This document shows, one piece after another, positions 1 to 64,000 of a DNA stretch of 64,000 nt. Every line of letters begins with the position of its first letter. Position 1 is the first letter of the stretch. This DNA comes from Pseudobdellovibrionaceae bacterium (GTDB lineage Bacteria > Bdellovibrionota > Bdellovibrionia > Bdellovibrionales > UBA1609), in assembly GCA_018663505.1 (NCBI GenBank), contig JABJQG010000053.1:144239-208238 (forward strand), written 5' to 3'. The notes beneath the pieces are model-generated. The model saw only the letters and a program-made list of their open reading frames with translations. It was not told where the DNA came from and did no database searches. The translations under genes were made by a program, and so were the position numbers.

Positions 1-110
1 GGCCAATCTGCTCTATTCCACATTATTTTTATTAGTTGGATTAATTAAAAGCCTGTTGTTTCTGTACTTTTGAGCTCATTTTTTTTATGAACCCATTTCA
101 AAATAATAAC

Positions 111-551
111 TTATCTGTTGTGAACTAAGCTTTTTTCAAATTCTTGAAAAAGAACTTCAATTTTTTGTGCACTGGAGTCAGTAACAAAGCCTAAACCAAA
201 CTTACCATGATCGATAGCTGAATTTACATCAAAATTATCTTTCATGTTGTATTTTTTAGCATCACTGGAGCCAATTTTTTGATTTAGTTGTTGCCACTGT
301 TCCTCAATGGTTACTTTCTTTCGAACGGTGCGCTTGCGACCTGTTGGTATTTTCTTAGGTTTCCTGATTGTAAAAGATTTTTTAGCTTTACATGCTTCAC
401 ACTCAAGCTTGGCACTCTTTTCAGATTTATGAGCCAATACAGTAAAGAAACGGTCTACCTCACATTTTTTACAGGGAAGATAAATTGTCTTCGCAACAGC
501 TGGGAGCTCCTGGATGTATAAATCGTTTTCTTTTGGTAGTTCTTCTGACAC
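111..551 (-). CDS. Small zinc-ribbon-like protein of unknown function
   Basis: A 146-residue protein that I do not recognise. Two CxxC pairs are visible, CKKC near residue 27 and CEAC near residue 51, spaced as in a zinc ribbon. A Lys/Arg-rich stretch (about 60-80) follows and could contact nucleic acid. There is no signal peptide or membrane segment, so it is probably cytoplasmic. The GTG start at 551 is supported by a GGGAGAG Shine-Dalgarno sequence 5 nt upstream. It could be a small transcription-associated or nucleic-acid-binding protein, but this is inferred only from the cysteine pairs and the basic region. Confidence 0.7.
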   Translation of the reverse strand: MSEELPKENDLYIQELPAVAKTIYLPCKKCEVDRFFTVLAHKSEKSAKLECEACKAKKSFTIRKPKKIPTGRKRTVRKKVTIEEQWQQLNQKIGSSDAKKYNMKDNFDVNSAIDHGKFGLGFVTDSSAQKIEVLFQEFEKSLVHNR

Positions 552-625
552 TATAACTCTCCCTGTACGTTTCTCATAAATTAATTGTGTAATTGTAACA
601 TACCCTAATTATTACACAAAGCGAA

Positions 626-1507
626 CTAATATTTTGGATTATAAACTGTAAAGTTTTCTTTTAGGTCTTTTCTTCGAATTTCGCGTGCATCAAGGTAAAA
701 AGGCCCCTGATTTTGCTCTATTTTACGGTGAAAATCTATTAAGTTGCTCTCGTCCATAGGATCCACTTGAAAGCCTGCCTCTATAAATTTTTCATTAAAC
801 TCAAAGGACTCCTCATGAGTAAAAAATCTCACCCATTCACTGGGGTTTACCCGCAGTCGATATGTCAAAGTCTGAGCATAAGAGTGTGCCGGAGTGTAGG
901 CCGTAAGGATCTCAAAAAAACCATAATGAGAATGTAATCGAATAGCTGGGCTGTCCCATTGAGTTACCCCACAGCATATTTCAATATTACCATAGGAAAG
1001 CCCAAATGCCTTTGACAAAAAACCCAAGCCATAAAAACGGTCCTCCTTTGGAACCAGTGCATTCATAGAACTTAAGTTGTGAGCCACCCATTCGTTTTGT
1101 ACCATGGTGGGAATCACAATAAACATAGAGATGGGTGTCCACTCACCTGTTAAATTCTCTTCACCCAAAATTTCCCTAAAAGACTGAGGCAGAGTCTCTG
1201 TTCTATGAGCAAACCCTGAAATATATCCAGGCATAATAGCACAATCGTAAAACACCCAACGTGGCATAGCCATGCCACTAGAAGCAAAAGCTCGCTCTTC
1301 CATATTTAATAGAGCATTGGCAAAATAAACATCATCAATACGTAAAGGGTCCATGTAGAAGTGCTCTTGAGGAAACCAGTCTAAATTAAAAATTTGTCCA
1401 GGATGAGCCACACGAGACTCTTTACGAGCCAGCACATAAGGCCTTAAATCCCTGGAGTTCATCCAGCTCAGCCTTGGATCGAGCTTCTCTATAGATGTAT
1501 GCATCAT
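626..1507 (-). CDS. Conserved-looking hypothetical protein, 293 aa
   Basis: A 293-residue soluble protein without signal peptide or obvious membrane segment. It is rich in aromatic residues and has a central hydrophobic beta-like region with a His-containing stretch near residues 190-200. I recognise no family. It starts 2 nt after the fumC stop codon (fumC TAA, then AT, then ATGATG) and has no Shine-Dalgarno sequence of its own, so it is probably translated by coupling with fumC and co-transcribed. The context allows a metabolic role, but nothing specific can be assigned. Confidence 0.75.
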   Translation of the reverse strand: MMHTSIEKLDPRLSWMNSRDLRPYVLARKESRVAHPGQIFNLDWFPQEHFYMDPLRIDDVYFANALLNMEERAFASSGMAMPRWVFYDCAIMPGYISGFAHRTETLPQSFREILGEENLTGEWTPISMFIVIPTMVQNEWVAHNLSSMNALVPKEDRFYGLGFLSKAFGLSYGNIEICCGVTQWDSPAIRLHSHYGFFEILTAYTPAHSYAQTLTYRLRVNPSEWVRFFTHEESFEFNEKFIEAGFQVDPMDESNLIDFHRKIEQNQGPFYLDAREIRRKDLKENFTVYNPKY

Positions 1508-1509
1508 AT

Positions 1510-2892
1510 TTAAACCGTTGGACCTATCATATTTTCTGGACGTACATATTCGTCAAATTTCTCAGCAGTGAGATAACCTAGGTTAATAGCTTCATCTTTT
1601 AATGTGGTCCCATTTTCATAGGCGGTTTTAGCTATTTTTGCTGCCTTATCATAACCAATATGCGGGTTAAGTGCTGTTACAAGCATCAATGAGTTGTCCA
1701 AATGCTTTTTTATATTAGGCTTATTTGCTTCGAGGCCATCTATACAATTGGTTCTAAAGCTATCACTGGCATCTGCAAGTAAGCGTATAGAATTTAAGGT
1801 ATTAAAAACCATCATAGGCTTATACACATTTAACTCAAAGTTACCTGAGCAACCACCTACGCTTACAGCTGTATCGTTACCAATGACCTGAGCGCAAACC
1901 ATGGTCATGGCCTCACACTGAGTGGGATTTACTTTGCCGGGCATAATTGAACTTCCTGGTTCATTGGCAGGCAAAATTAATTCCGAAATACCTGATCGAG
2001 GACCACTTCCTAACCAACGTACATCATTTGCAATTTTCATTAAACTGCAAGCAACAACTTTTAATGCCCCACTGGCTTCTACAATGGCATCGTGTCCTGC
2101 CAATGCTTCAAACTTATTATCTGCTGTAACAAAATCCAAACCTGTTTCCTCGGCAATAGCTTTAGCTGCTTTTACTGCAAAGTCCTTATGAGTATTCAAA
2201 CCTGTGCCCACAGCTGTTCCGCCCAAAGCTAATTGATAAAGATGCGGCAAAGCATTACTCACGCGAGTTAAGCCATGTTCTAGCTGAGTCACATAGCCAG
2301 AAAACTCCTGAGCAAGGGTTAAAGGTGTTGCATCCATTAAATGAGTACGACCAATTTTAACAATACCATCAAATTCTTTTTGTTTGCTCTTAAAGGAATC
2401 ACGAAGGGCCGAAATAGCTGGTAAAAATCGAGAATGTATCTGCTCAACAACAGCGATATGCATAGCTGTTGGGAAAGTATCGTTTGATGATTGGGCTTTA
2501 TTTACATCATCATTGGGATGCACGCTCTTGTCCCCTAGTTCACCGCCACGAAGCTCAATGGCTCTATTGGCGATCACTTCATTTGAATTCATATTTGTTT
2601 GTGTTCCGCTGCCTGTTTGCCAAACCACTAAAGGAAAATGATCATCTAGTTTGCCAGAAATTACCTCATCAGCGGCTTTCAAAATATATTCCACTTTTTC
2701 ATTATCTAATAAACCCAGTTCGGCATTGGTTTTGGCTGCTGATTTTTTGAGAACACCTAGGGCTCGAATCATCTCTCTAGGAAATCTATCCCCACCAATT
2801 TTAAAATTATTAATAGAGCGCTGAGTCTGAGCTCCCCAGTACTTCTCTTTTGGTACCTCAACATCACCCATACTGTCTTTTTCTATACGCAT
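1510..2892 (-). CDS. fumC: Class II fumarate hydratase (fumarase C)
   Basis: Catalyses reversible hydration of fumarate to L-malate in the TCA cycle, in the cytoplasm as a homotetramer. At 460 aa it has the usual length of class II fumarases. The superfamily signature [11 protein letters not shown] (about residues 315-325) carries the catalytic-loop serine, and [14 protein letters not shown]-like substrate-binding sequence (here [14 protein letters not shown], about 95-110) and [10 protein letters not shown] (about 182-191) are present. The start is set by AAGGAG 6 nt before the ATG. It is the first gene of a two-gene unit with the downstream 293-aa protein. This oxygen-stable, iron-free isoenzyme needs no Fe-S maturation. 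Confidence 0.98.
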
Positions 2893-3083
2893 AACAATCT
2901 CCTTACCTTAATAATTAATTAGCTAGTCCGACCAAGATGGGTCGCTTCTCACAAAATACTCAAGCGCCTAAAATATTCTATTCCACAATTTTAAGCAAGG
3001 GACCTGACCTCGACCCATCGCAACTAAATGGAGTGACATATGAAAAAAAGTTATTTACAGCACAGAATCATTAAGCTTAAAAG

Positions 3084-3112
3084 TTGAAAGTCAGCCCCGC
3101 ATTTCTTATAAA
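3084..3112 (+). promoter_or_regulatory. Sigma70-like promoter of the NUDIX gene (probable leaderless mRNA)
   Basis: TTGAAA (3084-3089), a 17-nt spacer and TATAAA (3107-3112). The ATG lies only 5 nt after the -10 box, so transcription would begin at or next to the start codon. Confidence 0.6.
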
Positions 3113-3117
3113 GGCTC

Positions 3118-3543
3118 ATGAATACAAGAATTCGAACATCAGTGGTTTGTATTAACAATGGCCATATCCTTACACATAAAGCCGTGGACCCCTCTTCGGG
3201 GCTACACTATCATTTTTTGCCTGGTGGAAAAAAAGAAGATCACGAAACTCTTTTGCAATGTGGAGAAAGAGAAACTCTTGAAGAAACTGGGTATAGAGTA
3301 ACAGTAGATCCTCTATCTGAACTTCTCACTGAGTATTGTTTCACTTGGCATAGCCAGGAAGTCTTTTGTAAAACTTATTTGTTCAAAGCCTCACTTACCC
3401 AATTAGGAGAAGCCCCTCTGCCCACTAATGACAGCAGCTACAACAAGGGGGCCCACTGGCTCCCTCTAGAGTCTATAGAAGAGACCTTTTCTTATAGTAA
3501 CACCTTGTTAAAAGGTATTCGCGCTCTACTTGCTGGAAATTAA
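3118..3543 (+). CDS. NUDIX hydrolase
   Basis: A 141-residue pyrophosphohydrolase of the NUDIX superfamily, which cleaves nucleoside diphosphates linked to another moiety. The NUDIX box GX5EX7REUXEEXGU is complete from about residue 37 (G...E...GERETLEETGY), so the Mg-binding glutamates are intact. The substrate cannot be told from sequence; housecleaning of damaged nucleotides or hydrolysis of nucleotide sugars are both possible. The gene is monocistronic, divergent from fumC, and preceded by a good promoter so close that the mRNA is probably leaderless. AAGG lies only 3 nt before ATG, too near for a normal Shine-Dalgarno sequence. Confidence 0.92.
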   Translation: MNTRIRTSVVCINNGHILTHKAVDPSSGLHYHFLPGGKKEDHETLLQCGERETLEETGYRVTVDPLSELLTEYCFTWHSQEVFCKTYLFKASLTQLGEAPLPTNDSSYNKGAHWLPLESIEETFSYSNTLLKGIRALLAGN

Positions 3544-3580
3544 TAGGTTTTGTAACAACTATAAATCACTGAAACCCTCA

Positions 3581-3609
3581 TTGTACTTAAGATATTATGA
3601 ATATATAAT
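3581..3609 (+). promoter_or_regulatory. Sigma70-like promoter of the secreted HExxH protein gene
   Basis: TTGTAC (3581-3586), exactly 17 nt, then a perfect TATAAT (3604-3609). The ATG at 3618 is 8 nt downstream, at the expected transcription start, so the transcript is probably leaderless. Confidence 0.65.
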
Positions 3610-3617
3610 GTGTATTG

Positions 3618-5210
3618 ATGACAGCTTTTACAAATAGGTATCTTTCTTTGATGGTGCTCACAGCTTTGCTGTTGAACACAAGCTTTTGCCTCTCAAGTGC
3701 CAGTACCAGAAACAAAGTCAGTAGCCAAAAGTTATTTTCCAAAAAAATGCAGTATCCTGACTTATATGAAGATATAAGAAATGGGCTTTCCTTAAACCTC
3801 GCAAATCCTATTCAGTTAGATATATTTATGGTTTATGTGCTAAGTCAAATGATGGCCTCAAACTATTACTTTAGTTGGGACCTCACATCAGGCTACCAAA
3901 CCACAGCAAAATGGATTCTGGAATATCAATTAAAAAACAACTCAAGTTGGTCGGCCTATTTAGTTACTCATAGAAACACTAACCTGACCACAAGGTTACG
4001 ACCTCTACAGTTAATAGAAAAAACAAGCCGTGGATGCCTTGCTTCTGATTGCTCCTCACACACACGTTTGACCCGAGGATTGGAACCACATCATATTTTT
4101 TATGCCATAGAAAGTCTTAATCCTTATAAACCACTAGGGCAGATTGAACTGGTATTAGGTGTTGATGAAGAGACCGGTAAAAAGATTGCATTTATTGAAA
4201 GGTTCCAACTGACAAAAGACCTCCCTGAGGTGCACTTTGCAGGAATAGTAGAGGCACTAAATAGAGCTGCAAAAAATCAAGGCTACACACTTACACTTCT
4301 CACTTCAATGAATAAATACTATGTGCTTGGTCATAATATTTCTAATATAAAAAGTATAGAGAGAAGGTTAAGGACTGCATTGCAAAATTATTTTAGCGTA
4401 AACAGTACTTACAAAAAATTTAAAAAACATAAGGATACTTTTAAACACCAAAATGAGGACTTTGTCTATATTGCAGAAAGGCTACAGAGAGAAAACTATG
4501 CCGTAGAAAGCCACTCTGTTGACTTAGAAAAAATCAAAGAATTAAACATAGAGAGCATAAAATTAAAAACCTCGGGCAAAAAGTATAATTATTTGAAAAT
4601 ATGGAAGTCCATGCAGAAAGGATATTTAGATTATGTTAAAAAAAGATATAATAAAAAAAATATTTTCGACTTAAATATCACAATTCCTGTTTTAAACAAG
4701 GAAATTACCAGCCTCGGCGATGAGTATCTATTCTTAAAAAAAACAGAATTAGCCAATAAAGCTGGAGAACAAAATATTCTCGAAAAACTAAAATATAAGA
4801 ATGGTCTTATGGACTTTCTCCTTGGTCTTGAGATGGCTACTTACTTGGGCAAAAGATCTCCAGAACTCATTAATGCGTTGATAAACATTGCCCTTATAGA
4901 AAAAGAAGCCGACGGGCGCTCGTTAATAGTGCGACATCAAGACACTTTACTTCACGAAATCAACCACTACGTACAAAAACGACTAGACTATATCCCACAA
5001 AATGAGATCCCTCGTTTTGAACATGATATTGTTCGTTTTTACTTGCCTAGTGGATTAGAACACCTGCCCGACTTTGTTTGGGAAATCATACTCAATGATA
5101 ATTATCTTCTTGAAACTTACTTGGCAAAAGTTCCTGTAGAAACTAAAATTCCTGCCTATGTCTTTAAAGAACTGCAGCAAGAAATGTTAAACTCTGATAA
5201 TTCTAGATAA
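3618..5210 (+). CDS. Secreted protein with HExxH motif, possible metalloprotease
   Basis: A 530-residue exported protein; residues 1-28 form a signal peptide (hydrophobic LSLMVLTALLLNTSFCLSS). The middle is rich in Lys and Tyr and helical. Near residues 447-451 is HEINH, a perfect HExxH zinc-binding motif, followed by a downstream Glu/His-rich stretch (about 465-490) that could supply the third ligand. I recognise no peptidase family, so protease activity is an inference from the motif alone. An in-frame TTG lies immediately before the ATG at 3618; the ATG is chosen because it coincides with the predicted transcription start. Monocistronic, between the NUDIX gene and the convergent dus gene. 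Confidence 0.8.
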   Translation: MTAFTNRYLSLMVLTALLLNTSFCLSSASTRNKVSSQKLFSKKMQYPDLYEDIRNGLSLNLANPIQLDIFMVYVLSQMMASNYYFSWDLTSGYQTTAKWILEYQLKNNSSWSAYLVTHRNTNLTTRLRPLQLIEKTSRGCLASDCSSHTRLTRGLEPHHIFYAIESLNPYKPLGQIELVLGVDEETGKKIAFIERFQLTKDLPEVHFAGIVEALNRAAKNQGYTLTLLTSMNKYYVLGHNISNIKSIERRLRTALQNYFSVNSTYKKFKKHKDTFKHQNEDFVYIAERLQRENYAVESHSVDLEKIKELNIESIKLKTSGKKYNYLKIWKSMQKGYLDYVKKRYNKKNIFDLNITIPVLNKEITSLGDEYLFLKKTELANKAGEQNILEKLKYKNGLMDFLLGLEMATYLGKRSPELINALINIALIEKEADGRSLIVRHQDTLLHEINHYVQKRLDYIPQNEIPRFEHDIVRFYLPSGLEHLPDFVWEIILNDNYLLETYLAKVPVETKIPAYVFKELQQEMLNSDNSR

Positions 5211-5312
5211 ACTACTTTGAGGATAAGATTGAAGAATTCTTGAAAAAAAATAAATCGGCACAAAAGTTTTTAATACCTAATCAGTGTATGGCTTTGTTTT
5301 TATAGTATTCAC

Positions 5313-6248
5313 TTAAATAGGATTCTGCACATCATGTTGAGTTTTATATTTTTCAAAAAACTTATGAATTAAGGGGTAGTTAGGGCCAAGAAAACGACTC
5401 CACTGCTTGGTGCGTGGTGTAATTTTATTTTGTAAACCACCTCTTTCATAGAGTACAGCCATTTCCTTCAGTAGTTCCATCACCTGCTCACCATTATATT
5501 CTAATTCACCTTTAAGAATATTTGCCAAATCAGGGCGAGCAAAAGCGCCTCTCCCCACTGCTATGTTTTTACATCCGGTAATTTCATAACACTTTAAATA
5601 ATCCTCCATAGAATTAATATCGCCATTGGCTATTACAGGGATATCAATCACCTCTTGCATCTTAGCTATATACACCCAATGCGCTGGTTTTTTATAGGCC
5701 TCCATCTTCGTGCGTGCATGAATGGTTAACCAACTGGCTTGGGCTTCACTCACTGCCCTGGCAATTTCTAAATGCAAATCTTTGTTTTCAAAACCTAAGC
5801 GCACTTTGGCAGACACTGGAATTTCTTTAGGGATAGACTTTCGAACTTGAGATACAATATTAAATAATCTATCTGGGCTTTTTAATAATATTGACCCCCC
5901 ATCATGGCGATTCACCGTCTTAGCAGGACAACCAAAATTAAGGTCTATACCTGGGGCGCCTAGCTCTACTGCTTGCTGGGCATTCTCCGCCAGCAAATTT
6001 GCATCCCCGCCTAACAATTGAATATATACAGGGGTTCCATGTTTAGTTTGCCCTTGTTGCTTTAGTTCCGGTGAGTATTTGTAAAACACTTTAGGTGGTA
6101 GAATATTTTGTGTGACTCTTATAAACTCGGTGGTCATAGAATCATAACCACCAATTTTTGAATAAACCTCTCTCAAGGCTGGATCAAATACGCCTTCCAT
6201 GGGAGCTAGAAATATTTTATCAGGTTGAATCTTTTTCGCCATACTCAC
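5313..6248 (-). CDS. dus: tRNA-dihydrouridine synthase, DusC-like
   Basis: FMN-dependent reduction of uridine to dihydrouridine in tRNA. 311 aa, typical for the family. The N-terminal LAPMEGVFDPALRE with TEFIRV resembles the DusC subgroup. The signature IDLNFGCPAKTVNRHDGG (about residues 100-117) carries the catalytic cysteine, and conserved KVRLG, IHARTK and IANGDI motifs of the TIM barrel follow. The C-terminal helical domain (about 250-311) fits tRNA recognition. The start is a GTG at 6248 or ATG at 6242; no clear Shine-Dalgarno sequence distinguishes them. It lies 9 nt downstream of the EVE-domain gene in transcription order, so the two form an operon. DusC rather than DusA/B is inferred from the N-terminus. 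Confidence 0.93.
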   Translation of the reverse strand: MSMAKKIQPDKIFLAPMEGVFDPALREVYSKIGGYDSMTTEFIRVTQNILPPKVFYKYSPELKQQGQTKHGTPVYIQLLGGDANLLAENAQQAVELGAPGIDLNFGCPAKTVNRHDGGSILLKSPDRLFNIVSQVRKSIPKEIPVSAKVRLGFENKDLHLEIARAVSEAQASWLTIHARTKMEAYKKPAHWVYIAKMQEVIDIPVIANGDINSMEDYLKCYEITGCKNIAVGRGAFARPDLANILKGELEYNGEQVMELLKEMAVLYERGGLQNKITPRTKQWSRFLGPNYPLIHKFFEKYKTQHDVQNPI

Positions 6249-6257
6249 TTTTTTTAA

Positions 6258-6713
6258 CTAACCCAATGTTTTTAAAATATAATTAAAATCTTTTTTATCC
6301 ACAGGCTGAATAGATAACCTAGCCCCTTTTTTAATAACCATCATATCTTTTAAAGGCTTAACTTCTTTAATTTCATTAAGACTTAACATGGATTTAAACT
6401 TATCTTTATATTTCACCTCAACACAGTGCCAACGTGGGTTTTCTTTAGAAGATTTTGCATCAAAATAATTTGACTTTTTATCAAACTGAGTGGGGTCAGG
6501 CATGGCTTGTTTAGAAATTTCTCCTAAACCAACAATACCCGGTGGTTTAGCGTTAGAATGGTAGAATAGGACCTGATCCCCGATTTGCATGTCTTTCATC
6601 ATAAAATTTCTTGCTTGATAGTTACGGATCCCGTCCCATAAGGTTTTTTTATCTTTTTTTAAATCGTCAATAGAATAGGCATCTGGCTCTGATTTCATTA
6701 ACCAGTAGTTCAT
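6258..6713 (-). CDS. EVE domain-containing protein
   Basis: A 151-residue single-domain protein of the EVE (PUA-like) family, whose members bind modified bases in DNA or RNA. The whole chain is the domain: the start MNYWLMKSEPDAYSIDDL, WDGIRNYQARNFM and DQVLFYHSNAKPPGIVGLGEI are the diagnostic conserved blocks, as in thymocyte nuclear protein 1 and its bacterial relatives. It precedes the dihydrouridine synthase gene in the same unit, which fits a role around modified nucleotides, but the ligand is unknown. Soluble and cytoplasmic. Confidence 0.93.
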   Translation of the reverse strand: MNYWLMKSEPDAYSIDDLKKDKKTLWDGIRNYQARNFMMKDMQIGDQVLFYHSNAKPPGIVGLGEISKQAMPDPTQFDKKSNYFDAKSSKENPRWHCVEVKYKDKFKSMLSLNEIKEVKPLKDMMVIKKGARLSIQPVDKKDFNYILKTLG

Positions 6714-6806
6714 GTGAAGCTCCTTATTTAATAAAATGGGTATTATCTAATTTTCAGCATCATTTTTCAAGTGATTTATCCTTAAGATTCTATTACCATC
6801 AAGCCT

Positions 6807-7766
6807 ATGAAAAGATTAGTCATTTTAGTTATTTCAGGAGCTAGCTTTCTTGTTTTACTATACTTTATCTCGCAATCAAAAAATTTTACTCCCGCACCCC
6901 CGCAACAACAGCCCATTGGTAACGAGAATATAATAGAAGATGAGAATGCAGATGATCTCTATGAATCTAATGATGCTATTGAGAAAGAAAGCTACGAAGA
7001 GGCATTTCTTGTTACTGATACCCCTACAGAAGTCACTCAGGGATCAGAAGAACCCATTAAAGGCCCTAAACCCATACCAAAGGGCATGGTCCGATTTGAA
7101 ATAACAGATGGCGATTGGGCGGTGACTCAAGGCGATGTGTTACTTGGGCGTATTAATAAACTGGGGTCACAGCAAATATTTAAACCAAAAAAAACACTGC
7201 TCTGGCCAAACAATGTCATCCCAGTGGCCATTAGCCAAAGTTTACCCGATAAAACTAAAATACAAGAAGCTCTCGCTTACTTTAATGAAAACACAAGTGT
7301 TCAATTTGTCAATTATACTGGCGAAGAGGAAAATTACCTGGTTTTCACTCGTACTGAAGAAGAACTTTGCTTGAGCTATTTGGGCATGCAGGGTGGGGCT
7401 CAACCCATACGCCTAAATCTGAACTGTAGTGTACAAAATATTATGCATGAACTTATGCATGCACTAGGTTTTGTACACGAGCATTCACGTCAGGATAGAG
7501 AAGATTTTTTAACTGTTAATTGGGATAATATTCCTGAAAAATTTTGGATTCAATTCGAAATTGTACCATCCCACCTGGTTCACCCATATACGGGCTCTGT
7601 GTTTAACTTTACTCATAACAGTATTATGATTTACCCAGATACTGCCTTCCAAAAGGACTCTCATTCAAAAACTCTAATATCTAAAACCAGTGAATCAATA
7701 GTCAAACCTGATTTTGGCCTGAGTGAAATTGACATTGAACGTATTTTTTACTTATATGGAAAATAA
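6807..7766 (+). CDS. Astacin-like (M12A) zinc metalloprotease
   Basis: Exported or membrane-anchored endopeptidase of the astacin family. Residues 5-24 form a signal peptide or N-terminal anchor, then comes an acidic linker (about 30-90). The catalytic signature HELMHALGFVHEHSRQDRE (about residues 214-232) matches HExxHxxGxxHExxRxDR: three zinc-binding histidines and the general base glutamate. The Met-turn SIMIYP follows at about 272. Length (319 aa) fits a propeptide plus one catalytic domain. Such proteases in predatory or saprophytic bacteria act on external proteins; that use is inferred. The next gene begins 2 nt after its stop, implying an operon. Confidence 0.95.
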   Translation: MKRLVILVISGASFLVLLYFISQSKNFTPAPPQQQPIGNENIIEDENADDLYESNDAIEKESYEEAFLVTDTPTEVTQGSEEPIKGPKPIPKGMVRFEITDGDWAVTQGDVLLGRINKLGSQQIFKPKKTLLWPNNVIPVAISQSLPDKTKIQEALAYFNENTSVQFVNYTGEEENYLVFTRTEEELCLSYLGMQGGAQPIRLNLNCSVQNIMHELMHALGFVHEHSRQDREDFLTVNWDNIPEKFWIQFEIVPSHLVHPYTGSVFNFTHNSIMIYPDTAFQKDSHSKTLISKTSESIVKPDFGLSEIDIERIFYLYGK

Positions 7767-7768
7767 CT

Positions 7769-9013
7769 ATGAAGTTTTACAAATTTAAAAAATCCAAAGA
7801 AAAGCTCTCTCCTCATACAGCCTGGGGCTTGCAACTTATTTTTGAACACCAACAAATTTGCTATCAACAAAATATCAAACTCCCCACCCCTAGTTTTCAG
7901 ATCTCTCTTGGCCAATCGTTTTGGGCCAGGTGGAATCCTCAGTTACGACTCATAGAGGTTTCTGAAAAACTCATTCTACAACATTCTTGGGATATTGTTG
8001 TTCAAGTGTTAAAACATGAAATGGCTCACCAATATGTCACAGAGTGCTTTAAAGTGGATGATGGCCATGGCTCCTATTTTAAACATGCTTGTGAAGTATT
8101 AAGTGTGGTAAAAGCATTCCAAACATCTTCTGGCGCGCTTCCTGAACAATTAGAGATTCATGTTAAAAGCCCATTAACTGAGTTGCAAAGAAAGTTTTTA
8201 AGTAAAACAGAAAAATTACTTTCTCTAGCTCAATCAGATAACGAAAATGAAGCAGCCCTTGCTATGCAAAAAGTACAGGAGCTCTACTTGAAATACAATA
8301 TAGCTGATAATGAGCAACACCAGTATAAATACCATATTATTCATTTTAATAAAAAAAGAGTTGCTGGTATTCAAAGTTTGATTGCCTCCATCTTAACTGA
8401 CTATTATTTTGTAAAATGCGTATTTTCAGAAAAATATGACCCTTCTAAACAAGATAGTTTTAAAACACTTGAAATTTTAGGAAAAAACGAAAATGTTGAA
8501 ATTGCCAATTACGTATATTATTTTCTTAATGAAAGATGTCTCAGCTTTTGGAAGATTTATCAGAAAAAACATAGTTTAAATGCATCACAAAAAAACTCCT
8601 ATCAGCTAGGCCTACTTTATGGATTTTCAAAAAAGTTAAAGGCGCAGAAGGAGGACATTCTTAAAAAATATGTGGATCATGCTCACTTCAGTTCAACAAT
8701 ACCTCATTCTTCACAATCAAGTCATCTAAAGAAGTCCATACAAGCAGGTGGTACAACAAAAAAGCCCAAAGAGAAAATAGACAGCAGCGCGAAACAACTA
8801 ATACACATTTACACACAGCTGCAGACATTGGATCGCCAACTGGGAGATTATGTTAGCCATCGGTTTCCTAAAATCAAATGGTCCGGTCGCTCCAAAAGTA
8901 GCATCAACCCACAGTCATACAATACCGGATTATCAGACGGGGCGAAAATTAATATCAATAAAGGACTTCAACAAAAAGGCAATTCCTCTCAGTTAAAATT
9001 CATCACATCTTAG
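7769..9013 (+). CDS. SprT-like and DUF2786 domain protein
   Basis: A 414-residue cytoplasmic protein with two recognisable parts. Residues about 20-125 are SprT-like, with the zinc-site motif KHEMAHQYV (HExxH) and a downstream GHGSYFKHAC segment. Residues about 140-185 are a DUF2786 repeat (KLLSLAQSDNENEAALAMQK and LYLKYNI). The C-terminal third (from about 290) is lysine- and serine-rich and low in structure. SprT-like proteases in other organisms act on DNA-protein crosslinks; substrate here is unknown. It follows the astacin gene by 2 nt, though one enzyme is exported and this one is not, so co-transcription need not mean a joint function. Confidence 0.88.
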   Translation: MKFYKFKKSKEKLSPHTAWGLQLIFEHQQICYQQNIKLPTPSFQISLGQSFWARWNPQLRLIEVSEKLILQHSWDIVVQVLKHEMAHQYVTECFKVDDGHGSYFKHACEVLSVVKAFQTSSGALPEQLEIHVKSPLTELQRKFLSKTEKLLSLAQSDNENEAALAMQKVQELYLKYNIADNEQHQYKYHIIHFNKKRVAGIQSLIASILTDYYFVKCVFSEKYDPSKQDSFKTLEILGKNENVEIANYVYYFLNERCLSFWKIYQKKHSLNASQKNSYQLGLLYGFSKKLKAQKEDILKKYVDHAHFSSTIPHSSQSSHLKKSIQAGGTTKKPKEKIDSSAKQLIHIYTQLQTLDRQLGDYVSHRFPKIKWSGRSKSSINPQSYNTGLSDGAKININKGLQQKGNSSQLKFITS

Positions 9014-9165
9014 ATTTGAAAATAAATATCCCACAACATGCTTGTATGCTTAATACCAGAGAGAAGTTCACATATATCCGTATTTTGTTAAAAGCATCCT
9101 ATCTCAGTTCTTATAGGTGACGGCTAAGGAATAACAACTTTCTATTTAATCTTGTACCTTATTTT

Positions 9166-9204
9166 CATAACGCAAAGTAGACACCAAAGTGTGTCCGTAC
9201 CTTA
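9166..9204 (-). repeat. REP-like repeat, copy A
   Basis: Reverse-strand reading begins AAGGTACGGACACACTTT and runs through GGTGTC to GCGTTATG. It shares GGTACGGACACACTT, TGTC and GCGTTA with copy B at 14598-14633 at the same spacing. It can fold into a short hairpin (GACAC/GTGTC). Confidence 0.6.
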
Positions 9205-9211
9205 AAGACCT

Positions 9212-9244
9212 TAAAAAAAACGCCCACATAAAGTGAGCGTTTTT
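9212..9244 (-). terminator. Rho-independent terminator of the 100-aa secreted protein gene
   Basis: On the minus strand CGCTCAC-TTTAT-GTGGGCG forms a 7-bp stem (one U-G pair) followed by eight T residues. The plus strand would have a C/A mismatch, so it works best for the minus-strand gene. Confidence 0.75.
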
Positions 9245-9269
9245 CTTCTTTTTTCTACATTAAAAATGA

Positions 9270-9572
9270 TTACATAAATTTTTCTGTATCATCACCAAAT
9301 GTACATGAGCCATCATTATCTTTTAACTTGCCAATGACTGTGGACAAATCATTAATCACTTGGGCTTTAAGTGTTGCTTTCAGCAACGCTTTTTTGTGTG
9401 CCCCAGTAAGACCTTTAGATCCTGCTTTTCTGTAAAATGTTTTACCACAAGAATCAAATGTTCCAGCATCTATGCTCTTAATTGATCCTCCCGTGGATTG
9501 GTAGTACTTTACCGCGTGTGATGACAACGGTAACAATAATATAAATGCCATTATAGCCATAATTTTTTTCAT
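9270..9572 (-). CDS. Small exported protein of unknown function
   Basis: A 100-residue protein with a clear signal peptide (MKKIMAIMAFILLLPLSSHA, cleavage after residue 20) and an 80-residue mature part with two cysteines that may form a disulfide (about residues 42 and 90). AAGGAG precedes the ATG. It lies 23 nt downstream of the porin-like gene and ends in a good terminator, so the two form one unit. Family not recognised; periplasmic location is likely. Confidence 0.8.
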   Translation of the reverse strand: MKKIMAIMAFILLLPLSSHAVKYYQSTGGSIKSIDAGTFDSCGKTFYRKAGSKGLTGAHKKALLKATLKAQVINDLSTVIGKLKDNDGSCTFGDDTEKFM

Positions 9573-9595
9573 AATAAACTCCTTAACCTTTCAAC

Positions 9596-10558
9596 TTAAT
9601 TGTAAAAATAAACAAAACCTATTCCCCATTGAGATGTAGCCTCTACAGAATCATATTCAGCTGTAGATAAATTTTCCAGCTTAATAGAGATTTGCGGCTC
9701 AGGTCTGTAAGTTAAACCAATACCACTTTTAACAATAGCGTCTGTAGTTGCAGGTTTGTCATGAAAACTATCATGTAAGTAAAAGGGTGTAAGTGTCCCT
9801 GGTTTACCTAAATCAAATTCATAAGATAGGATGGCATAAGTTCCAGTAGCGTCTACACTTTCATCGGTGTTTGTTTTAGCTGCAGATTCAGCCCATATTG
9901 TGAGGTCTTTCCAGTTTAAATTTAGCTCAAAACCAGTTGCTGTAGGATCAGTATCAGCCCCTGCTCCTGCTGTATGGTATGTAGCGGATCGTGCAGTTAC
10001 TTCTACATCGACTCCACCAGCATTTAACCCATAAGAAAGCGCAAAGCCCAGGTGTTTCTTATCTGTTGTGCCAGGAGCTTGTCCTTTTTCAACTTCATAT
10101 TTTAAACCATAACCAATATCTCCAAAAAACCTAATTCCCTCTAGGTCGCCATCAAATATTTTTTTAACTAATTGTGGGCGAGCTATGTTAGGAGTTATAC
10201 TTGGGTAATGATTTTGTTGGTACAAAGTCCCATTAAGCATTTGCCCCATACGAACGTTAAAATAGTTATTATGGTTAAATTCACCCCAGGCTCTTTCTGA
10301 AAGGATTTTACCTCGACTATTTACCCCACCATCAACTTGTGAAGGCGCGTGTTCAAATTCTAACTCAGCAAACATACGAAATTTACCAATTTCATGAGCT
10401 ATCATTATATTAAAGTGATGCATATCATAATAAGGCTCTGATGTTTCTTTATCAAAATATTCCGTATTAAAATATCCCGAAATACTTGGATCAGCATATG
10501 ATTGCACATACACAACCAAAGCACATAAAAGTGTTAATATTCTCATTTTTTTAAACAA
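9596..10558 (-). CDS. Porin-like outer-membrane beta-barrel protein
   Basis: A 320-residue exported protein with a signal peptide ending near YVQSYA and a mature chain of alternating hydrophobic/hydrophilic strands ending in an aromatic/Asn terminus (VYFYN), typical of outer-membrane barrels. The segment after the signal (SGYFNTEYFDKE, then HHFNIMIAHEIGKFRMFAELEFEH) resembles phosphate/carboxylate porin-type proteins with about 14-16 strands. The TTG start at 10558 is favoured because a perfect AGGAGG lies 5 nt upstream; the in-frame ATG 12 nt later is farther. The substrate is unknown. It precedes the small secreted protein in one unit. Confidence 0.85.
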   Translation of the reverse strand: MFKKMRILTLLCALVVYVQSYADPSISGYFNTEYFDKETSEPYYDMHHFNIMIAHEIGKFRMFAELEFEHAPSQVDGGVNSRGKILSERAWGEFNHNNYFNVRMGQMLNGTLYQQNHYPSITPNIARPQLVKKIFDGDLEGIRFFGDIGYGLKYEVEKGQAPGTTDKKHLGFALSYGLNAGGVDVEVTARSATYHTAGAGADTDPTATGFELNLNWKDLTIWAESAAKTNTDESVDATGTYAILSYEFDLGKPGTLTPFYLHDSFHDKPATTDAIVKSGIGLTYRPEPQISIKLENLSTAEYDSVEATSQWGIGFVYFYN

Positions 10559-11094
10559 ACTAGCCTCCTAAGTTGTTTCAACATTTGTTGTTCTTTTATT
10601 GTTACAATGTAAATTGTTTCCAATTTTCAACTACTTGTCACCTTAAAAAATATTAGCGCTATTAGTTTTTTTTGATTTATATATTTAATTACCTCCTCCT
10701 TTTTTATTATTTTGACTAATTTAAAAATTGTCTATGGCTAACAATTTCTTCTATTATTTTCCACGGATTGGTGTGCTAAACTCACTGGCACAATCCATGA
10801 AAACACATAGCCTAGCCTGTTTCCTTAACTACCTTCAGAAACCTAAACCAAACAATAAGCACCTAATTTATCAGCTTGCTCTGGTAAACATTCTAAAGAT
10901 TATTTTGAAAAACTTAGCCTTTGCCTTGATCTAACCAAAAAGACACATCGTGTCATAGCTGGTGCCAGCTACTCAAGCTCTATTTGTGCTTCTAAATGAG
11001 AATTTAGGTAATCATTTTTAAACTACAGCTCGTTCAAACCGATCATTATTAAAGAAACATCATAAATTAGTCTCTATAAAGAGGAACTTAGCCT
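10559..11094. other. Intergenic region between porin-like and chemotaxis genes
   Basis: About 535 bp between divergent genes. It must hold both promoters. Two adjacent perfect hairpins, GACAC-ATC-GTGTC (10942-10954) and TAGCTGG-TG-CCAGCTA (10956-10971), lie upstream of the chemotaxis receptor. A 68-codon frame here has no supporting features and is not called. Confidence 0.5.
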
Positions 11095-12717
11095 GTGGAA
11101 AAATACTTAAATAAGCAAACTATATCTCAACGCTTTCTGATTATATTCTCCCTAGTTCTAGTGGCCTTTATATTTACAGGAGCTGTTGTTATTGGGTTCA
11201 ACTACAAAATTCGAGACATTTATCAAGTCCTAAGCAACGATACAGCAAATGTTTTACATACTAACTCTGAGATTAGAAAAATATTTGATAGAGGTGACTC
11301 TTTGTTAAAAACTATTGCCATCTCTTCGGTTGATGAAGCTCTCCCTTTGTTAGAAAAGTTAGATGAGACCGATAAGGCTATGAAACTGGCTTTAAGCAAC
11401 ATTCCAAATAGTAAAACTGAACAAATGAGTCACGAGTACTCTCAAACACTGAGTTCTTTATTTCAAAAATCATTCAAACTTGGTAAAGATGCTACCGTAC
11501 ATTACATTAGTGACGAAGCTACAGAGGCAAAGGCAAAGTTTGCCTCTGCAAATTTGTTACTCAAAGAAGCAAAAGGCCAAATTGTAAACAATAATAATTT
11601 AGCACAAAAATTGGCTTTAAATAAATTTAACAGCTTTTCCGAAAAATCAGTTATGATATTCTCATCTTCAATTGCCGTATTTTTAACTTTTTTCTCTTTA
11701 GTGATCTTCTATATAAAATCTAAAACTGTTACACAGTTAGAAGAAATTGTCTCTCATACAAGAACAGCCTCAAAAAATAATCTAAAAATTTCTAAAAATC
11801 TAAGCCAAGGTTTATCTAGTATTTCCGCTGCAACACAGAGCCAAAGTTCAGCCGTTGATGAAACCGTTGCTACTCTTGATAAAATTAATGACATGGGAAG
11901 AGCCTCTGCAAACAATGCCACTCAGTCTGTGACTAAATCTAATGAGAGCTATAATGTTTCTTTAAAAGGACAAACTTCTGTGCAAAAAGTGCTGAAATCC
12001 CTCAATGAAATTCAGGGCACTAATAACAAAGTTGTGACCCATATGCTTAGTAACGAAGACAAAATGAAAAGTGTGATGAATGTTATTCGAGAGATCGAAG
12101 ATAAAACAAAACTTATCAATGATATTGTATTCCAAACAAAACTGTTATCTTTTAATGCCTCGGTTGAAGCAGCAAGAGCCGGTGCACACGGAAAAGGTTT
12201 TGCCGTTGTGGCCGAAGAAGTTGGAAAATTAGCACACCAAAGTGGTGGTGCATCCGAAGAAATCGCAGCTATATTAAGCAAAAGTATTCACTCCGTGGAA
12301 TCAATTATCCGTGAAACTAAACAAGAAACTGAAGTCATACTTAATGAGGGCAAAATAAAAGTAGAAACCGGTCTCAACGACGCAAACACTTGTGAACAAG
12401 TTTTAAACACAGTTGTAGAAAACGCTAATGAAGTTAATCAGCTTATGGAAAATATTTCAGCATCCATGACCGAACAAGCCTTAGGTGTGGATAATATCTC
12501 TACAGCTATGAAAGAAATTGAATCAGATCTTAGACAAAATTCTCTTTCCATCAGCTCTTCAAACAGTGAAGTTCAAGATATGCAAAAACATGCATTTGGA
12601 CTAGAGACCTCTGTAAATGAATTAAAACAGTTAATTAAAAAATCAAAAAAAGAACCCGAATTAGAGAATATCTCAGACACTGTAAAACAGGAAATTGTTA
12701 CTAAAAAAGCAGCCTAG
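11095..12717 (+). CDS. Methyl-accepting chemotaxis protein
   Basis: Inner-membrane receptor signalling to the CheA/CheW array. 540 aa: first transmembrane helix about 13-33, periplasmic sensor of about 150 residues with four-helix-bundle character, second transmembrane helix about 186-207, then a long coiled coil. The cytoplasmic hairpin tip [20 protein letters not shown] (from about 352) with AEEVGKLA is the universal MCP signature. No clear HAMP is recognised directly after the second helix and no CheR-binding pentapeptide ends the chain. The GTG start has GAGGAA 8 nt upstream. The ligand is unknown. Confidence 0.95.
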
Positions 12718-12744
12718 GTTTGCCAACAGTTCGCTTTTAATATT

Positions 12745-12764
12745 CACTAGCCATTAGTGTTTTT
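12745..12764 (+). terminator. Terminator of the chemotaxis receptor gene
   Basis: Short stem CACTA-GCCAT-TAGTG followed by five T residues, 27 nt after the stop codon. Confidence 0.55.
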
Positions 12765-12847
12765 CTTGATAAGAAAAAGCTCACGTTCCATTTAAACTAA
12801 GATTAACGCGTAATGGTCATAATCCTATGTACAGACTTCTGTGGCCT

Positions 12848-12875
12848 TTGCAAAAGCATATTTTTCCCCTATTCT
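12848..12875 (+). promoter_or_regulatory. Promoter of the cobalamin adenosyltransferase gene (probable leaderless mRNA)
   Basis: TTGCAA (12848-12853), 16 nt, TATTCT (12870-12875); the ATG follows 6 nt later and no Shine-Dalgarno sequence is present. No cobalamin riboswitch is visible upstream. Confidence 0.5.
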
Positions 12876-12881
12876 TAATAT

Positions 12882-13469
12882 ATGAAAATCTACACAAAAA
12901 CTGGTGATAAGGGTGAAACATCCCTGCTAAGTGGCAAACGAGTTTCTAAATCTCACCCACGCATTGCTACTTATGGCAATCTGGATACTTTAAACTCCAG
13001 TATTGGCTTAATTATTTCTACACATCATCACAGTCATCTAGAACCTTTAAATAATGAGCTTCTTGTGACTCAAATGAACCTTCTTAAATCCATACAAAAT
13101 GAGCTTTTTAATTTAGGTAGTCTCATTGCCTGCGATAAGGCATCTCTGTTAGAGCGACTAGCCCCTTTCAATGCAGATCTAATCCAACAAATGGAAACTC
13201 AAATCGATGTAATGGACACTGTCTTACCAGCTTTAAAAAACTTTATTTTACCGGGTGGACACCCATCAGCTGCTCATGCCCATTTGGCCCGCACACTCAC
13301 ACGCAGCTGCGAACGTGAAGTGATTCATCTGTTAAATTCAAATGAAGAAATAAACATTGATGACCAAGCTATTGCCCTACTCAATCGCCTTAGTGACTAC
13401 TTATTTACTCTTTCGCGTCTAATCAATCATTTTGCCAATGAGTCAGAAACTCTTTGGAGCAACAGTTAA
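12882..13469 (+). CDS. ATP:cob(I)alamin adenosyltransferase, PduO type
   Basis: Transfers the adenosyl group of ATP to cob(I)alamin, giving adenosylcobalamin. 195 aa, one domain. The N-terminal P-loop-like TKTGDKGETSLLSGKRVSK (about 5-23), YGNLDTLNSSIGL (about 31-43) and FILPGGHPSAAHAHLARTLT (from about 124) followed by RSCERE are the diagnostic blocks of the PduO/MMAB family. No other B12 gene is nearby, so the cell probably uses scavenged cobalamin for an AdoCbl enzyme encoded elsewhere; that is inference. It is followed 9 nt later by an acetyltransferase-like gene, likely co-transcribed. Confidence 0.95.
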   Translation: MKIYTKTGDKGETSLLSGKRVSKSHPRIATYGNLDTLNSSIGLIISTHHHSHLEPLNNELLVTQMNLLKSIQNELFNLGSLIACDKASLLERLAPFNADLIQQMETQIDVMDTVLPALKNFILPGGHPSAAHAHLARTLTRSCEREVIHLLNSNEEINIDDQAIALLNRLSDYLFTLSRLINHFANESETLWSNS

Positions 13470-13478
13470 GGATCTCTA

Positions 13479-14591
13479 TTGAAACTTGTTAAAGCCGACA
13501 AATCCTATAACAAAGAGCTTATACAGTTTTATCAAGAAACGGTTCTACCAGGACTTGTGGGCTTAAGTTTTCATCGCAAAGATAATTTTTTTAATCAATA
13601 CAAGCTACTCTCCAGTGATTATGTAACTTATTTACTTATCGATGAAAAAGGGGAAGTGCATACCACTGCCACTATTATATTTCAAAAATGCATCTTAGAC
13701 GGCCAAGAGGAGACCATTGGCTACGCTACAGACTTAAGAGTTAGCCGTTCTCGACGTGCTATTAGAGAGTGGGCTACACACTTTTTACCCATACTGATCA
13801 AAGAACGCGATGAAAGAAACTGTAAGTACATTTTCTCTAGTATTGGTGACAAAAGAAACCAAGCGCAAAACGCCCTAATAAGACCTCGCTCAATCAAGAG
13901 AAACCTCCCGCGCTACCATTTGTTTAGAAAATATCGCCTAATAAATGTTCATGGCAAATACCCTTTTTCTGCAAAACCTTTAAATACTCTTGAGGTAAGA
14001 TACGCAACCAACTATGACCTCAAAAAAATAGAAGCCTACATTCGTAAAAAACAACAAAACCGATTAATTGTCTTTCCTCATTTTGGTAAAGACCTAATGA
14101 CGGCTATTAAAAATTGGAATGGTTTAAAAATTGAAAACTTCCTCATGGCCATTGACGATAATAGCGAAATCGTAGGACTCGTGGCCTTGTGGAATAAAAG
14201 TAAAATCCAGGATGTTTACCCTATGACCACTTCTAAAAGGGTAAAGTCTTTTCAAGGCACATTAAGATTTCTATCCTGGTTAGGCTTAGCTAAGAAATTA
14301 TTTTACAAAAACAAACCTTTTAATATCACTTTAATGAGCCACCTTTATGTAGATAATCCAGACATTTTCTACACTCTCCTACATAAAGCTTATAAAACAT
14401 CAGCTAAAAAATCTTTTTTAAGTTATGTGCATTTTGAGGGGGATTTAAACACAATACCTCCAAGATCTTTTATTACTTCTAAACTCAGTTACGGACTCTA
14501 CTGTATCCTTGCTAAGGAAGATCCTATTCCTGATTTTCTAAAACCCCGAACACTTAAAGAACCGCCAGACTTTGACCCTTCTTTTATTTAG
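13479..14591 (+). CDS. GNAT-fold acetyltransferase-like protein
   Basis: A 370-residue soluble protein. Residues about 1-160 resemble a GNAT N-acetyltransferase: an N-terminal KLVKADKSYNKELIQFYQET helix and central strands (TATIIFQKCILDGQEETIGYATDLRVSRSRRA), where the DLRVSRSRRA segment parallels the acetyl-CoA-binding motif A. A second, weaker GNAT-like half follows (about 180-340). The TTG start at 13479 is supported by AAGGA 7 nt upstream. Acceptor substrate unknown. It sits 9 nt after the adenosyltransferase gene. Confidence 0.75.
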   Translation: MKLVKADKSYNKELIQFYQETVLPGLVGLSFHRKDNFFNQYKLLSSDYVTYLLIDEKGEVHTTATIIFQKCILDGQEETIGYATDLRVSRSRRAIREWATHFLPILIKERDERNCKYIFSSIGDKRNQAQNALIRPRSIKRNLPRYHLFRKYRLINVHGKYPFSAKPLNTLEVRYATNYDLKKIEAYIRKKQQNRLIVFPHFGKDLMTAIKNWNGLKIENFLMAIDDNSEIVGLVALWNKSKIQDVYPMTTSKRVKSFQGTLRFLSWLGLAKKLFYKNKPFNITLMSHLYVDNPDIFYTLLHKAYKTSAKKSFLSYVHFEGDLNTIPPRSFITSKLSYGLYCILAKEDPIPDFLKPRTLKEPPDFDPSFI

Positions 14592-14597
14592 CTGCTT

Positions 14598-14633
14598 AGG
14601 TACGGACACACTTCTGTGTCCACCACGCGTTAC
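14598..14633 (+). repeat. REP-like repeat, copy B, with perfect hairpin
   Basis: AGGTACGGACACACTTC then TGTGTCC and GCGTTAC. GGACACA-CTTC-TGTGTCC is a perfect 7-bp hairpin. The same core and the trailing GCGTTA occur in copy A (9166-9204). It lies just after the acetyltransferase stop codon and may also help terminate transcription. Confidence 0.6.
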
Positions 14634-14651
14634 ATTTATTTGTATTTAAGG

Positions 14652-14674
14652 TAGCTTGTTAATGTAACAAGCTA
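14652..14674. terminator. Hairpin between convergent genes
   Basis: TAGCTTGTTA-ATG-TAACAAGCTA, a perfect 10-bp stem that includes the TAG stop codon of the minus-strand gene. There is no strong T tract, so it may act as an mRNA 3'-end stabiliser rather than a classical terminator. Confidence 0.45.
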
Positions 14675-15370
14675 TTGGGCCACATTGGATTCTAAGGGCG
14701 CTAGTGATGGCCAAAACCAATCTAAAAGTGGGTCCTCATCTAACGCTTCTACAAAGTTTATAGTATTCATCTCAAATTGTCTTTTTAATTCAGGAGACAA
14801 GCTATCTGGCCCTATGTTCACCAATTTATCCACTTCTTTAGCCTCTAACAGCTCTTCTACAGCACCTGATAAAGATGTTGAGCCTAATTTTTTGGGCTCA
14901 AAACGAGCTCTAGATTGATTAAATTCAAAACACGCCCACTCATCTAAGTAATCACCAGTTAGGGAGATCACTCCCGGCTCTGAGTGTTTAACCAGCTGTA
15001 AGGTATCTTGTGTAATATATTCTTTGATCAATTTTTCAAACTCTAACTGCCCAGCACAATTCAACAGAGCTTGATCACAGGAAATATCTCCTAATAAAAA
15101 TTTTGGAAAATCATACTTTCTAATATAACGATGGTATAAACCAATTTTAATAATGGCTTTACACAAGTTGCGCGATTTGATGTTTCCTAAAAATACAGCA
15201 TCGTCTGATACAATATAATTTAAGATATCAAAGTACTTTTCTGAGTTATCGTCCCAAAGCCTTTGAGCCCTGCGTATTGAAGATAAGACCTCTGGTACAC
15301 GAACGATATTCATTCTCACTTCTTGAAAATTTAGTGTGTTTAACCCCTTAAAGACGACTGCTGTCATCAC
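14672..15370 (-). CDS. Hypothetical protein, 232 aa
   Basis: A soluble protein of unknown family without signal peptide or membrane helix. It contains a weak resemblance to the core of acyl/malonyl transferases (FPKFLLGDISCDQALLNCAG, where the nucleophile elbow would lie) but the catalytic GHSLG is absent, so I do not claim that function. The first start candidates are GTG 15370 and ATG 15367, directly after a run of nine G residues on the coding strand; an internal ATG 54 nt downstream (MNIVRV) has an AGAAGTGAG-like Shine-Dalgarno sequence and is a realistic alternative start. Confidence 0.65.
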   Translation of the reverse strand: MMTAVVFKGLNTLNFQEVRMNIVRVPEVLSSIRRAQRLWDDNSEKYFDILNYIVSDDAVFLGNIKSRNLCKAIIKIGLYHRYIRKYDFPKFLLGDISCDQALLNCAGQLEFEKLIKEYITQDTLQLVKHSEPGVISLTGDYLDEWACFEFNQSRARFEPKKLGSTSLSGAVEELLEAKEVDKLVNIGPDSLSPELKRQFEMNTINFVEALDEDPLLDWFWPSLAPLESNVAQ

Positions 15371-15812
15371 TCCCCCCCCCTTTTTAACCCTCGTTAAACC
15401 TTATCCCCATAAGGTTGTTAAAACAGTGGCTTAGCTACTTCTATGTGGCAATTCCACCGCCTTTACTTCTATAAGGTTAGGTGGTTTTAGGGAGTTCCGC
15501 AAAAACAAATTGTATTGTGGAAATTATTACAATTCATTAATGTATCTGCTGATAGGGGGTAAAAGAGTAGGCTTAGAAACGCTGGATTAAATGAGGATAT
15601 TGTTTCATTTTGAGACAATATCCCGAAGTGATCGTAAACTCTATTACCAACTCTTCATTCTAAACACAAATGATCACATTGTACCGAGGCTTGTTTATTT
15701 TCACTTTCATCTTGTGAATTGCCTTATTCTTTAAGAGCTAAAACTAAAGTCTCAATAGAATAATTCCGATAACATTCACAAACATGGGTTAGTGTTTAGG
15801 AAATAATCAATT
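15371..15812. other. Intergenic region with several hairpins
   Basis: About 440 bp without a credible gene. It holds the G9 tract (15372-15380, minus strand), a perfect hairpin AACCTTAT-CCCC-ATAAGGTT (15397-15416) in the presumed leader of the minus-strand gene, and a 12-bp hairpin GGATATTGTTTC...GAGACAATATCC (15595-15623). A small RNA is possible but not shown. Confidence 0.5.
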
Positions 15813-16736
15813 ATGCAATTTCAAATCTCCATACTCGCAATTCTCACTTTTGGACTGAACTTTACAGTATTGGCTGCTGGTGATTGCTCCACAATAGCAT
15901 CTTCACATGCAAGTATGCTTATACATAGCCCGGATGCAAGAAGTCCCTACTTAGAGTCCTGCAAAAGTACAATTACAAATCATAGAGGAATTGGAAAAGT
16001 ATTAAACGGAATGAACCCCGGAATTAAGCAAGCTCTTGATACATGCCTTAATGAGGACCAAGACATAAGTCACGCAGTAACCATGTACTTTAGTACACAA
16101 AATAAAGAAGCCGGCAGATCTTCATTGATGGGAGGTCTCTCTGACGGATCATCTGGTGCTGGTACAGCAACACAACTGAGTGCTCAAAAATTAATATCTT
16201 GTAATGATGCCTACACCCATCTTAAAACAGTTTGTGCTAGCCCTCTTCAAATTACACAGCGTAATCAATGGAAAGGCGCTACAGCCGCAAAAGACCTAAG
16301 GAAACTAAAAAACTTATGTGACGTGGAGTCTGGGGCAATTCCAAAGGCTATTGCAACCAAACTGAAACAAAGTAAAGACAATCTATACTCTTTTGGAATT
16401 AACTATAATGAATTTACAAACAGCATAGCACAAATTCAACGTGCGAACACTCAAGTGGCCCAGCCCACACCTTTGAAGCCACAAACCACCGGTTGGAACC
16501 AAACAGACTTTAGCCGAGTGCCCTCAAATGAACGTGTTGTAAATACACCCAGTGGCAGCATTAACTGTTCTCGTGACGATGATATGATCAGCCTTCCCGC
16601 TTGTGCCGAACATAATGGAAGAGGACCTGCGCTTATGGAAATGAATTCTGAGGATTTTTGTAATGAAATTTCACGTAAACGCAACGTACCTTCGGCCCCA
16701 AGTATTAAATACAGATACATGAACGAATGTCTATAA
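15813..16736 (+). CDS. Exported cysteine-containing protein of unknown function
   Basis: 307 residues with a signal peptide (MQFQISILAILTFGLNFTVLAA). The mature protein has about ten cysteines spread evenly (for example in GDCSTIAS, LESCKST, LDTCLNED, INCSRDDD), suggesting disulfide stabilisation in the periplasm or outside. No family is recognised. AGGAAAT lies about 8 nt before the ATG. The gene is monocistronic and convergent with mpl. Confidence 0.8.
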   Translation: MQFQISILAILTFGLNFTVLAAGDCSTIASSHASMLIHSPDARSPYLESCKSTITNHRGIGKVLNGMNPGIKQALDTCLNEDQDISHAVTMYFSTQNKEAGRSSLMGGLSDGSSGAGTATQLSAQKLISCNDAYTHLKTVCASPLQITQRNQWKGATAAKDLRKLKNLCDVESGAIPKAIATKLKQSKDNLYSFGINYNEFTNSIAQIQRANTQVAQPTPLKPQTTGWNQTDFSRVPSNERVVNTPSGSINCSRDDDMISLPACAEHNGRGPALMEMNSEDFCNEISRKRNVPSAPSIKYRYMNECL

Positions 16737-16825
16737 TATCTCAAGTATTTTATTAGAATATTTTATATGCTTGTGTCTAAGTGTTTATATATTTTGATAC
16801 TTGATTCGATTTATACGATCCCTAA

Positions 16826-18220
16826 CTACCCAAGCAACTTTTTATATATCCCCTGAAAAGCACCATTACTCATAATGAGTACACAAGTGTTTTCATCGCA
16901 TTTAGACTGAACATCTTGTAAAATTTCTTCCACATGATGAAAAGATTGTGCGTGCTTTCCTTTGTTCTGTAAATCTGCAATCAATTGATCTGTGGAGAAA
17001 CGTTCTTCTTCTTGAATTTTCTCCTGATTAAATGGCTGAGCTATATAGATTTCATCAGCTTCTGCAAATGCTTGCACATATTCTTGTTGAAACACATTTC
17101 TTCTTGCTGTGGCAGATCGTGGTTCAAAAATAGCAATTAATTTTTTACCGGGATAAGCTTCTCGCATACAGCCCACTGTTAATTCCACCGCCGTGGGATG
17201 ATGAGCAAAGTCCTCAATAACTGGAGCTCCATTAATATCGCCAATGTACTCCTGTCTTCTTTTTACGCCCTTAAAACTAGCTAAGGCTTGAAGGATTTGA
17301 TAATTCTTTAAGCCCATCTCTTTGGCTAAAACATAAACTCCTAAGGCGTTTAATGTATTGTGCTGACCAAAAAACTTAAGCGCTATGTTGGCCACTTTAT
17401 CCCCTTTATATTCCACACTAAAGTGATTGCGGCCACTGATCACTTCTCTTTCTGTGTATTTGTAGTCGGCATTTTTTTCACCATAGCTAACCACCCGGCA
17501 AGGAGCCTTTGTGGCAATTTCTCTCACATTTTCATCATCGCCATTGATCACTAAAACACCTTCTGGGTGCATACTTTCCATTAGTAAATAAAAAGCTTTT
17601 TTTACGTCATCAATGTTATTATAAATATCTATGTGATCAAATTCCACACTGCTTAGAACAGCAAATTTTGGTTTATAGTGAATAAACTTTGGCACTTTAT
17701 CAAAAAAAGCGGTGTCGTACTCGTCACCTTCAATAACAAACACATCTTTTTTTGGAGCTCGAAAAGAATTAGTAAAGTTAAGCGGCATACCTCCAACCAG
17801 ATAGCCAGGATATTTACCACAAGTTTCTAAAACCCAAGTCATCATAGAAGTCATTGTTGTTTTCCCATGAGTTCCAGTTAAAACAACGGAATCTCTGTCT
17901 GCAATGACAAAATCACCCACAGCTTTTGGTAAACTTGTGTAAGGAATATCTGATTGTAACAGGCACTGTGACTCTTCCATTTTTCTTGTAATCACATTAC
18001 CCACAATCACAAAATCAGGGGCAGGTAAAAGGTTTTCCTTTTTATAACCTTGCATAATTTGAATGCCCAAAGATTCTAGCTGAGTGGACATGGGTGGGTA
18101 TACATTTTCATCGCTGCCTGTTATTTTATATCCCATGGATTGTAAAATACCTGCAAGCGAGGCCATAGCTGTTCCGCAAATTCCCATTAAATGTATATGT
18201 GCGCCTGGTTTTAAGTTCAT
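16826..18220 (-). CDS. mpl: UDP-N-acetylmuramate:L-Ala-gamma-D-Glu-meso-DAP ligase (Mpl)
   Basis: Peptidoglycan recycling: joins the recovered tripeptide to UDP-MurNAc in an ATP-dependent step, in the cytoplasm. 464 aa, Mur-ligase fold. Residues 8-22 IHLMGICGTAMASLA and TGSDENVYPPMSTQLE are specific for the Mpl subfamily rather than MurC; GTHGKTTMTSMM (about 115-126) is the P-loop, EGDEYDTAFFDK (about 168-179) the conserved acidic/Mg block and EDFAHHPTAV (about 350) the family signature. AAGGATCT precedes the ATG. It is the last gene of the ldcA-hydrolase-mpl unit, 11 nt after the preceding gene. Confidence 0.95.
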   Translation of the reverse strand: MNLKPGAHIHLMGICGTAMASLAGILQSMGYKITGSDENVYPPMSTQLESLGIQIMQGYKKENLLPAPDFVIVGNVITRKMEESQCLLQSDIPYTSLPKAVGDFVIADRDSVVLTGTHGKTTMTSMMTWVLETCGKYPGYLVGGMPLNFTNSFRAPKKDVFVIEGDEYDTAFFDKVPKFIHYKPKFAVLSSVEFDHIDIYNNIDDVKKAFYLLMESMHPEGVLVINGDDENVREIATKAPCRVVSYGEKNADYKYTEREVISGRNHFSVEYKGDKVANIALKFFGQHNTLNALGVYVLAKEMGLKNYQILQALASFKGVKRRQEYIGDINGAPVIEDFAHHPTAVELTVGCMREAYPGKKLIAIFEPRSATARRNVFQQEYVQAFAEADEIYIAQPFNQEKIQEEERFSTDQLIADLQNKGKHAQSFHHVEEILQDVQSKCDENTCVLIMSNGAFQGIYKKLLG

Positions 18221-18231
18221 TTGAGATCCTT

Positions 18232-19278
18232 TTATCTTTTTTCCAGTGCTTCAAATACCCAGTTATGAATCATGGGTCGAAGACTTTTAAAATTATTTAA
18301 TTTCCGAGTTGGGTTTACCCTGTTGGACAATACAATAACCATCAAATCTGACTTTAAATCATACCAAAAAGAAGTTCCAGTAAAACCAGTGTGTCCCACC
18401 GAATTTAAATGAAAGTGGGGACCACAACTTGCTGCCCCTTTAGTTGGCATCATAAATCCCAGAGCCCAGTCATTGCCTGCTTTATACTTTTTTAAAAAAT
18501 GTTTTGCTGTTTTTTCACTCACAAAAGCTTTAGATCGATTTAAATAAGAACCCCTTAAGGATTTTGCCCAGCAAGCCACATCTTCCGCTCCACCAAACAA
18601 ACCCGCATGAGGCGCAATGCCCCCCATGGCCCAGGCATTATCATCATGCACTTCGCCCTTTAAATGTTTTTTGCGCCAAGGGCATTTTTCAGTGGGCGCA
18701 TAAGAGGAGCGTTTATATATAGGTTTGTTATTCTCGTTAAAATGAAGTTGGAAAAAGTGGTTTTTTGAATAGTTTTTCCGCCAAATATCTCCAAGTGATG
18801 ACTGTTCTATCTCCTGTAGCACTAGTCCTAAAACCCAAAAATCAATATCGGAATAAGCAAATTTTGGTTTTAATTTTTCCTTCAATATGAACTCTTTTAA
18901 TAAAATATTCTTCTCATCTATACTCTTCACAAGACTCAGTTTTTTGTAATAAGGACTCCACCAGTTTAAATAGGAGGTATGCGACAACAGATGTTTTATT
19001 TTAATTTGTTTATGGGGAAAATCAGTCAGGTATTTTGCAACAGTATCGTTTAAACTCAGCTTCTGCTTTTCCACCAACCTCATGAACACAGTGGTAGTAA
19101 ACAGGATTTTAGTTAAAGAAGCTAAATCATAATACTCATAGGACTTTCCATAATTAAGATGAATTTTTTTGCGGCCATGTTTAATGGCTAAAATTTCTGT
19201 GGCTTCTGGCCATAGATTTAAAGAGCTTTGCCTGTGAAACTGAATGTTTTCATCCAAAGCTCTCTCATATATATTCAT
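18232..19278 (-). CDS. Beta-lactamase-family serine hydrolase
   Basis: 348 aa, class C beta-lactamase / penicillin-binding fold. SLTK (in LASLTKILFTTT, about residue 54) is the SxxK nucleophile motif; YSD (about 142) replaces YxN; GHTGFTG (about 293-299) corresponds to the KTG box with His in the first place, as in esterase/peptidase members. No signal peptide is apparent, so it appears cytoplasmic, unlike most penicillin-binding proteins. It overlaps ldcA by 14 nt and precedes mpl, so a role in trimming recycled muropeptides is likely by context. True lactamase activity is not implied. Confidence 0.88.
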   Translation of the reverse strand: MNIYERALDENIQFHRQSSLNLWPEATEILAIKHGRKKIHLNYGKSYEYYDLASLTKILFTTTVFMRLVEKQKLSLNDTVAKYLTDFPHKQIKIKHLLSHTSYLNWWSPYYKKLSLVKSIDEKNILLKEFILKEKLKPKFAYSDIDFWVLGLVLQEIEQSSLGDIWRKNYSKNHFFQLHFNENNKPIYKRSSYAPTEKCPWRKKHLKGEVHDDNAWAMGGIAPHAGLFGGAEDVACWAKSLRGSYLNRSKAFVSEKTAKHFLKKYKAGNDWALGFMMPTKGAASCGPHFHLNSVGHTGFTGTSFWYDLKSDLMVIVLSNRVNPTRKLNNFKSLRPMIHNWVFEALEKR

Positions 19279-20158
19279 ACTGCGCCTTTAACTGAGCCTT
19301 AGATCCAAGCTGCAGTTCGCACTTTGTATTTACAGGCAAAGCAGGTTGGTTTTTCCCATGTCCCAGCTTTAAACCCATCAAAACAGGAATTTTTAATTTG
19401 CCTGACCAATTTAACAATACCTTAGATACTTTGCTTGTTCCGCCAGGCTCTTTTGCTCCTATAAATTCACCAAAAACTATTGCCCTTACACCATTTAAAG
19501 ATCCACTTAACAAGAGCTGGTTTAACATCCTATCTACTTTGTAGCCTCGTTCCCCAATGTCCTCCAGAAATAAAATTTTCCCTTTAAAATTCCATTGAAA
19601 TTCACTACCACATAGTGAACTTAAAGTGGCCAGGTTACCACCAGCTAACTTAGATTTTATAACCCTTTGTATTCTTGCCAAAGAATTTAGAGGTTTTAAG
19701 TTTTTAAAAATAATATTTTTCTTACCTCCATTTAAATAATCATAAGCCGAACGTAACGAAGCTTTAGTAATACGCCCCTCTGTACCCACTCCATCCAATA
19801 CTGGGCCATGCATCACCGACCAACCCCATTGATTGACGAAAAAAGAATGTAAAGCAGTAATGTCGCTATAACCCCAAATAAGCTTAGATTGACCCGGTTT
19901 TTTAAATTTCTTTAGAGCCGCAAGCTGTTCTATGCACCCGTAACCTCCACGAACACACCAAATCACCTGAGCATCAGAGTTCAAGGCTTGTCTAAAGTGT
20001 TCAATACGATGATCTAAACTATTGGCACATAATAAATCCTTACCAAAAAGACCTTTAGGAACCACAACTTCGTGGCCCTGCCCTCTTAGCAGTTGAATTG
20101 CATTTTTTAAATGATTTTTTTCACAGGGAAAGCCTGGTGCTATAACATATATTTTCAT
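19265..20158 (-). CDS. ldcA: LD-carboxypeptidase, S66 family
   Basis: Cleaves the terminal D-Ala from the murein tetrapeptide in the cytoplasm, giving the tripeptide that Mpl reuses. 297 aa. VWCVRGGYGCIEQL (about 71-84) is the family GGYG motif, GYSDITALH (about 98-106) holds the catalytic-serine region, FLEDIGERGYKVDRML and the C-terminal GLKLGHGKNQPALPVN supply the Glu and His of the Ser-Glu-His triad. First gene of the recycling operon. There is no clear Shine-Dalgarno sequence: a perfect hairpin ends 4 nt before the ATG, which may control translation. Confidence 0.94.
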   Translation of the reverse strand: MKIYVIAPGFPCEKNHLKNAIQLLRGQGHEVVVPKGLFGKDLLCANSLDHRIEHFRQALNSDAQVIWCVRGGYGCIEQLAALKKFKKPGQSKLIWGYSDITALHSFFVNQWGWSVMHGPVLDGVGTEGRITKASLRSAYDYLNGGKKNIIFKNLKPLNSLARIQRVIKSKLAGGNLATLSSLCGSEFQWNFKGKILFLEDIGERGYKVDRMLNQLLLSGSLNGVRAIVFGEFIGAKEPGGTSKVSKVLLNWSGKLKIPVLMGLKLGHGKNQPALPVNTKCELQLGSKAQLKAQYEYI

Positions 20159-20162
20159 ACAA

Positions 20163-20190
20163 ACAGGCTATCAATGGATTGATAGCCTGT
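20163..20190 (-). promoter_or_regulatory. Hairpin directly upstream of ldcA start
   Basis: ACAGGCTATCAAT and ATTGATAGCCTGT form a perfect 13-bp stem ending 4 nt before the ldcA ATG, where a Shine-Dalgarno sequence would be expected. It might block translation, protect the 5' end, or belong to the upstream gene's termination zone. Confidence 0.5.
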
Positions 20191-20225
20191 CAGGTGGATT
20201 TTTATTTTTTATTTTTGTATTCTGG

Positions 20226-20270
20226 TAAATCATTGAGTAAGATTTCAAAAATTTTACTCAATGATTTTTA
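20226..20270 (-). terminator. Hairpin terminator after the 243-aa secreted protein gene
   Basis: AAATCATTGAGTAA and TTACTCAATGATTT pair into a 14-bp stem with a 12-17 nt AT-rich loop, starting 3 nt after the stop codon. The T run is short (three to five). Confidence 0.55.
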
Positions 20271-20272
20271 AT

Positions 20273-21004
20273 CTATTCTTCGAGAAGACCTGAACAAGGT
20301 TCTTGTTCCGTTTTGACTCTGTCTTCCTTAAAGAATAGCGTGTTACCACCGTTTTTTCCACAAGTCTCATTTTTTATTTTTTCAATTAATGACTTAATAT
20401 TTTTACCAATCTCGTTTTCGTAAAATTGACTTGCTTCGTATGGAAATACCCTTTTTATACTGTCACCTTTATACATTTCCAGGTCAGCATTCTGTCGTAA
20501 TTCTATAAAACTTTGGGATCTCGTTTTACTAAAAACATCAAAATCTGCTAATAATGATTGCTCAACATATACACTTATCCTAGAAAATTTTGGATCTCGA
20601 TTTGCCACTTCAGCCTCGAAGTCCCCTTTTTCTAAAAATATTGCAAATGTAGAAGGAACCTTTAATAAGCTATCTACACCACTTGTCGCAAATTTTAAAT
20701 ATTCCCGTTCAATTAATGAATTATATCCCATAACAGCAGTTTCTCTTAAATGAGCATCAAATCTAAAGTATTCTCCTCTAAGATCTTCTGGTACCTCTTG
20801 ACTAGCCATTAATTCCATAACATCTATAGATAGACAATCCTTATGAACAAATACATTCTCTTTAGTTTCACTTGAGTTCTCAACACTAGTTTTAGTAAAG
20901 AAAAAACAAGGGGCTTCTGTCTTTGGTATTGCAGGCTTGTGTTGCGCAAATATTGGGCCCGCTGAAAATAAAAACACAGCAAGCCCTATTATTTTTGATT
21001 TCAT
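20273..21004 (-). CDS. Exported protein of unknown function, 243 aa
   Basis: The start is placed at the ATG at 21004 because AAAGGAGATAAA stands directly upstream and a normal signal peptide follows (MKSKIIGLAVFLFSAGPIFA). A longer frame opens at 21040 but lacks a ribosome site. The mature part is mixed alpha/beta, with four cysteines (about 34, 57, 221 and 237) that may form disulfides. No family recognised. The gene is alone, with a hairpin after it and a REP-like palindromic element upstream. Confidence 0.78.
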   Translation of the reverse strand: MKSKIIGLAVFLFSAGPIFAQHKPAIPKTEAPCFFFTKTSVENSSETKENVFVHKDCLSIDVMELMASQEVPEDLRGEYFRFDAHLRETAVMGYNSLIEREYLKFATSGVDSLLKVPSTFAIFLEKGDFEAEVANRDPKFSRISVYVEQSLLADFDVFSKTRSQSFIELRQNADLEMYKGDSIKRVFPYEASQFYENEIGKNIKSLIEKIKNETCGKNGGNTLFFKEDRVKTEQEPCSGLLEE

Positions 21005-21183
21005 TTTATCTCCTTTGAAAAAATAATTTAATTGAATCAAAAGCTATAATTGCAACTTGAGTGCCTGGAATTACAATATAATATTAATTAGTTAGATAAT
21101 CCAGATAGTTGAATAGCAATTATTGTCACTCTACTGTGTAATACCTATTCGACCATAAAGGTCTTTAGCTTATTTGTGGGGAA

Positions 21184-21351
21184 GTAAGGTACGGACCGAC
21201 TTTTGGTAGCGTAGCTGCATCATTTTCAAAATAATAAATGTGTTGAAAAAAAGATTTGCGAAGTGGTTAAGAGCTAAAATTCTAAAATTAGTTAGAGCAC
21301 ATCTAGGATTATGACACACTAAAGTTACCAAAAGTCGGACCGTACCTTACT
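21184..21351. repeat. 168-bp element bounded by 27-bp inverted REP-like repeats (copies C and D)
   Basis: The left end (21184-21210, GTAAGGTACGGACCGAC then TTTTGGTAGC) and the reverse complement of the right end (21325-21351) match at 25 of 27 positions. The core AAGGTACGGAC(C)GACTTTTGGT is related to copies A and B. The interior is AT-rich without a reading frame. This is the structure of a BIME/MITE-like non-autonomous element. Confidence 0.65.
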
Positions 21352-21377
21352 GCGCACCCTAGTGCCCTAGTGCTACC

Positions 21378-23738
21378 TTACTGACTAATGCTAATGCCAC
21401 CAGAAGTTGTTATAAAAGATTTTCCAGCATCACTCACTGTGACCCTTTGTGGAGAATTTGCACCTAAGCCATTTGTGGTTGAAAAACTTGTCCAGCTCAC
21501 AGATTCATCTACTGAAATCATAAGTCCTGATAAGGCTGTGGAAGCATAAATGACACCATAGTTATCAATGGAAATACCCTTAATATCATTCGTGGCTAAG
21601 CCTAAATCTGTATTTATATTTCTCCAGCTTGTGCCACCATCAACCGAAATACTTAAACCGCCAGGGGTAGCTAAATATATAAGGCCATTGGGGCTTAAAG
21701 TAACTTCATTTACAATACTTGAACCTAAACCATGGGCATCCGTAAAAGTGGTCCACGTGGTACCGCCATCTGAGGACACAGAAAGACCTAAATTTGTAGC
21801 TACATAGATCTTAAAATTAAAATCAACATAAATATCATTAATTGCATTGGTAGCAATTCCATTAGTGGAATCATAGGAGGCCCAGGTCGCTCCACTATTT
21901 GCTGATATAGACAAACCAATATCTGTGGCCACATAAATCGTACCCGATCTATCTACAAATATGTCAGAGACATTATTACTCACCAACCCTTCTGTGGTAG
22001 AATAATTCGTCCAAGAGGTTCCGTTATCATTAGATGTTCCTACCCCTGAGTCTGAGCTTCCCACCCATAGGTCATCTTGCCTGTCTACAAAAACACTCGT
22101 TATATTATTACTAGGTAGTCCATCTCCTGTATTTATGTTGGCCCATGTTGCGCCATTATTTGCACTTATTTGTAACCCAGCACCATAAGAAGCAGCAAAT
22201 AAAGTTGTGTTTGATTCTTTGTATGCCAGGTCTCTAAAATCATTAGTCGCAAAAGTATGATTATCAAATGCAAGAGTCCCTAAATCCGGTACTTTTGTTT
22301 TGTCCGTAAAAACTTCCATGGCAAAACGATCTCGATTGGTGTTCATAACGCCTGTGTGCGTCTCCCAAGTGTCGCCATCTTCAGAGGATAAGTTTGTTTG
22401 AGTATATGAACCGCTTGAACTTCCTGCCACGTACCACATTCTTCCATTAAAGGTCACCATCTCTCCATCCTCTCGAGAAGAAGGGATTACAAAATTATCT
22501 GTTTCGTTCCAGTTGTCTCCATCAATGGACCACCATACATTCGTGGAGCTGCCGCTTCCTCCCACCAACCACATTTTGTCATCAAACACAGTGCCCGCAT
22601 GAAAAGATCGAGAGGCTGGTAAAGTTAATCCACTTGTCCAAGTCACAGCATCATCAGTCCATTCAACAGCACCGCCATCTGCATACCACATTTTGCCATG
22701 ATAAGTGAATAGCTCCCCAGCCGTACTTCCGCCGTTTAGCCCTCCAATATTACTCCAACTATTTGCTGGATCCGATGAACTATAAACAAGTCCTGTATTT
22801 CCACCTACATAATATAAATTTTCATTGAAAACAGCTGTGTTCCCCCAATCAATTCCCGAGGGAAGAACTCCTGTTCTATTAATCCAAGTGGTTCCATCTG
22901 AACTTTCAAATACATTACTAGAGTTGGGATACCCACCAACAAACCACAATTTATCTTTATACACTTTCATAGCAGCTTCACCATGTGAAGAAGGCAAAAC
23001 GGCATCATATAAGGTCCAATCTATACCGTTGAAGGAAACTTCCACAGAATCCAATGTTGATCCATCATATCCTCCTACAGCATATATACCTGTACCACCC
23101 ACATGTATGGCTACATTTTCTGAATTACCATAACTATCTTGAACATTAATCACCGTGGTTCCAACATTATTACCCGAAAAGAAAACCCCTGAGTCAGACC
23201 CCACTGTTCCTTCTCCAGACACCAAAGAGTAGACGTAACCAGCTTCGGCCCCTCCCACTGCAGACAATGTTTTTTGTGAATTTACATTTGTACTCACTGG
23301 AGCCACTAATCGTAGACTCTTAACCTTAAGGTTCACTGTTTTTTCAGATACACTGACAATCTGTCCATCTAAATCCGTGACTGCATCATCAACCACAGAT
23401 ACAGTTAGCACTTCTTGACCATTGGGCACGGACTGTAAATCTAAGTCTAAGGTATAAGATGTAGCTGTAGCCATACTTAATGATAAATTGGAACCAAGGG
23501 TAGAAACCCCTCCAATAATACTAAGGGTAAAATCAGTAAGTGTTAGATTTTCTTGTGTCGAATTATATATGGGTGAACTAAAAACGATTGTAATCAAATT
23601 ACTTTGATCAATGTTTACTGAATAAGTAACATCGCTTGGTAACACACTCTCTTCAACAACTCCCTTGATGCCATCGTCATCAAAGCGACAGGATAAATTT
23701 AAGCTGAGCAATAGCAATATTAATAAGTATTTTTTCAA
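21378..23738 (-). CDS. Large lipoprotein with Ig-like domain and two beta-propeller-like repeat regions
   Basis: 786 residues. The signal peptide MKKYLLILLLLSLNLSC ends in a lipobox (NLSC), so Cys17 is probably lipidated. Residues about 30-200 look like one or two Ig/cadherin-like beta sandwiches. Residues about 210-470 contain kelch-like units of about 45 aa (WFVGGYPNSSNVFESSDGTTW type). Residues about 490-786 contain six to seven units of about 43 aa built on NGATW..., NNI.SVFVD and LWVGSS or IYVATDIGLS, matching the two-component-regulator propeller (Reg_prop) pattern. The likely role is surface binding; no enzyme motif is seen. Monocistronic. Confidence 0.88.
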   Translation of the reverse strand: MKKYLLILLLLSLNLSCRFDDDGIKGVVEESVLPSDVTYSVNIDQSNLITIVFSSPIYNSTQENLTLTDFTLSIIGGVSTLGSNLSLSMATATSYTLDLDLQSVPNGQEVLTVSVVDDAVTDLDGQIVSVSEKTVNLKVKSLRLVAPVSTNVNSQKTLSAVGGAEAGYVYSLVSGEGTVGSDSGVFFSGNNVGTTVINVQDSYGNSENVAIHVGGTGIYAVGGYDGSTLDSVEVSFNGIDWTLYDAVLPSSHGEAAMKVYKDKLWFVGGYPNSSNVFESSDGTTWINRTGVLPSGIDWGNTAVFNENLYYVGGNTGLVYSSSDPANSWSNIGGLNGGSTAGELFTYHGKMWYADGGAVEWTDDAVTWTSGLTLPASRSFHAGTVFDDKMWLVGGSGSSTNVWWSIDGDNWNETDNFVIPSSREDGEMVTFNGRMWYVAGSSSGSYTQTNLSSEDGDTWETHTGVMNTNRDRFAMEVFTDKTKVPDLGTLAFDNHTFATNDFRDLAYKESNTTLFAASYGAGLQISANNGATWANINTGDGLPSNNITSVFVDRQDDLWVGSSDSGVGTSNDNGTSWTNYSTTEGLVSNNVSDIFVDRSGTIYVATDIGLSISANSGATWASYDSTNGIATNAINDIYVDFNFKIYVATNLGLSVSSDGGTTWTTFTDAHGLGSSIVNEVTLSPNGLIYLATPGGLSISVDGGTSWRNINTDLGLATNDIKGISIDNYGVIYASTALSGLMISVDESVSWTSFSTTNGLGANSPQRVTVSDAGKSFITTSGGISISQ

Positions 23739-23863
23739 AATTACGTCCTATTGATTATATATTACGTATCGGTAATATATAATCAGGACTTAAGGCTTAT
23801 TTCACTAACTCATCTCAAAACAATACATAAACCATATTTAATTGTGAATATATGGGTGAGTAA

Positions 23864-24109
23864 CTTTGAGCTTATAGTGTCAAGGTTGACTGCTTTCCAT
23901 CCATGGGAGATCAGGGGCTAGCCGCCCCTGAAACCCGCAATTCTTCAACATCGTGTTGAAGAATCTATAGGTAGTTCATTTTATTAGGTCACCATGTGTT
24001 TCTTTTATAGATTCCCCCACACGACGTGGGGGAATTGGTGGGCTCGGGCCGCCATAGGCCCGATCTCCCATGGATGGAAAGCAGTCAACCTGACACTATA
24101 AGATCAAAG
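23864..24109. repeat. GC-rich palindromic element with long terminal inverted repeats and four internal hairpins
   Basis: Left end 23871-23912 and right end 24062-24102 are inverted copies of about 42 bp (CTTATAGTGTCA(A)GGTTG... through CATGGGAGATC) differing by one inserted A; a weaker match extends a few bases outward. Inside are perfect hairpins at 23912-23930 (AGGGGC/GCCCCT), 23940-23964 (ATTCTTCAACA/TGTTGAAGAAT), 24011-24035 (ATTCCCCCAC/GTGGGGGAAT) and 24044-24063 (TCGGGCC/GGCCCGA). It is much richer in GC than its surroundings and has no reading frame. It sits between purF and the lipoprotein gene. Confidence 0.8.
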
Positions 24110-24165
24110 CCACCCTTCATAAAAATTAAGAAAATATATTTAGATATGAGGCAGAATTAAAATTC

Positions 24166-25539
24166 CTAAAAAATCTCAGTAGGATACTTACCATTAAAAC
24201 AAGCAGCGCAATGGGTGTCTTCTGATCCATGTACTGCTTTCATTAAACCTTCCACAGACACATAAACTAAACTATCTGCACCTATAAAATCTCTAATTTC
24301 TTCAACGTCTTTTTCTGCAGCTATAAGCTGTTGTCGCTTAGGAGTATCTACTCCGTAGTAACAAGGACCTTTTGTGGGTGGAGAGGCTACGTAAAAATGC
24401 ACCTCTTTAGCTCCAGCTTGCCTTACAAGACTAATAATTTTTTTACTGGTTGTACCTCTTACCAGAGAGTCATCAATCACCACTACCCGTTTGCCTTCTA
24501 GAATACTCTTCTGAGGGTTCAGTTTTATTTTTACGCCAAAAGACCTAATGGATTGGCTGGGTTGAATAAAAGTACGACCAATATAGTGGTTTCGAATAAT
24601 TCCAAATTCAAAAGGAATTTTACTGGCATTTGAGAAACCAATAGCAGCTGGTACCCCACTATCTGGCACAGGAATTACAATATCTGCTTCCACAGGGTTT
24701 TCATGAAATAAAGTCGCTCCCATATTTTTACGAGCTTCATAAACGCTTTGACCAAAAACTAAAGAATCCGGCCGAGAAAAATAAACGTGTTCAAAAACAC
24801 ACTGTGACTTCTTCTTTTCAGAGGAAAATTTTTCCGAATGAGTGCCATTTTTATCCACCCAAAAAATTTCACCGGGCTCGATTTCTCTCTCATATGTGGC
24901 ACCAATAAGATCAAAAGCACAAGTTTCGGAAGCCACTACATAAGATATCTCACCATTGTCTAATTTTCTTGATCCTAGCACTAATGGACGAAACCCCTTA
25001 GGGTCACGCATAGCAATGAGTCGATCTTGAGTCATAATAACAAAGCTATAAGCACCTTCAAAATCTAGAACAGATTTTTTTAAACCCTTTATAATATTAT
25101 CGTCAGAATGTCTGGCTAATAAATGAAGTAAGGATTCTGTATCATTTGTTCCTTGAAAAATAGCACCTTGCTGAATAAGATGATCCCTCACTATATGTGC
25201 ATTTACGATATTTCCATTATGAGCAATAGCCACAGGACCTTTATGCAATTGGGCTGTTAAGGGCTGTACATTGGATAAATAATTCAACCCTGTTGTGGAG
25301 TATCTCACATGTCCAATGGCCGCAGAACCCTTTAGTTTTAGTAAATGCTCCTCTTGAAATACGTCACCAACAAGTCCAACACCTTTATGACTAATATGGG
25401 TTTCAGCATTTAAACTCACTATCCCAGCAGATTCTTGTCCTCGGTGTTGTTGTGCATACAAACCAAGATAAGTCATTCTCCCAGCTTCAGGGTCATTCCA
25501 AATTCCAAAAACAGCACACTCTTCACGCCAAGACTTCAA
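24166..25539 (-). CDS. purF: Amidophosphoribosyltransferase
   Basis: First committed step of purine synthesis: PRPP + glutamine to phosphoribosylamine. 457 aa. A seven-residue propeptide precedes Cys8 (MKSWREECAVFG), the glutaminase nucleophile freed by self-cleavage. The PRPP loop is VVVIDDSLVRGTTSKKI (about 354-370). Cysteines matching the four Fe-S ligands of the Bacillus-type enzyme are visible: SQCVFEHVYFSRPDS, GPCYYG and the C-terminal CAAC, so an oxygen-sensitive [4Fe-4S] form is likely. The start is a TTG inside the end of purL with GGAGAAG upstream; the genes overlap by 17 nt. Last gene of the purine operon. Confidence 0.97.
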   Translation of the reverse strand: MKSWREECAVFGIWNDPEAGRMTYLGLYAQQHRGQESAGIVSLNAETHISHKGVGLVGDVFQEEHLLKLKGSAAIGHVRYSTTGLNYLSNVQPLTAQLHKGPVAIAHNGNIVNAHIVRDHLIQQGAIFQGTNDTESLLHLLARHSDDNIIKGLKKSVLDFEGAYSFVIMTQDRLIAMRDPKGFRPLVLGSRKLDNGEISYVVASETCAFDLIGATYEREIEPGEIFWVDKNGTHSEKFSSEKKKSQCVFEHVYFSRPDSLVFGQSVYEARKNMGATLFHENPVEADIVIPVPDSGVPAAIGFSNASKIPFEFGIIRNHYIGRTFIQPSQSIRSFGVKIKLNPQKSILEGKRVVVIDDSLVRGTTSKKIISLVRQAGAKEVHFYVASPPTKGPCYYGVDTPKRQQLIAAEKDVEEIRDFIGADSLVYVSVEGLMKAVHGSEDTHCAACFNGKYPTEIF

Positions 25540-27727
25540 AATTCTTCTCCCAACTCTGATTGTATTCTTTAAATAAGTGATCCACCGGAACTGATTGAGA
25601 ATTAATTTCTAAATTTGATCCCCCGGTGGTCCCAAGTTCATAGATTTCTAATTGATTCAATTTTGATTTAAGTTCACTAGCTAGTTGTAAAAACCCTTCC
25701 TTTTGGTTTTTACTCACACATAATACAACCTCGTAGAGAGATTCGCCAAACAAACCTTGCGAAGAGAATACTTCTTGATTATCCACTTTTAAACCCATGC
25801 CTGACATGCACATTTTAGATAAAGTAAACGCTAAGCCAAAATTTCCAGAAACTTTGGATGTGGTTATGATATTTTTAAGAACAATCTCCTTTAAGCCTGT
25901 AACAAATTCACTCAACTCTTTATTATTTAGTTCACCAGAGTATTTGGGTTGTTCTCCACAGATTTCTTTATAACAACCCTCAGTTTTCACTTGAGGCAAC
26001 CTTAACACAAATGCTACATCTCCGTTTTGTTGGAACTTATCTGAAGGAATATTTTGAATATCATCTTTTATCCCAACAATTCCTGTGGAGGGAGTTGATG
26101 TCACATTTTTTTCTAATGTCTCATTGTATAAGCTCACATTGCCACTAATAACCGGAGCATCAATAGCTTTACAAGCTTCAGACATGGACTCCACCGCAGC
26201 GACAAACTCACTCATAAGTTCTGGTTTTTCTGGATTACCAAAATTTAAACAGTCAGTCACTGCTAGAGACTTAAATCCTTTTACAGCTAATTCTAAAGAA
26301 GGGTAAATCACAGCATCCGCTCCACCAAGTCCTGGGTGCATTCGCATAACATATGGACGACAACCTAAGACCACAGACAAGGCTCTCCCTGTCTCTGGTA
26401 AGCTCACAACACCAATAGACGAGGAACAGTCTTTTGCTGTTCTAGCTCCTACTCTTTGATCATACTGTTGGTAAATCCAATTTTTTGAACCTCCTTCAAT
26501 ATGCGAGTAAATCTTGTTAAGTCCATCTTTTAAATCAGAGTCCAATATCTTCAGATCTTGCACAGATTTCGAAGGAATTTCATCATAGGACCTATTGTAC
26601 CTAGGTGCATTCTCCACAAGAACTGATGGATCGATTTTTAACTGCTTCTCACCTTTCCAAAACAAAGTAATTTCTTTTTCATCAACCACTTCGCCAATGA
26701 CAGCGGCATCTAAATCCCACTTATCAAAGACTTCAGAAATTTTAGCAAAATTCTCAGGTTTACAAATGAGCAGCATTCTCTCTTGAGATTCCGACAATAA
26801 AATTTCTTCTGGGGTTATGTCGCTGTCTCGTGCAGGTACTTTATCCAGATGCAAGTGCAAACCCACTCCACCACCGTCTGACATTTCAAAACTAGAACTA
26901 GTTAATCCAGCTGCACCCATATCTTGAATGGCTTCAACCAAATCCAACTTCATAACTTCCAAACAGCCTTCTATTAATAACTTTTCATAAAAAGGGTCTC
27001 CAATTTGAACAGTAGGTTTCTTGTCTTCACTATCTTCATCAAAGGACTCGCTAGCCATAGAAGCCCCATGAACACCGTCTTTTCCCGTTTTTGCACCCAC
27101 ATACACAACATAATTTCCAGTGCCATGAGCTTTGGACGAATACACCTGATCTTCTTTACCAAAATAACCTAATGCAAAAGCATTCACTAAAACATTGCCA
27201 TTGTAGGACGAGTGAAAGTTAGTTTGCCCCGTAATCATAGGTACACCCACGCAGTTGCCATAATCTGCAATACCACGAACTACACCATCCACAATTAAGC
27301 TCATACGATCAGCTTTGGGCTCACCAAAACAAAGGTAATTTCCTAAAGCAATGGGACGCGCGCCCATGGTGAAAATATCTCTTAAAATACCTCCAACGCC
27401 CGTGGCAGCCCCTTGGTGAGGTGAAATAAAACTAGGATGGTTATGAGATTCCATTTTGAAAGAGACTTGCTCTCCTTGCCCTAAATGAATCACACCTGCG
27501 TTTTCACCTTCAGCATCAACCACAATATCATTTTTTGAATAAAATTTTCTTAAATGAACCTTAGAGCTTTTGTAACTACAGTGCTCGCTCCACAGGGCCG
27601 AAAACAAAGCCCATTCCAACCCCTCAGGTTCTCGACCCAAAAGTTTACAAATCATCTGATACTCATCTTCAGATATGCGATAGGTCTTTAAATACTTGGG
27701 GTCTGCTTTAAAAGAATTTTGCACCAT
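25523..27727 (-). CDS. purL: Phosphoribosylformylglycinamidine synthase, large (small-type PurL) subunit
   Basis: ATP-dependent conversion of FGAR to FGAM, working as a complex with PurQ and PurS. About 734 aa, the length of the Bacillus-type PurL that lacks a fused glutaminase. Motifs: HCSYKSSKVHLRKF near the N-terminus, SFKMESHNHPSFISPHQGAA with TGVGGILRDIFTMGARPIA, and QDMGAAGLTSSSFEM. A longer frame opens at 27787, but the ATG at 27727 has GGGAGG 5 nt upstream and the normal family N-terminus. It overlaps purQ by 20 nt. Confidence 0.97.
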   Translation of the reverse strand: MVQNSFKADPKYLKTYRISEDEYQMICKLLGREPEGLEWALFSALWSEHCSYKSSKVHLRKFYSKNDIVVDAEGENAGVIHLGQGEQVSFKMESHNHPSFISPHQGAATGVGGILRDIFTMGARPIALGNYLCFGEPKADRMSLIVDGVVRGIADYGNCVGVPMITGQTNFHSSYNGNVLVNAFALGYFGKEDQVYSSKAHGTGNYVVYVGAKTGKDGVHGASMASESFDEDSEDKKPTVQIGDPFYEKLLIEGCLEVMKLDLVEAIQDMGAAGLTSSSFEMSDGGGVGLHLHLDKVPARDSDITPEEILLSESQERMLLICKPENFAKISEVFDKWDLDAAVIGEVVDEKEITLFWKGEKQLKIDPSVLVENAPRYNRSYDEIPSKSVQDLKILDSDLKDGLNKIYSHIEGGSKNWIYQQYDQRVGARTAKDCSSSIGVVSLPETGRALSVVLGCRPYVMRMHPGLGGADAVIYPSLELAVKGFKSLAVTDCLNFGNPEKPELMSEFVAAVESMSEACKAIDAPVISGNVSLYNETLEKNVTSTPSTGIVGIKDDIQNIPSDKFQQNGDVAFVLRLPQVKTEGCYKEICGEQPKYSGELNNKELSEFVTGLKEIVLKNIITTSKVSGNFGLAFTLSKMCMSGMGLKVDNQEVFSSQGLFGESLYEVVLCVSKNQKEGFLQLASELKSKLNQLEIYELGTTGGSNLEINSQSVPVDHLFKEYNQSWEKNFEVLA

Positions 27728-28334
27728 CACTGCCTCCCATCCAATCAAACAGAGCTCGCTCTGGGTGAGGCATAAGTCCCGCAACATTTTTTTCTTTATT
27801 CATTACTCCTGCAATATCATTCAAAGATCCATTTGGGTTTTCTTTATATCTTAACCAAACCTGTTGTTGGTCCTCAATCTGCTTCAATTCCTCTTCATGA
27901 GTAAAAAAACAACCTTCACCATGAGCAATAGGCAAATTACAAGATTGCATCTTGCCGCCCCAACTCTCACAGGAATTTTCACCTTTTAACTCAACCCATT
28001 TATCAATAAATCTTAAATTATTATTTTTAACTAAAACACCTGGTAATAATCCCGACTCACAAAGAATCTGAAATCCATTACAAATACCCATTATAGGCAC
28101 GCCATATTTTGCTGCTTCTCTCACTGAGTCCATAACTGGCGTTTTCGCTGCAAGAGCTCCGGTTCTTACATAATCACCATAACTAAAACCACCTGGGATA
28201 ATAATAGACTCATAGTCTTTATAATTAAATTGATCTTGATACCACAACCATGAAGGTGTCTTCCCAGAGGACTCCACAGCTTTCCAAATATCTTGATCAC
28301 AATTTGTTCCTAAGAAGCGAACAACACCTATCAT
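27708..28334 (-). CDS. purQ: Phosphoribosylformylglycinamidine synthase, glutaminase subunit
   Basis: Class I glutamine amidotransferase that supplies ammonia to PurL. 208 aa. GICNGFQILCESGLLPG (about 95-111) contains the nucleophilic cysteine; MPHPERALF near the C-terminus holds the catalytic His-Glu pair. IIPGGFSYGDY-type oxyanion region is at about 46-56. The ATG overlaps the purS stop codon (ATGA), implying translational coupling, which suits stoichiometric assembly of the PurSQL complex. Confidence 0.97.
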   Translation of the reverse strand: MIGVVRFLGTNCDQDIWKAVESSGKTPSWLWYQDQFNYKDYESIIIPGGFSYGDYVRTGALAAKTPVMDSVREAAKYGVPIMGICNGFQILCESGLLPGVLVKNNNLRFIDKWVELKGENSCESWGGKMQSCNLPIAHGEGCFFTHEEELKQIEDQQQVWLRYKENPNGSLNDIAGVMNKEKNVAGLMPHPERALFDWMGGSDGAKFF

Positions 28335-28576
28335 AGTTCCTTAACCTCGAGTTCAAAAGTTTCAACAAGTGGATTAAACAAAATTAACTCAGCAATTTCT
28401 TTAGATTTACTAAGAGCTTCTTCTTTAGTTTCTTTATCAAACTTAAGCTCCACATACTTTCCAACACGGCAGTCATTTAAAGCAATTTCATGATGCCCAA
28501 GTGTTTTCATTGTGGCTCGCCCCTGAGAATCCAACACTTCTTTTCTTGGCATAATTTTAACACCCACTAAAATCAT
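28331..28576 (-). CDS. purS: Phosphoribosylformylglycinamidine synthase, PurS subunit
   Basis: 81-residue small subunit that bridges PurL and PurQ and aids ammonia channelling. The sequence VGVKIMPRKEVLDSQGRAT and ALNDCRVGKYVELKF follow the PurS pattern. It overlaps purC and purQ by 4 nt each (ATGA). Its presence explains why PurL is the shorter type. Confidence 0.95.
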   Translation of the reverse strand: MILVGVKIMPRKEVLDSQGRATMKTLGHHEIALNDCRVGKYVELKFDKETKEEALSKSKEIAELILFNPLVETFELEVKEL

Positions 28577-29295
28577 ATATTCTCCTTTAAAGATTTTAAT
28601 ACCTTCTGGTAACTCTCTTCCACTTTTCCTAAATCTCTTCGGAAGCGATCCTTATCTAATTTTTCGTCACTTCCTTTTTCCCATAGCCGACAACTATCAG
28701 GAGTGACTTCATCACCAAGAACAATTTTACCATCCTTGCTCCAGCCAAACTCAATTTTAAAATCGATCAAACGAATGCCCGACTTATCCATCAGTTCAAA
28801 TAAAACATCATTCACTTTTAATGCTTTTAATTTTATCTCATCCAGATGGCTTTGCTTTTCTACAGTTTTGAGCATAAGAGCCTGATCATCGGAAATAAAA
28901 GGGTCTTGCAACTCATCTTTTTTATAAAAGAATTCTAACAATGGCTTTTCTAATGCCGTCCCTTCTTCTATTTGAAACTTCTTTGCCGTAGATCCAGCTA
29001 ATGTGTTTCTTACCACCACCTCTAGATCAATCATTTTTAATCTTTCACAAATATGATCTCGGGGTGACTGAATTTTAACAATATGAGTTTGAATCCCTTG
29101 TTTTTCAAAATGATCATAAATAAGGGCTGTAATTTGCGCATTCACTAGCCCTTTGCCATCAAAGGAGCCTTTTTTTAAAGCGTTAAATGCCGTTAGGCTA
29201 TCCTTATATTCTAGCCAAACTAAATCCTCATTATCATTTACCGAGTATATTTTTTTTGCTTTGCCTTCATAGAGTAAATCGCCTTGAGTGTACAA
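28573..29295 (-). CDS. purC: SAICAR synthetase (PurC)
   Basis: Joins CAIR and aspartate with ATP. 240 aa, the normal length of the stand-alone enzyme. LLYEGKAKKIYS (about 7-18) is the ATP-binding N-terminal signature; SLTAFNALKKGSFDGKG, VVRNTLAGSTAKK and LIDFKIEFGWSKDGKIVLGD with DEVTPDSCRLW are conserved. It starts 4 nt after purB stops and overlaps purS. Confidence 0.97.
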   Translation of the reverse strand: MYTQGDLLYEGKAKKIYSVNDNEDLVWLEYKDSLTAFNALKKGSFDGKGLVNAQITALIYDHFEKQGIQTHIVKIQSPRDHICERLKMIDLEVVVRNTLAGSTAKKFQIEEGTALEKPLLEFFYKKDELQDPFISDDQALMLKTVEKQSHLDEIKLKALKVNDVLFELMDKSGIRLIDFKIEFGWSKDGKIVLGDEVTPDSCRLWEKGSDEKLDKDRFRRDLGKVEESYQKVLKSLKENI

Positions 29296-29299
29296 TGGT

Positions 29300-30598
29300 T
29301 TACCTTTTTCCTTTTAAAAAATCATCCACAACTTTTTCAATGGATTTCTTTTGGGAAGCTCCAGAAAAAATATAGGCTATGTCTTTTTTATTTAAATACT
29401 TACCCGCCTCTTCATCTTTAAGTAAAGCTTCAGATAAATGTTCTCCTTTTTGTAAACCATGACTGACTTTTTGTACCAACACATATGCATCTTCCCGACT
29501 CACACCTTTTTTAACAATTTGTAAAAGCACTTGCGAGCTAAACAGCTGTCCTTGGGAAATATTCATATTTTCAATCATTCTCTGTTTTTCAACCACAATA
29601 TTTTCCACTACACCAGCTATTCGAGTTAAAGCATAATCACACAAAATAAATGCATCCGGAAAAATGACTCTTTCCACCGAAGAGTGTGAAATATCTCTCT
29701 CGTGCCACAATGCCACATCTTCATATGCCGCTTGCGCATAGGATCTTAATAATCGAGCAACACCTGTTAAGTTTTCACTAGATATTGGGTTTTTCTTATG
29801 CGGCATGGCCGACGAGCCTTTTTGTCCCTTAGAAAAACCCTCACTAACTTCACCCACTTCTGTACGTTGCAGGTGACGTAGTTCAACAGATAACCTTTCA
29901 AAGCCACAACCTAACATAGCTAAAGCATGAAATAATTCTGCATGACGATCCCGAGGCACAACCTGAGTAGCAATGGTTTCTGCTTTTAACTTTAATTTTC
30001 TACAAACTTTTTTCTCTACTTTATCTGGCTGCGTGGAGTATGTTCCTACTGCGCCACTCAATTTACCCACAACACATTGATTTAAAGCTGTTTCAAAACG
30101 CACTTTATTTCTCTTTAACTCAGCCAAAAAACCGGACAGTTTCAATCCAAAGCTCAATGGCTCCGCATGCATCCCATGTGTTCGTCCAGAACATAAGGTG
30201 GTTTTGTACTTTCTTATTTGCTTTACAAATACTTTTTCAAGAGCTTTTATATCTTTTAAAATAACCCCACCAGCTTCACGAATAACTAAAGACATGGCCG
30301 TATCTAAAACATCAGATGAGGTCATTCCATAGTGTATATATCTGCCATTTGGACCCACATACTCGGCCATACAAGATACAAAGGCTATTACGTCATGCTT
30401 GGTTTTCTTTTCAATCTCATTTATTCTTTTTACTGAAAAATTTGATTTTTTAGAAATATCATCCGCGGCTTTTTGAGGAATAATATTAAACTCGGCCTGA
30501 GATTGGGCCACAGCAATTTCAACTTCCATCATTTTTTGAAATTTATTTTCCAGAGACCATACGTCTCCCATTTCTTTTCTAGTATAACGCTCAATCAC
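29300..30598 (-). CDS. purB: Adenylosuccinate lyase
   Basis: Cleaves SAICAR and adenylosuccinate, releasing fumarate, in the purine pathway. 432 aa. KGSSAMPHKKNPISSENLTG (about 260-279) is the superfamily signature with the catalytic serine; GMTSSDVLDTAMS and GRTHGMHAEPLSFGLK carry the other active-site histidines. It begins at the last base of the preceding flavoprotein-like gene. Its fumarate product would feed FumC, encoded at 1.5-2.9 kb. Confidence 0.97.
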   Translation of the reverse strand: MIERYTRKEMGDVWSLENKFQKMMEVEIAVAQSQAEFNIIPQKAADDISKKSNFSVKRINEIEKKTKHDVIAFVSCMAEYVGPNGRYIHYGMTSSDVLDTAMSLVIREAGGVILKDIKALEKVFVKQIRKYKTTLCSGRTHGMHAEPLSFGLKLSGFLAELKRNKVRFETALNQCVVGKLSGAVGTYSTQPDKVEKKVCRKLKLKAETIATQVVPRDRHAELFHALAMLGCGFERLSVELRHLQRTEVGEVSEGFSKGQKGSSAMPHKKNPISSENLTGVARLLRSYAQAAYEDVALWHERDISHSSVERVIFPDAFILCDYALTRIAGVVENIVVEKQRMIENMNISQGQLFSSQVLLQIVKKGVSREDAYVLVQKVSHGLQKGEHLSEALLKDEEAGKYLNKKDIAYIFSGASQKKSIEKVVDDFLKGKR

Positions 30599-31857
30599 TA
30601 CTCTACATCCTTCGCTCTAAAGCTATTTAAAATTTCACGATGTTCAAACATCTGTCCCGTCCAATCCCAAGATTGAGAGTGTTCAGGTCCCTTGTATGTG
30701 AGATTTCCTAAGTCTAAAGACTTCCAATCATCTCGCTGCTCTTCATTAAACTGTACAAAGGGGGACGGCCCAAGATCTTCATAATTATATAAATAATCCT
30801 GAGGCATGGTCCATAATGAAACCTCTGTACCTGGAATTCTATTTTCTAAAACCGTTTTTAGATCTACAAACAGCTTATCAAGATAGTCTTTAGAAAATCT
30901 CTGTTGTGTTGGAACCTTCATCCAAACATCATACTGTGAGCTCTGTTCCGATCGTTGCATTAAACACATATTTAAATGAGTCCATGGTAAATTTAAATCT
31001 TCAATGAGAACAAATTTCATGGGCAAAGTTAAGCTAGCTTCATTTTCAGATAATTGAACTCCAAATTTCAGCCACGACCACATACTTTTTAACTCGCCCT
31101 GTGGGTAAAGAACTTTAGCCACTTTTTGAGAAGCGAACTTAGTTTCTTCACTAGAAAGCATCCATATAAATTGATCACTACTAATTGCTCCTGACCAGTC
31201 ACTTTTTATTTCTAGGGCCGTGCATGAATTTCCTTCAATACGAATATCCTCTAGCTGGGCACCTGAAAATAGTTTCACTCCTTTTTGTTCACACCAATCT
31301 AAGGACTTCTTATACCCTCGACGAGATGTTCTACGAATATAATAATCTGACATTAAAGGTAATGGCCGTCCAAAACTCAAGCCCTCAATATTTTCTTTAT
31401 AAGTTGTTGCCGACAATTGATGAGCTAAATTAACAATCCAATTTTCAGAATAATCCTTCTCAGTAAGATAGGATTTTATACTTTCAGATTCTGAGGGCTC
31501 CAGTTGTAAATATGACCCTAAATACTGAGTGGATCCAACAAGTTGGGAGAACTTTCCAGACCAATAACCGCTCAGTGGTCCTTTAAAATCTCTTGGCCCA
31601 TTTTTAAGCCAAAGACTGAAACCCTCTTCCACAGGGTCTAAGTACTCATCTTCAGTCAGGCGCTCAACTTGAGATTGAGTCAAACTTGAGCCCTGAAAGT
31701 AACCGAAAGGCCCTTCCCAGTCAGTAGGTGTCCATCGCCCCAAATTATCGGACACATCCACTAAAGCCACCTTAAAACCAAGTTCAGCGAGCCTTGCAGA
31801 TAACCACTGGCCCCGACCCCAAGCTGACACAATGGTTACATCATAACTTTGCGACAT
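30598..31857 (-). CDS. Flavoprotein-like protein of unknown function inside the purine operon
   Basis: 419 residues. The N-terminus DVTIVSAWGRGQWLSARLA followed by GFKVALVDVSDNLG has the layout of an FAD/NAD Rossmann beta-alpha-beta unit, but the glycine signature GxGxxG is altered to SAWGRG, so two of three glycines are lost and dinucleotide binding is uncertain. The central region (about 170-240) fits the second part of an amine-oxidase/desaturase-type fold. It shares single-base overlaps with purM and purB and so is co-transcribed with them. No purine step in this pathway needs a flavoprotein; the function is unknown. Confidence 0.75.
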   Translation of the reverse strand: MSQSYDVTIVSAWGRGQWLSARLAELGFKVALVDVSDNLGRWTPTDWEGPFGYFQGSSLTQSQVERLTEDEYLDPVEEGFSLWLKNGPRDFKGPLSGYWSGKFSQLVGSTQYLGSYLQLEPSESESIKSYLTEKDYSENWIVNLAHQLSATTYKENIEGLSFGRPLPLMSDYYIRRTSRRGYKKSLDWCEQKGVKLFSGAQLEDIRIEGNSCTALEIKSDWSGAISSDQFIWMLSSEETKFASQKVAKVLYPQGELKSMWSWLKFGVQLSENEASLTLPMKFVLIEDLNLPWTHLNMCLMQRSEQSSQYDVWMKVPTQQRFSKDYLDKLFVDLKTVLENRIPGTEVSLWTMPQDYLYNYEDLGPSPFVQFNEEQRDDWKSLDLGNLTYKGPEHSQSWDWTGQMFEHREILNSFRAKDVE

Positions 31858-32894
31858 TATTTATCTCCAGATAAGTACTTTTCATTTAAAAACAGTTCAT
31901 CAAATGTCCAAGCTGATTCTTTCTCAACATCTATATTCACTTTTGAAACAACTGAGGCTTTAAAACCAAAATTTTCGATGGTTTTCAAAAACTGATCTCT
32001 ATTTTTAGGACTAACAATTAAAGCTAAGCCCATCCCACAATTTAAAGTCTGAAATAAAGATCGCCAACTCATTTTCCCTCGGCGTTTAACTTCAACAACC
32101 GGGGCTGGTAAATCCCAAAAACTGAGATGCAGCTGAGAACCTTTTGGTAATACTCTTAACAAGTTATCCATTCCTCCGCCGGTGATATGAGCCATGGCAT
32201 TTAAACCTTCAATTTCATACAAGGCTTTTGCTAATTTTACATATAAGGCGGTGGGCTTTAATAGCTCCTCCTGCCAGTCATCTAAATCATCTTCAAAAAT
32301 TTTCCTGAGTAAGGAATAACCATTACTGTGAAACCCATTACTGGACACACCCAGAACTAAATCTCCATCTTCTACCTTGTGGGAGCCTAAAGTTTTAACT
32401 TGATCAACCACACCCACCGAAAATCCAGCACAATCAAAATCACCATGTTGATACATTCCTGGCATTTCCGCCGTTTCGCCACCCATAAGGGCACAGTCAG
32501 CATCCACACAGGCTTGTTGTACCCCACCAAGAAATGACTTGGCATGCTCTACTTCTAATTTTCCTGTGGCATAATAATCTAAAAAGAATAAAGGTTCTGC
32601 CCCACAACAAATCATGTCGTTCACACACATTGCTACCAAGTCTTGGGCTACAGATTTGTAGTTTTTATATTTAATAGCTAATTTCAACTTGGTGCCTACA
32701 CCATCAGTGGCACTCACTAAACAGGGTTTTTCCATAGATTTAAAATCTGCTCGGAATAAGGCGGAAAACCCTCCAATTCCTGATACAATTTTATCTTGGT
32801 GTGGCCAACGAGCCGGCTGATTTGATTTTAACCACGAAACAAGGCTCTCTCCAGCCTCAATATCTACGCCAGATTTTTTATAGTCCATGGACAA
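31857..32894 (-). CDS. purM: AIR synthetase (PurM)
   Basis: ATP-dependent ring closure of FGAM to AIR. 345 aa. SGIGGFSALF, CLVSATDGVGTKLKLA, QDLVAMCVNDMICCGAEPLF and ALMGGETAEMPGMY are the standard PurM motifs, and AHITGGGMDNLLRVLP is the C-terminal signature. The first gene of the purine operon. Start: a TTG at 32894 has AGGAG 7 nt upstream, whereas the ATG at 32888 is 13 nt away, so TTG may be the real initiator. Confidence 0.96.
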   Translation of the reverse strand: MSMDYKKSGVDIEAGESLVSWLKSNQPARWPHQDKIVSGIGGFSALFRADFKSMEKPCLVSATDGVGTKLKLAIKYKNYKSVAQDLVAMCVNDMICCGAEPLFFLDYYATGKLEVEHAKSFLGGVQQACVDADCALMGGETAEMPGMYQHGDFDCAGFSVGVVDQVKTLGSHKVEDGDLVLGVSSNGFHSNGYSLLRKIFEDDLDDWQEELLKPTALYVKLAKALYEIEGLNAMAHITGGGMDNLLRVLPKGSQLHLSFWDLPAPVVEVKRRGKMSWRSLFQTLNCGMGLALIVSPKNRDQFLKTIENFGFKASVVSKVNIDVEKESAWTFDELFLNEKYLSGDK

Positions 32895-32973
32895 AATAAG
32901 CTCCTAAGCTTTAAGGGCCAAACTTCATTTAAAAAAACATTAACAAAAGCTTTTTCTCTATACAATACCTAAG

Positions 32974-33003
32974 TCCAAGATATGCCCCTGTGGCATATCT
33001 TTT
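32974..33003. promoter_or_regulatory. Hairpin in the purM / barrel-gene divergent region
   Basis: AAGATATGCC-CCTGT-GGCATATCTT, a perfect 10-bp stem followed by TTTTTG on the plus strand, between divergent genes. It looks like an intrinsic terminator in the plus direction but has no gene before it; it could be an operator or attenuator for either side. Confidence 0.45.
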
Positions 33004-33026
33004 TGTAAAAATTTAAATATTGGACT

Positions 33027-33055
33027 TTAAATGCTCCAAAATTAGCCTTTATAAT
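33027..33055 (+). promoter_or_regulatory. Promoter of the 254-aa barrel gene (probable leaderless mRNA)
   Basis: Perfect TATAAT at 33050-33055 with a weak -35 (TTAAAT, 33027-33032, 17-nt spacer). The ATG is 6 nt after the -10 box. Confidence 0.5.
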
Positions 33056-33061
33056 AGAGTT

Positions 33062-33826
33062 ATGAAATACCTAATTATTAAGCCTCTTACTATAGCCATT
33101 ACCCTATGCTCCATAACTTGGAACCTCAGCCTAATTGCTGCTGAGACAAATACCAATTCAGAAGTTATCATTGCCCAATCCGAAGATGGCGATGCATTTG
33201 ATCCTTTTGCTGATTACAGTGATTTTAGCGAAAATCAAGATGAAGAAGCTGATATTAACTTTTTTAAAAATGGTCGATTTTACACCCTAGGTTTACTTAT
33301 GGGACAAACTCGTTATACCAGCAATTATGGCAACTATATGGATCCAGCCTTAAACTTCGGTTTCTTTTTAAACTATTTTTTTGATTTAAGGTTCGCTGTT
33401 CAGTTCACATACCTTAACAGTACTCACTCGTTTCACATAAATGGTGTTGATGGGACCCCCGTTTCGCAGAATGTTCAAACATCCTCAATGGGGTTAAACC
33501 TAAAATATTACTTTAACACACAAAATGTGACAAAAGGACTCGCAAAGCTAAGTCCATATATTATTGGAGGAATGTCAAATATTTCACAGACAGCCGTCAT
33601 CGGTCTTAGAACAGCAAAAGACTCTGCCGTTGGCTTTGATATTGGTGGTGGTATAGAGATCCCACTTCTGCGAAACGCCATGTATTTTGGCACACAAGTC
33701 ACCTATCAATTAGTTTCTTTTGCTACAGAGGGCTCTCAACTTTCTTTGGAAAGTGGAGAATCCACCGGTGTCACTCTGGATGGCGACCTATTGAATTTAA
33801 ACATTCTTTTGGGCGTAAACTTTTAG
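33062..33826 (+). CDS. Outer-membrane beta-barrel protein
   Basis: 254 residues from the ATG at 33062, chosen because it begins a clear signal peptide (MKYLIIKPLTIAITLCSITW to about residue 27) and sits just after TATAAT; a longer TTG frame exists. An acidic linker (about 35-65) precedes a small barrel of about eight strands ending in NILLGVNF with a terminal Phe, the BAM-recognition pattern. It resembles the general OmpA/OmpW-like surface-barrel class; no function can be assigned. Confidence 0.83.
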   Translation: MKYLIIKPLTIAITLCSITWNLSLIAAETNTNSEVIIAQSEDGDAFDPFADYSDFSENQDEEADINFFKNGRFYTLGLLMGQTRYTSNYGNYMDPALNFGFFLNYFFDLRFAVQFTYLNSTHSFHINGVDGTPVSQNVQTSSMGLNLKYYFNTQNVTKGLAKLSPYIIGGMSNISQTAVIGLRTAKDSAVGFDIGGGIEIPLLRNAMYFGTQVTYQLVSFATEGSQLSLESGESTGVTLDGDLLNLNILLGVNF

Positions 33827-33868
33827 GAAACTTTATAAAAAAACTTTCCACTGTCAGTTAAATATAAA

Positions 33869-35290
33869 CTAAAGCAAAAGTTCATATGCCTGAAGTAGAA
33901 GAGATATAATAATCACCACGGGAACCCCCCATTTTAAAATAAATTTCCAGTGTCCTAAGAGCACATAAGCCGACGGGAAGTTTACATCTAAAAATTCTTC
34001 TTCCATCACTTCTTTCTCTAATAAAATTCGAGTAATCTGACTACCAAATATGGCTCCAATAGGAAGCAACCAATTCACTAATAATCGATCTAACTGTTCC
34101 AGAATATTCGGTCCGGAAACCTGGTAATTATCTAAAAAATTGGAAGAGAGTGCTGGTATAATTGATAATAACAAACCAATGAATAGTATAGCTTGAATGG
34201 ATTTCTTTTTCCGCATATCAAAATTTTCTGAAAAATTTTGTATTTGTGTTTGAAACAAAGCCATGGTTCCACCTACGGCCGCTAAATATAAAAAGATGAA
34301 AAAGATCACCGCAAAAAAACCACCGCCCTGAATACGTTGAAAAAACAAAGGCACTACTTTGAAAACAAGTTCTGGACCAGAAACCTTAATTGAGACCACA
34401 AACACCAGTGGTATAATTAACAAAGCTGTTAAAATTGAGTATACACCATCCAGGGTAGCTACCCTGAAAGCAAATGCTGGTAAATAGTCCTCTTTTTTAA
34501 GTTCAGAACCAAAGCTCACAATAACACCAATTCCAATACTCAATGAAAATATTATATGACCAATAGCATGAGCAAAGGAGGAAAGTTTAAAAGTTTCAAA
34601 GTTGGGGTAAAAAATAAAATGATAGGCTTCATTCAATGGAAATTCAGAGAAAGACAGGTAAATCAGCAGAGCTAAAAAACCACCTAAAACTGGTGAGAGA
34701 TAGCCTATCCATTTTTTAACCTTATACTGGAGCGAACGTCTCAATAAAAAACTAACCACCATCAGATGAACTCCAGCTAATAAAACTTGCAACCACCCTT
34801 GTGAATGCAGTGTCATTAATAATGTTTCAGCATTCACGGCGTTAGGACTAAAGAAACTTAACGTGGAAAAAAAAAGAAAATATAAGACCCAACCACTAAC
34901 AACAGAAAGGTAACCAAGCACTAAAAAGCAAATAGCAAAGGAAAAATAACCATAATACTTAAGTGAGCTTAAAAAAAAGACATTCATTAAGCTACTACTT
35001 TTTAGAGCCCGCTCTTTTGAAATGGCATCTTCATGGTATGCTTTAAGTGCACCTGAATTTTTAATTTTTCCCATAATGAGTTCACTAATTAACAGGGGGG
35101 TGCCTAGAATAAAGAGAAAAACAAAATAGATGAATAAAAATATAGCGCCATTATTGTCCTGCACAACATATGGAAAGCGCCACAAGTTCCCCAGTCCAAA
35201 GGTGGAACTTATGAGCAAAAAATAAAGACTAAATCGACTGACCCAGGCTCTTTTTTCCAAATTTATCTGCCTTTTTGACGTTTCATACAA
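33869..35290 (-). CDS. Sodium-dependent transporter, SNF (neurotransmitter:sodium symporter) family
   Basis: Inner-membrane symporter of amino acids or similar solutes driven by sodium. 473 aa with about 11-12 transmembrane helices. The TM1 signature SSTFGLGNLWRFPYVVQDNN (about 28-47) is diagnostic of the LeuT-like SNF family, including the unwound GLGNLWRFP site that binds substrate and sodium. SIGIGVIVSFGSE corresponds to TM6 or TM7. The ATG overlaps the end of der by 28 nt, so it is the last gene in the rnc-era-der unit; the substrate is unknown. Confidence 0.93.
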   Translation of the reverse strand: MYETSKRQINLEKRAWVSRFSLYFLLISSTFGLGNLWRFPYVVQDNNGAIFLFIYFVFLFILGTPLLISELIMGKIKNSGALKAYHEDAISKERALKSSSLMNVFFLSSLKYYGYFSFAICFLVLGYLSVVSGWVLYFLFFSTLSFFSPNAVNAETLLMTLHSQGWLQVLLAGVHLMVVSFLLRRSLQYKVKKWIGYLSPVLGGFLALLIYLSFSEFPLNEAYHFIFYPNFETFKLSSFAHAIGHIIFSLSIGIGVIVSFGSELKKEDYLPAFAFRVATLDGVYSILTALLIIPLVFVVSIKVSGPELVFKVVPLFFQRIQGGGFFAVIFFIFLYLAAVGGTMALFQTQIQNFSENFDMRKKKSIQAILFIGLLLSIIPALSSNFLDNYQVSGPNILEQLDRLLVNWLLPIGAIFGSQITRILLEKEVMEEEFLDVNFPSAYVLLGHWKFILKWGVPVVIIISLLLQAYELLL

Positions 35291-36600
35291 AATATTCGTA
35301 TGGGAATACCCTGTAGATCAAATTCTTTTTGAATATTCTTAGATAAAAACCTTCTATAAGAAGGCGAAACACTTTCTGGATGATTAGTGAAAGTTATAAA
35401 ACTAGGTGGAATCTGTTTAGTTTGAGTTATATAATAAAACTTAACATCTCTCACCCCATGCACGGGCACAGGAGTTTTTCGAATTTTATCATAAAAGAAA
35501 TCATTAAGCTTAGAAGTTGTGATTTTCTTGTTCAACCTTAACCAAACATCATCAATCACCTCAAATAGTTGATCTAAACCAGAACCGGTTTTTGCACTAA
35601 TAAAAGCTAAAGGGATATTTTGAAAGAAGTGAAAGATGTCATTTGTTTCAGAACGAAACCAAGTTCTAAAAGCTGGAATCTGCTCCCTACCTAAATCTAA
35701 TTTATTGGCAACCATAATTACAGCCTTGTGCTGTCCCAAAATATATTCCACAACCTTGGCATCTTGAACAGTGGGACCCAATAAACCATCTACAACTAAA
35801 AGTACAATGTCTGCCCTATCCATAGCAGCATAAGATTTCACGGCAGAAATATACTCCACTCCATCTTTACGCTTGGAGGCTCTTCTTAACCCGGCAGTAT
35901 CAACTAAAATATAATCCTTATCTTTAAAGCTAATGGGGGCTTCAATAGCATCCACAGTTGTTCCTGCTACTTCAGAAACCAGCATTCTATCTTCATTTAA
36001 AAGTTTATTACACAATGAACTTTTGCCAGCATTTGGCTTACCCACAATAGCAATTCGAATACCTTCTTTTTCATCTGAGTATTCTTCAGGAAGATTTTCC
36101 AATATCCACTCAATAACGTTATCCACACCTTCTCGGCGTTCGAAGGACGTGGGCTGCAGGTCCACTGCAAACTCATAAAATTCAGCAGCCTTTATATCGG
36201 CTTCATAAAAACGATCGATTTTATTAATCACAAGCAACACTGGTTTGCCCACAGACTTTGCTAAACGCACAATGTCCCTATCTTCTGGAACCATGCCTGA
36301 TCGGCCATCCATTACTGCAAGAATCACATCCACGCTGCCTAATATGGACTTTACTTGTTGCTTAATTAATGGAGAAAAAGTGTCCTGCATATCAGTGACC
36401 CCACCTGTGTCCACCACATTAAATGTATGTCCCCACCAATCTGCTGAGGCTACATTGATGTCTCGGGTAACTCCGGGCTCATCCTTAACCACCGCACTTC
36501 TTGTTCTGGATAAGATATTAAACAAAGTGGACTTACCAACATTTGGTCGACCAATAATTGCCACTTTCCTTTTTGATTTTAATGAACTAGTTGATCTCAT
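35263..36600 (-). CDS. der: Ribosome-biogenesis GTPase Der (EngA)
   Basis: Tandem-GTPase needed for 50S subunit assembly. 445 aa. First G domain: GRPNVGKST (about 17-25), DTGG, NKID; second G domain: GKPNAGKSS (about 187-195), DTAG, NKLD; then a C-terminal KH-like domain (about 360-445) that packs between them. It overlaps era by 14 nt. Confidence 0.97.
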   Translation of the reverse strand: MRSTSSLKSKRKVAIIGRPNVGKSTLFNILSRTRSAVVKDEPGVTRDINVASADWWGHTFNVVDTGGVTDMQDTFSPLIKQQVKSILGSVDVILAVMDGRSGMVPEDRDIVRLAKSVGKPVLLVINKIDRFYEADIKAAEFYEFAVDLQPTSFERREGVDNVIEWILENLPEEYSDEKEGIRIAIVGKPNAGKSSLCNKLLNEDRMLVSEVAGTTVDAIEAPISFKDKDYILVDTAGLRRASKRKDGVEYISAVKSYAAMDRADIVLLVVDGLLGPTVQDAKVVEYILGQHKAVIMVANKLDLGREQIPAFRTWFRSETNDIFHFFQNIPLAFISAKTGSGLDQLFEVIDDVWLRLNKKITTSKLNDFFYDKIRKTPVPVHGVRDVKFYYITQTKQIPPSFITFTNHPESVSPSYRRFLSKNIQKEFDLQGIPIRIFCMKRQKGR

Positions 36601-37513
36601 AACCGAACTCCTTCATTTTCTTTTGGTTTTTTACCCACTGTGGCTCGACACTCACATGTAAATCTAAAAACAATTTCTTACCCGTTAATGCCTCAATCTC
36701 AACTCTAGATTGTGTGCCAATACGTTTAATCACTTTTCCACCACTGCCAACCACAATTGATTTTTGTGAGGGTTTATCTATCACAATTTCCGCATAGACC
36801 TTATCCATTGTGGGGTTCTGGTCTTCAAATTTTATCACCCGTACAGCTAAGTCATATGGCAATTCTTGGTGCAGTAGTTTAAAACACTGTTCTCGAATAA
36901 TTTCTGCGCTCATTTCTCTTACCGTGTGTGTTGTATACAGCTCAGAATCATAAAGCATAGATCCTTCTGGAAGAATATTTTCTAAGTTAGAAAATATTTG
37001 CATCCGTACGGACTCCAACCTATCCTTGGCTACATTCTCATGAACTCTTGATAACACAACGGGTACATTAAATGGACTCAATAGCAACTTTAACTGATCC
37101 ACTCGGTGAACCAATCCTAAATCTACTTTTGAGATCACTGCCATCCAAGGTTTTCCTGAGTTTGAAACTAACTTAATAATTGTTTCTAATTTTTGTGGTT
37201 TATTTTCATCAATATTTAGTACTGCAATCAAGACATCAGAATCTTCAATCACTGATTTATATTCTTTTTGCAGAAAACTATTGATTCCACTTTCTGAATT
37301 GATCACACCAGGAGCATCCATAAAAATACACTGACTACTTTTTGAAGTGTGAACTCCTAAAACCTTTTGCCGTGTTGTCTGTGGCTTTGCCGTAACTATT
37401 CCCACTTTCTCTCCAATAAGTGCATTGACTAGTGTAGACTTTCCCGCATTAGGCTGACCAATAACTCCAACAAATCCTGATTTAAATTTTTCTTCATTAA
37501 CTGGGCTCATCAT
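36587..37513 (-). CDS. era: GTPase Era
   Basis: GTPase that binds the 3' end of 16S rRNA and is required for 30S maturation. 308 aa. GQPNAGKST (about 19-27), DAPG and SKVD-type G motifs form the N-terminal domain. The C-terminal KH domain contains IVVGSGGKVIKRIGTQSR with the GxxG loop. Translationally linked to rnc (4-nt overlap) and der. Confidence 0.97.
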   Translation of the reverse strand: MMSPVNEEKFKSGFVGVIGQPNAGKSTLVNALIGEKVGIVTAKPQTTRQKVLGVHTSKSSQCIFMDAPGVINSESGINSFLQKEYKSVIEDSDVLIAVLNIDENKPQKLETIIKLVSNSGKPWMAVISKVDLGLVHRVDQLKLLLSPFNVPVVLSRVHENVAKDRLESVRMQIFSNLENILPEGSMLYDSELYTTHTVREMSAEIIREQCFKLLHQELPYDLAVRVIKFEDQNPTMDKVYAEIVIDKPSQKSIVVGSGGKVIKRIGTQSRVEIEALTGKKLFLDLHVSVEPQWVKNQKKMKEFGYEIN

Positions 37514-38214
37514 AACTCCTGTAACGCTTTTTCTGCAGCCTCTTGTGCTGCTTGTTTTTTACTGAGCCCTTTGCCCGAAGCTAAAACCTGAGTCCCAACT
37601 TTTACCTGAACCATAAACTCTTTTTTATGGTCAGGACCTTTTTCATCAATAACTTCATACACTGGCGTCTTACGAAACACCTCTTGAACTTTTTCTTGCA
37701 AACGAGTTTTAAAATCTAAAGTATAATGATGCTCAAAATCGATATCCTCAAATCTAGAGTTAAAGGTTTTTACCAAAATTTCTTTTGCTTTATCAAATCC
37801 AGCATCTAAATAAAGGGCCCCAACAAAGGATTCAAAAACGGAGGCTAGTAGCCTCGGTTTTTTATTTCCATCTGTTTTTTGTTCGCCTTTGCCTAATTTA
37901 ATTAACTCATCAAATTTAAACTCTAGAGCAATTTCTGAAAGAGTGACTTCATTCACTAAGGAGGCCCTAATTTTTGAAAGCCCACCTTCGTCAATTTGAA
38001 CATGTCTCTTCATTAACTCGTCACTTAACACTAGGTCTAATACAGCATCCCCTAAGAACTCTAATTTTTCGTTATGATCAGAAACAGACTCTGTCTTTGA
38101 TCCAAGGTGCTCATTATAATAACTTTTATGCGTGAGTGCCCTTAAAAGCAGCTCACTTTTGTTAAATTTATAGCCTACTTTTTCTTCAATAATATCCAAA
38201 ACCTCACCTCTCAC
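37510..38214 (-). CDS. rnc: Ribonuclease III
   Basis: Double-strand-specific endoribonuclease for rRNA and mRNA processing. 234 aa. The signature EKLEFLGDAVLDLVLSDEL (about 48-66) and the downstream ESFVGALYLDAG supply the metal-binding acidic residues; residues about 160-234 form the dsRNA-binding domain ending in GKGLSKKQAAQEAAEKAL. The start is a GTG at 38214 without a strong Shine-Dalgarno sequence. First gene of rnc-era-der-SNF. Confidence 0.97.
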   Translation of the reverse strand: MRGEVLDIIEEKVGYKFNKSELLLRALTHKSYYNEHLGSKTESVSDHNEKLEFLGDAVLDLVLSDELMKRHVQIDEGGLSKIRASLVNEVTLSEIALEFKFDELIKLGKGEQKTDGNKKPRLLASVFESFVGALYLDAGFDKAKEILVKTFNSRFEDIDFEHHYTLDFKTRLQEKVQEVFRKTPVYEVIDEKGPDHKKEFMVQVKVGTQVLASGKGLSKKQAAQEAAEKALQEL

Positions 38215-38592
38215 AAATATCTAGCCAAAGCTTGCGCTTTCACTTGGTTAACAAGGTTCCAGATTAACTCCTAAGACCAGAGAATTTTCAATTTCTCTCT
38301 TCTTAGCAAAAATATGCCACCCATGCCATTACGCATATTTATAAGCGTTTTCGGGAAGTTATCAAGTTTTTTCCCACTTCTTGTAAAGAATAAAATTTAG
38401 ACTATATATAGTTTTCAATGGAGTTTTGCCCAGTTGTATAATCTTGCGGCTATTTTATTTTTGTCCGGATTTCCATAGCTTTCGGACACTTACGGACGCC
38501 AGAACTATTTTTTTTCATTCTGACTAGCGCCAAGAATTGCATATTCCCCAGAGTTAAGACATAAAAACATTTCAATCGAAAGGGGAAATGAT
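38215..38592. other. Divergent intergenic region rnc/ssb
   Basis: About 380 bp without a credible gene; holds the promoters of both operons. A plausible ssb promoter is TTGCAT (38537-38542), 17 nt, CATAAA (38560-38565). Nothing else distinct is seen. Confidence 0.4.
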
Positions 38593-39030
38593 ATGGCAGG
38601 AGTAAATAAAGCAATAATCATTGGTCACCTTGGGGCAGATCCTGAGGTTCGTCAAATATCTTCTGGACAGACTGTTACTACACTCAGTGTAGCAACAAGT
38701 GAGTCTTGGACAGATCGTACCGGCCAAAAACAAGAAAAAACCGAATGGCATCGTGTGGTAGTTTGGGGCAAGCAAGCCGAAAGCTGCGGCAAATACCTTT
38801 CAAAGGGTCGCCAGGTATATCTTGAAGGACGTCTTCAAACACGTTCTTGGGAAGATCAACAAGGTCAAAAACGCTATACCACAGAAATCGTGGCCACTAC
38901 GGTTCAATTTCTTGGGGCACAAGGCGGTCAAAGAGACCAGCATTCGCAATCCTCTAAAGGTGGCGATTCTGATTTCCAAGATTTTGGTCCAGAACCCAGT
39001 TTTGACTCTGAAGAAGAACTTCCGTTCTAA
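38593..39030 (+). CDS. ssb: Single-stranded DNA-binding protein
   Basis: 145 aa. The OB fold covers residues 1-110 ([68 protein letters not shown]). A glutamine/serine/glycine-rich linker (about 112-135) leads to the acidic tip EEELPF, which recruits repair and replication partners. AAGGGGAAATGAT precedes the ATG. Monocistronic with its own strong terminator. Confidence 0.98.
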
Positions 39031-39054
39031 ACTTCAAACAATGATTTTATCACC

Positions 39055-39091
39055 ACAACAAGAGGTCCCTAGGGGCCTCTTGTTGTTTATG
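39055..39091 (+). terminator. ssb terminator
   Basis: ACAACAAGAGG and CCTCTTGTTGT form an 11-bp stem, extended inward by CCCTAGGG, beginning about 25 nt after the ssb stop. The T tract is short but the stem is very stable. Confidence 0.7.
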
Positions 39092-39219
39092 AGGCCTACA
39101 GTCCCTTTAATTAAAGAGAGTTTTCTTAGCCCAAAGACCTATATTTGAAAAAGCTAATAAATAGGTTTTTCCAACTATGAATTATCCGCTAAACTTATAG
39201 AAATACTAAGGAGTTTAGC

Positions 39220-39684
39220 ATAAGTTACGGCCAGAATATTCTCAGATCTACTTTTACAATATCTGCTGTATTTATTTTAGCAAGCTGTTCGCTACATCAA
39301 TCAGAAGGCAACAAAGCATTAGAAAAAAGTGCTTTTAATTTAGCGAGTTGCCTCACTCAAGAAACACTAGCAAATTGCCTGAATAGTGTTGGAGCATTTA
39401 GTGCCGAACCAGAGTTAGACGCAAAGCTTTATGCCAATATTTTAATGAACAACAATAATGATATTTTAAAAAAATGTGATGTGAACAAAGGTTCACTTAC
39501 TTTTACTAATAACAAAGTTATCCAGCCCCCTACGGCTGATAGCCAGCATAAAAACTATTTAATATATCCCACAAGAAATCATCTAAAAATTATATTTACA
39601 ATCAAAGACTCACCTTTTTTCATTAACTGTAATACTCACTCATATGTGCAACGCATTGATTACATAAAGGAACCAACATCATGA
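39220..39684 (+). CDS. Lipoprotein with apparent AUA start codon
   Basis: An open frame runs from a TAA at 39190 to a TGA at 39682-39684, but contains no ATG, GTG or TTG before 39445. An exact AAGGAG (39208-39213) stands 6 nt upstream of ATA (39220). Reading from there gives a textbook lipoprotein signal: SYGQNILRSTFTISA followed by VFILASC, with the lipobox Cys at residue 26, then a 129-residue mature chain with five further cysteines. The stop overlaps the next gene's ATG (ATGA), showing translational coupling. Either AUA is used as a rare start, or the ATG has mutated (or been misread at 39222) and the gene is decaying. Starting at ATG 39445 would remove the signal and half the protein. 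Confidence 0.7.
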   Translation: MSYGQNILRSTFTISAVFILASCSLHQSEGNKALEKSAFNLASCLTQETLANCLNSVGAFSAEPELDAKLYANILMNNNNDILKKCDVNKGSLTFTNNKVIQPPTADSQHKNYLIYPTRNHLKIIFTIKDSPFFINCNTHSYVQRIDYIKEPTS

Positions 39685-40520
39685 AAACTATCCAACGACT
39701 CCTACTCGTTTTTTCTCTCATTTTTATGTGCTCACCCATTTTTGCCGCAAAAATTGTTAAGGTTAAAGGTCGTAGAGTGACCATCAAACTTGATGGTATG
39801 AAAGTAAAAAAGGGAACTCGTCTCAATGTTTACTACAAAAAAAAATGGAAAGCTCAAGTTGCAGTAACTAAAGTTAAGGGTAAATATGCTTTTGGTGTTA
39901 GAAAAGGCAAGGGGCGTATTAAAAAAGGATACACACTTAAAGTGTCTAAAGTAAATGCCAAGGAACCTAAATCATTAAAAAAGAAAAAATCAAATGATGA
40001 CTATATTGCTGGATTCCTGGTTGGCCCTCTTATTTTCTCCATGAATGTTACCGATACTACTACCAACACCACAAAAGAACTCACTAGCACAGGATTACTT
40101 TTAGTAAAAGGTTTCCTAGATTATAATGTTTTTGATTTCTTTGAGGCACGGCTAGGAGTGGGCTTTGCTAATTTTGAAGCCACAAATGATACATGTGCTG
40201 GAATTTGTGAGGTGGCCATAAACTACTTTATCATTGATGCTACCCCACGCTTTATCTTTAACAAAAAATCAAATATTCGACCATGGATTGGTGGCAATTT
40301 AGGCTTATATGTGCCCACGGGTTTCGTTGTCACTGCCATTGGTGATGACTCTGTAGCCGCCACAGGTTTCTTTGGTGTCTCTGGCGGAGTGGACATCCAA
40401 TTCGGTGAAATGAAAGAACTGATGATCCCAATACAGTTCACATACGGCATATTCCCACCATCAGATACTGTTACCGCGAATGCTATGACTCTTTCTGCTG
40501 GTTTTGCATTTAAATTTTAA
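39681..40520 (+). CDS. Outer-membrane beta-barrel protein with basic N-terminal domain
   Basis: 279 residues. Signal peptide MKTIQRLLLVFSLIFMCSPI to FAA; then a very basic segment (about 24-110, VKVKGRRVTIKLDGMKVKKG and similar) that looks like a small SH3-like beta domain; then a barrel of about eight strands (110-279) ending in SAGFAFKF with a terminal Phe. It is coupled to the upstream lipoprotein through ATGA and probably pairs with it at the outer membrane. Function unknown. Confidence 0.83.
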   Translation: MKTIQRLLLVFSLIFMCSPIFAAKIVKVKGRRVTIKLDGMKVKKGTRLNVYYKKKWKAQVAVTKVKGKYAFGVRKGKGRIKKGYTLKVSKVNAKEPKSLKKKKSNDDYIAGFLVGPLIFSMNVTDTTTNTTKELTSTGLLLVKGFLDYNVFDFFEARLGVGFANFEATNDTCAGICEVAINYFIIDATPRFIFNKKSNIRPWIGGNLGLYVPTGFVVTAIGDDSVAATGFFGVSGGVDIQFGEMKELMIPIQFTYGIFPPSDTVTANAMTLSAGFAFKF

Positions 40521-40533
40521 ATAAAGTCCGTAT

Positions 40534-40575
40534 AAAACAAAAAACCCCTATCAACTGGTAAGGATTTTTAACACC
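40534..40575. terminator. Terminator shared by the convergent barrel gene and cytochrome operon
   Basis: AAAACCCCTA-TCAACTGG-TAAGGATTTT; on the minus strand the stem is complete with two G-U pairs and is followed by a T run, so it chiefly ends the cytochrome operon; on the plus strand it is weaker. Confidence 0.6.
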
Positions 40576-40624
40576 ATAGAAAATGTAAATATTATTCCTA
40601 GAATAATCTCCCAAAATACCTAGC

Positions 40625-42100
40625 TCACTCTTCTGCTGCTTCAAAAGTAATTTTTGGCTCTGCATGGCAGCCTTCACAGGATTCATAGGTAGGCATATTT
40701 GTTCTTTTGTTAGAGTCCGCACCTTCTTGCTTAACATGACAACTATAGCAATTTGATTTAAAAAAGTCTGAGCTGGACATATCTCCATGATGTTTTTTCT
40801 TTTTTCCTGGTAAAGTTATGCGCTCTTCATGAGGAATGTCCACATGGCAAGTATTACAAGCTAATCTTTTTCCGCTTCTTGCATGAACATCTGCAGGAAT
40901 ACGTCGCTTTTTCTTATGACAAACTAAACACTGTTGGTCTTTACCTCGTCCACCACTATCTCTGTCTTCCTGTACTCCCCTAACAAACTCTGCACCATGT
41001 TTTTTTGGATTTGCCCAGTTTGGTGGGTGTGGAAAATTATGACACTCTTTACAAGACTTCTTTACTTTTCCACCAGCATAATCTGCCCCATGACAAGTCT
41101 TACAGCTATTTTTATCGTCTAAATACACCTTTCCATGTTCTTTAAGCTTAAACTCTTCTGAATGCGGTAGGGACACCGATTTATGGCAAGATGCGCAGTC
41201 AAGGTACTGTTTTGGATTATTTGCAGCCATATGGCTGGTTCGAGCGTGACAAGATTTACAAGATATTTTTTTTGTGTCTTCAGAATGATTTTCATCACTC
41301 AAATTATTTTCAACTAACAACTCATCAGTTGAACTTTCTTCTGTATTTTTTTTCGGCTCTAATTGTTTTAAAAATTCTTGTCCATGATTTTTTCCTACAG
41401 CCCACTTGGAGGCATGGGGATAACTATGACAGGTTTTACAAGAAACTTTGGAGTTCCCGCCCTTGTAATCACCACCATGACATTGAGTACAAGAATCTCT
41501 GTCTTTAAAAAAATTTTCTCCATGAACCGCTGTTGTTTTAAATTTTTCTTTATGTGGAAAACCTGAGTGACAGGTGCTGCATGCATAACGGTTGTTCCCA
41601 CCATCCAGCTTTTCGCCATGACACTTTTTACAAGAATCTGGATCTTTATAATAACCTAAACCATGTTTTTTTGAAGTTGTAAAAGCCACTGTGTGAGGAA
41701 AATCCTTATGACAGCTTCGACAAGATACCTTACTAGACCCACCACGATAATCTGAGCCATGACATGTTTTGCAATTTTGTGGATTGGATAAGAAGAAGGG
41801 GCCATGTGATGCCGTACTACTAAAGCTTGCTGTATGAGGAAAGGCTTCATGACAACTACTACAACTGATTTTTGATGATCCTCCCTTGAGTTCATTCCCA
41901 TGACAAGTTGTACAACTTTGTGGATTTGCTAAATAAGTTTTTCCATGGCTGCCCGAGCTGGTAAAATCACCATTATGAGGGTAAATAGCTCCTTGGCTAA
42001 AAGGCTTTACAGATAAAGTAGGAGTTAAGGTTTCTTCTTTACAAGATACCTGCGCTAAAGCCACAATAATAAGACTAAAACATAAAACAAAATTCCTCAT
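40625..42100 (-). CDS. 16-haem c-type cytochrome built of tandem repeats
   Basis: 491 residues, exported (MRNFVLCFSLIIVALAQVSC; a Cys at residue 20 makes a lipoprotein possible, though the lipobox is imperfect). Sixteen CxxCH haem-attachment sites are present. The first half consists of repeats of about 47 residues, each holding two haems: an HG...SC.xCHG(N/S)(E/D)(L/Y).GG half and a S/A-C..CH...FPH half. A low-complexity acidic linker (about 240-275) separates a more diverged second half. Close spacing of haems suggests a molecular wire. Last gene of the five-gene-plus-barrel minus-strand operon. No close named homologue recognised. Confidence 0.92.
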   Translation of the reverse strand: MRNFVLCFSLIIVALAQVSCKEETLTPTLSVKPFSQGAIYPHNGDFTSSGSHGKTYLANPQSCTTCHGNELKGGSSKISCSSCHEAFPHTASFSSTASHGPFFLSNPQNCKTCHGSDYRGGSSKVSCRSCHKDFPHTVAFTTSKKHGLGYYKDPDSCKKCHGEKLDGGNNRYACSTCHSGFPHKEKFKTTAVHGENFFKDRDSCTQCHGGDYKGGNSKVSCKTCHSYPHASKWAVGKNHGQEFLKQLEPKKNTEESSTDELLVENNLSDENHSEDTKKISCKSCHARTSHMAANNPKQYLDCASCHKSVSLPHSEEFKLKEHGKVYLDDKNSCKTCHGADYAGGKVKKSCKECHNFPHPPNWANPKKHGAEFVRGVQEDRDSGGRGKDQQCLVCHKKKRRIPADVHARSGKRLACNTCHVDIPHEERITLPGKKKKHHGDMSSSDFFKSNCYSCHVKQEGADSNKRTNMPTYESCEGCHAEPKITFEAAEE

Positions 42101-42157
42101 TCTTCCCTCCCAAGAAAAATTAATCTCTTTTATTACCCACCATGCAATCCATACTCA

Positions 42158-42667
42158 TCAATGATGCCTTTTCTTTTTTATCCCAAACTTTGGACGTTTC
42201 ATGGCCGGATCAGCATTAATTCTATCTATTATTACGCCATGGCTTCCATGGCAATCAATACATTGAAATTGCGTCTTAATACCGCTCCATTTACCCACTC
42301 TCTTGCCGTGAACCCCTACTTTCCAATCCCTATAAGTGCTTCCGTGACAACTGCCACAAAGGAAAGAGGAGTTTTTAAAATCTGCAGGGAACCCCTCTGT
42401 GGACCTTAAATAGTTATGATTACTACGGTTATGACAATAATTACATGACATTTTTTCATGTCCATGCTTCAGCCCAATTTTACGGTGCTCCATTTGCGGG
42501 CGTTTGCTGCTAGGAAAGGGGATCTTCTTTTTTTTCTTATGACACTTTTGGCAAAGGTTATATCGTTCTGGCAACAGGCGTTTTTTGTTCATAACTTGAG
42601 CCAAACTATTTTGATAAAATAAAATAAACCCAAAAAATAAAATAAATCTTATGGTAAAAATCATCAT
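42158..42667 (-). CDS. Tetrahaem c-type cytochrome, paralogue of the plus-strand one
   Basis: 169 residues with a signal peptide (MMIFTIRFILFFGFILFYQNSLA) and four CxxCH sites: CQKCH, CNYCH, CGSCH and CIDCH. It shares a plan and motifs with the plus-strand protein at 46084-46593: a CxKCHKxKK start, DWKxGxHGKxxGxW in the third segment, and a C-terminal RPKFGI. Probably a soluble periplasmic electron carrier of the NrfB/NapC-soluble-domain type. Its ATG overlaps the end of the upstream dihaem lipoprotein gene. Confidence 0.9.
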   Translation of the reverse strand: MMIFTIRFILFFGFILFYQNSLAQVMNKKRLLPERYNLCQKCHKKKKKIPFPSSKRPQMEHRKIGLKHGHEKMSCNYCHNRSNHNYLRSTEGFPADFKNSSFLCGSCHGSTYRDWKVGVHGKRVGKWSGIKTQFQCIDCHGSHGVIIDRINADPAMKRPKFGIKKKRHH

Positions 42668-42999
42668 GGTTCCACACCGTTGTCACCATGACAACTCATA
42701 CAATAAGCTGAACCACCATTGAGTAAAGTCAATCTTACAATCTCATCAGCATCCACAACAGAGCTTTCGCTACGATGTACATTATTTGCAACATTATGGC
42801 ACACTAGGCAGTCTCTGCGTTTATAGCCACCTTTATGCTCACTAGCCCCGCTAATAATAATCCCTTCAGGGGAACTCGAGAGATCACCATAGTCCTCTAA
42901 ATCACGATCTTTATCACAACCTAAAGAAAATAATAAAAAACACATGCTTATAAAAAAATATACTATTTTACATATCACCGCCCACCGCCTAAGTGACAA
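42664..42999 (-). CDS. Dihaem cytochrome c lipoprotein
   Basis: 111 residues. The hydrophobic N-terminus ends in LFSLGC, a probable lipobox, so it may be anchored to a membrane. Two CxxCH sites: CLVCH (about 61) and CMSCH (about 100). It overlaps the 7-haem gene upstream by 25 nt and the tetrahaem gene downstream by 4 nt, so all are translated together. A small lipid-anchored relay between larger cytochromes is a reasonable reading. Confidence 0.87.
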   Translation of the reverse strand: MSLRRWAVICKIVYFFISMCFLLFSLGCDKDRDLEDYGDLSSSPEGIIISGASEHKGGYKRRDCLVCHNVANNVHRSESSVVDADEIVRLTLLNGGSAYCMSCHGDNGVEP

Positions 43000-43568
43000 T
43001 TACTACAGTATGTTTGTGTGTGGCATACTGAGCATCGTTGTGGGCTCATTCTTGCTTCTATGGAGTGTGTATACCTAAATATGGGAGTATGATTGGAGGA
43101 TTCTAAGGTATTTCTCCGAGCATGGCACTTCACACAAGTTGACTGACTATGGCAACTTGTACAACTCTGCCCCGTAACTTTAGCGTTTAAAGCGTGAGAA
43201 CTCTTCCACTCCACATTATAGTGATTATAGGGTTTAATTTTTTTAAGATTCTCTCTACCTTGATGGCAAGTATAACAAGTCTTAGGAGCGCTTTTAAACT
43301 TAGGGTGTTCTGAATTATGACATTGGTGACAAAGTGCCTTGGTTGATTTTTTGAAAGTAGAACTTTTTGCTGAATCAGAAAGCTGAGCTGTGTTGTCCTT
43401 CTTGTCTAAGGAGAAATTATGACAATTAGAACATTTGAAATTTAATGAACGAAAAGCCTTCTTCTCATGAAAATCATGATCATAAAGTTTTAAAATTGAT
43501 TTGGATGACAGTCCAGCTGTTAACATTAAGGGCATATAAATTAATATTATAAAAATGAAATACTTCAC
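42975..43568 (-). CDS. Heptahaem c-type cytochrome
   Basis: 197 residues with signal peptide (MKYFIFIILIYMPLMLTAG) and seven CxxCH motifs: CSNCH, CHQCH, CYTCH, CTSCH, CVKCH, CSVCH and CSNCH. The last three lie in the C-terminal third, the very end being CSNCHLGGGR. Several lone histidines (for example EHPKF, YNHYNV) could be distal ligands. Periplasmic electron transfer is inferred. The gene shares one base with the barrel gene before it. Confidence 0.91.
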   Translation of the reverse strand: MKYFIFIILIYMPLMLTAGLSSKSILKLYDHDFHEKKAFRSLNFKCSNCHNFSLDKKDNTAQLSDSAKSSTFKKSTKALCHQCHNSEHPKFKSAPKTCYTCHQGRENLKKIKPYNHYNVEWKSSHALNAKVTGQSCTSCHSQSTCVKCHARRNTLESSNHTPIFRYTHSIEARMSPQRCSVCHTQTYCSNCHLGGGR

Positions 43569-44839
43569 TATGATGGCCTCCAGAAAAAGTATCTCAATTT
43601 AGAAAGTATCCTTACGTCATTTTGGTTTTCGTTGTTATTACCAACTTCACCAACTAACTGTAAATCAAAATTTTTCCACATCCATTTTCCTAAGCCCATT
43701 CGCATTAAGGAGACAAACCGTTCTGAGGAAGTAACCTTTTTATAATAAGAAACATCTAAAGTTCCAATAACATCAAATCCTCTCCACCAGTGAGATCGAA
43801 TGAATACTCTTGTACCATAAAGCTCTCCCCCATAACTCTGTAAATAATACAAAGAGCTATTTGATTTCAAGCGTGCGTCCTTATAATCAATTGCAACTTT
43901 AACCTTGTAACCTGTAGCCATTTGATTCTGCTCAATTTGATAACTATCATAGGCTGTTAACATAGAAAAATATGTTTTACTATTTACTATTCTTCCAAAC
44001 TTAAAGCCCAACTCTTTCAAATCACCAGTAGAAAAAATAGAATATATAGGACGACTAAATAAACCATCATTTTGTTTTAAATTGACATAACTTGTGGTTA
44101 ACCCCATATGTCCTTTAATTGTTGGGTAAATATCCCAATCAAAATTAAAATGTTGGACTCTATTATCATTTGTATTCAACTGTATTGAACTTTTTATTTC
44201 TGAAGAGTAAAAACCATAGAACTGCTTATTAAAATAAACCTGTGATAGGTTCAAATTTTCTTCTGTGTCTTTAAAAACAGTTTCAACTTTTGCCCCCACA
44301 GTCCATGGTAGATACGCATCACTCACATAAGATACCTTTGCTGCCACCCGTCGGGCACTTAGATCATCAAGATTCTCTAAAGACCTAGCCTCTCCAAATA
44401 TGGTTCCTAATTTCAATCGATGATTTAAAAAATCCACGGATCCACCAACCGAATCTGTAACCATAGTTACAATCCAATCTTGTGGATTAAACTGTCGTCC
44501 AGCATACAAGCTATAGCGCTTATTTTTAGGTCGATAATTCAACGATAGTAAATGAACATCCAACTGTCCTTCGTTACGCTGCTGTAACCAATTCATTCCA
44601 AAACTAGAATCTATAGTGAGCTCTCTATTTGCCGATCCGTAGTGGGAAGTTATATATTCATAAAGTGGAGTTTCCAAACTAAGATCTTTACCCATTCTAG
44701 CTGCAAAAAAAGTTTCCGATTCAAAAAAATGGGTTGCCTGGTTGCCGAATGCTGATTGTGTATTAATAATAAAATAATATAAGAAGCAAATAACTAAATA
44801 AGTTTTTAATAATTTTTTAGAGTTTTTATTTTTGTTCAT
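43568..44839 (-). CDS. Outer-membrane beta-barrel protein of the cytochrome cluster
   Basis: 423 residues; signal anchor about 13-32 (YLVICFLYYFIINTQSAFG), then a chain of amphipathic strands with turns rich in Asn, Asp and Gly, ending in LRYFFWRPS. It has no haem site. Its place between the 11-haem and 7-haem genes, with overlaps of 14 nt and 1 nt, marks it as the barrel partner of the cytochromes, in the manner of MtrB/OmbB-type proteins in porin-cytochrome conduits. It is far shorter than those (about 700 aa), so it may have fewer strands; direct homology is not claimed. Confidence 0.83.
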   Translation of the reverse strand: MNKNKNSKKLLKTYLVICFLYYFIINTQSAFGNQATHFFESETFFAARMGKDLSLETPLYEYITSHYGSANRELTIDSSFGMNWLQQRNEGQLDVHLLSLNYRPKNKRYSLYAGRQFNPQDWIVTMVTDSVGGSVDFLNHRLKLGTIFGEARSLENLDDLSARRVAAKVSYVSDAYLPWTVGAKVETVFKDTEENLNLSQVYFNKQFYGFYSSEIKSSIQLNTNDNRVQHFNFDWDIYPTIKGHMGLTTSYVNLKQNDGLFSRPIYSIFSTGDLKELGFKFGRIVNSKTYFSMLTAYDSYQIEQNQMATGYKVKVAIDYKDARLKSNSSLYYLQSYGGELYGTRVFIRSHWWRGFDVIGTLDVSYYKKVTSSERFVSLMRMGLGKWMWKNFDLQLVGEVGNNNENQNDVRILSKLRYFFWRPS

Positions 44840-45893
44840 TTTTAAACCTCACTTTTCGATTGTAAGTGAAGGTCTTATGACAAGCTGTTGTACAATTGCC
44901 ACCTGTGGCACTAGGTATAAACTTAAGCGGAAGGGTCAACTGTTTATAGGCAAAGCTCTCTCTTACAAGCTTATCTTGTTGAGTTCCATGAATATTATGA
45001 CAAGTGAAACAACCTCTTTTTTTATTACTTCCCAAAGTATGCAAATAGTGTAAATTTTGGGAGCCATTTCTGAAATTTGTTTTAATACTAAGTCTTTTGT
45101 AAAAACGATCTATTTTATGACACTGAAAACAAAGCTGACTTGATCCTAACAAATCCTTAGGATAAGTGTGTTTACTGAATTTAGACTCAACTAAGAATTT
45201 ATTTTCTGAACCATGAACCGAATGACAGCTATGACACTTTCCTTCCCTAACGGGTGTGTGTAAAAACTTAAATGATGAAGTTATTTTGTTGCTGGCTAAT
45301 AAATGTCTTCCATCTTTTAACACTTTAGATTTTGTATGGCATTTTAAACACAACTCTGCTGATGTGGGCTCCTTCATTAATGCATGATTCTTAGAACTAT
45401 GAGGGGCGTGGCAACTTAAGCACCCTTCCTTCATTTTTTGTACTTGATGCCCCTTTGAATCAGCAGGCATTACTTTATCATGGCAGCTAGTACATAGTTT
45501 TACTGAGGATTCGAATTTGAGTAATGATTTGTTTGAAGCTCCGTGCGGATTATGACAACTTACACAATTTTTTTTCGTGATCGCCTTATGTAGATGATTT
45601 TCTTTACTTAATTTCATTTTCATTTCGTCATGACAAGCAAAGCAATAACTATTAAAATCTTTTGTTTTAATTTTTTTAAGCTGAGGATGTTTTGCAAATT
45701 TGTTTTGCTTTGTTAGTAAAGGGTGGCACACAGCACAGCCATTTGCCTCAATAGGACCATGAGTAAATTTGTGCCCCAGTTGTTCAGTATGGCACTTCAA
45801 TGTACAATTTTGACCAATGTCCCCGTAGCTGTGAAAGCTTAATAAAGATACAAATAGTACAAATAGAGTGGCGTTAATAGCTCCCCCCTTCAC
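44826..45893 (-). CDS. Undecahaem c-type cytochrome with two CxxxCH sites
   Basis: 355 residues, signal peptide (about 1-25). Nine CxxCH motifs plus two CxxxCH motifs: CTLKCH near the N-terminus and CTTACH near the C-terminus. The pairs of motifs in NPHGASNK, APHSSKNH, SVHGSENK and NIHGTQQDK belong to the doubled-CxxCH pattern of DmsE/OmcA-class cytochromes. It is the first gene of the minus-strand operon. Start GTG 45893 has no strong Shine-Dalgarno sequence; a GGGGGGAG just inside the frame hints that translation may begin a few codons later at a non-standard codon. Confidence 0.9.
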   Translation of the reverse strand: MKGGAINATLFVLFVSLLSFHSYGDIGQNCTLKCHTEQLGHKFTHGPIEANGCAVCHPLLTKQNKFAKHPQLKKIKTKDFNSYCFACHDEMKMKLSKENHLHKAITKKNCVSCHNPHGASNKSLLKFESSVKLCTSCHDKVMPADSKGHQVQKMKEGCLSCHAPHSSKNHALMKEPTSAELCLKCHTKSKVLKDGRHLLASNKITSSFKFLHTPVREGKCHSCHSVHGSENKFLVESKFSKHTYPKDLLGSSQLCFQCHKIDRFYKRLSIKTNFRNGSQNLHYLHTLGSNKKRGCFTCHNIHGTQQDKLVRESFAYKQLTLPLKFIPSATGGNCTTACHKTFTYNRKVRFKNEQK

Positions 45894-46083
45894 CCCATTT
45901 AATTTAAGTCGGTTTTATTGAATTACAAAAAAAAGTCAAGTTTAATAAAAAATTGCACATTCTTTCTCAAAAAATGCCACTTTTAAATACTACTTTTATA
46001 TATTTTCTAATACCTCATAATGTTGCTGGTTGTTTGTTCACCTATTTTGTGATAGCAAGGCTAACTATAAACGGGAGATTGTA
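45894..46083. promoter_or_regulatory. Divergent regulatory region of the cytochrome cluster
   Basis: 190 bp of very AT-rich DNA between the two cytochrome operons. No exact FNR (TTGAT-N4-ATCAA) or CRP site could be seen; a partial pair TTGAA...GTCAA at about 45919-45940 has the wrong spacing. Both promoters must lie here. Confidence 0.45.
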
Positions 46084-46593
46084 GTGTCAAAAATCCATAT
46101 GGTAAATCTAATTTTGCTATTCATGGTGCCTTCTATGCCAAAAGGAAATATTATTGCAGAAGTTAAAACTATGCCTCGAATAAAAAAGATTAAAAATTTC
46201 CCCTGCTCTAAATGTCATAAGAACAAAAAACGCAATTTTCAGATCTCCCTTCCTTTAAATAGTCCTCACAATGAAATTGTTTTTAACCACATGCCAAGTA
46301 TTAATAGTTGTTACCAATGCCACAGCAAGAATAATATTAAAGGACTTATCTTAAGAGATGGAAGAAAGCTTTCATTGAGTAACTCCAATCAACTTTGTTG
46401 GCAGTGTCATGGTGAAATTAAAAATGACTGGAGAACAGGCCTGCACGGGAAAGAAACAGGTAGTTGGTTAACAACAAAATATAGATATTCTTGTATTGAA
46501 TGTCACGAGGCACATAGCCCGCGGCCTCACTCAATGAAAGCAGAACCTTCAATTCAACGCCCTAAATTCGGGATTACCAAACAGGAACATTGA
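46084..46593 (+). CDS. Tetrahaem c-type cytochrome (quinol-dehydrogenase complex partner)
   Basis: 169 residues from a GTG at 46084, chosen because GGGAGA lies 5 nt upstream and a hydrophobic signal follows; the upstream ATG at 46030 is not preceded by a ribosome site. Four CxxCH sites: CSKCH, CYQCH, CWQCH and CIECH. Paralogue of the minus-strand tetrahaem protein (shared DWRTGLHGKETGSW and RPKFGI blocks). Overlaps the ferredoxin gene by 4 nt (ATGA). Probably the periplasmic haem subunit accepting electrons from the ferredoxin/NrfD pair. Confidence 0.9.
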   Translation: MSKIHMVNLILLFMVPSMPKGNIIAEVKTMPRIKKIKNFPCSKCHKNKKRNFQISLPLNSPHNEIVFNHMPSINSCYQCHSKNNIKGLILRDGRKLSLSNSNQLCWQCHGEIKNDWRTGLHGKETGSWLTTKYRYSCIECHEAHSPRPHSMKAEPSIQRPKFGITKQEH

Positions 46594-47552
46594 TGAAAAA
46601 TATTGATAATGACAACAGCTCAATACCAAATGAACTTAAAAGAGCTCAACGAGTTGAGAAAAAAACAAAACAAGTTTTAGATACTAAAATAGAGAGACGT
46701 GGCTTTCTGAAAATGGCCGCAGCGGCCGCAGCAGCCACACTACCCGCCAAAGAAGCCCCAGCATTTTTTGATTTTTTTAAAAAGCATTATAAAGAAATGA
46801 CTCCGGCAGAAAAAAAAGTAGCCATTGCGAAATTAGAAAAAAAACTTGAAAAAAAACTGGGTCTAGATATTAATGTTACCAACCCCGACCCTATTGATAA
46901 TGCGCATTTTGTATACGGCCTTGACCTATCAAAATGTAATGGTTCAAGAAAATGTGTCACAGCTTGTGTGAAAGAAAACAATCAAGGTCGTGATCCTGCC
47001 ATTCAGTATATCAAAGTACTAGAAATGGATATAGGAACCATGAATCTTGAAAAAGGAGACCAATATTATAATGGCATTGTACCAAAAAAAGGGAAATTCT
47101 ATATGCCAATTCAGTGCCATCAATGCGATAACCCTCCATGTGTCAAATCATGTCCAGTTGAAGCAACATGGAAAGAAAAAGATGGCATTGTAGTTATTGA
47201 TTCTGAATGGTGTATTGGTTGCCGTTACTGCATGGCTGCTTGTCCCTATGAAGCCAGACGTTTTAATTATTCAGAACCAAAAATTCCAAAAAAAGAAGTG
47301 AATACCACTCAGGGGTATCTGTCTAATAGAGTAAAGCCAAAGGGTGTTGTGGAGAAATGTCATTTCTGTCTTCATCGTACAAGAGAAGGCAAACTCCCCG
47401 CTTGCCAGGAAGCTTGTCCAACAGGCGCTAGAAAATTTGGCAACCTTAATGACCCTAAAAGTGATGTGGCTATTATTTTTAAGAAAAAAAGAATTTTTGT
47501 ACTTAAAGAAGAGTTAAATACATCCCCTAGATTTTTTTACTATTTTGGATAG
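46590..47552 (+). CDS. Tat-exported four-cluster ferredoxin, NrfC/DmsB-like
   Basis: 320 residues. A Tat signal ERRGFLKMAAAAAAATL lies at 35-51, so the protein is exported folded. Four cysteine groups follow: CNGSRKCVTAC (116-126), CHQCDNPPCVKSCP, CIGCRYCMAACP and CHFC...CQEACP. The first group has Ser at position 119 where the second cysteine is expected, so cluster 1 is probably altered or lost. This class of protein passes electrons between an NrfD-type membrane subunit and periplasmic redox partners. It lies 12 nt upstream of the NrfD gene. Confidence 0.93.
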   Translation: MMKNIDNDNSSIPNELKRAQRVEKKTKQVLDTKIERRGFLKMAAAAAAATLPAKEAPAFFDFFKKHYKEMTPAEKKVAIAKLEKKLEKKLGLDINVTNPDPIDNAHFVYGLDLSKCNGSRKCVTACVKENNQGRDPAIQYIKVLEMDIGTMNLEKGDQYYNGIVPKKGKFYMPIQCHQCDNPPCVKSCPVEATWKEKDGIVVIDSEWCIGCRYCMAACPYEARRFNYSEPKIPKKEVNTTQGYLSNRVKPKGVVEKCHFCLHRTREGKLPACQEACPTGARKFGNLNDPKSDVAIIFKKKRIFVLKEELNTSPRFFYYFG

Positions 47553-47564
47553 CGGAGAAAATAA

Positions 47565-48782
47565 ATGATTAGCTATATAAATTATTGGATAAATATAATT
47601 AAGTTCGCTTTCATAGGTGGAAAAAAGTTTTATCTATGGACAGGCTTTCTGTCCGTACTAATAGGCCTTGGCTTCGCCGCCTATACTCAACAATTTCAAA
47701 ATGGACTTATTGTAACTAATCTGTCCGACCAGGTAAGCTGGGGTGCCTATATTGCGAATTTTACATTTTTAGTAGGCGTTGCAGCGGCGGCCGTACTCTT
47801 AGTCGTTCCCACTTATATCTACAAAAGAGATGATGTTAAAGAAGTTGTTTTAATTGGTGAGCTCTTAGCAATTTCAGCCATTGTAATGTGCCTGCTTTTT
47901 ATTATTGTTGATATGGGAAGGCCTGATCGCTTTATGCATATTATTCCTTTCATAGGGCGTCTTAATTTCCCCGCATCTATTTTAGCTTGGGATGTGGTTG
48001 TTCTCAACGGCTACCTCATCCTTAATCTTCACATTCCAGGTTACCTTCTCTATAAAATGTATAAAAATCAAAATCCAAGTAAAAAATACTACATGCCATT
48101 TGTGATTATTTCTATTTTCTGGGCAGTAAGCATTCATACTGTCACTGCATTTTTATACAGTGGACTGGGTGGACGCCCCTATTGGAATTCAGCTATTCTT
48201 GCTCCTAGATTTTTAATCAGTGCCTTTGCAAGTGGTCCAGCTCTAATGATTATTATATTTGCTCTAATTAACCATTTTACCAATTTAAAAGTCAAACAAT
48301 CTGTTTCCAATCTATTGTTAAGTATTTTGAAAGTGACTTTACCTATTAATATGTTCTTGCTTGGTAGTGAGCTCTTTAAAGAGTTTTATACCGACTCCAC
48401 CCATGCCCTTTCTGCTCACTATCTATTTTTTGGAATCAACGGGCACGCAATGTTAGCTCCGTTTATATGGTCTTCAATTTTATTTTCATTTATAGCCATG
48501 GCTATTATTTTTATCCCAAAACTTAGGAATAACAAAAAAATCCTCTATGTCGCCTGTGTATTAACATTCATAGGCATTTGGATTGAGAAAGGAATGGGGC
48601 TTATAATTCCAGGATTTATCCCTACTCCAATCGGAGACTTAGTAGAGTATACCCCTTCAATGATTGAATTTTTAGTTTCTGTTGGTATTTGGTCCATTGG
48701 AGGTCTGATTTTCACCTTAATGGTTAAAGTGGCAATTGCTATCCAAACCGGCGAATTAAGAGAAAAGAAAAAAACAGCATAA
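47565..48782 (+). CDS. NrfD/PsrC-family quinone-binding membrane subunit
   Basis: 405 residues with about ten transmembrane helices (for example 24-41, 61-83, 95-115, 170-192 and the rest of the chain). VSWGAYIANFTFLVGVAAAAV near residue 57 and DMGRPDRFMHIIPF near 122 are typical of the NrfD/PsrC family, which exchanges electrons with the quinone pool. Conserved histidines late in the chain (NGHAMLAPFIW) fit the family. It forms, with the ferredoxin and tetrahaem cytochrome, a complex iron-sulfur module lacking a molybdopterin catalytic subunit. No terminator with a T run is seen after it. Confidence 0.93.
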   Translation: MISYINYWINIIKFAFIGGKKFYLWTGFLSVLIGLGFAAYTQQFQNGLIVTNLSDQVSWGAYIANFTFLVGVAAAAVLLVVPTYIYKRDDVKEVVLIGELLAISAIVMCLLFIIVDMGRPDRFMHIIPFIGRLNFPASILAWDVVVLNGYLILNLHIPGYLLYKMYKNQNPSKKYYMPFVIISIFWAVSIHTVTAFLYSGLGGRPYWNSAILAPRFLISAFASGPALMIIIFALINHFTNLKVKQSVSNLLLSILKVTLPINMFLLGSELFKEFYTDSTHALSAHYLFFGINGHAMLAPFIWSSILFSFIAMAIIFIPKLRNNKKILYVACVLTFIGIWIEKGMGLIIPGFIPTPIGDLVEYTPSMIEFLVSVGIWSIGGLIFTLMVKVAIAIQTGELREKKKTA

Positions 48783-48903
48783 GGTTTTATTTTAAGAGAT
48801 TATTTAAAACGCAAAGCGCCCGTAGGGCAAATGCAGGAGCACGAGGTTTAAATACTTAGAGCCGGGATGACTCACTGTTCGTTTGAAATACATTGCTCCA
48901 AAA

Positions 48904-51132
48904 TTAAGTTCTCGTTATTCGAGTAACACCGATAATGCCTTTTAACTTCATAAGTGCATCTGTGACCTGAGATAAATGTTCTGTATCTCGAACTGTCACA
49001 TCAAAATTTCCAACTGCTTTTTTATCTTTCGTTGCTTTCATTTGCGCACTATGAATATTTACACCCATTGATGCAAAAACCTCAGTCATACTTCTTAATA
49101 AACCAGGGCTATCATAACTGACGACCCTAAGGACAATTTGGCGCCCCTCTTGTGCCTGCATGCCCTCAGACCATTCCACATCAATTCTACGATCTGGGTC
49201 AAACTCATAGGCTTTTACACAGTCAGACCTATGAACAGTCAACCCTCTACCTATGGTAATAAACCCCATTATTGGGTCTCCTGGAATGGGGTTACAACAT
49301 TTGGCAAAACGAACCAAAATATCACTCATCCCATCAACTTGAACTAAGGAGGAACTTTTTTTCTTTTTCTTAACAGCAGACTTAAAGGCTCTAGAAATAA
49401 AGTTCTCAGAAAAATCCTCTTCCACCTTTTCTTCTTGCTTAGGTAGAACAGCTTCAGCCACATGTATTGGCATTAATTTACCGTAACCAATTTTAATATA
49501 TAACTCATCTAAACCAGCACAACCTTGATCTTTAATATAGGATTCGAAAGCCTCACCTTTTAAGTATTTGGAGGCGTTTGCTCCATGCTTTCTAAATGTT
49601 TTTTCAACAATTTCCTTACCTAAACTCAATGCTCGAATTCGTTGTTCTTGTTTTACGTGAGCTCTTATTTTAGATTTTGCCCGGCCAGTTACACAGAAAT
49701 TTAACCAATCTTTTGATGGTGTTTGATTTTTAGAAGTTATCACTTCAACATTATCGCCATTTTGTAACTTATATTTTAAGGGCACTAATTTTCCATTCAC
49801 CCTTGCGGCCACCACTGAAGTTCCAACATCAGTATGAACTGAGAAAGCAAAGTCTATTGGCGTAGCTCCTTCTGGAAATTCTTTAACCTCACCTTTTGGG
49901 GTAAACACATAGATCTCTGATTCAAATAAATCAGTTTTAATGGTTTCTAAAAACTCATCCGAAGTATCCGCTTGCTTATGTAAGTTAATCAACTCACGTA
50001 ACCAATTGTACTTACCTAGGTCCATTTCCTCTGAGCCACTTTCACCACGTGAACGCTCCTTGTAATTCCAATGAGCAGCAATTCCTCTTTCTGCAATCAC
50101 ATGCATTTCATCTGTACGAATTTGAATTTCAATGCGCTCAGCTTGTGGCCCAATAACAGTTGTATGTAAACTTTGATAATTATTGGCCTTTGGCATGGCA
50201 ATAAAGTCTTTAAAGCGACCTGGAATAGGCTTCCACATGGCATGCACCACACCCAGTATTTCATAACACTCAGGTACAGAGTCCACACAAACCCTAAAGG
50301 CTAAAACGTCATAAACCTGTTCGTAGTCAATGCTTCGCATATTCATTTTTTTATAAATAGAATACAAATGCTTGGGGCGGCCAGAAATTTCAAATTTAGT
50401 TTTTGACCGAGATTTAATTTCTTTGCTTAATAGCCTTTGAACATCTTCAATATACTTTTCTCGTTCTTTTTTCTTTTTTGCTACCTTCTGTGCTAACTCA
50501 TAATACATATCTGGGTAAGCGTAACGAAAACTTAAGTCTTCTAGTTCCACTTTCAGAGAGTTAATGCCTAAACGACTAGCTAAGGGGGCATAGATATCCA
50601 AAGTTTCCACAGCAATTCGAGATTGTTTCTTAAATGGCATATGAGTCAATGTACGCATATTATGTAGTCGATCTGCAATCTTCACTAAAACTACGCGAAC
50701 ATCTTTACCCATGGCTACTATCATTTTACGGATATTTTCACCTTGCTTCTCATGAGTGTTCCGAAAACGCATTTGCGTGATCTTAGTAACTCCATCCACA
50801 AGGTTGGCCACCGATTCACCAAATCGTTCCGAAATGTCTTCCAGGGTTACATCAGTATCTTCCACAGTGTCATGCAACAGGCCTGTTGCCACCGTAGTAT
50901 AATCCAGTTTTAAGTCAGATAAAATAGCCGCCACACTCAGAGGGTGAGCGATATAAGGTTCCCCACTTCTTCTTATTTGACCTTCATGTGCTTTCTCAGA
51001 AAACTCATAAGCCTGCTTAATAATCTCAATTTCCTCAGGAGAATAATGACCAACAAGCCTCTCTAATAGTTCTTCGATAGACTCTGGTGATTTTTCATCA
51101 ATCACCTCTTCACTAGAACTAAATTCAGACAT
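48904..51132 (-). CDS. spoT: Bifunctional (p)ppGpp synthetase/hydrolase
   Basis: 742 aa RelA/SpoT protein controlling the stringent response. HD hydrolase domain about 35-190 (AHEGQIRRSGEPYIAHPL, HDTVEDTD, DRLHNMRTL), synthetase domain about 235-345 (LYSIYKKM, GRFKDFIAMPKANNYQSLHTT), TGS domain about 395-460 (IYVFTPKGEVKEFPEGATPIDFAF) and ACT domain about 665-742. The complete HD motif indicates hydrolase activity, so Rel/SpoT type. AGGGGTGAAAATGT precedes the ATG. Last gene of the mutL operon, 120 nt after rpoZ. Confidence 0.96.
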   Translation of the reverse strand: MSEFSSSEEVIDEKSPESIEELLERLVGHYSPEEIEIIKQAYEFSEKAHEGQIRRSGEPYIAHPLSVAAILSDLKLDYTTVATGLLHDTVEDTDVTLEDISERFGESVANLVDGVTKITQMRFRNTHEKQGENIRKMIVAMGKDVRVVLVKIADRLHNMRTLTHMPFKKQSRIAVETLDIYAPLASRLGINSLKVELEDLSFRYAYPDMYYELAQKVAKKKKEREKYIEDVQRLLSKEIKSRSKTKFEISGRPKHLYSIYKKMNMRSIDYEQVYDVLAFRVCVDSVPECYEILGVVHAMWKPIPGRFKDFIAMPKANNYQSLHTTVIGPQAERIEIQIRTDEMHVIAERGIAAHWNYKERSRGESGSEEMDLGKYNWLRELINLHKQADTSDEFLETIKTDLFESEIYVFTPKGEVKEFPEGATPIDFAFSVHTDVGTSVVAARVNGKLVPLKYKLQNGDNVEVITSKNQTPSKDWLNFCVTGRAKSKIRAHVKQEQRIRALSLGKEIVEKTFRKHGANASKYLKGEAFESYIKDQGCAGLDELYIKIGYGKLMPIHVAEAVLPKQEEKVEEDFSENFISRAFKSAVKKKKKSSSLVQVDGMSDILVRFAKCCNPIPGDPIMGFITIGRGLTVHRSDCVKAYEFDPDRRIDVEWSEGMQAQEGRQIVLRVVSYDSPGLLRSMTEVFASMGVNIHSAQMKATKDKKAVGNFDVTVRDTEHLSQVTDALMKLKGIIGVTRITRT

Positions 51133-51254
51133 ACATTTTCACCCCTATGATTCTACACATAAATCGGCAAAATCATTAGAATTTCAAGTGTTTTTTAAAA
51201 ATTTGTATTTTTTCTTATGGGAACTAGCCTAGCCTAATAAATAGCCTAAAAGTT

Positions 51255-51494
51255 CTACTTCATTAAAATGTCTTCGATTTGTTGAGCAGCAGACCCTTTG
51301 GACTCATCGATGTCATATCCAACATAGCCATCAGCGATTTCTCTTAAGGAGTTCACAACAAGCTTATTATCAGAGTCTTGCTCGATACATTGAGCTCCTT
51401 TAAGCAGCTGTTTTGTTCTTTTTGCTGCTAAAACAACCAAAGCAAATCTGTTTTCAACTCGACTTAAACAATCTTCAACCGTAATTCTTGCCAC
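51255..51494 (-). CDS. rpoZ: RNA polymerase omega subunit
   Basis: 79 residues from the GTG at 51494, which has AAGGAG 6 nt upstream and gives the normal family start [20 protein letters not shown]; a longer frame opens at 51545 but is not supported. [16 protein letters not shown] is the conserved core that wraps the beta' C-terminus. Its place between gmk and the ppGpp synthetase gene is the standard gmk-rpoZ-spoT order. Confidence 0.94.
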
Positions 51495-51564
51495 AAAGCG
51501 CTCCTTTAAAACCCTTTTTCCAAGCCTATTTAGACTCAGGAACAATCAAACTCAAAAAGGCAGT

Positions 51565-52143
51565 CTATACAGCTTTTATATAAGCTACAACTATTTTTTT
51601 AAACTCCTTATAGGAGTCTTCAAAGTTATCATTCACCAATTGAGAGTGAAATAAATGAGATTGGGCTATTTCTTTTTTGGCATTCTCCATTCTTACATCC
51701 AGATCCTTCACCTTATCTTTGTCACGGCTGAGCACCCTTTGTCGCAGCGCGTCCACAGACGGTGGGTGAATAAAGATGGTAAAACAGTTTGAAAATTTTT
51801 CTCTAAAAGTCTCAGCACCCTGAACATCTATATCCATAATTACTGGATCACTTTTTTCCCAAGCATCGTAAATCTGATTAAATGGAGTTCCATATATATT
51901 TGTATGAACATTGGCCCATTCAACAAAAAAATCTTCAACAATCAGCTTTTCAAACTGGTCTTTGGTAACAAAATGATAAGCTACGCCCTCTATTTCACCA
52001 GGTCGAATTGCTCTAGTGGTATAAGTGACCACATCAGTAAGACCAGGAATCTCATCAATAATCTTGTCAACGAAACTCGACTTTCCCACACCACTGGGGC
52101 CTGCCACAATAATCATTTTTCCATTGTTCTTCTGATTGCCCAT
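51565..52143 (-). CDS. gmk: Guanylate kinase
   Basis: Phosphorylates GMP to GDP. 192 aa. P-loop VAGPSGVGKSSF (about 13-24), the GMP-binding YTTRAIRPGEIEGVAYHFV (about 42-60) and IMDIDVQGAE (about 99-108) are typical. It follows yicC by 22 nt and precedes rpoZ. Confidence 0.96.
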   Translation of the reverse strand: MGNQKNNGKMIIVAGPSGVGKSSFVDKIIDEIPGLTDVVTYTTRAIRPGEIEGVAYHFVTKDQFEKLIVEDFFVEWANVHTNIYGTPFNQIYDAWEKSDPVIMDIDVQGAETFREKFSNCFTIFIHPPSVDALRQRVLSRDKDKVKDLDVRMENAKKEIAQSHLFHSQLVNDNFEDSYKEFKKIVVAYIKAV

Positions 52144-52165
52144 TTCTTATCTCTTAGACCTGTTG

Positions 52166-53047
52166 TTACTCAATATTTTGTACTTGCTCTCTAAATCGTT
52201 CTATTATTGATTTTGCATTTACCACAACCGCTGTCAACTCAGCAAGCTGAGATTTGGACCCAATGGTGTTCATTTCTCTTAAAAGCTCTTGTGAATAAAA
52301 ATCTAATTTTTTACCTAAAGATCCCTTTGTTTCAAAAATAGGCTTCAAGGATCGGATATGCTCTTTTAATCGGACAACTTCTTCGTCAATGTCAGATTTA
52401 TCCACTTGTAAAAGTACTTCTTGATGAAGCCTTTCCTCTGAAACATTAACTGTTGCATCAAGGACCTTAAGTTTATTAGACAACTTTTCTTTTAACAGTA
52501 GATTGGCCTTCTTTCTAAAACCTTCAATTTTAGAAACCTCCTCTAACAATTCTTTTAACAAACGCAAAAGTTCCTTTTTTAAGGCTAGACCTTCTCTTGC
52601 TTTTTCCTTCTCCAAAGATGTGATGGCTTGTTGAAATACTAAAATCAGATCCTTTTTTTCTCCTGATTTTATGCTTTTACTTTCGGAAATTTTCAAGCTC
52701 TGTGGCAAATTTTTAATTAAAGTTTCCATTTTTAAGTCAGCTTCAATTTTCAGTTCTTTAGCTAACTTTTTATATGATTGTGCCCATTTTTTTGCAATAT
52801 CAGAATCCACACTAATTTTTGTGTACTGACTTTCATCTTTAATTTTTCGATTAATATATATATCAAAACTGCCGCGAAAATGTTTTGCCTGCAATTTCTT
52901 TTTTAGATCATTTTCTAAAGACATATATTCTTTGGGCAGGCGAAAACGAAGATCTAAAAATCTACCATTCACCGCCTTCATGCTCACTTCGATGGACCAT
53001 TTTTCATTATTAATCACGGCTAAGCCATAGCCTGTCATACTTTTCAT
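52166..53047 (-). CDS. YicC/YloC family endoribonuclease
   Basis: 293 aa. The N-terminus MKSMTGYGLA and VSMKAVNGRFLDLRFRLP are the diagnostic YicC_N blocks; the C-terminal part with EVVRLKEHI and LDFYSQELLREMNTIGSKS is the DUF1732 block. Members are stress-related endoribonucleases. It overlaps miaA by 4 nt and lies next to gmk, as in many proteobacteria. Confidence 0.95.
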   Translation of the reverse strand: MKSMTGYGLAVINNEKWSIEVSMKAVNGRFLDLRFRLPKEYMSLENDLKKKLQAKHFRGSFDIYINRKIKDESQYTKISVDSDIAKKWAQSYKKLAKELKIEADLKMETLIKNLPQSLKISESKSIKSGEKKDLILVFQQAITSLEKEKAREGLALKKELLRLLKELLEEVSKIEGFRKKANLLLKEKLSNKLKVLDATVNVSEERLHQEVLLQVDKSDIDEEVVRLKEHIRSLKPIFETKGSLGKKLDFYSQELLREMNTIGSKSQLAELTAVVVNAKSIIERFREQVQNIE

Positions 53048-53970
53048 TTACAAACCTCTTCTAATTCGCTTTTATCTTTAAGCACATCATACCATTGAAT
53101 GCTCTTGTCTTTTTGAAACCATGTTCGCTGTCTTTTTGCTAACTGCATGGTATTAATCACTAAACGTTCCTTCATTTCTTTTAAATCCCAAAGATCATCT
53201 AAATAGTTAACTACCTCTTTGTATCCCACACTTTTTAAGGGAGACCACTCTCTTAATCCGGAGTCTAAATGACCTTTAACCTCATCAATTAACCCCAGCT
53301 CTAACATTTTATCAACTCTTGATTGAACTCTTTTTCTTAACTCATCTCGATGTATACTCAAACCGATTTTTTTTATAGCATAAGGAAATGGAGTTTTCTG
53401 TTGCTCAAACTGTTGCTGAATTTTTAACATTGTTGTTTTATGAGTTAACACCAAACCTAAAGACCTTCTGACTCTATAACCATCGTTTTCACTGATTTTC
53501 TTTGCATGTTCAGGATCCAGTGAAGAAAGCTCCTTATGTAAAGAGTGAGACCGAGCCTCCCAAGACTTTATTTGATCCTTTACATCTGCCGAAACTTCAT
53601 CTGTGGGAAACATGCCATTTTCTAATGCCTTTAAGTAAAAGCCACTTCCCCCAGTGATAAATATCCCACCCGGATAGTCATGTTTATTTAAGTCACCAAG
53701 TACTCTGAGGGTATCCTCTCTATAGTCACCTGCTGTATAAGAGTTCATAGGTTTTACAAAATCAAAAAGATAATGCGGCACTAAATCTAACTCGGATTTA
53801 CTTGGCTTAGCTGTTCCTATATCTACTTTTTCATAAACTTGAACACTATCTGCATTAATAATACAGCCCGATGTTTGTTCAGCCCACTTTAACGACCAGG
53901 CAGATTTACCCACTGCAGTTGTACCAACAACAAAGTGAACAAGCATTGGCTGCTTCTCAGATCTTACCAT
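53044..53970 (-). CDS. miaA: tRNA dimethylallyltransferase
   Basis: Adds the dimethylallyl group to A37 of UNN-reading tRNAs. 308 aa. VGTTAVGKSAWS (about 16-27) is the P-loop; INADSVQVYEKVDIGTAKPS (about 38-57) and GGSGFYLKAL (about 110) are family motifs; KRQRTWFQKD near the C-terminus binds tRNA. It shares one base with mutL. Confidence 0.97.
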   Translation of the reverse strand: MVRSEKQPMLVHFVVGTTAVGKSAWSLKWAEQTSGCIINADSVQVYEKVDIGTAKPSKSELDLVPHYLFDFVKPMNSYTAGDYREDTLRVLGDLNKHDYPGGIFITGGSGFYLKALENGMFPTDEVSADVKDQIKSWEARSHSLHKELSSLDPEHAKKISENDGYRVRRSLGLVLTHKTTMLKIQQQFEQQKTPFPYAIKKIGLSIHRDELRKRVQSRVDKMLELGLIDEVKGHLDSGLREWSPLKSVGYKEVVNYLDDLWDLKEMKERLVINTMQLAKRQRTWFQKDKSIQWYDVLKDKSELEEVCK

Positions 53971-55832
53971 TAAACAATTCTTCCAAAGTTTTTTTCAATT
54001 TTTGAAAACTCATATTCCACATACACAGGGCGGCCATGCGGGCAAAAGCTAGATAGCGGAAATTCATCCATTTGCTTAAGCAAGTCTTCCATTTCTGCAT
54101 GAGACAAAGCTTTACCAGCTCGTATTACAGAGTGACAAGCTAAGGTGGCACAAAGGTCACCAATCATTTTCTCCACAGAAAAGCCATCTCCTTTATCTAA
54201 TACTTCCTTTGCCAGACTTTCCAGTGACCATTGAATAGCTTTTGGTTTAAGCAGTTGAGGGTGAGCACTAATTGCCACCGTATCAGCCCCCATCTGCTCC
54301 ATAAATATACCAAGACGTTTTAAATCCTCTATTTTAGTAACTAAAGCCTCTACCATTTCTTCATCAAATTGAAAAGTAAGCGGAATCAACATTTGCTGAA
54401 CATCAATGCGCCCTTCCTTCCAGGCGAACATCAATTTTTCAAAGGCTACACGTTCGTGAGCTGCATGTTGGTCAACAAGAACTAAAGAACTTGCACTTTG
54501 AGTAACAATATAAGTTAGATCTGCTTGGCCAATTACTTGTAAATTGCCCCAGTGGGCACTGGATTGGTTTTTCTCCACAACAGGTTCCTCATACTGACCT
54601 TGAGTGTTTGCAGGAATTATATTTTTTTGTTCATACTGTATTTTATCTAACGCTGAATCTTTAAACTGCAAACTCTTCGAGTGATCATGAAAAGCATAAG
54701 CCGCTCCTTCAGTGTCCTCTACAAGCAAAGAGGCCTGTGGACTGTTGATACTTCTTATAGTGTTTGGGGGCTCTTCATAGTTTAATGCCGGTTGAGAACC
54801 TACTGCAGCATCCCCATCACTCATTGCGGAATTCCCTAAAAATTCATCTAACCAGGGCGCTTTTTCTAACTGAGCTCGTACGGCTCGATTAACCACTCTG
54901 TAAGAATTTGAAGGTTGATTAAATTTAATTTTTGACTTGGTTGGGTGAATATTTACATCCACCTCATCTAAAGGGGCTTCCAACCAACAAGCCACAATGG
55001 GATACTCTCTATGCATCAATAAATTTCTATAAGCATCCATTACCGCTGCTTGCATACCTCGATCTTGCACCCAGCGGTTTTGTACAAAAAACCACATCTG
55101 CTTAGAAGTCCGTACCGTGTTATTTGGAGCCGACATATAAATTTCCACATGAAAGTCTTCATAACTGCCCGTAGCTTGATAAAGATGATCTTGCTCTAGT
55201 ACCTGCTGCACCCTTAATTTTTTATCTTTCACAGCCTCCCAAAAGTATAACAACTTAGCTTGGCCACGTACTCTAAAACAAACTTCTGGATGTGCAAGCC
55301 CCATTGCCTTCACTACATTCTTAATTTGTGTATGTTCAGCGGCATCGGATTTTAAAAACTTAAGCCTTGCCGGAATATTTTCAAATAAATCTTTTACAAC
55401 AATGGTGGTTCCAAACTCACCACCCACCGACTGAACCTCTGATATCTTACCAAAATCAGATTCGATCCGATAAGCCTCTTGCGCTTCTTTCACTCTTGAA
55501 ACTAAACTTAATTTACTCACTGATGCAATACTAGCCAAAGCTTCACCACGAAAACCAAAACTATTTAAATTCCAAATATCATGTACAGTTTTAATTTTAC
55601 TGGTAGCATGAGGAGCTAGAGCTAAGCTTAAATCCTCTTTTGAAATTCCAAAGCCATTATCACTAATTTTGACATAACGACCACCCAAATCAAACTCTAC
55701 ACTTATTTCTGTTGCCCCAGCATCTACAGCATTTTCAATGAGCTCTTTCACCAAATGCGAAGGGCGTTCTACAACTTCACCAGCCGCAATTTGGTTAATG
55801 ATTTCTGGTTGTAATTTTTCAATCTTAGCCAC
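53970..55832 (-). CDS. mutL: DNA mismatch repair protein MutL
   Basis: 620 aa. GHL ATPase domain: IAAGEVVERPSHLVKELIEN (about 14-33), DAGA, DNGFGI and GFRGEAL motifs. The C-terminal dimerisation domain has DQHAAHERVAFE (about 450), ACHSVIRAGKA and CPHGRP, the metal-site motifs of endonuclease-active MutL as found in bacteria lacking MutH. The start is GTG with AGGG upstream. First gene of the six-gene operon. Confidence 0.96.
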   Translation of the reverse strand: MAKIEKLQPEIINQIAAGEVVERPSHLVKELIENAVDAGATEISVEFDLGGRYVKISDNGFGISKEDLSLALAPHATSKIKTVHDIWNLNSFGFRGEALASIASVSKLSLVSRVKEAQEAYRIESDFGKISEVQSVGGEFGTTIVVKDLFENIPARLKFLKSDAAEHTQIKNVVKAMGLAHPEVCFRVRGQAKLLYFWEAVKDKKLRVQQVLEQDHLYQATGSYEDFHVEIYMSAPNNTVRTSKQMWFFVQNRWVQDRGMQAAVMDAYRNLLMHREYPIVACWLEAPLDEVDVNIHPTKSKIKFNQPSNSYRVVNRAVRAQLEKAPWLDEFLGNSAMSDGDAAVGSQPALNYEEPPNTIRSINSPQASLLVEDTEGAAYAFHDHSKSLQFKDSALDKIQYEQKNIIPANTQGQYEEPVVEKNQSSAHWGNLQVIGQADLTYIVTQSASSLVLVDQHAAHERVAFEKLMFAWKEGRIDVQQMLIPLTFQFDEEMVEALVTKIEDLKRLGIFMEQMGADTVAISAHPQLLKPKAIQWSLESLAKEVLDKGDGFSVEKMIGDLCATLACHSVIRAGKALSHAEMEDLLKQMDEFPLSSFCPHGRPVYVEYEFSKIEKNFGRIV

Positions 55833-56071
55833 TACACCCTACCTAATCGAGGTATTACCTCACAAAACTTGATCATGAAAATATTTTATATCAGCTTCTA
55901 AATAGTTTGGGAATCATTGAATTAATTTACACAGTTAGCGTCTACTTACACAAGAAGATCTCTAATATTATGATTTTACTGTTAAAAATGGTATCCGGGT
56001 AACCCCCTAAGATACTCTATAATAGATGTTACCCTACCTTCCAGTAGCGTCAATCTTCCCACTAAAGCTGA

Positions 56072-56938
56072 TTATTGATTCTTTTTTATATTAAACCTTA
56101 AAGTGGTTGCTTCTTTCACATTTTTTTCAATTGGGTTTCCAGTAATGTTTATGATTTTCACTTTACTTAAGTAAGGTATTAGCTTTTTTGGAATTGTATT
56201 AATTTTGTTTTTTCCCAAGGCCAGAACTTTGAGGTTAGATAGCTTTTCCATAGCAAATAAATCACTGCCATTAATCTGATTATCAGCTAGGTTTAAAACC
56301 TTGAGTTTTTCTGTATGAGAAAATGCCTCTTTAGAAATTTCATCAATTTTATTAAATGAGAGGTCCAATTTCTCTAAGGACTGTAATCCATTAAATGACT
56401 GGTTCTCCACCTTGTGTAATTGAATATTTTGTAAGAATAGATTTTTTAATTTTTTCAATTCCGAAAAGGACCCCACAGTGAGTCTCCTTAATGGGTTGGC
56501 CGACAAAGAAAGAATCTCTAATTGGCCAAGATGGCGAAATGTTCCGGCTTGTATAATAGGAATATTATTATTTCCAAGGTTGAGGTAGGATAAATTTCCT
56601 AAATATTTGAACCAATCTGCTTTAACCTCAGTTAAACCATTCCATCTTAGATCTAAAGTTTTTAAGTTATCAAATCCCTTAAAATCCTCTGATGAGATTT
56701 TTTGTATGTTTGCTCGATTGATGATGAGTTCTTTTAAAGAACTTATTGTGTGAGAGTGAATTAATCCACATGGACGCTTAAACTTTTTTTCCAAATAATT
56801 ACGGACATAATCTGGTCGCGCACAGGTTTCAGAGAATTGTTCACTGAGGTAGATAGAACTTGTAGTCAGAAGCCCTATAATTACTAGAGAGACCACAAAA
56901 ATGGCGGCTATTTTAGTTTTTAAAATTTGATTTAACAT
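56072..56938 (-). CDS. Membrane-anchored or exported leucine-rich-repeat protein
   Basis: 288 residues. A hydrophobic N-terminus (13-30) acts as signal or anchor. About nine leucine-rich repeats of 23-24 residues follow from about residue 68 to 275, each of the form F..L..L..L.L..N.I..I, for example LEKLDLSFNKIDEI and LKVLNLADNQING. The 24-residue spacing and the LxxNxL core match the LRR type common in eukaryotic receptors. Two N-terminal cysteines (39, 57) may form a cap. GGAG lies 8 nt before the ATG. It likely binds proteins at the cell surface or in the periplasm; it stands next to an insertion sequence. Confidence 0.9.
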   Translation of the reverse strand: MLNQILKTKIAAIFVVSLVIIGLLTTSSIYLSEQFSETCARPDYVRNYLEKKFKRPCGLIHSHTISSLKELIINRANIQKISSEDFKGFDNLKTLDLRWNGLTEVKADWFKYLGNLSYLNLGNNNIPIIQAGTFRHLGQLEILSLSANPLRRLTVGSFSELKKLKNLFLQNIQLHKVENQSFNGLQSLEKLDLSFNKIDEISKEAFSHTEKLKVLNLADNQINGSDLFAMEKLSNLKVLALGKNKINTIPKKLIPYLSKVKIINITGNPIEKNVKEATTLRFNIKKNQ

Positions 56939-57014
56939 GGTAAATACTCCAGAGTTTGATTTTGCTTATTTTACCAAATGATTGGGACTCAAGATAGACT
57001 ATTGCTATTCTTGG

Positions 57015-57036
57015 AAAAAAGGAAAGGAGTGTATAG
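57015..57036 (+). repeat. Left direct repeat flanking the insertion sequence
   Basis: AAAAAAGGAAAGGAGTGT(A)TAG; the right copy at 58348-58369 differs at one base. Probably a 22-bp target-site duplication, long as in the IS1202 group. Confidence 0.65.
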
Positions 57037-58347
57037 TATATAGACGATTATGACGTACGTTAATTTCTGAGCGATTGTGTCCTATTGATGTTATAAACAT
57101 CCCCTAATCTTAACAACTTAGGGGACCATCAATGAGGAAGGTTACAATGAATTTAGATGAGCTAAAGATTTATCGATTGGGCATGGGTGTTCTTTCAGGT
57201 ACTTTAACTATAAAAGAGTTCTCAGAACAAATAGGGAAATCTTATAGGCAATCCCAGAGAATAATTAAAAAGTTAAGAGAGCGTGATTTTGAAGGCGTAT
57301 TTCACGGTAATTTGGGTAGAGTCCCACATAATAAAACTCCACAGAAATTTGAAGATCGAATTATCGACCTACTAAAGCATAGATATTATGGTTTTAATCT
57401 TACCCATTTTAGAGAAATGATACTGAAGTATGAAAAAATAGAAATTAAAAAGGACGTCCTTCACCGTATAGCTAAGACACATGGTCTTGTTAAGCACCCT
57501 AAACGCAGAGGGCGACGATGTTATAAACCTCGCCCTCGTTTAGAACAAGAGGGCATGATGATTCAATTTGATGGCAGTAATCATGTTTGGTTTGGAGAAG
57601 AGCGAACAGATTTAATTGGTGGAATTGATGATGCCACAGGTAAGGTTGTCGCTGCAGAATTATTTTATGGTGAGAAATCAAATCACTCACTGAAAGTTAT
57701 ACGGGAAATCATAGATAAGAATGGTTTACCAGAAAGTTTTTATATGGATCAAGCTGGTATCTATGGAAAAGCTGATAGAGAATGGGAGTCCCAGATAGCT
57801 AGGGCTTTTCAGCAGACAGGTATAAGACTAATACTTGCCGGTTCATCACAGGCAAAGGGACGTGTTGAGCGTCTATGGAGGACCTTTCAAGATCGTTTGG
57901 TTGCGGAGTTAAGTTTATACCAAATTACTGATATAGAGGAAGCCAATCAATTTTTAAAAAATAAGTTTATACCCAGATATAATGCACAGTTTAGCGTTGA
58001 AGCATCAAGCAAAGAAAAAGCTTATCGTAAAAATGTATTTGGAGATTTAGATATAATATTTTGTAAAAAATTAACTCGAAAAATTATGTCAGGTAACTTA
58101 TTTAGTTGGGAAAATGTGAGCTGGATCATTGATAAGAAAACGGATTATTGTGGTCGAGAGATTAGTGTTAATTTACATATTGATGGCTCGTATAGTTTTG
58201 ACCTTATGGGACGAAAGGTTAATTGTAAGCCTCATAGCTTAAAAAAGTTAAGTCATAACGAAGGAAAGACGAGGACAAAAAGAAGAGCTTAAAGCTATAG
58301 GACACTTTCGCACAGATATTAACCGGACACAGTCGCCCAGATACAAC
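57037..58347 (+). mobile_element. IS1202/ISNCY-type insertion sequence, about 1.31 kb
   Basis: One transposase gene bounded by imperfect inverted ends. The inner block at 57059-57085 and the reverse complement of 58297-58323 match at 23 of 27 positions; outside it, weaker matches continue to the ends (TATA..G.CGA type). Flanked by 22-bp direct repeats with one mismatch. The exact ends are uncertain by a few bases. Confidence 0.8.
57132..58292 (+). CDS. DDE transposase, IS1202/ISNCY family
   Basis: 386 residues, apparently intact. Residues 10-60 form a helix-turn-helix (GVLSGTLTIKEFSEQIGKSYRQSQRIIKKL). The rve-like catalytic core has Asp in IQFDGSNHVWF (about 150), Asp in FYMDQAGIYGKADREWES (about 205) and Glu in KGRVERLWRTFQDR (about 247), giving a plausible DDE triad. 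A C-terminal beta domain follows (about 310-375). GGGGA precedes the ATG by 7 nt. Cut- or copy-and-paste transposition is inferred from the family. Confidence 0.92.
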   Translation: MRKVTMNLDELKIYRLGMGVLSGTLTIKEFSEQIGKSYRQSQRIIKKLRERDFEGVFHGNLGRVPHNKTPQKFEDRIIDLLKHRYYGFNLTHFREMILKYEKIEIKKDVLHRIAKTHGLVKHPKRRGRRCYKPRPRLEQEGMMIQFDGSNHVWFGEERTDLIGGIDDATGKVVAAELFYGEKSNHSLKVIREIIDKNGLPESFYMDQAGIYGKADREWESQIARAFQQTGIRLILAGSSQAKGRVERLWRTFQDRLVAELSLYQITDIEEANQFLKNKFIPRYNAQFSVEASSKEKAYRKNVFGDLDIIFCKKLTRKIMSGNLFSWENVSWIIDKKTDYCGREISVNLHIDGSYSFDLMGRKVNCKPHSLKKLSHNEGKTRTKRRA

Positions 58348-58369
58348 AAAAAAGGAAAGGAGTGTCTAG
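58348..58369 (+). repeat. Right direct repeat flanking the insertion sequence
   Basis: AAAAAAGGAAAGGAGTGT(C)TAG, matching the left copy at 21 of 22 positions. Confidence 0.65.
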
Positions 58370-58490
58370 AATTTTGACAGGAATGATGGTCATTTTCTTA
58401 ATTTATTATTCTCAGGTCTAAAACTGAGGGTTTAAAAAGATTTTACTCTTTTTGTTCAACGCCCAATAACAGGTTATGGCTTGATATCTC

Positions 58491-59372
58491 CTAGAACTGG
58501 CGCTGAAGACCTAATCCCATGGCAATGTATTTGTTCTTTTCCCAGTAGTACTTTGCTTCAACCTTTAATAAGAAACTGCCTAAACGAAAAGCTACACCAG
58601 CTGGAAACACAGCCCCAATATTAAAATATTCAGAATCTAATTTTGAACCTGCCAAATTCACTGTATACCTGGAATAAACTATGGTTGGTCCTAGACCGTA
58701 GTAAATGATTCCAGACCCAAAGTCAGATAAGGGGAGCATTAAAGCTACGTGAGTTCTTATGGACATGCCTGAAGTCTCTTGTGAAAATTTATTGTAATAG
58801 CTAGGCGTAGAGCTCACTATAGAAAGCTCTATATCCAGAGGGGGACCATCAATTAAAAAGCCAACACCCGATGATTTAAAACCATAGCTGGGTTGAAAAG
58901 AAGAAAACTCTCTCCCCTCAAAAGTCTCTGTGACATTAATCATTCCCAAACTAACACCAATATATTTAGACATAATTATGGGCATCTTCATTTTTGAGGA
59001 ATCTTGTTCCTTCTTTTTACTATCCTGAGAGAACTCTTGTTGCCAAGGGTCCTTCTGTTCATTCGTAGGTGCAGTTACTTGCCTTTTTTTCTTAATAGTA
59101 GGCGTGACTTCCACATCTGAAATATAACCATATTTCCCTCGAGAAAGCCTTACTTTATAAAAAGCCCCAAAACCACCTATGCCTTTATGAATTTTAGCTG
59201 ACATTTTTACTTTTTTACCTAGATTCAGGTAATCCATAATTGGAGCATCAAAGTTAGGTTGTTTATATACGGGAGATCCATCAACAGCAATTCTACCCCA
59301 TTGACTTTTAGTTTTAGCATAAGTACTGAATCCAATAGATAGTATTAACAAAGCAAGGAGAACAGCCTTCAT
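58491..59372 (-). CDS. Secreted SH3-domain protein with C-terminal barrel-like region
   Basis: 293 residues; signal peptide MKAVLLALLILSIGFSTYA. Residues about 25-90 form a bacterial SH3-like domain (GSPVYKQPNFDAPIMDYLNL, KYGYISDVEV), which often binds peptidoglycan. A charged linker (about 95-130) follows, then a strand-rich region (about 135-293) ending in GLGLQRQF with a terminal Phe, consistent with an outer-membrane barrel. The ATG overlaps the stop of the glycosyltransferase gene by 4 nt, so it is translated with it. Confidence 0.83.
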   Translation of the reverse strand: MKAVLLALLILSIGFSTYAKTKSQWGRIAVDGSPVYKQPNFDAPIMDYLNLGKKVKMSAKIHKGIGGFGAFYKVRLSRGKYGYISDVEVTPTIKKKRQVTAPTNEQKDPWQQEFSQDSKKKEQDSSKMKMPIIMSKYIGVSLGMINVTETFEGREFSSFQPSYGFKSSGVGFLIDGPPLDIELSIVSSTPSYYNKFSQETSGMSIRTHVALMLPLSDFGSGIIYYGLGPTIVYSRYTVNLAGSKLDSEYFNIGAVFPAGVAFRLGSFLLKVEAKYYWEKNKYIAMGLGLQRQF

Positions 59373-60097
59373 GAAGGTATTCTCTTTTTAATATTTAAGG
59401 TATATCTAAGCATCCAAACTTTGTAAAAAGCTTCTAGGACAATTTTAAAAGACATTTTACTTTGCCCCACTCTTCTCTCTTCAAAAGTTATGGGAACCTC
59501 TTGTCCATCAAACTCATTCACTAACGCACGATACTTTAGCTCAATCTGAAAACAGTAGCCTTCTGAAGAAACATTTTTATAGTCAATACCTATAAGCGTT
59601 TCCTTCTTCCATAGATTAAAACCACCCGTCCAATCTTTCAACGGGTAACCCAAAATCATGCGGGAATAAAGGCTACCACCAATACTAATCAATTTTCTCA
59701 AGAAGCCCCAATTGACTGTGGATCCACCAGGTACATAACGTGATCCCACAATATAGTCCTTGTGTTCTATGGCACTAATTAATTTAATAAGATCCACTGG
59801 CCGATGGGAGAAATCCGCATCCATTTCACATATAACATCATAGGAGTTCTCAATGCCCCAAGAAAAACCAGCTAAATAGGCTTTACCCAGTCCTTCTTTT
59901 TTTGCACGAGAAAGCAAATGAACCTTAGGGTTAGAATTTCCAATGCTCTTCACAATGTCACCTGTGCCATCTGGAGAAGAGTCATCCACAACTAAAATAT
60001 TAAGTTCAGCGTTTAGTTTCTGAACCTCTTGGATCAACAAAGGAATATTATCTTTTTCATTATAAGTGGGGACAACAACAAGAATCTTCATAGGCAC
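59369..60097 (-). CDS. Family 2 glycosyltransferase, polyprenol-monophosphomannose synthase type
   Basis: 242 aa. The N-terminus VVPTYNEKDNIPLLIQEV, VVDDSSPDGTG and CEMDADFSHRPVDL (the DAD metal motif) are the DPM1 family blocks, and DWTGGFNLWK near 180 is the conserved acceptor region. Such enzymes move mannose or another sugar from a nucleotide sugar to polyprenyl phosphate at the inner membrane. No C-terminal membrane helix is seen. It lies between a CxxC membrane protein and the SH3 protein; the sugar is not known. Confidence 0.92.
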   Translation of the reverse strand: MPMKILVVVPTYNEKDNIPLLIQEVQKLNAELNILVVDDSSPDGTGDIVKSIGNSNPKVHLLSRAKKEGLGKAYLAGFSWGIENSYDVICEMDADFSHRPVDLIKLISAIEHKDYIVGSRYVPGGSTVNWGFLRKLISIGGSLYSRMILGYPLKDWTGGFNLWKKETLIGIDYKNVSSEGYCFQIELKYRALVNEFDGQEVPITFEERRVGQSKMSFKIVLEAFYKVWMLRYTLNIKKRIPS

Positions 60098-60110
60098 ACT
60101 TCAGTCTGTT

Positions 60111-60665
60111 TTATATGGAAGTATCACTCTCTTTGACTTGTTCACTGCCTAATAAAAGACCATCATTTTCGAGCATACTCTGTTCATCGCTTGAGTTCAA
60201 AATACCACCAGATTTATCCTTGGTCCAGCCCATTCTCGCATGACCTCCATCCTTAACTGCGAGTTCAGTAGACATAGGATCCTTTTTAACCTTTTTTCTC
60301 GGTAAATATCTCAATGGATTTTTAGCTGAAAATAGCATGTTTTCCTGATCTCGAACTAAATCAAGCCTCTGCTTTACCATAAGCATAGCCTTTTCCTTAG
60401 AGTGTAAATACAAAACTGGGTCAAAATGACAATGCGGACAAGGTAAAGCCATCCTCCATCGCACTTGAATGAAAAACTCTGCAATAAACAAAACCAGAAC
60501 AAAAATTAGTATTGATTTAGGAGAACCTGGACCAATTAATGCCAAATCAAAAAACAATGTAACTAAAAGCGACAGAAAGACATTAGTCCAGCTCACGTGT
60601 TTTTTATTATATATATGTCTCTCTTGACGACAAAAAGCACAATAAATTTTATCTGATATTCCCAT
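60111..60665 (-). CDS. Membrane protein with two CxxC pairs
   Basis: 184 residues. CAFC (9-12) near the N-terminus and CPHC (about 76-79) could bind zinc together; between them lie two transmembrane helices (about 27-43 and 49-68). The C-terminal half is soluble and charged. No family recognised. It is the first gene of the three-gene unit with the glycosyltransferase, 13 nt upstream of it. Confidence 0.75.
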   Translation of the reverse strand: MGISDKIYCAFCRQERHIYNKKHVSWTNVFLSLLVTLFFDLALIGPGSPKSILIFVLVLFIAEFFIQVRWRMALPCPHCHFDPVLYLHSKEKAMLMVKQRLDLVRDQENMLFSAKNPLRYLPRKKVKKDPMSTELAVKDGGHARMGWTKDKSGGILNSSDEQSMLENDGLLLGSEQVKESDTSI

Positions 60666-60708
60666 ATATATATTCTCTCAAAGCATGGACTAGTTTGGAA
60701 AGACTGGT

Positions 60709-60737
60709 TTTTAATTTTCTCTACTTTTTGCTATACT
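60709..60737 (+). promoter_or_regulatory. Promoter of the 237-aa barrel gene (probable leaderless mRNA)
   Basis: TATACT at 60732-60737, 6 nt before the ATG, with only a weak -35 (TTTTAA, 60709-60714). No Shine-Dalgarno sequence is present. Confidence 0.4.
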
Positions 60738-60743
60738 GAATAT

Positions 60744-61457
60744 ATGAAAAAGACTAAATCAAAAACAAAAGTAATTTATAAATTCCTAATAATCTCTTTA
60801 TTTCTCTATGCTTCCAGCACTCGCTTATTTGCAGCTAGCGTAGATGAAGATTTAGTAGGATTTGACGGCATCATCAAGGAACTCTCCCAAGGTCGCACCA
60901 CATATCGGTCAAATTACTCAGATCCTTTTGATAATGTACTAATTCATGCTGGTGTTGGACTCGTTAATTCACACATAACTCTAACTCCAGGCCTCAGTGA
61001 AGATATTTCCGGATTCCATAAAGGTGTAGAAGCTAATATTGGTATCGATTTATTTTCAAAAAACTGGAAAGCAGAAGGAACCGTTCGATCTTATGGAGAT
61101 CAAAAGGTAGATAACAACCCTCTTTCGCTTAAGGAATTTGATTTAAAAATTGTTTATCAAAATAATGCAAACAGAAACCTAAAATATCATTTTGCTTTTG
61201 GCTTAGCTGCTCGTTATCTAGATGTGCGCTATACAAAACAAACTATCAAAGAAAATGACGATGTCACTGTTTCCAACCTCAATCAAGTTCACGAGGAGTA
61301 CACAACTCCCTCTTCCATATTAGCAGCTGGTGCAAGTACATATATTTCAAAGGGACTCAGCATGGGCGTTGAGTTTAGTTACAGAAATGCGATGATCGAC
61401 GAAACCATTGATAAGTCTTCCTTTGATGCAATTTTTCGAGTGGATACTCATTTTTAA
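60744..61457 (+). CDS. Outer-membrane beta-barrel protein, 237 aa
   Basis: Signal peptide about 1-30 (FLIISLFLYASSTRLFAAS). The mature chain contains about eight to ten amphipathic strands, and the end FDAIFRVDTHF has the terminal Phe expected for barrel assembly. A short acidic stretch follows the signal. Function not recognised. Its stop overlaps the next gene's ATG (TAATG), so translation is coupled. Confidence 0.82.
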   Translation: MKKTKSKTKVIYKFLIISLFLYASSTRLFAASVDEDLVGFDGIIKELSQGRTTYRSNYSDPFDNVLIHAGVGLVNSHITLTPGLSEDISGFHKGVEANIGIDLFSKNWKAEGTVRSYGDQKVDNNPLSLKEFDLKIVYQNNANRNLKYHFAFGLAARYLDVRYTKQTIKENDDVTVSNLNQVHEEYTTPSSILAAGASTYISKGLSMGVEFSYRNAMIDETIDKSSFDAIFRVDTHF

Positions 61458-61972
61458 TGAATTCCATTAATTTTCAAAATATTTTTTTATATAGCTTAAG
61501 CGCAGCTGGCACTGTCTTTATCTTCCAGCTATTGTTTCATAAAATTCAAACTCTTTTTTATAAAAATATTCAGCTTAAACCTAACTGCCTACTTACACGC
61601 CACCCTGTTTTGTTTATATCATACTCAAACAATTTTTTTGATTTTGCCAGCCCTCTATATCGTCATATTTTATATTTAAGAGAACATGGTTACGAAGTTT
61701 CACATTTAAAACTCTCAAAACATATTCATAGTTTACAGGAATCTCAAATAGCATTTTTTTTCAAAAATAGATCTTTAAAAAATAAATTTCATATAATAGG
61801 ATATCATCTTAATGAAAAATCCATATTAAGTCTAACTGACTCAGCAAGCAGTCATATCCAAAGTATGAATTCATATGACGATATTGTAAAACAATCTCAA
61901 CAAAATAATTCTTCAAAAGAAAAAAGTCTTTTAGAGTTTGCTCAAAATATAGCTGAGCAAGAATGGACTTAA
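61457..61972 (+). CDS. Membrane-anchored protein resembling a degenerate lipase N-terminal half
   Basis: 171 residues. A hydrophobic N-terminal anchor (about 8-28) is followed by HPVLFISYSNNFFDFASPL and LREHGYEVSHLKLS, which recall the N-terminal strand and helix of bacterial triacylglycerol lipases (HPVLLVHG...LREHGYEV). HIIGYHLNEKS stands where the GxSxG nucleophile elbow should be, but the serine and glycines are missing. Enzyme activity is therefore unlikely. The likeness is judged by eye and is tentative. It is coupled to the barrel gene before it and followed 4 nt later by a Yip1-like gene. Confidence 0.7.
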   Translation: MNSINFQNIFLYSLSAAGTVFIFQLLFHKIQTLFYKNIQLKPNCLLTRHPVLFISYSNNFFDFASPLYRHILYLREHGYEVSHLKLSKHIHSLQESQIAFFFKNRSLKNKFHIIGYHLNEKSILSLTDSASSHIQSMNSYDDIVKQSQQNNSSKEKSLLEFAQNIAEQEWT

Positions 61973-61976
61973 AAAA

Positions 61977-62537
61977 ATGCCTCGACAGTTCCAAGTAGAC
62001 TTTAGCTCATACAATTTAAAAAAAGTATTAAAGGAATTGTTCCATTTTATAAAAGACCCTTTAGTTAAAATCAAAAGCATTCGATTTCTAAATTGGTCAG
62101 ACATATTCGTCATTAACTTAATTAATATTTTTATATGTTTTAGCTTAGGAATTTTGCTGTTTTCCAACCACAGTGACTTCAACTTCATTTCCTTAATAAC
62201 ACAATTTATTTTTGCAGTTTTATTACAGGTAGCTGGTCTTTTAATTTTATCAGGGTTAATGTATTACACTTTTTACTTCACATTAAAAAAACTACCCTTT
62301 ATAAAAATAGCACACATTTTATCACTAGCCATTTTTCATGCCACCATCATAAATACTCTCAGTTTTTATTTACCACCCATTTCACTCATGGCTTTTGCTC
62401 TTAGCGCAATCCTGCTAATTATCGCTTTTTCCGAAAACTTCTCATTACCTAAGCTAGTGGTGGCAAAAATAATTCTGCCCTATTACGCTATGTACATTAT
62501 TTTTTGGATTATACAAAGTATTCAAAACACTATCTAA
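61977..62537 (+). CDS. Yip1-like multi-pass membrane protein
   Basis: 186 residues with about five transmembrane helices (about 42-62, 70-95, 108-130, 133-150, 160-182). The N-terminal KELFHFIKDPLVKIKSI then membrane repeats resemble the Yip1/DUF1282 group of small membrane proteins. The role is unknown. Third gene of the 60.7-62.5 kb unit. Confidence 0.72.
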   Translation: MPRQFQVDFSSYNLKKVLKELFHFIKDPLVKIKSIRFLNWSDIFVINLINIFICFSLGILLFSNHSDFNFISLITQFIFAVLLQVAGLLILSGLMYYTFYFTLKKLPFIKIAHILSLAIFHATIINTLSFYLPPISLMAFALSAILLIIAFSENFSLPKLVVAKIILPYYAMYIIFWIIQSIQNTI

Positions 62538-62692
62538 ACAACATAATCAGTATCTATTTTTTAAAAGCACTATTAAGAGGTGTAAAATTTTAATAGGACG
62601 AGGGGCACTGATCATAAATATGCTGATCCCTATTCAAAAGGCTGAGGTTTTTCACCGAAATAATCTATTTAACATTGAACTTAAATACAGGT

Positions 62693-62721
62693 TTGACTAT
62701 ACATTAATCTTTCAGTAAAGA
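62693..62721 (+). promoter_or_regulatory. Promoter of the 204-aa lipoprotein gene
   Basis: TTGACT (62693-62698), 17 nt, TAAAGA (62716-62721); the ATG follows 8 nt later. The -10 is weak, the -35 strong. Confidence 0.4.
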
Positions 62722-62729
62722 TCGGTGTT

Positions 62730-63344
62730 ATGAATATTTATATCTTTTTAGTTTCTATTTTCATTTTTTCATGCGCTAGCAGGGACCTTACAATTAATAA
62801 AAGTAAAAATTTTAGTTCTCAACAATTTAGTTTTAATTCTGAGTGCACTCCAGAAGATTCTACGGTATGCACTAGATTCCAACAGGGACCAGACGTCAAA
62901 GATAAGAAAACTATATGTATTGGGAAAGCTCACAGCTTAGCTCCTAAAATATTTCGAGGAAAATGTGCGATTTACTCTTGTTCAGACTTTCAATCTAAAA
63001 ATTGTAAAATTGTAGGAGAACCTGGTGTTTTTGATTGGTGGGAAAAAGAAAAAACTAAAAAAGTTATAACATGGATCGGTGCGTACCAAAGTGAATCAGG
63101 AAATTCAGTTGAAATAATGAGAAAGGGATTTGGTAAGTATTTCTTCAATGGTACAGCCGTTTCAGGTACTGCTGAAATCGCAGTAGTTAAGGGCTATATA
63201 TATGGTTCAAAGAAAAACGCTCAGCTTACTTCTGAAGATTGTAATCTTTCAATAGTTTTTGAAGATAAATATTTATTTATCACTGGCGGCGAAAACTGTG
63301 GAGGAGCTGGATTAACTTTTCAGGGTAAATATTTTAGAGAATAG
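62730..63344 (+). CDS. Lipoprotein of unknown function, 204 aa
   Basis: The signal MNIYIFLVSIFIFSC ends in a lipobox (IFSC), Cys15 being the lipid site. The mature chain has eight further cysteines (for example ECTPEDSTVCTR, KCAIYSCSDFQSKNC), suggesting disulfides. The C-terminal half (about 110-204) is strand-rich with many glycines, as in a small beta sandwich. No family recognised. Monocistronic. Confidence 0.8.
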   Translation: MNIYIFLVSIFIFSCASRDLTINKSKNFSSQQFSFNSECTPEDSTVCTRFQQGPDVKDKKTICIGKAHSLAPKIFRGKCAIYSCSDFQSKNCKIVGEPGVFDWWEKEKTKKVITWIGAYQSESGNSVEIMRKGFGKYFFNGTAVSGTAEIAVVKGYIYGSKKNAQLTSEDCNLSIVFEDKYLFITGGENCGGAGLTFQGKYFRE

Positions 63345-63628
63345 TTCTCTCACCAGCTTTACTTTGTTCAAGAAATATTCAAACTCTTAAGGCCTTAAGA
63401 GGCGTCATTAAGAATTAAGTCAACGCTCCGCTTAGGTTGAAACGAAGGGTTATAAAATACGCTCTGTATCTTATTAGCAAGCTTTTACCTAAAGGCAGAG
63501 ATTACGAAGGCTTATGTGAAATAAGTGCGGGCAATCTTGCCCACCTATATTTTTTCTTGTTACTTATTTTTTTGACTTAAAGTTAAATATCAGTTAGGTA
63601 TCAACCTCAGAGGTCTGAGGGGGTCTAC
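63345..63628. other. Intergenic region between two lipoprotein genes
   Basis: About 285 bp without a gene. Contains an 18-bp perfect palindrome CTCTTAAGGCCTTAAGAG (63384-63401) and a hairpin GGGCA/TGCCC (63529-63542) followed by TATATTTTTT, a probable terminator. Confidence 0.5.
63525..63556 (+). terminator. Probable terminator upstream of the final lipoprotein gene
   Basis: GGGCA-ATCT-TGCCC stem followed after five bases by a T-rich run (TATATTTTTT). It lies 185 nt after the preceding stop codon, so a longer 3' UTR is implied. Confidence 0.45.
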
Positions 63629-64000
63629 ATGTTTGATAAAGTGTCATTCTATATTCTTGTATGTTTGTTTTCAGTTATAACTGGTTGTTCAAATGGGTCT
63701 TCTGACAGAGGATCATCGCCAGACGGTTTACCTGATCCAGATAATATCCCAGCTACTAAAGGTGATTATTCCTTTGAGTTTAATATTGACATGCTTTGCC
63801 AAGGTGATTGTGAAGATTCAGATCGGTCAGAGAGATGTGAAACTGCACACAAATTTGATAATAAAAAATCATACTGTGACGGGCTTAGGGACTCTCATCT
63901 AAATAGAGGATGCGCAAGACCAGAAAGAAAAATAGAGTATATTAAAAATTGTAGTAACAAGTTTGAAGACATCAATGTTGGAGGATATTCAAGTTCCGGT
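63629..64000 (+). CDS. Lipoprotein, 3' end beyond the window
   Basis: An ATG at 63629 preceded by GAGGGGG opens a frame that stays open for 124 codons to the window edge. The signal MFDKVSFYILVCLFSVITGC ends in a lipobox (ITGC). The mature part starts with a Ser/Gly/Asp/Pro-rich linker and then has cysteine pairs (CQGDC, then single cysteines in RCETAH, SYCDG, GCARP, KNCSN). The remainder is not visible and no family is recognised. Confidence 0.8.
   Translation, partial: MFDKVSFYILVCLFSVITGCSNGSSDRGSSPDGLPDPDNIPATKGDYSFEFNIDMLCQGDCEDSDRSERCETAHKFDNKKSYCDGLRDSHLNRGCARPERKIEYIKNCSNKFEDINVGGYSSSG

Follow-up and report, generated by a model that had tools for sequence, protein, structure and literature searches.

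A candidate Pcc-type electron conduit and an accompanying quinol dehydrogenase module in a member of the Bdellovibrionota

Two divergent operons and their haem motifs

We analyzed a stretch of 64,000 nucleotides from a Pseudobdellovibrionaceae bacterium, hereafter the window. According to its list of open reading frames (ORFs), nine ORFs at positions 40,625-48,782 form two divergent operons, with the following features:

40625-42100, minus strand: A1, 16-haem cytochrome, 491 aa, predicted lipoprotein and candidate surface cytochrome (16 CXXCH)
42158-42667, minus strand: A2, 4-haem cytochrome, 169 aa, paralogue of B1 (4 CXXCH)
42664-42999, minus strand: A3, dihaem lipoprotein of 111 aa, the third member of the conserved core (2 CXXCH)
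42975-43568, minus strand: A4, heptahaem cytochrome of 197 aa, paired invariably with the barrel (7 CXXCH)
43568-44839, minus strand: A5, outer-membrane beta-barrel, 423 aa, 22 modelled strands, without a plug (0 CXXCH)
44826-45893, minus strand: A6, MtrA-like 11-haem cytochrome, 355 aa (9 CXXCH and 2 CX3CH)
45894-46083, no strand: divergent intergenic region between A6 and B1, 190 bp
46084-46593, plus strand: B1, 4-haem cytochrome, 169 aa from GTG 46084 (4 CXXCH)
46590-47552, plus strand: B2, Tat-exported ferredoxin, DsrO/CbcT-like (Fer4_11; near-cutoff DsrO score)
47565-48782, plus strand: B3, NrfD/PsrC-family membrane subunit of the DsrP type (NF045798 DsrP score)

The minus-strand genes are transcribed in the order A6, A5, A4, A3, A2, A1. 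From A6 to A2 the end of each gene overlaps the start of the next, and a gap of 57 bp precedes A1, in agreement with the near-total overlap described in an earlier sequence-only reading of this DNA. That reading had also placed a shared promoter region of 190 bp between two divergent operons, and the coordinates confirm this if B1 starts at GTG 46084, a start that is preceded by a GGGAG box and leaves 190 bp between the operons. A regular-expression search of this intergenic region found no FNR/CRP-type operator, and promoter-like sites were in modest excess (40, versus 29.6 in shuffles, sd 6.0).

Counting strict CXXCH motifs over A1-A6 and B1 gave a sum of 42. A6 carries in addition one CX3CH near either end, and in the alignment both sites are kept as CX3-4CH in 7/7 homologues. 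The description of A6 as an 11-haem cytochrome would stand, and 44, the number of haem motifs claimed earlier for the locus, would be the right total, if both CX3CH motifs of A6 bind haem. All seven CXXCH motifs of A4 are invariant among 24 sequences, with identity down to 28%, which excludes a chance origin of the haem motifs.

On the plus strand, the assignment to a 4-haem cytochrome, a Tat ferredoxin and an NrfD subunit was borne out: B1 has its four CXXCH, B2 carries the twin-arginine motif RRGFLK together with Fer4 domains, and B3 scored 143 bits against PF03916 (NrfD; cutoff 25.8). B3 also exceeded the cutoff of the DsrP model NF045798 (416 bits versus 350), and B2 fell just below that of the DsrO model (181.8 bits versus 200). 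Despite the DsrP score, we rejected DsrMKJOP as the identity of the module: DsrM, DsrK and DsrJ are absent from the locus, and the NIR_SIR model (Dsr sulfite reductase, DsrAB) found no match in the whole genome. The module differs likewise from NrfABCD, as its catalytic subunit NrfA is absent from the genome (no PF02335 match). A multihaem cytochrome combined with a four-cluster ferredoxin and an NrfD-type subunit constitutes the menaquinol:cytochrome c oxidoreductase of Cbc4 and SirCD (PMC11434368). B1-B2-B3 match Cbc4 (CbcSTU, Geobacter) and SirCD (Shewanella) in composition and lie in one operon; here, in contrast, the module is tied to conduit genes.

The barrel and the cytochromes around it

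The AlphaFold2 model of A5, built from a 24-sequence alignment (pLDDT 86.1, pTM 0.73), has 22 strands with short turns and lacks a plug domain. When this model was compared with the PDB using Foldseek, FimD ranked first, and the best query-length TM-scores were those of BtuB and PirA, mostly about 0.55-0.59. We take FimD to have 24 strands, BtuB and PirA 22, and porins 16-18. The 16-18-strand porins scored lower against the model (about 0.27-0.49), and the outcome that would have told against the earlier reading, a barrel predicted as an ordinary porin, was thus not seen. As modelled, a plug-less 22-strand A5 is what a cytochrome sheath would need, unlike an ordinary porin.

Searches for a known family gave little. 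Among its 24 members, the A5 family received no Pfam or NCBIfam assignment beyond chance-level or generic porin matches, and none matched the MtrB/PioB family models. The A5 profile had no match among PDB sequences, A5 had none among plasmid records, and MtrB was not in the top 50 Foldseek matches of the model in the PDB. MtrB has 26 strands; A5, with 423 aa, has 22. The sequence-only reading had concluded from its size that the barrel, being smaller than MtrB, must be a new type, a claim that we do not retain: Geobacter Pcc barrels are equally small, with 18-22 predicted transmembrane segments and a size far below that of MtrB (PMC4245776), ExtB having 18 segments and ExtE 21 (PMC6148476). 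Moreover, the A4- and A5-family profiles reach Pcc-like loci in another phylum.

For A6, the top match of its profile among PDB sequences was 6r2q_A (E 2.7e-25), which we take to be MtrA, chain A of the MtrCAB complex. The molecule label of 6r2q in the structure data reads 'Cystathionine beta-synthase'. Membership of MtrCAB nevertheless fails on the barrel and on two model cutoffs, as A6 scored 87 bits against TIGR03508 (DmsE model; cutoff 192) and its 40 bits were the best OmcA/MtrC-family score at the locus (cutoff 209), so that none of the cytochromes qualifies. The likeness to the Shewanella MtrCAB, MtoAB and PioAB systems lies in A6, which is nearest to MtrA, and in Binatia-type relatives that pair the barrel with an OmcA/MtrC-family protein.

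The AlphaFold2 model of A4 was poor (pLDDT 60) and was left out of the fold search. A1 has homologues in 5 relatives and A2 is conserved in 7. Both A1 and A3 have lipobox-like N-termini and are predicted lipoproteins. In A3, residues C28, C64/C67/H68 and C100/C103/H104 are invariant across 8 sequences. The A3 of this genome carries Asp at position +2, which in lipoproteins of E. coli is an inner-membrane retention signal, and this weakens a surface placement of A3.

Distribution of the gene set and genome context

In the order to which the window belongs, the barrel was found in 9/141 genomes, and a B3-type NrfD (E below 1e-50) is present in the identical nine; shared ancestry makes a naive probability for this co-occurrence too small to quote. 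In one of these genomes, G029, NrfD is on a different contig from the barrel, where its neighbours are B1, B2 and a 13-haem lipoprotein. Thus, the association between NrfD and the barrel goes beyond physical linkage. In relatives whose contigs extend far enough around the locus, most of the gene order A6-A5-A4-A3-A2 and of the set B1-B2-B3 is found again, with identities of roughly 22-69%.

Across the phylum the heptahaem cytochrome is patchy (33/369 sampled genomes, 28/182 genera), and the earlier remark that the system is unusual in a Bdellovibrio-like lineage was a fair one. The heptahaem tree places the window within a 16-row Bdellovibrionota clade (support 99/99). Separate groups are a Binatia clade, a clade of 'Deltaproteobacteria' MAGs and, with greater divergence, another group of Bdellovibrionota; the deep branches that divide the tree are long and unsure. 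In the open-licence literature we found no account of extracellular electron transfer or a comparable system in Bdellovibrionota, and the locus looks like a complete Pcc-kind wire linking inner membrane and cell surface, for which we found no earlier report in this phylum. By ORF reading, ResB/CcsA cytochrome c maturation genes adjoin several of the loci.

A heptahaem-profile search of the contigs of GTDB species yielded 29 loci; among their hosts are Bdellovibrionales, Candidatus Binatia and unplaced 'Deltaproteobacteria' MAGs. Nearly all 29 keep the order multihaem cytochrome, barrel, heptahaem cytochrome and dihaem lipoprotein, the neighbouring cytochrome having 10 to 33 haems. In the synteny check on relatives, the heptahaem and barrel genes were adjacent and on one strand in 52/52 loci matched by both profiles, a count that spans several phyla and includes a few places fetched twice. 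Eight further loci had no match to the barrel profile; some of them are contig ends and some have an unmatched barrel-like ORF at that place. The dihaem lipoprotein usually comes next after the heptahaem cytochrome.

In three loci (L033, from Candidatus Binatia; L046, from bacterium HR30; and L038), a decahaem cytochrome of the OmcA/MtrC family lies directly upstream of the barrel, with scores of 356-370 bits against the cutoff of 209. A further locus, L097, sampled from the phylum of the Binatia genome, has an OmcA/MtrC-family protein downstream (221.8 bits). No external finding argues more strongly that the barrel works with a surface cytochrome than the upstream OmcA/MtrC decahaem. In a sample from the Binatia phylum, profile-matched barrels adjoin 10-haem proteins that are matched by the heptahaem profile, and this pair is followed by lipoproteins of 745-919 aa with 12-13 haems. 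Size and order in those loci are like those of ombB-omaB-omcB.

The earlier statement that the locus has neither a molybdopterin gene nor NrfA or another obvious terminal reductase holds, and for NrfA and NIR_SIR the absence extends to the whole genome. The genome has a single molybdopterin gene, in a NarGHJI-like cluster away from the locus, and three genes of the haem-copper oxidase family, one of which lies beside NorQ/NorD-like genes by ORF reading. A second NrfD sits, also by ORF reading, in an alternative-complex-III-like cluster. Elsewhere in the genome, a 30-haem protein adjoins a second barrel, which we rejected as a relative of A5 (hhalign probability 2%), and there are also lipoproteins with 19 and 33 haems. 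The organism looks like a facultative aerobe or denitrifier that is unusually rich in multihaem proteins.

This setting raises the question of whether the cytochromes could serve periplasmic respiration or detoxification, reducing a soluble oxyanion or nitrogen oxide, with the barrel as a porin for the substrate. NrfD-ferredoxin modules often supply such enzymes, the genome itself encodes NarG- and NorB-type proteins, and the locus of one relative (L018) adjoins NO reductase- and NnrS-like genes by ORF reading. However, NorB and NarG sit on contigs other than that of the locus, and among the relatives read no periplasmic reductase belongs to the set, which also answers the earlier concern that homologues might always accompany a soluble terminal reductase. 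A barrel that has 22 strands and no plug, and that is paired with the heptahaem cytochrome wherever both were found, is in addition unlike a 16-18-strand substrate porin. We therefore consider this explanation improbable. Much less probable still is that the proteins form a periplasmic and surface electron buffer, a capacitor for redox balance without respiratory throughput to an external acceptor. The very high haem content, with 44 motifs here and the 30-, 33- and 19-haem proteins elsewhere, would suit such a role, but a buffer needs neither a barrel nor a co-inherited, dedicated quinol dehydrogenase.

A putative path from quinol to the cell surface

We consider it likely that the locus encodes a Pcc-type electron conduit across the outer membrane, equipped with its own quinol dehydrogenase and leading from quinol to an extracellular acceptor. 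Geobacter Pcc systems (of the OmbB-OmaB-OmcB, ExtABCD, ExtEFG and OetABI type) combine a small barrel, an adjacent cytochrome with 5-14 haems and a lipoprotein multihaem cytochrome (PMC4245776, PMC6148476, PMC10553843). The 22 modelled strands of A5 fall within the 18-22 segments of Pcc barrels, and A4 (7 haems) and A6 (11 haems) fall within the 5-14 haems of Pcc periplasmic cytochromes (PMC4245776). The lipoprotein cytochrome would be represented here by A1 (16 haems) and A3 (2 haems), which have lipobox-like N-termini and a predicted outer-membrane location. Compared with Geobacter Pcc, the locus adds the MtrA-like 11-haem cytochrome, the dihaem lipoprotein and a dedicated quinol module of the DsrOP type. 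Judged by layout and published descriptions, the system would thus work like the Pcc conduits and is probably one of them, with a core of its own and with the quinol module encoded at the locus itself.

Our model suggests that B3 (NrfD/DsrP), together with the four-cluster ferredoxin B2, would oxidise quinol and pass the electrons to the periplasmic tetrahaem cytochromes B1 and A2 and to the MtrA-like A6. From there they would reach the heptahaem A4, held inside A5 across the outer membrane. Finally, the lipoproteins A3 and A1 would hand them to an extracellular acceptor or load them onto the other large surface cytochromes of the organism. We infer that A4 is the cytochrome inside the barrel and A6 its periplasmic feeder because A4, and not A6, is the invariant partner of the barrel.

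The sequence-only reading had proposed a quinol-to-surface conduit for electron export. Its first part is supported by the invariant pairing, by the co-occurrence of NrfD with the barrel and by the absence of a reductase, whereas the export direction and the acceptor, like the order of the carriers, are what we infer. Flow from quinol to the surface is most likely. The main rival is the same conduit working inward, in which an extracellular donor (Fe(II), another cell or a cathode) would send electrons via A1/A3 and A4/A5 to reduce quinone at B3, comparable to PioAB and MtoAB. MtrA, the best solved relative of A6, belongs to a family of cytochromes that serve both electron directions (PMC8805035). 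NrfD-type subunits can oxidise or reduce quinone, and the haem-copper oxidases of this genome could consume incoming electrons. Against this, the large lipoprotein cytochromes here and the OmcA/MtrC-family proteins of the relatives are typical of export, and we regard import as unlikely.

Returning to export, we tentatively raise the idea, which we hold somewhat less probable than its opposite, that the system is a hybrid that is neither Mtr nor Geobacter Pcc. An A6-type cytochrome and a DsrOP-type dehydrogenase would feed a core of barrel, heptahaem cytochrome and dihaem lipoprotein, which would stay constant across phyla as the neighbouring cytochrome is swapped (MtrA-like, OmcA/MtrC-family or with up to 33 haems), and the arrangement would give a branch of the Bdellovibrionota extracellular respiration. 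Since the dehydrogenase and the conduit are co-located and co-occur genome by genome, the path from quinol to the surface is testable as one set that could be moved into a laboratory host. The barrel/heptahaem/dihaem module, for which there is no family model, could serve as a marker for conduits in phyla where searches based on MtrB or OmcB detect none. If our proposal is correct, some members of a phylum known for its predators would be able to respire to acceptors outside the cell.

Surroundings of the probable conduit locus

Adjoining the conduit locus in the window is a secreted protein (39681-40520), whose N-terminal match to ExtJ is weak (23 bits vs a cutoff of 52.5). The window also carries the following ORF:

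57132-58292, integrase-like transposase

In one relative (L018, 11069-19660), the conduit locus is followed by genes that we read as NnrS-, NorD-, NorQ- and NorB-like, and by a gene for a Crp/Fnr-type regulator. PDB chain 6r2q_A, the best profile match of the MtrA-like 11-haem cytochrome A6, bears the molecule label 'Cystathionine beta-synthase' in the search output. This label looks wrong, since the chain matches an MtrA-like cytochrome.

A 13-haem lipoprotein in the B module of relatives

In two relatives, the ferredoxin and NrfD of the B module flank an A6-related lipoprotein, which apparently stands in for the 16-haem cytochrome A1:

L012 4301-5707, 13-haem lipoprotein inside the B module
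L102 11468-12907, 13-haem lipoprotein inside the B module

Further multihaem proteins of the window's own genome

The N-terminal motif FQNCG is common to three multihaem proteins elsewhere in this genome:

L061 (C60) 17776-19767, 19-haem protein
L061 5900-6715, 7-haem protein
L063 (C10) 9325-12540, 33-haem protein

CNSCH/CVSCH-like units recur along the 33-haem protein, possibly a cytochrome of the cell surface or of a filament. L061 also encodes an 836-aa 30-haem cytochrome immediately adjoining a 439-aa barrel-like protein (7344-11170), with ResB/CcsA-like genes next to the pair. The barrel-like protein is not detectably related to A5, the 22-strand barrel of the conduit locus. Thirty-haem cytochrome and barrel-like protein possibly form a second conduit within the same genome.
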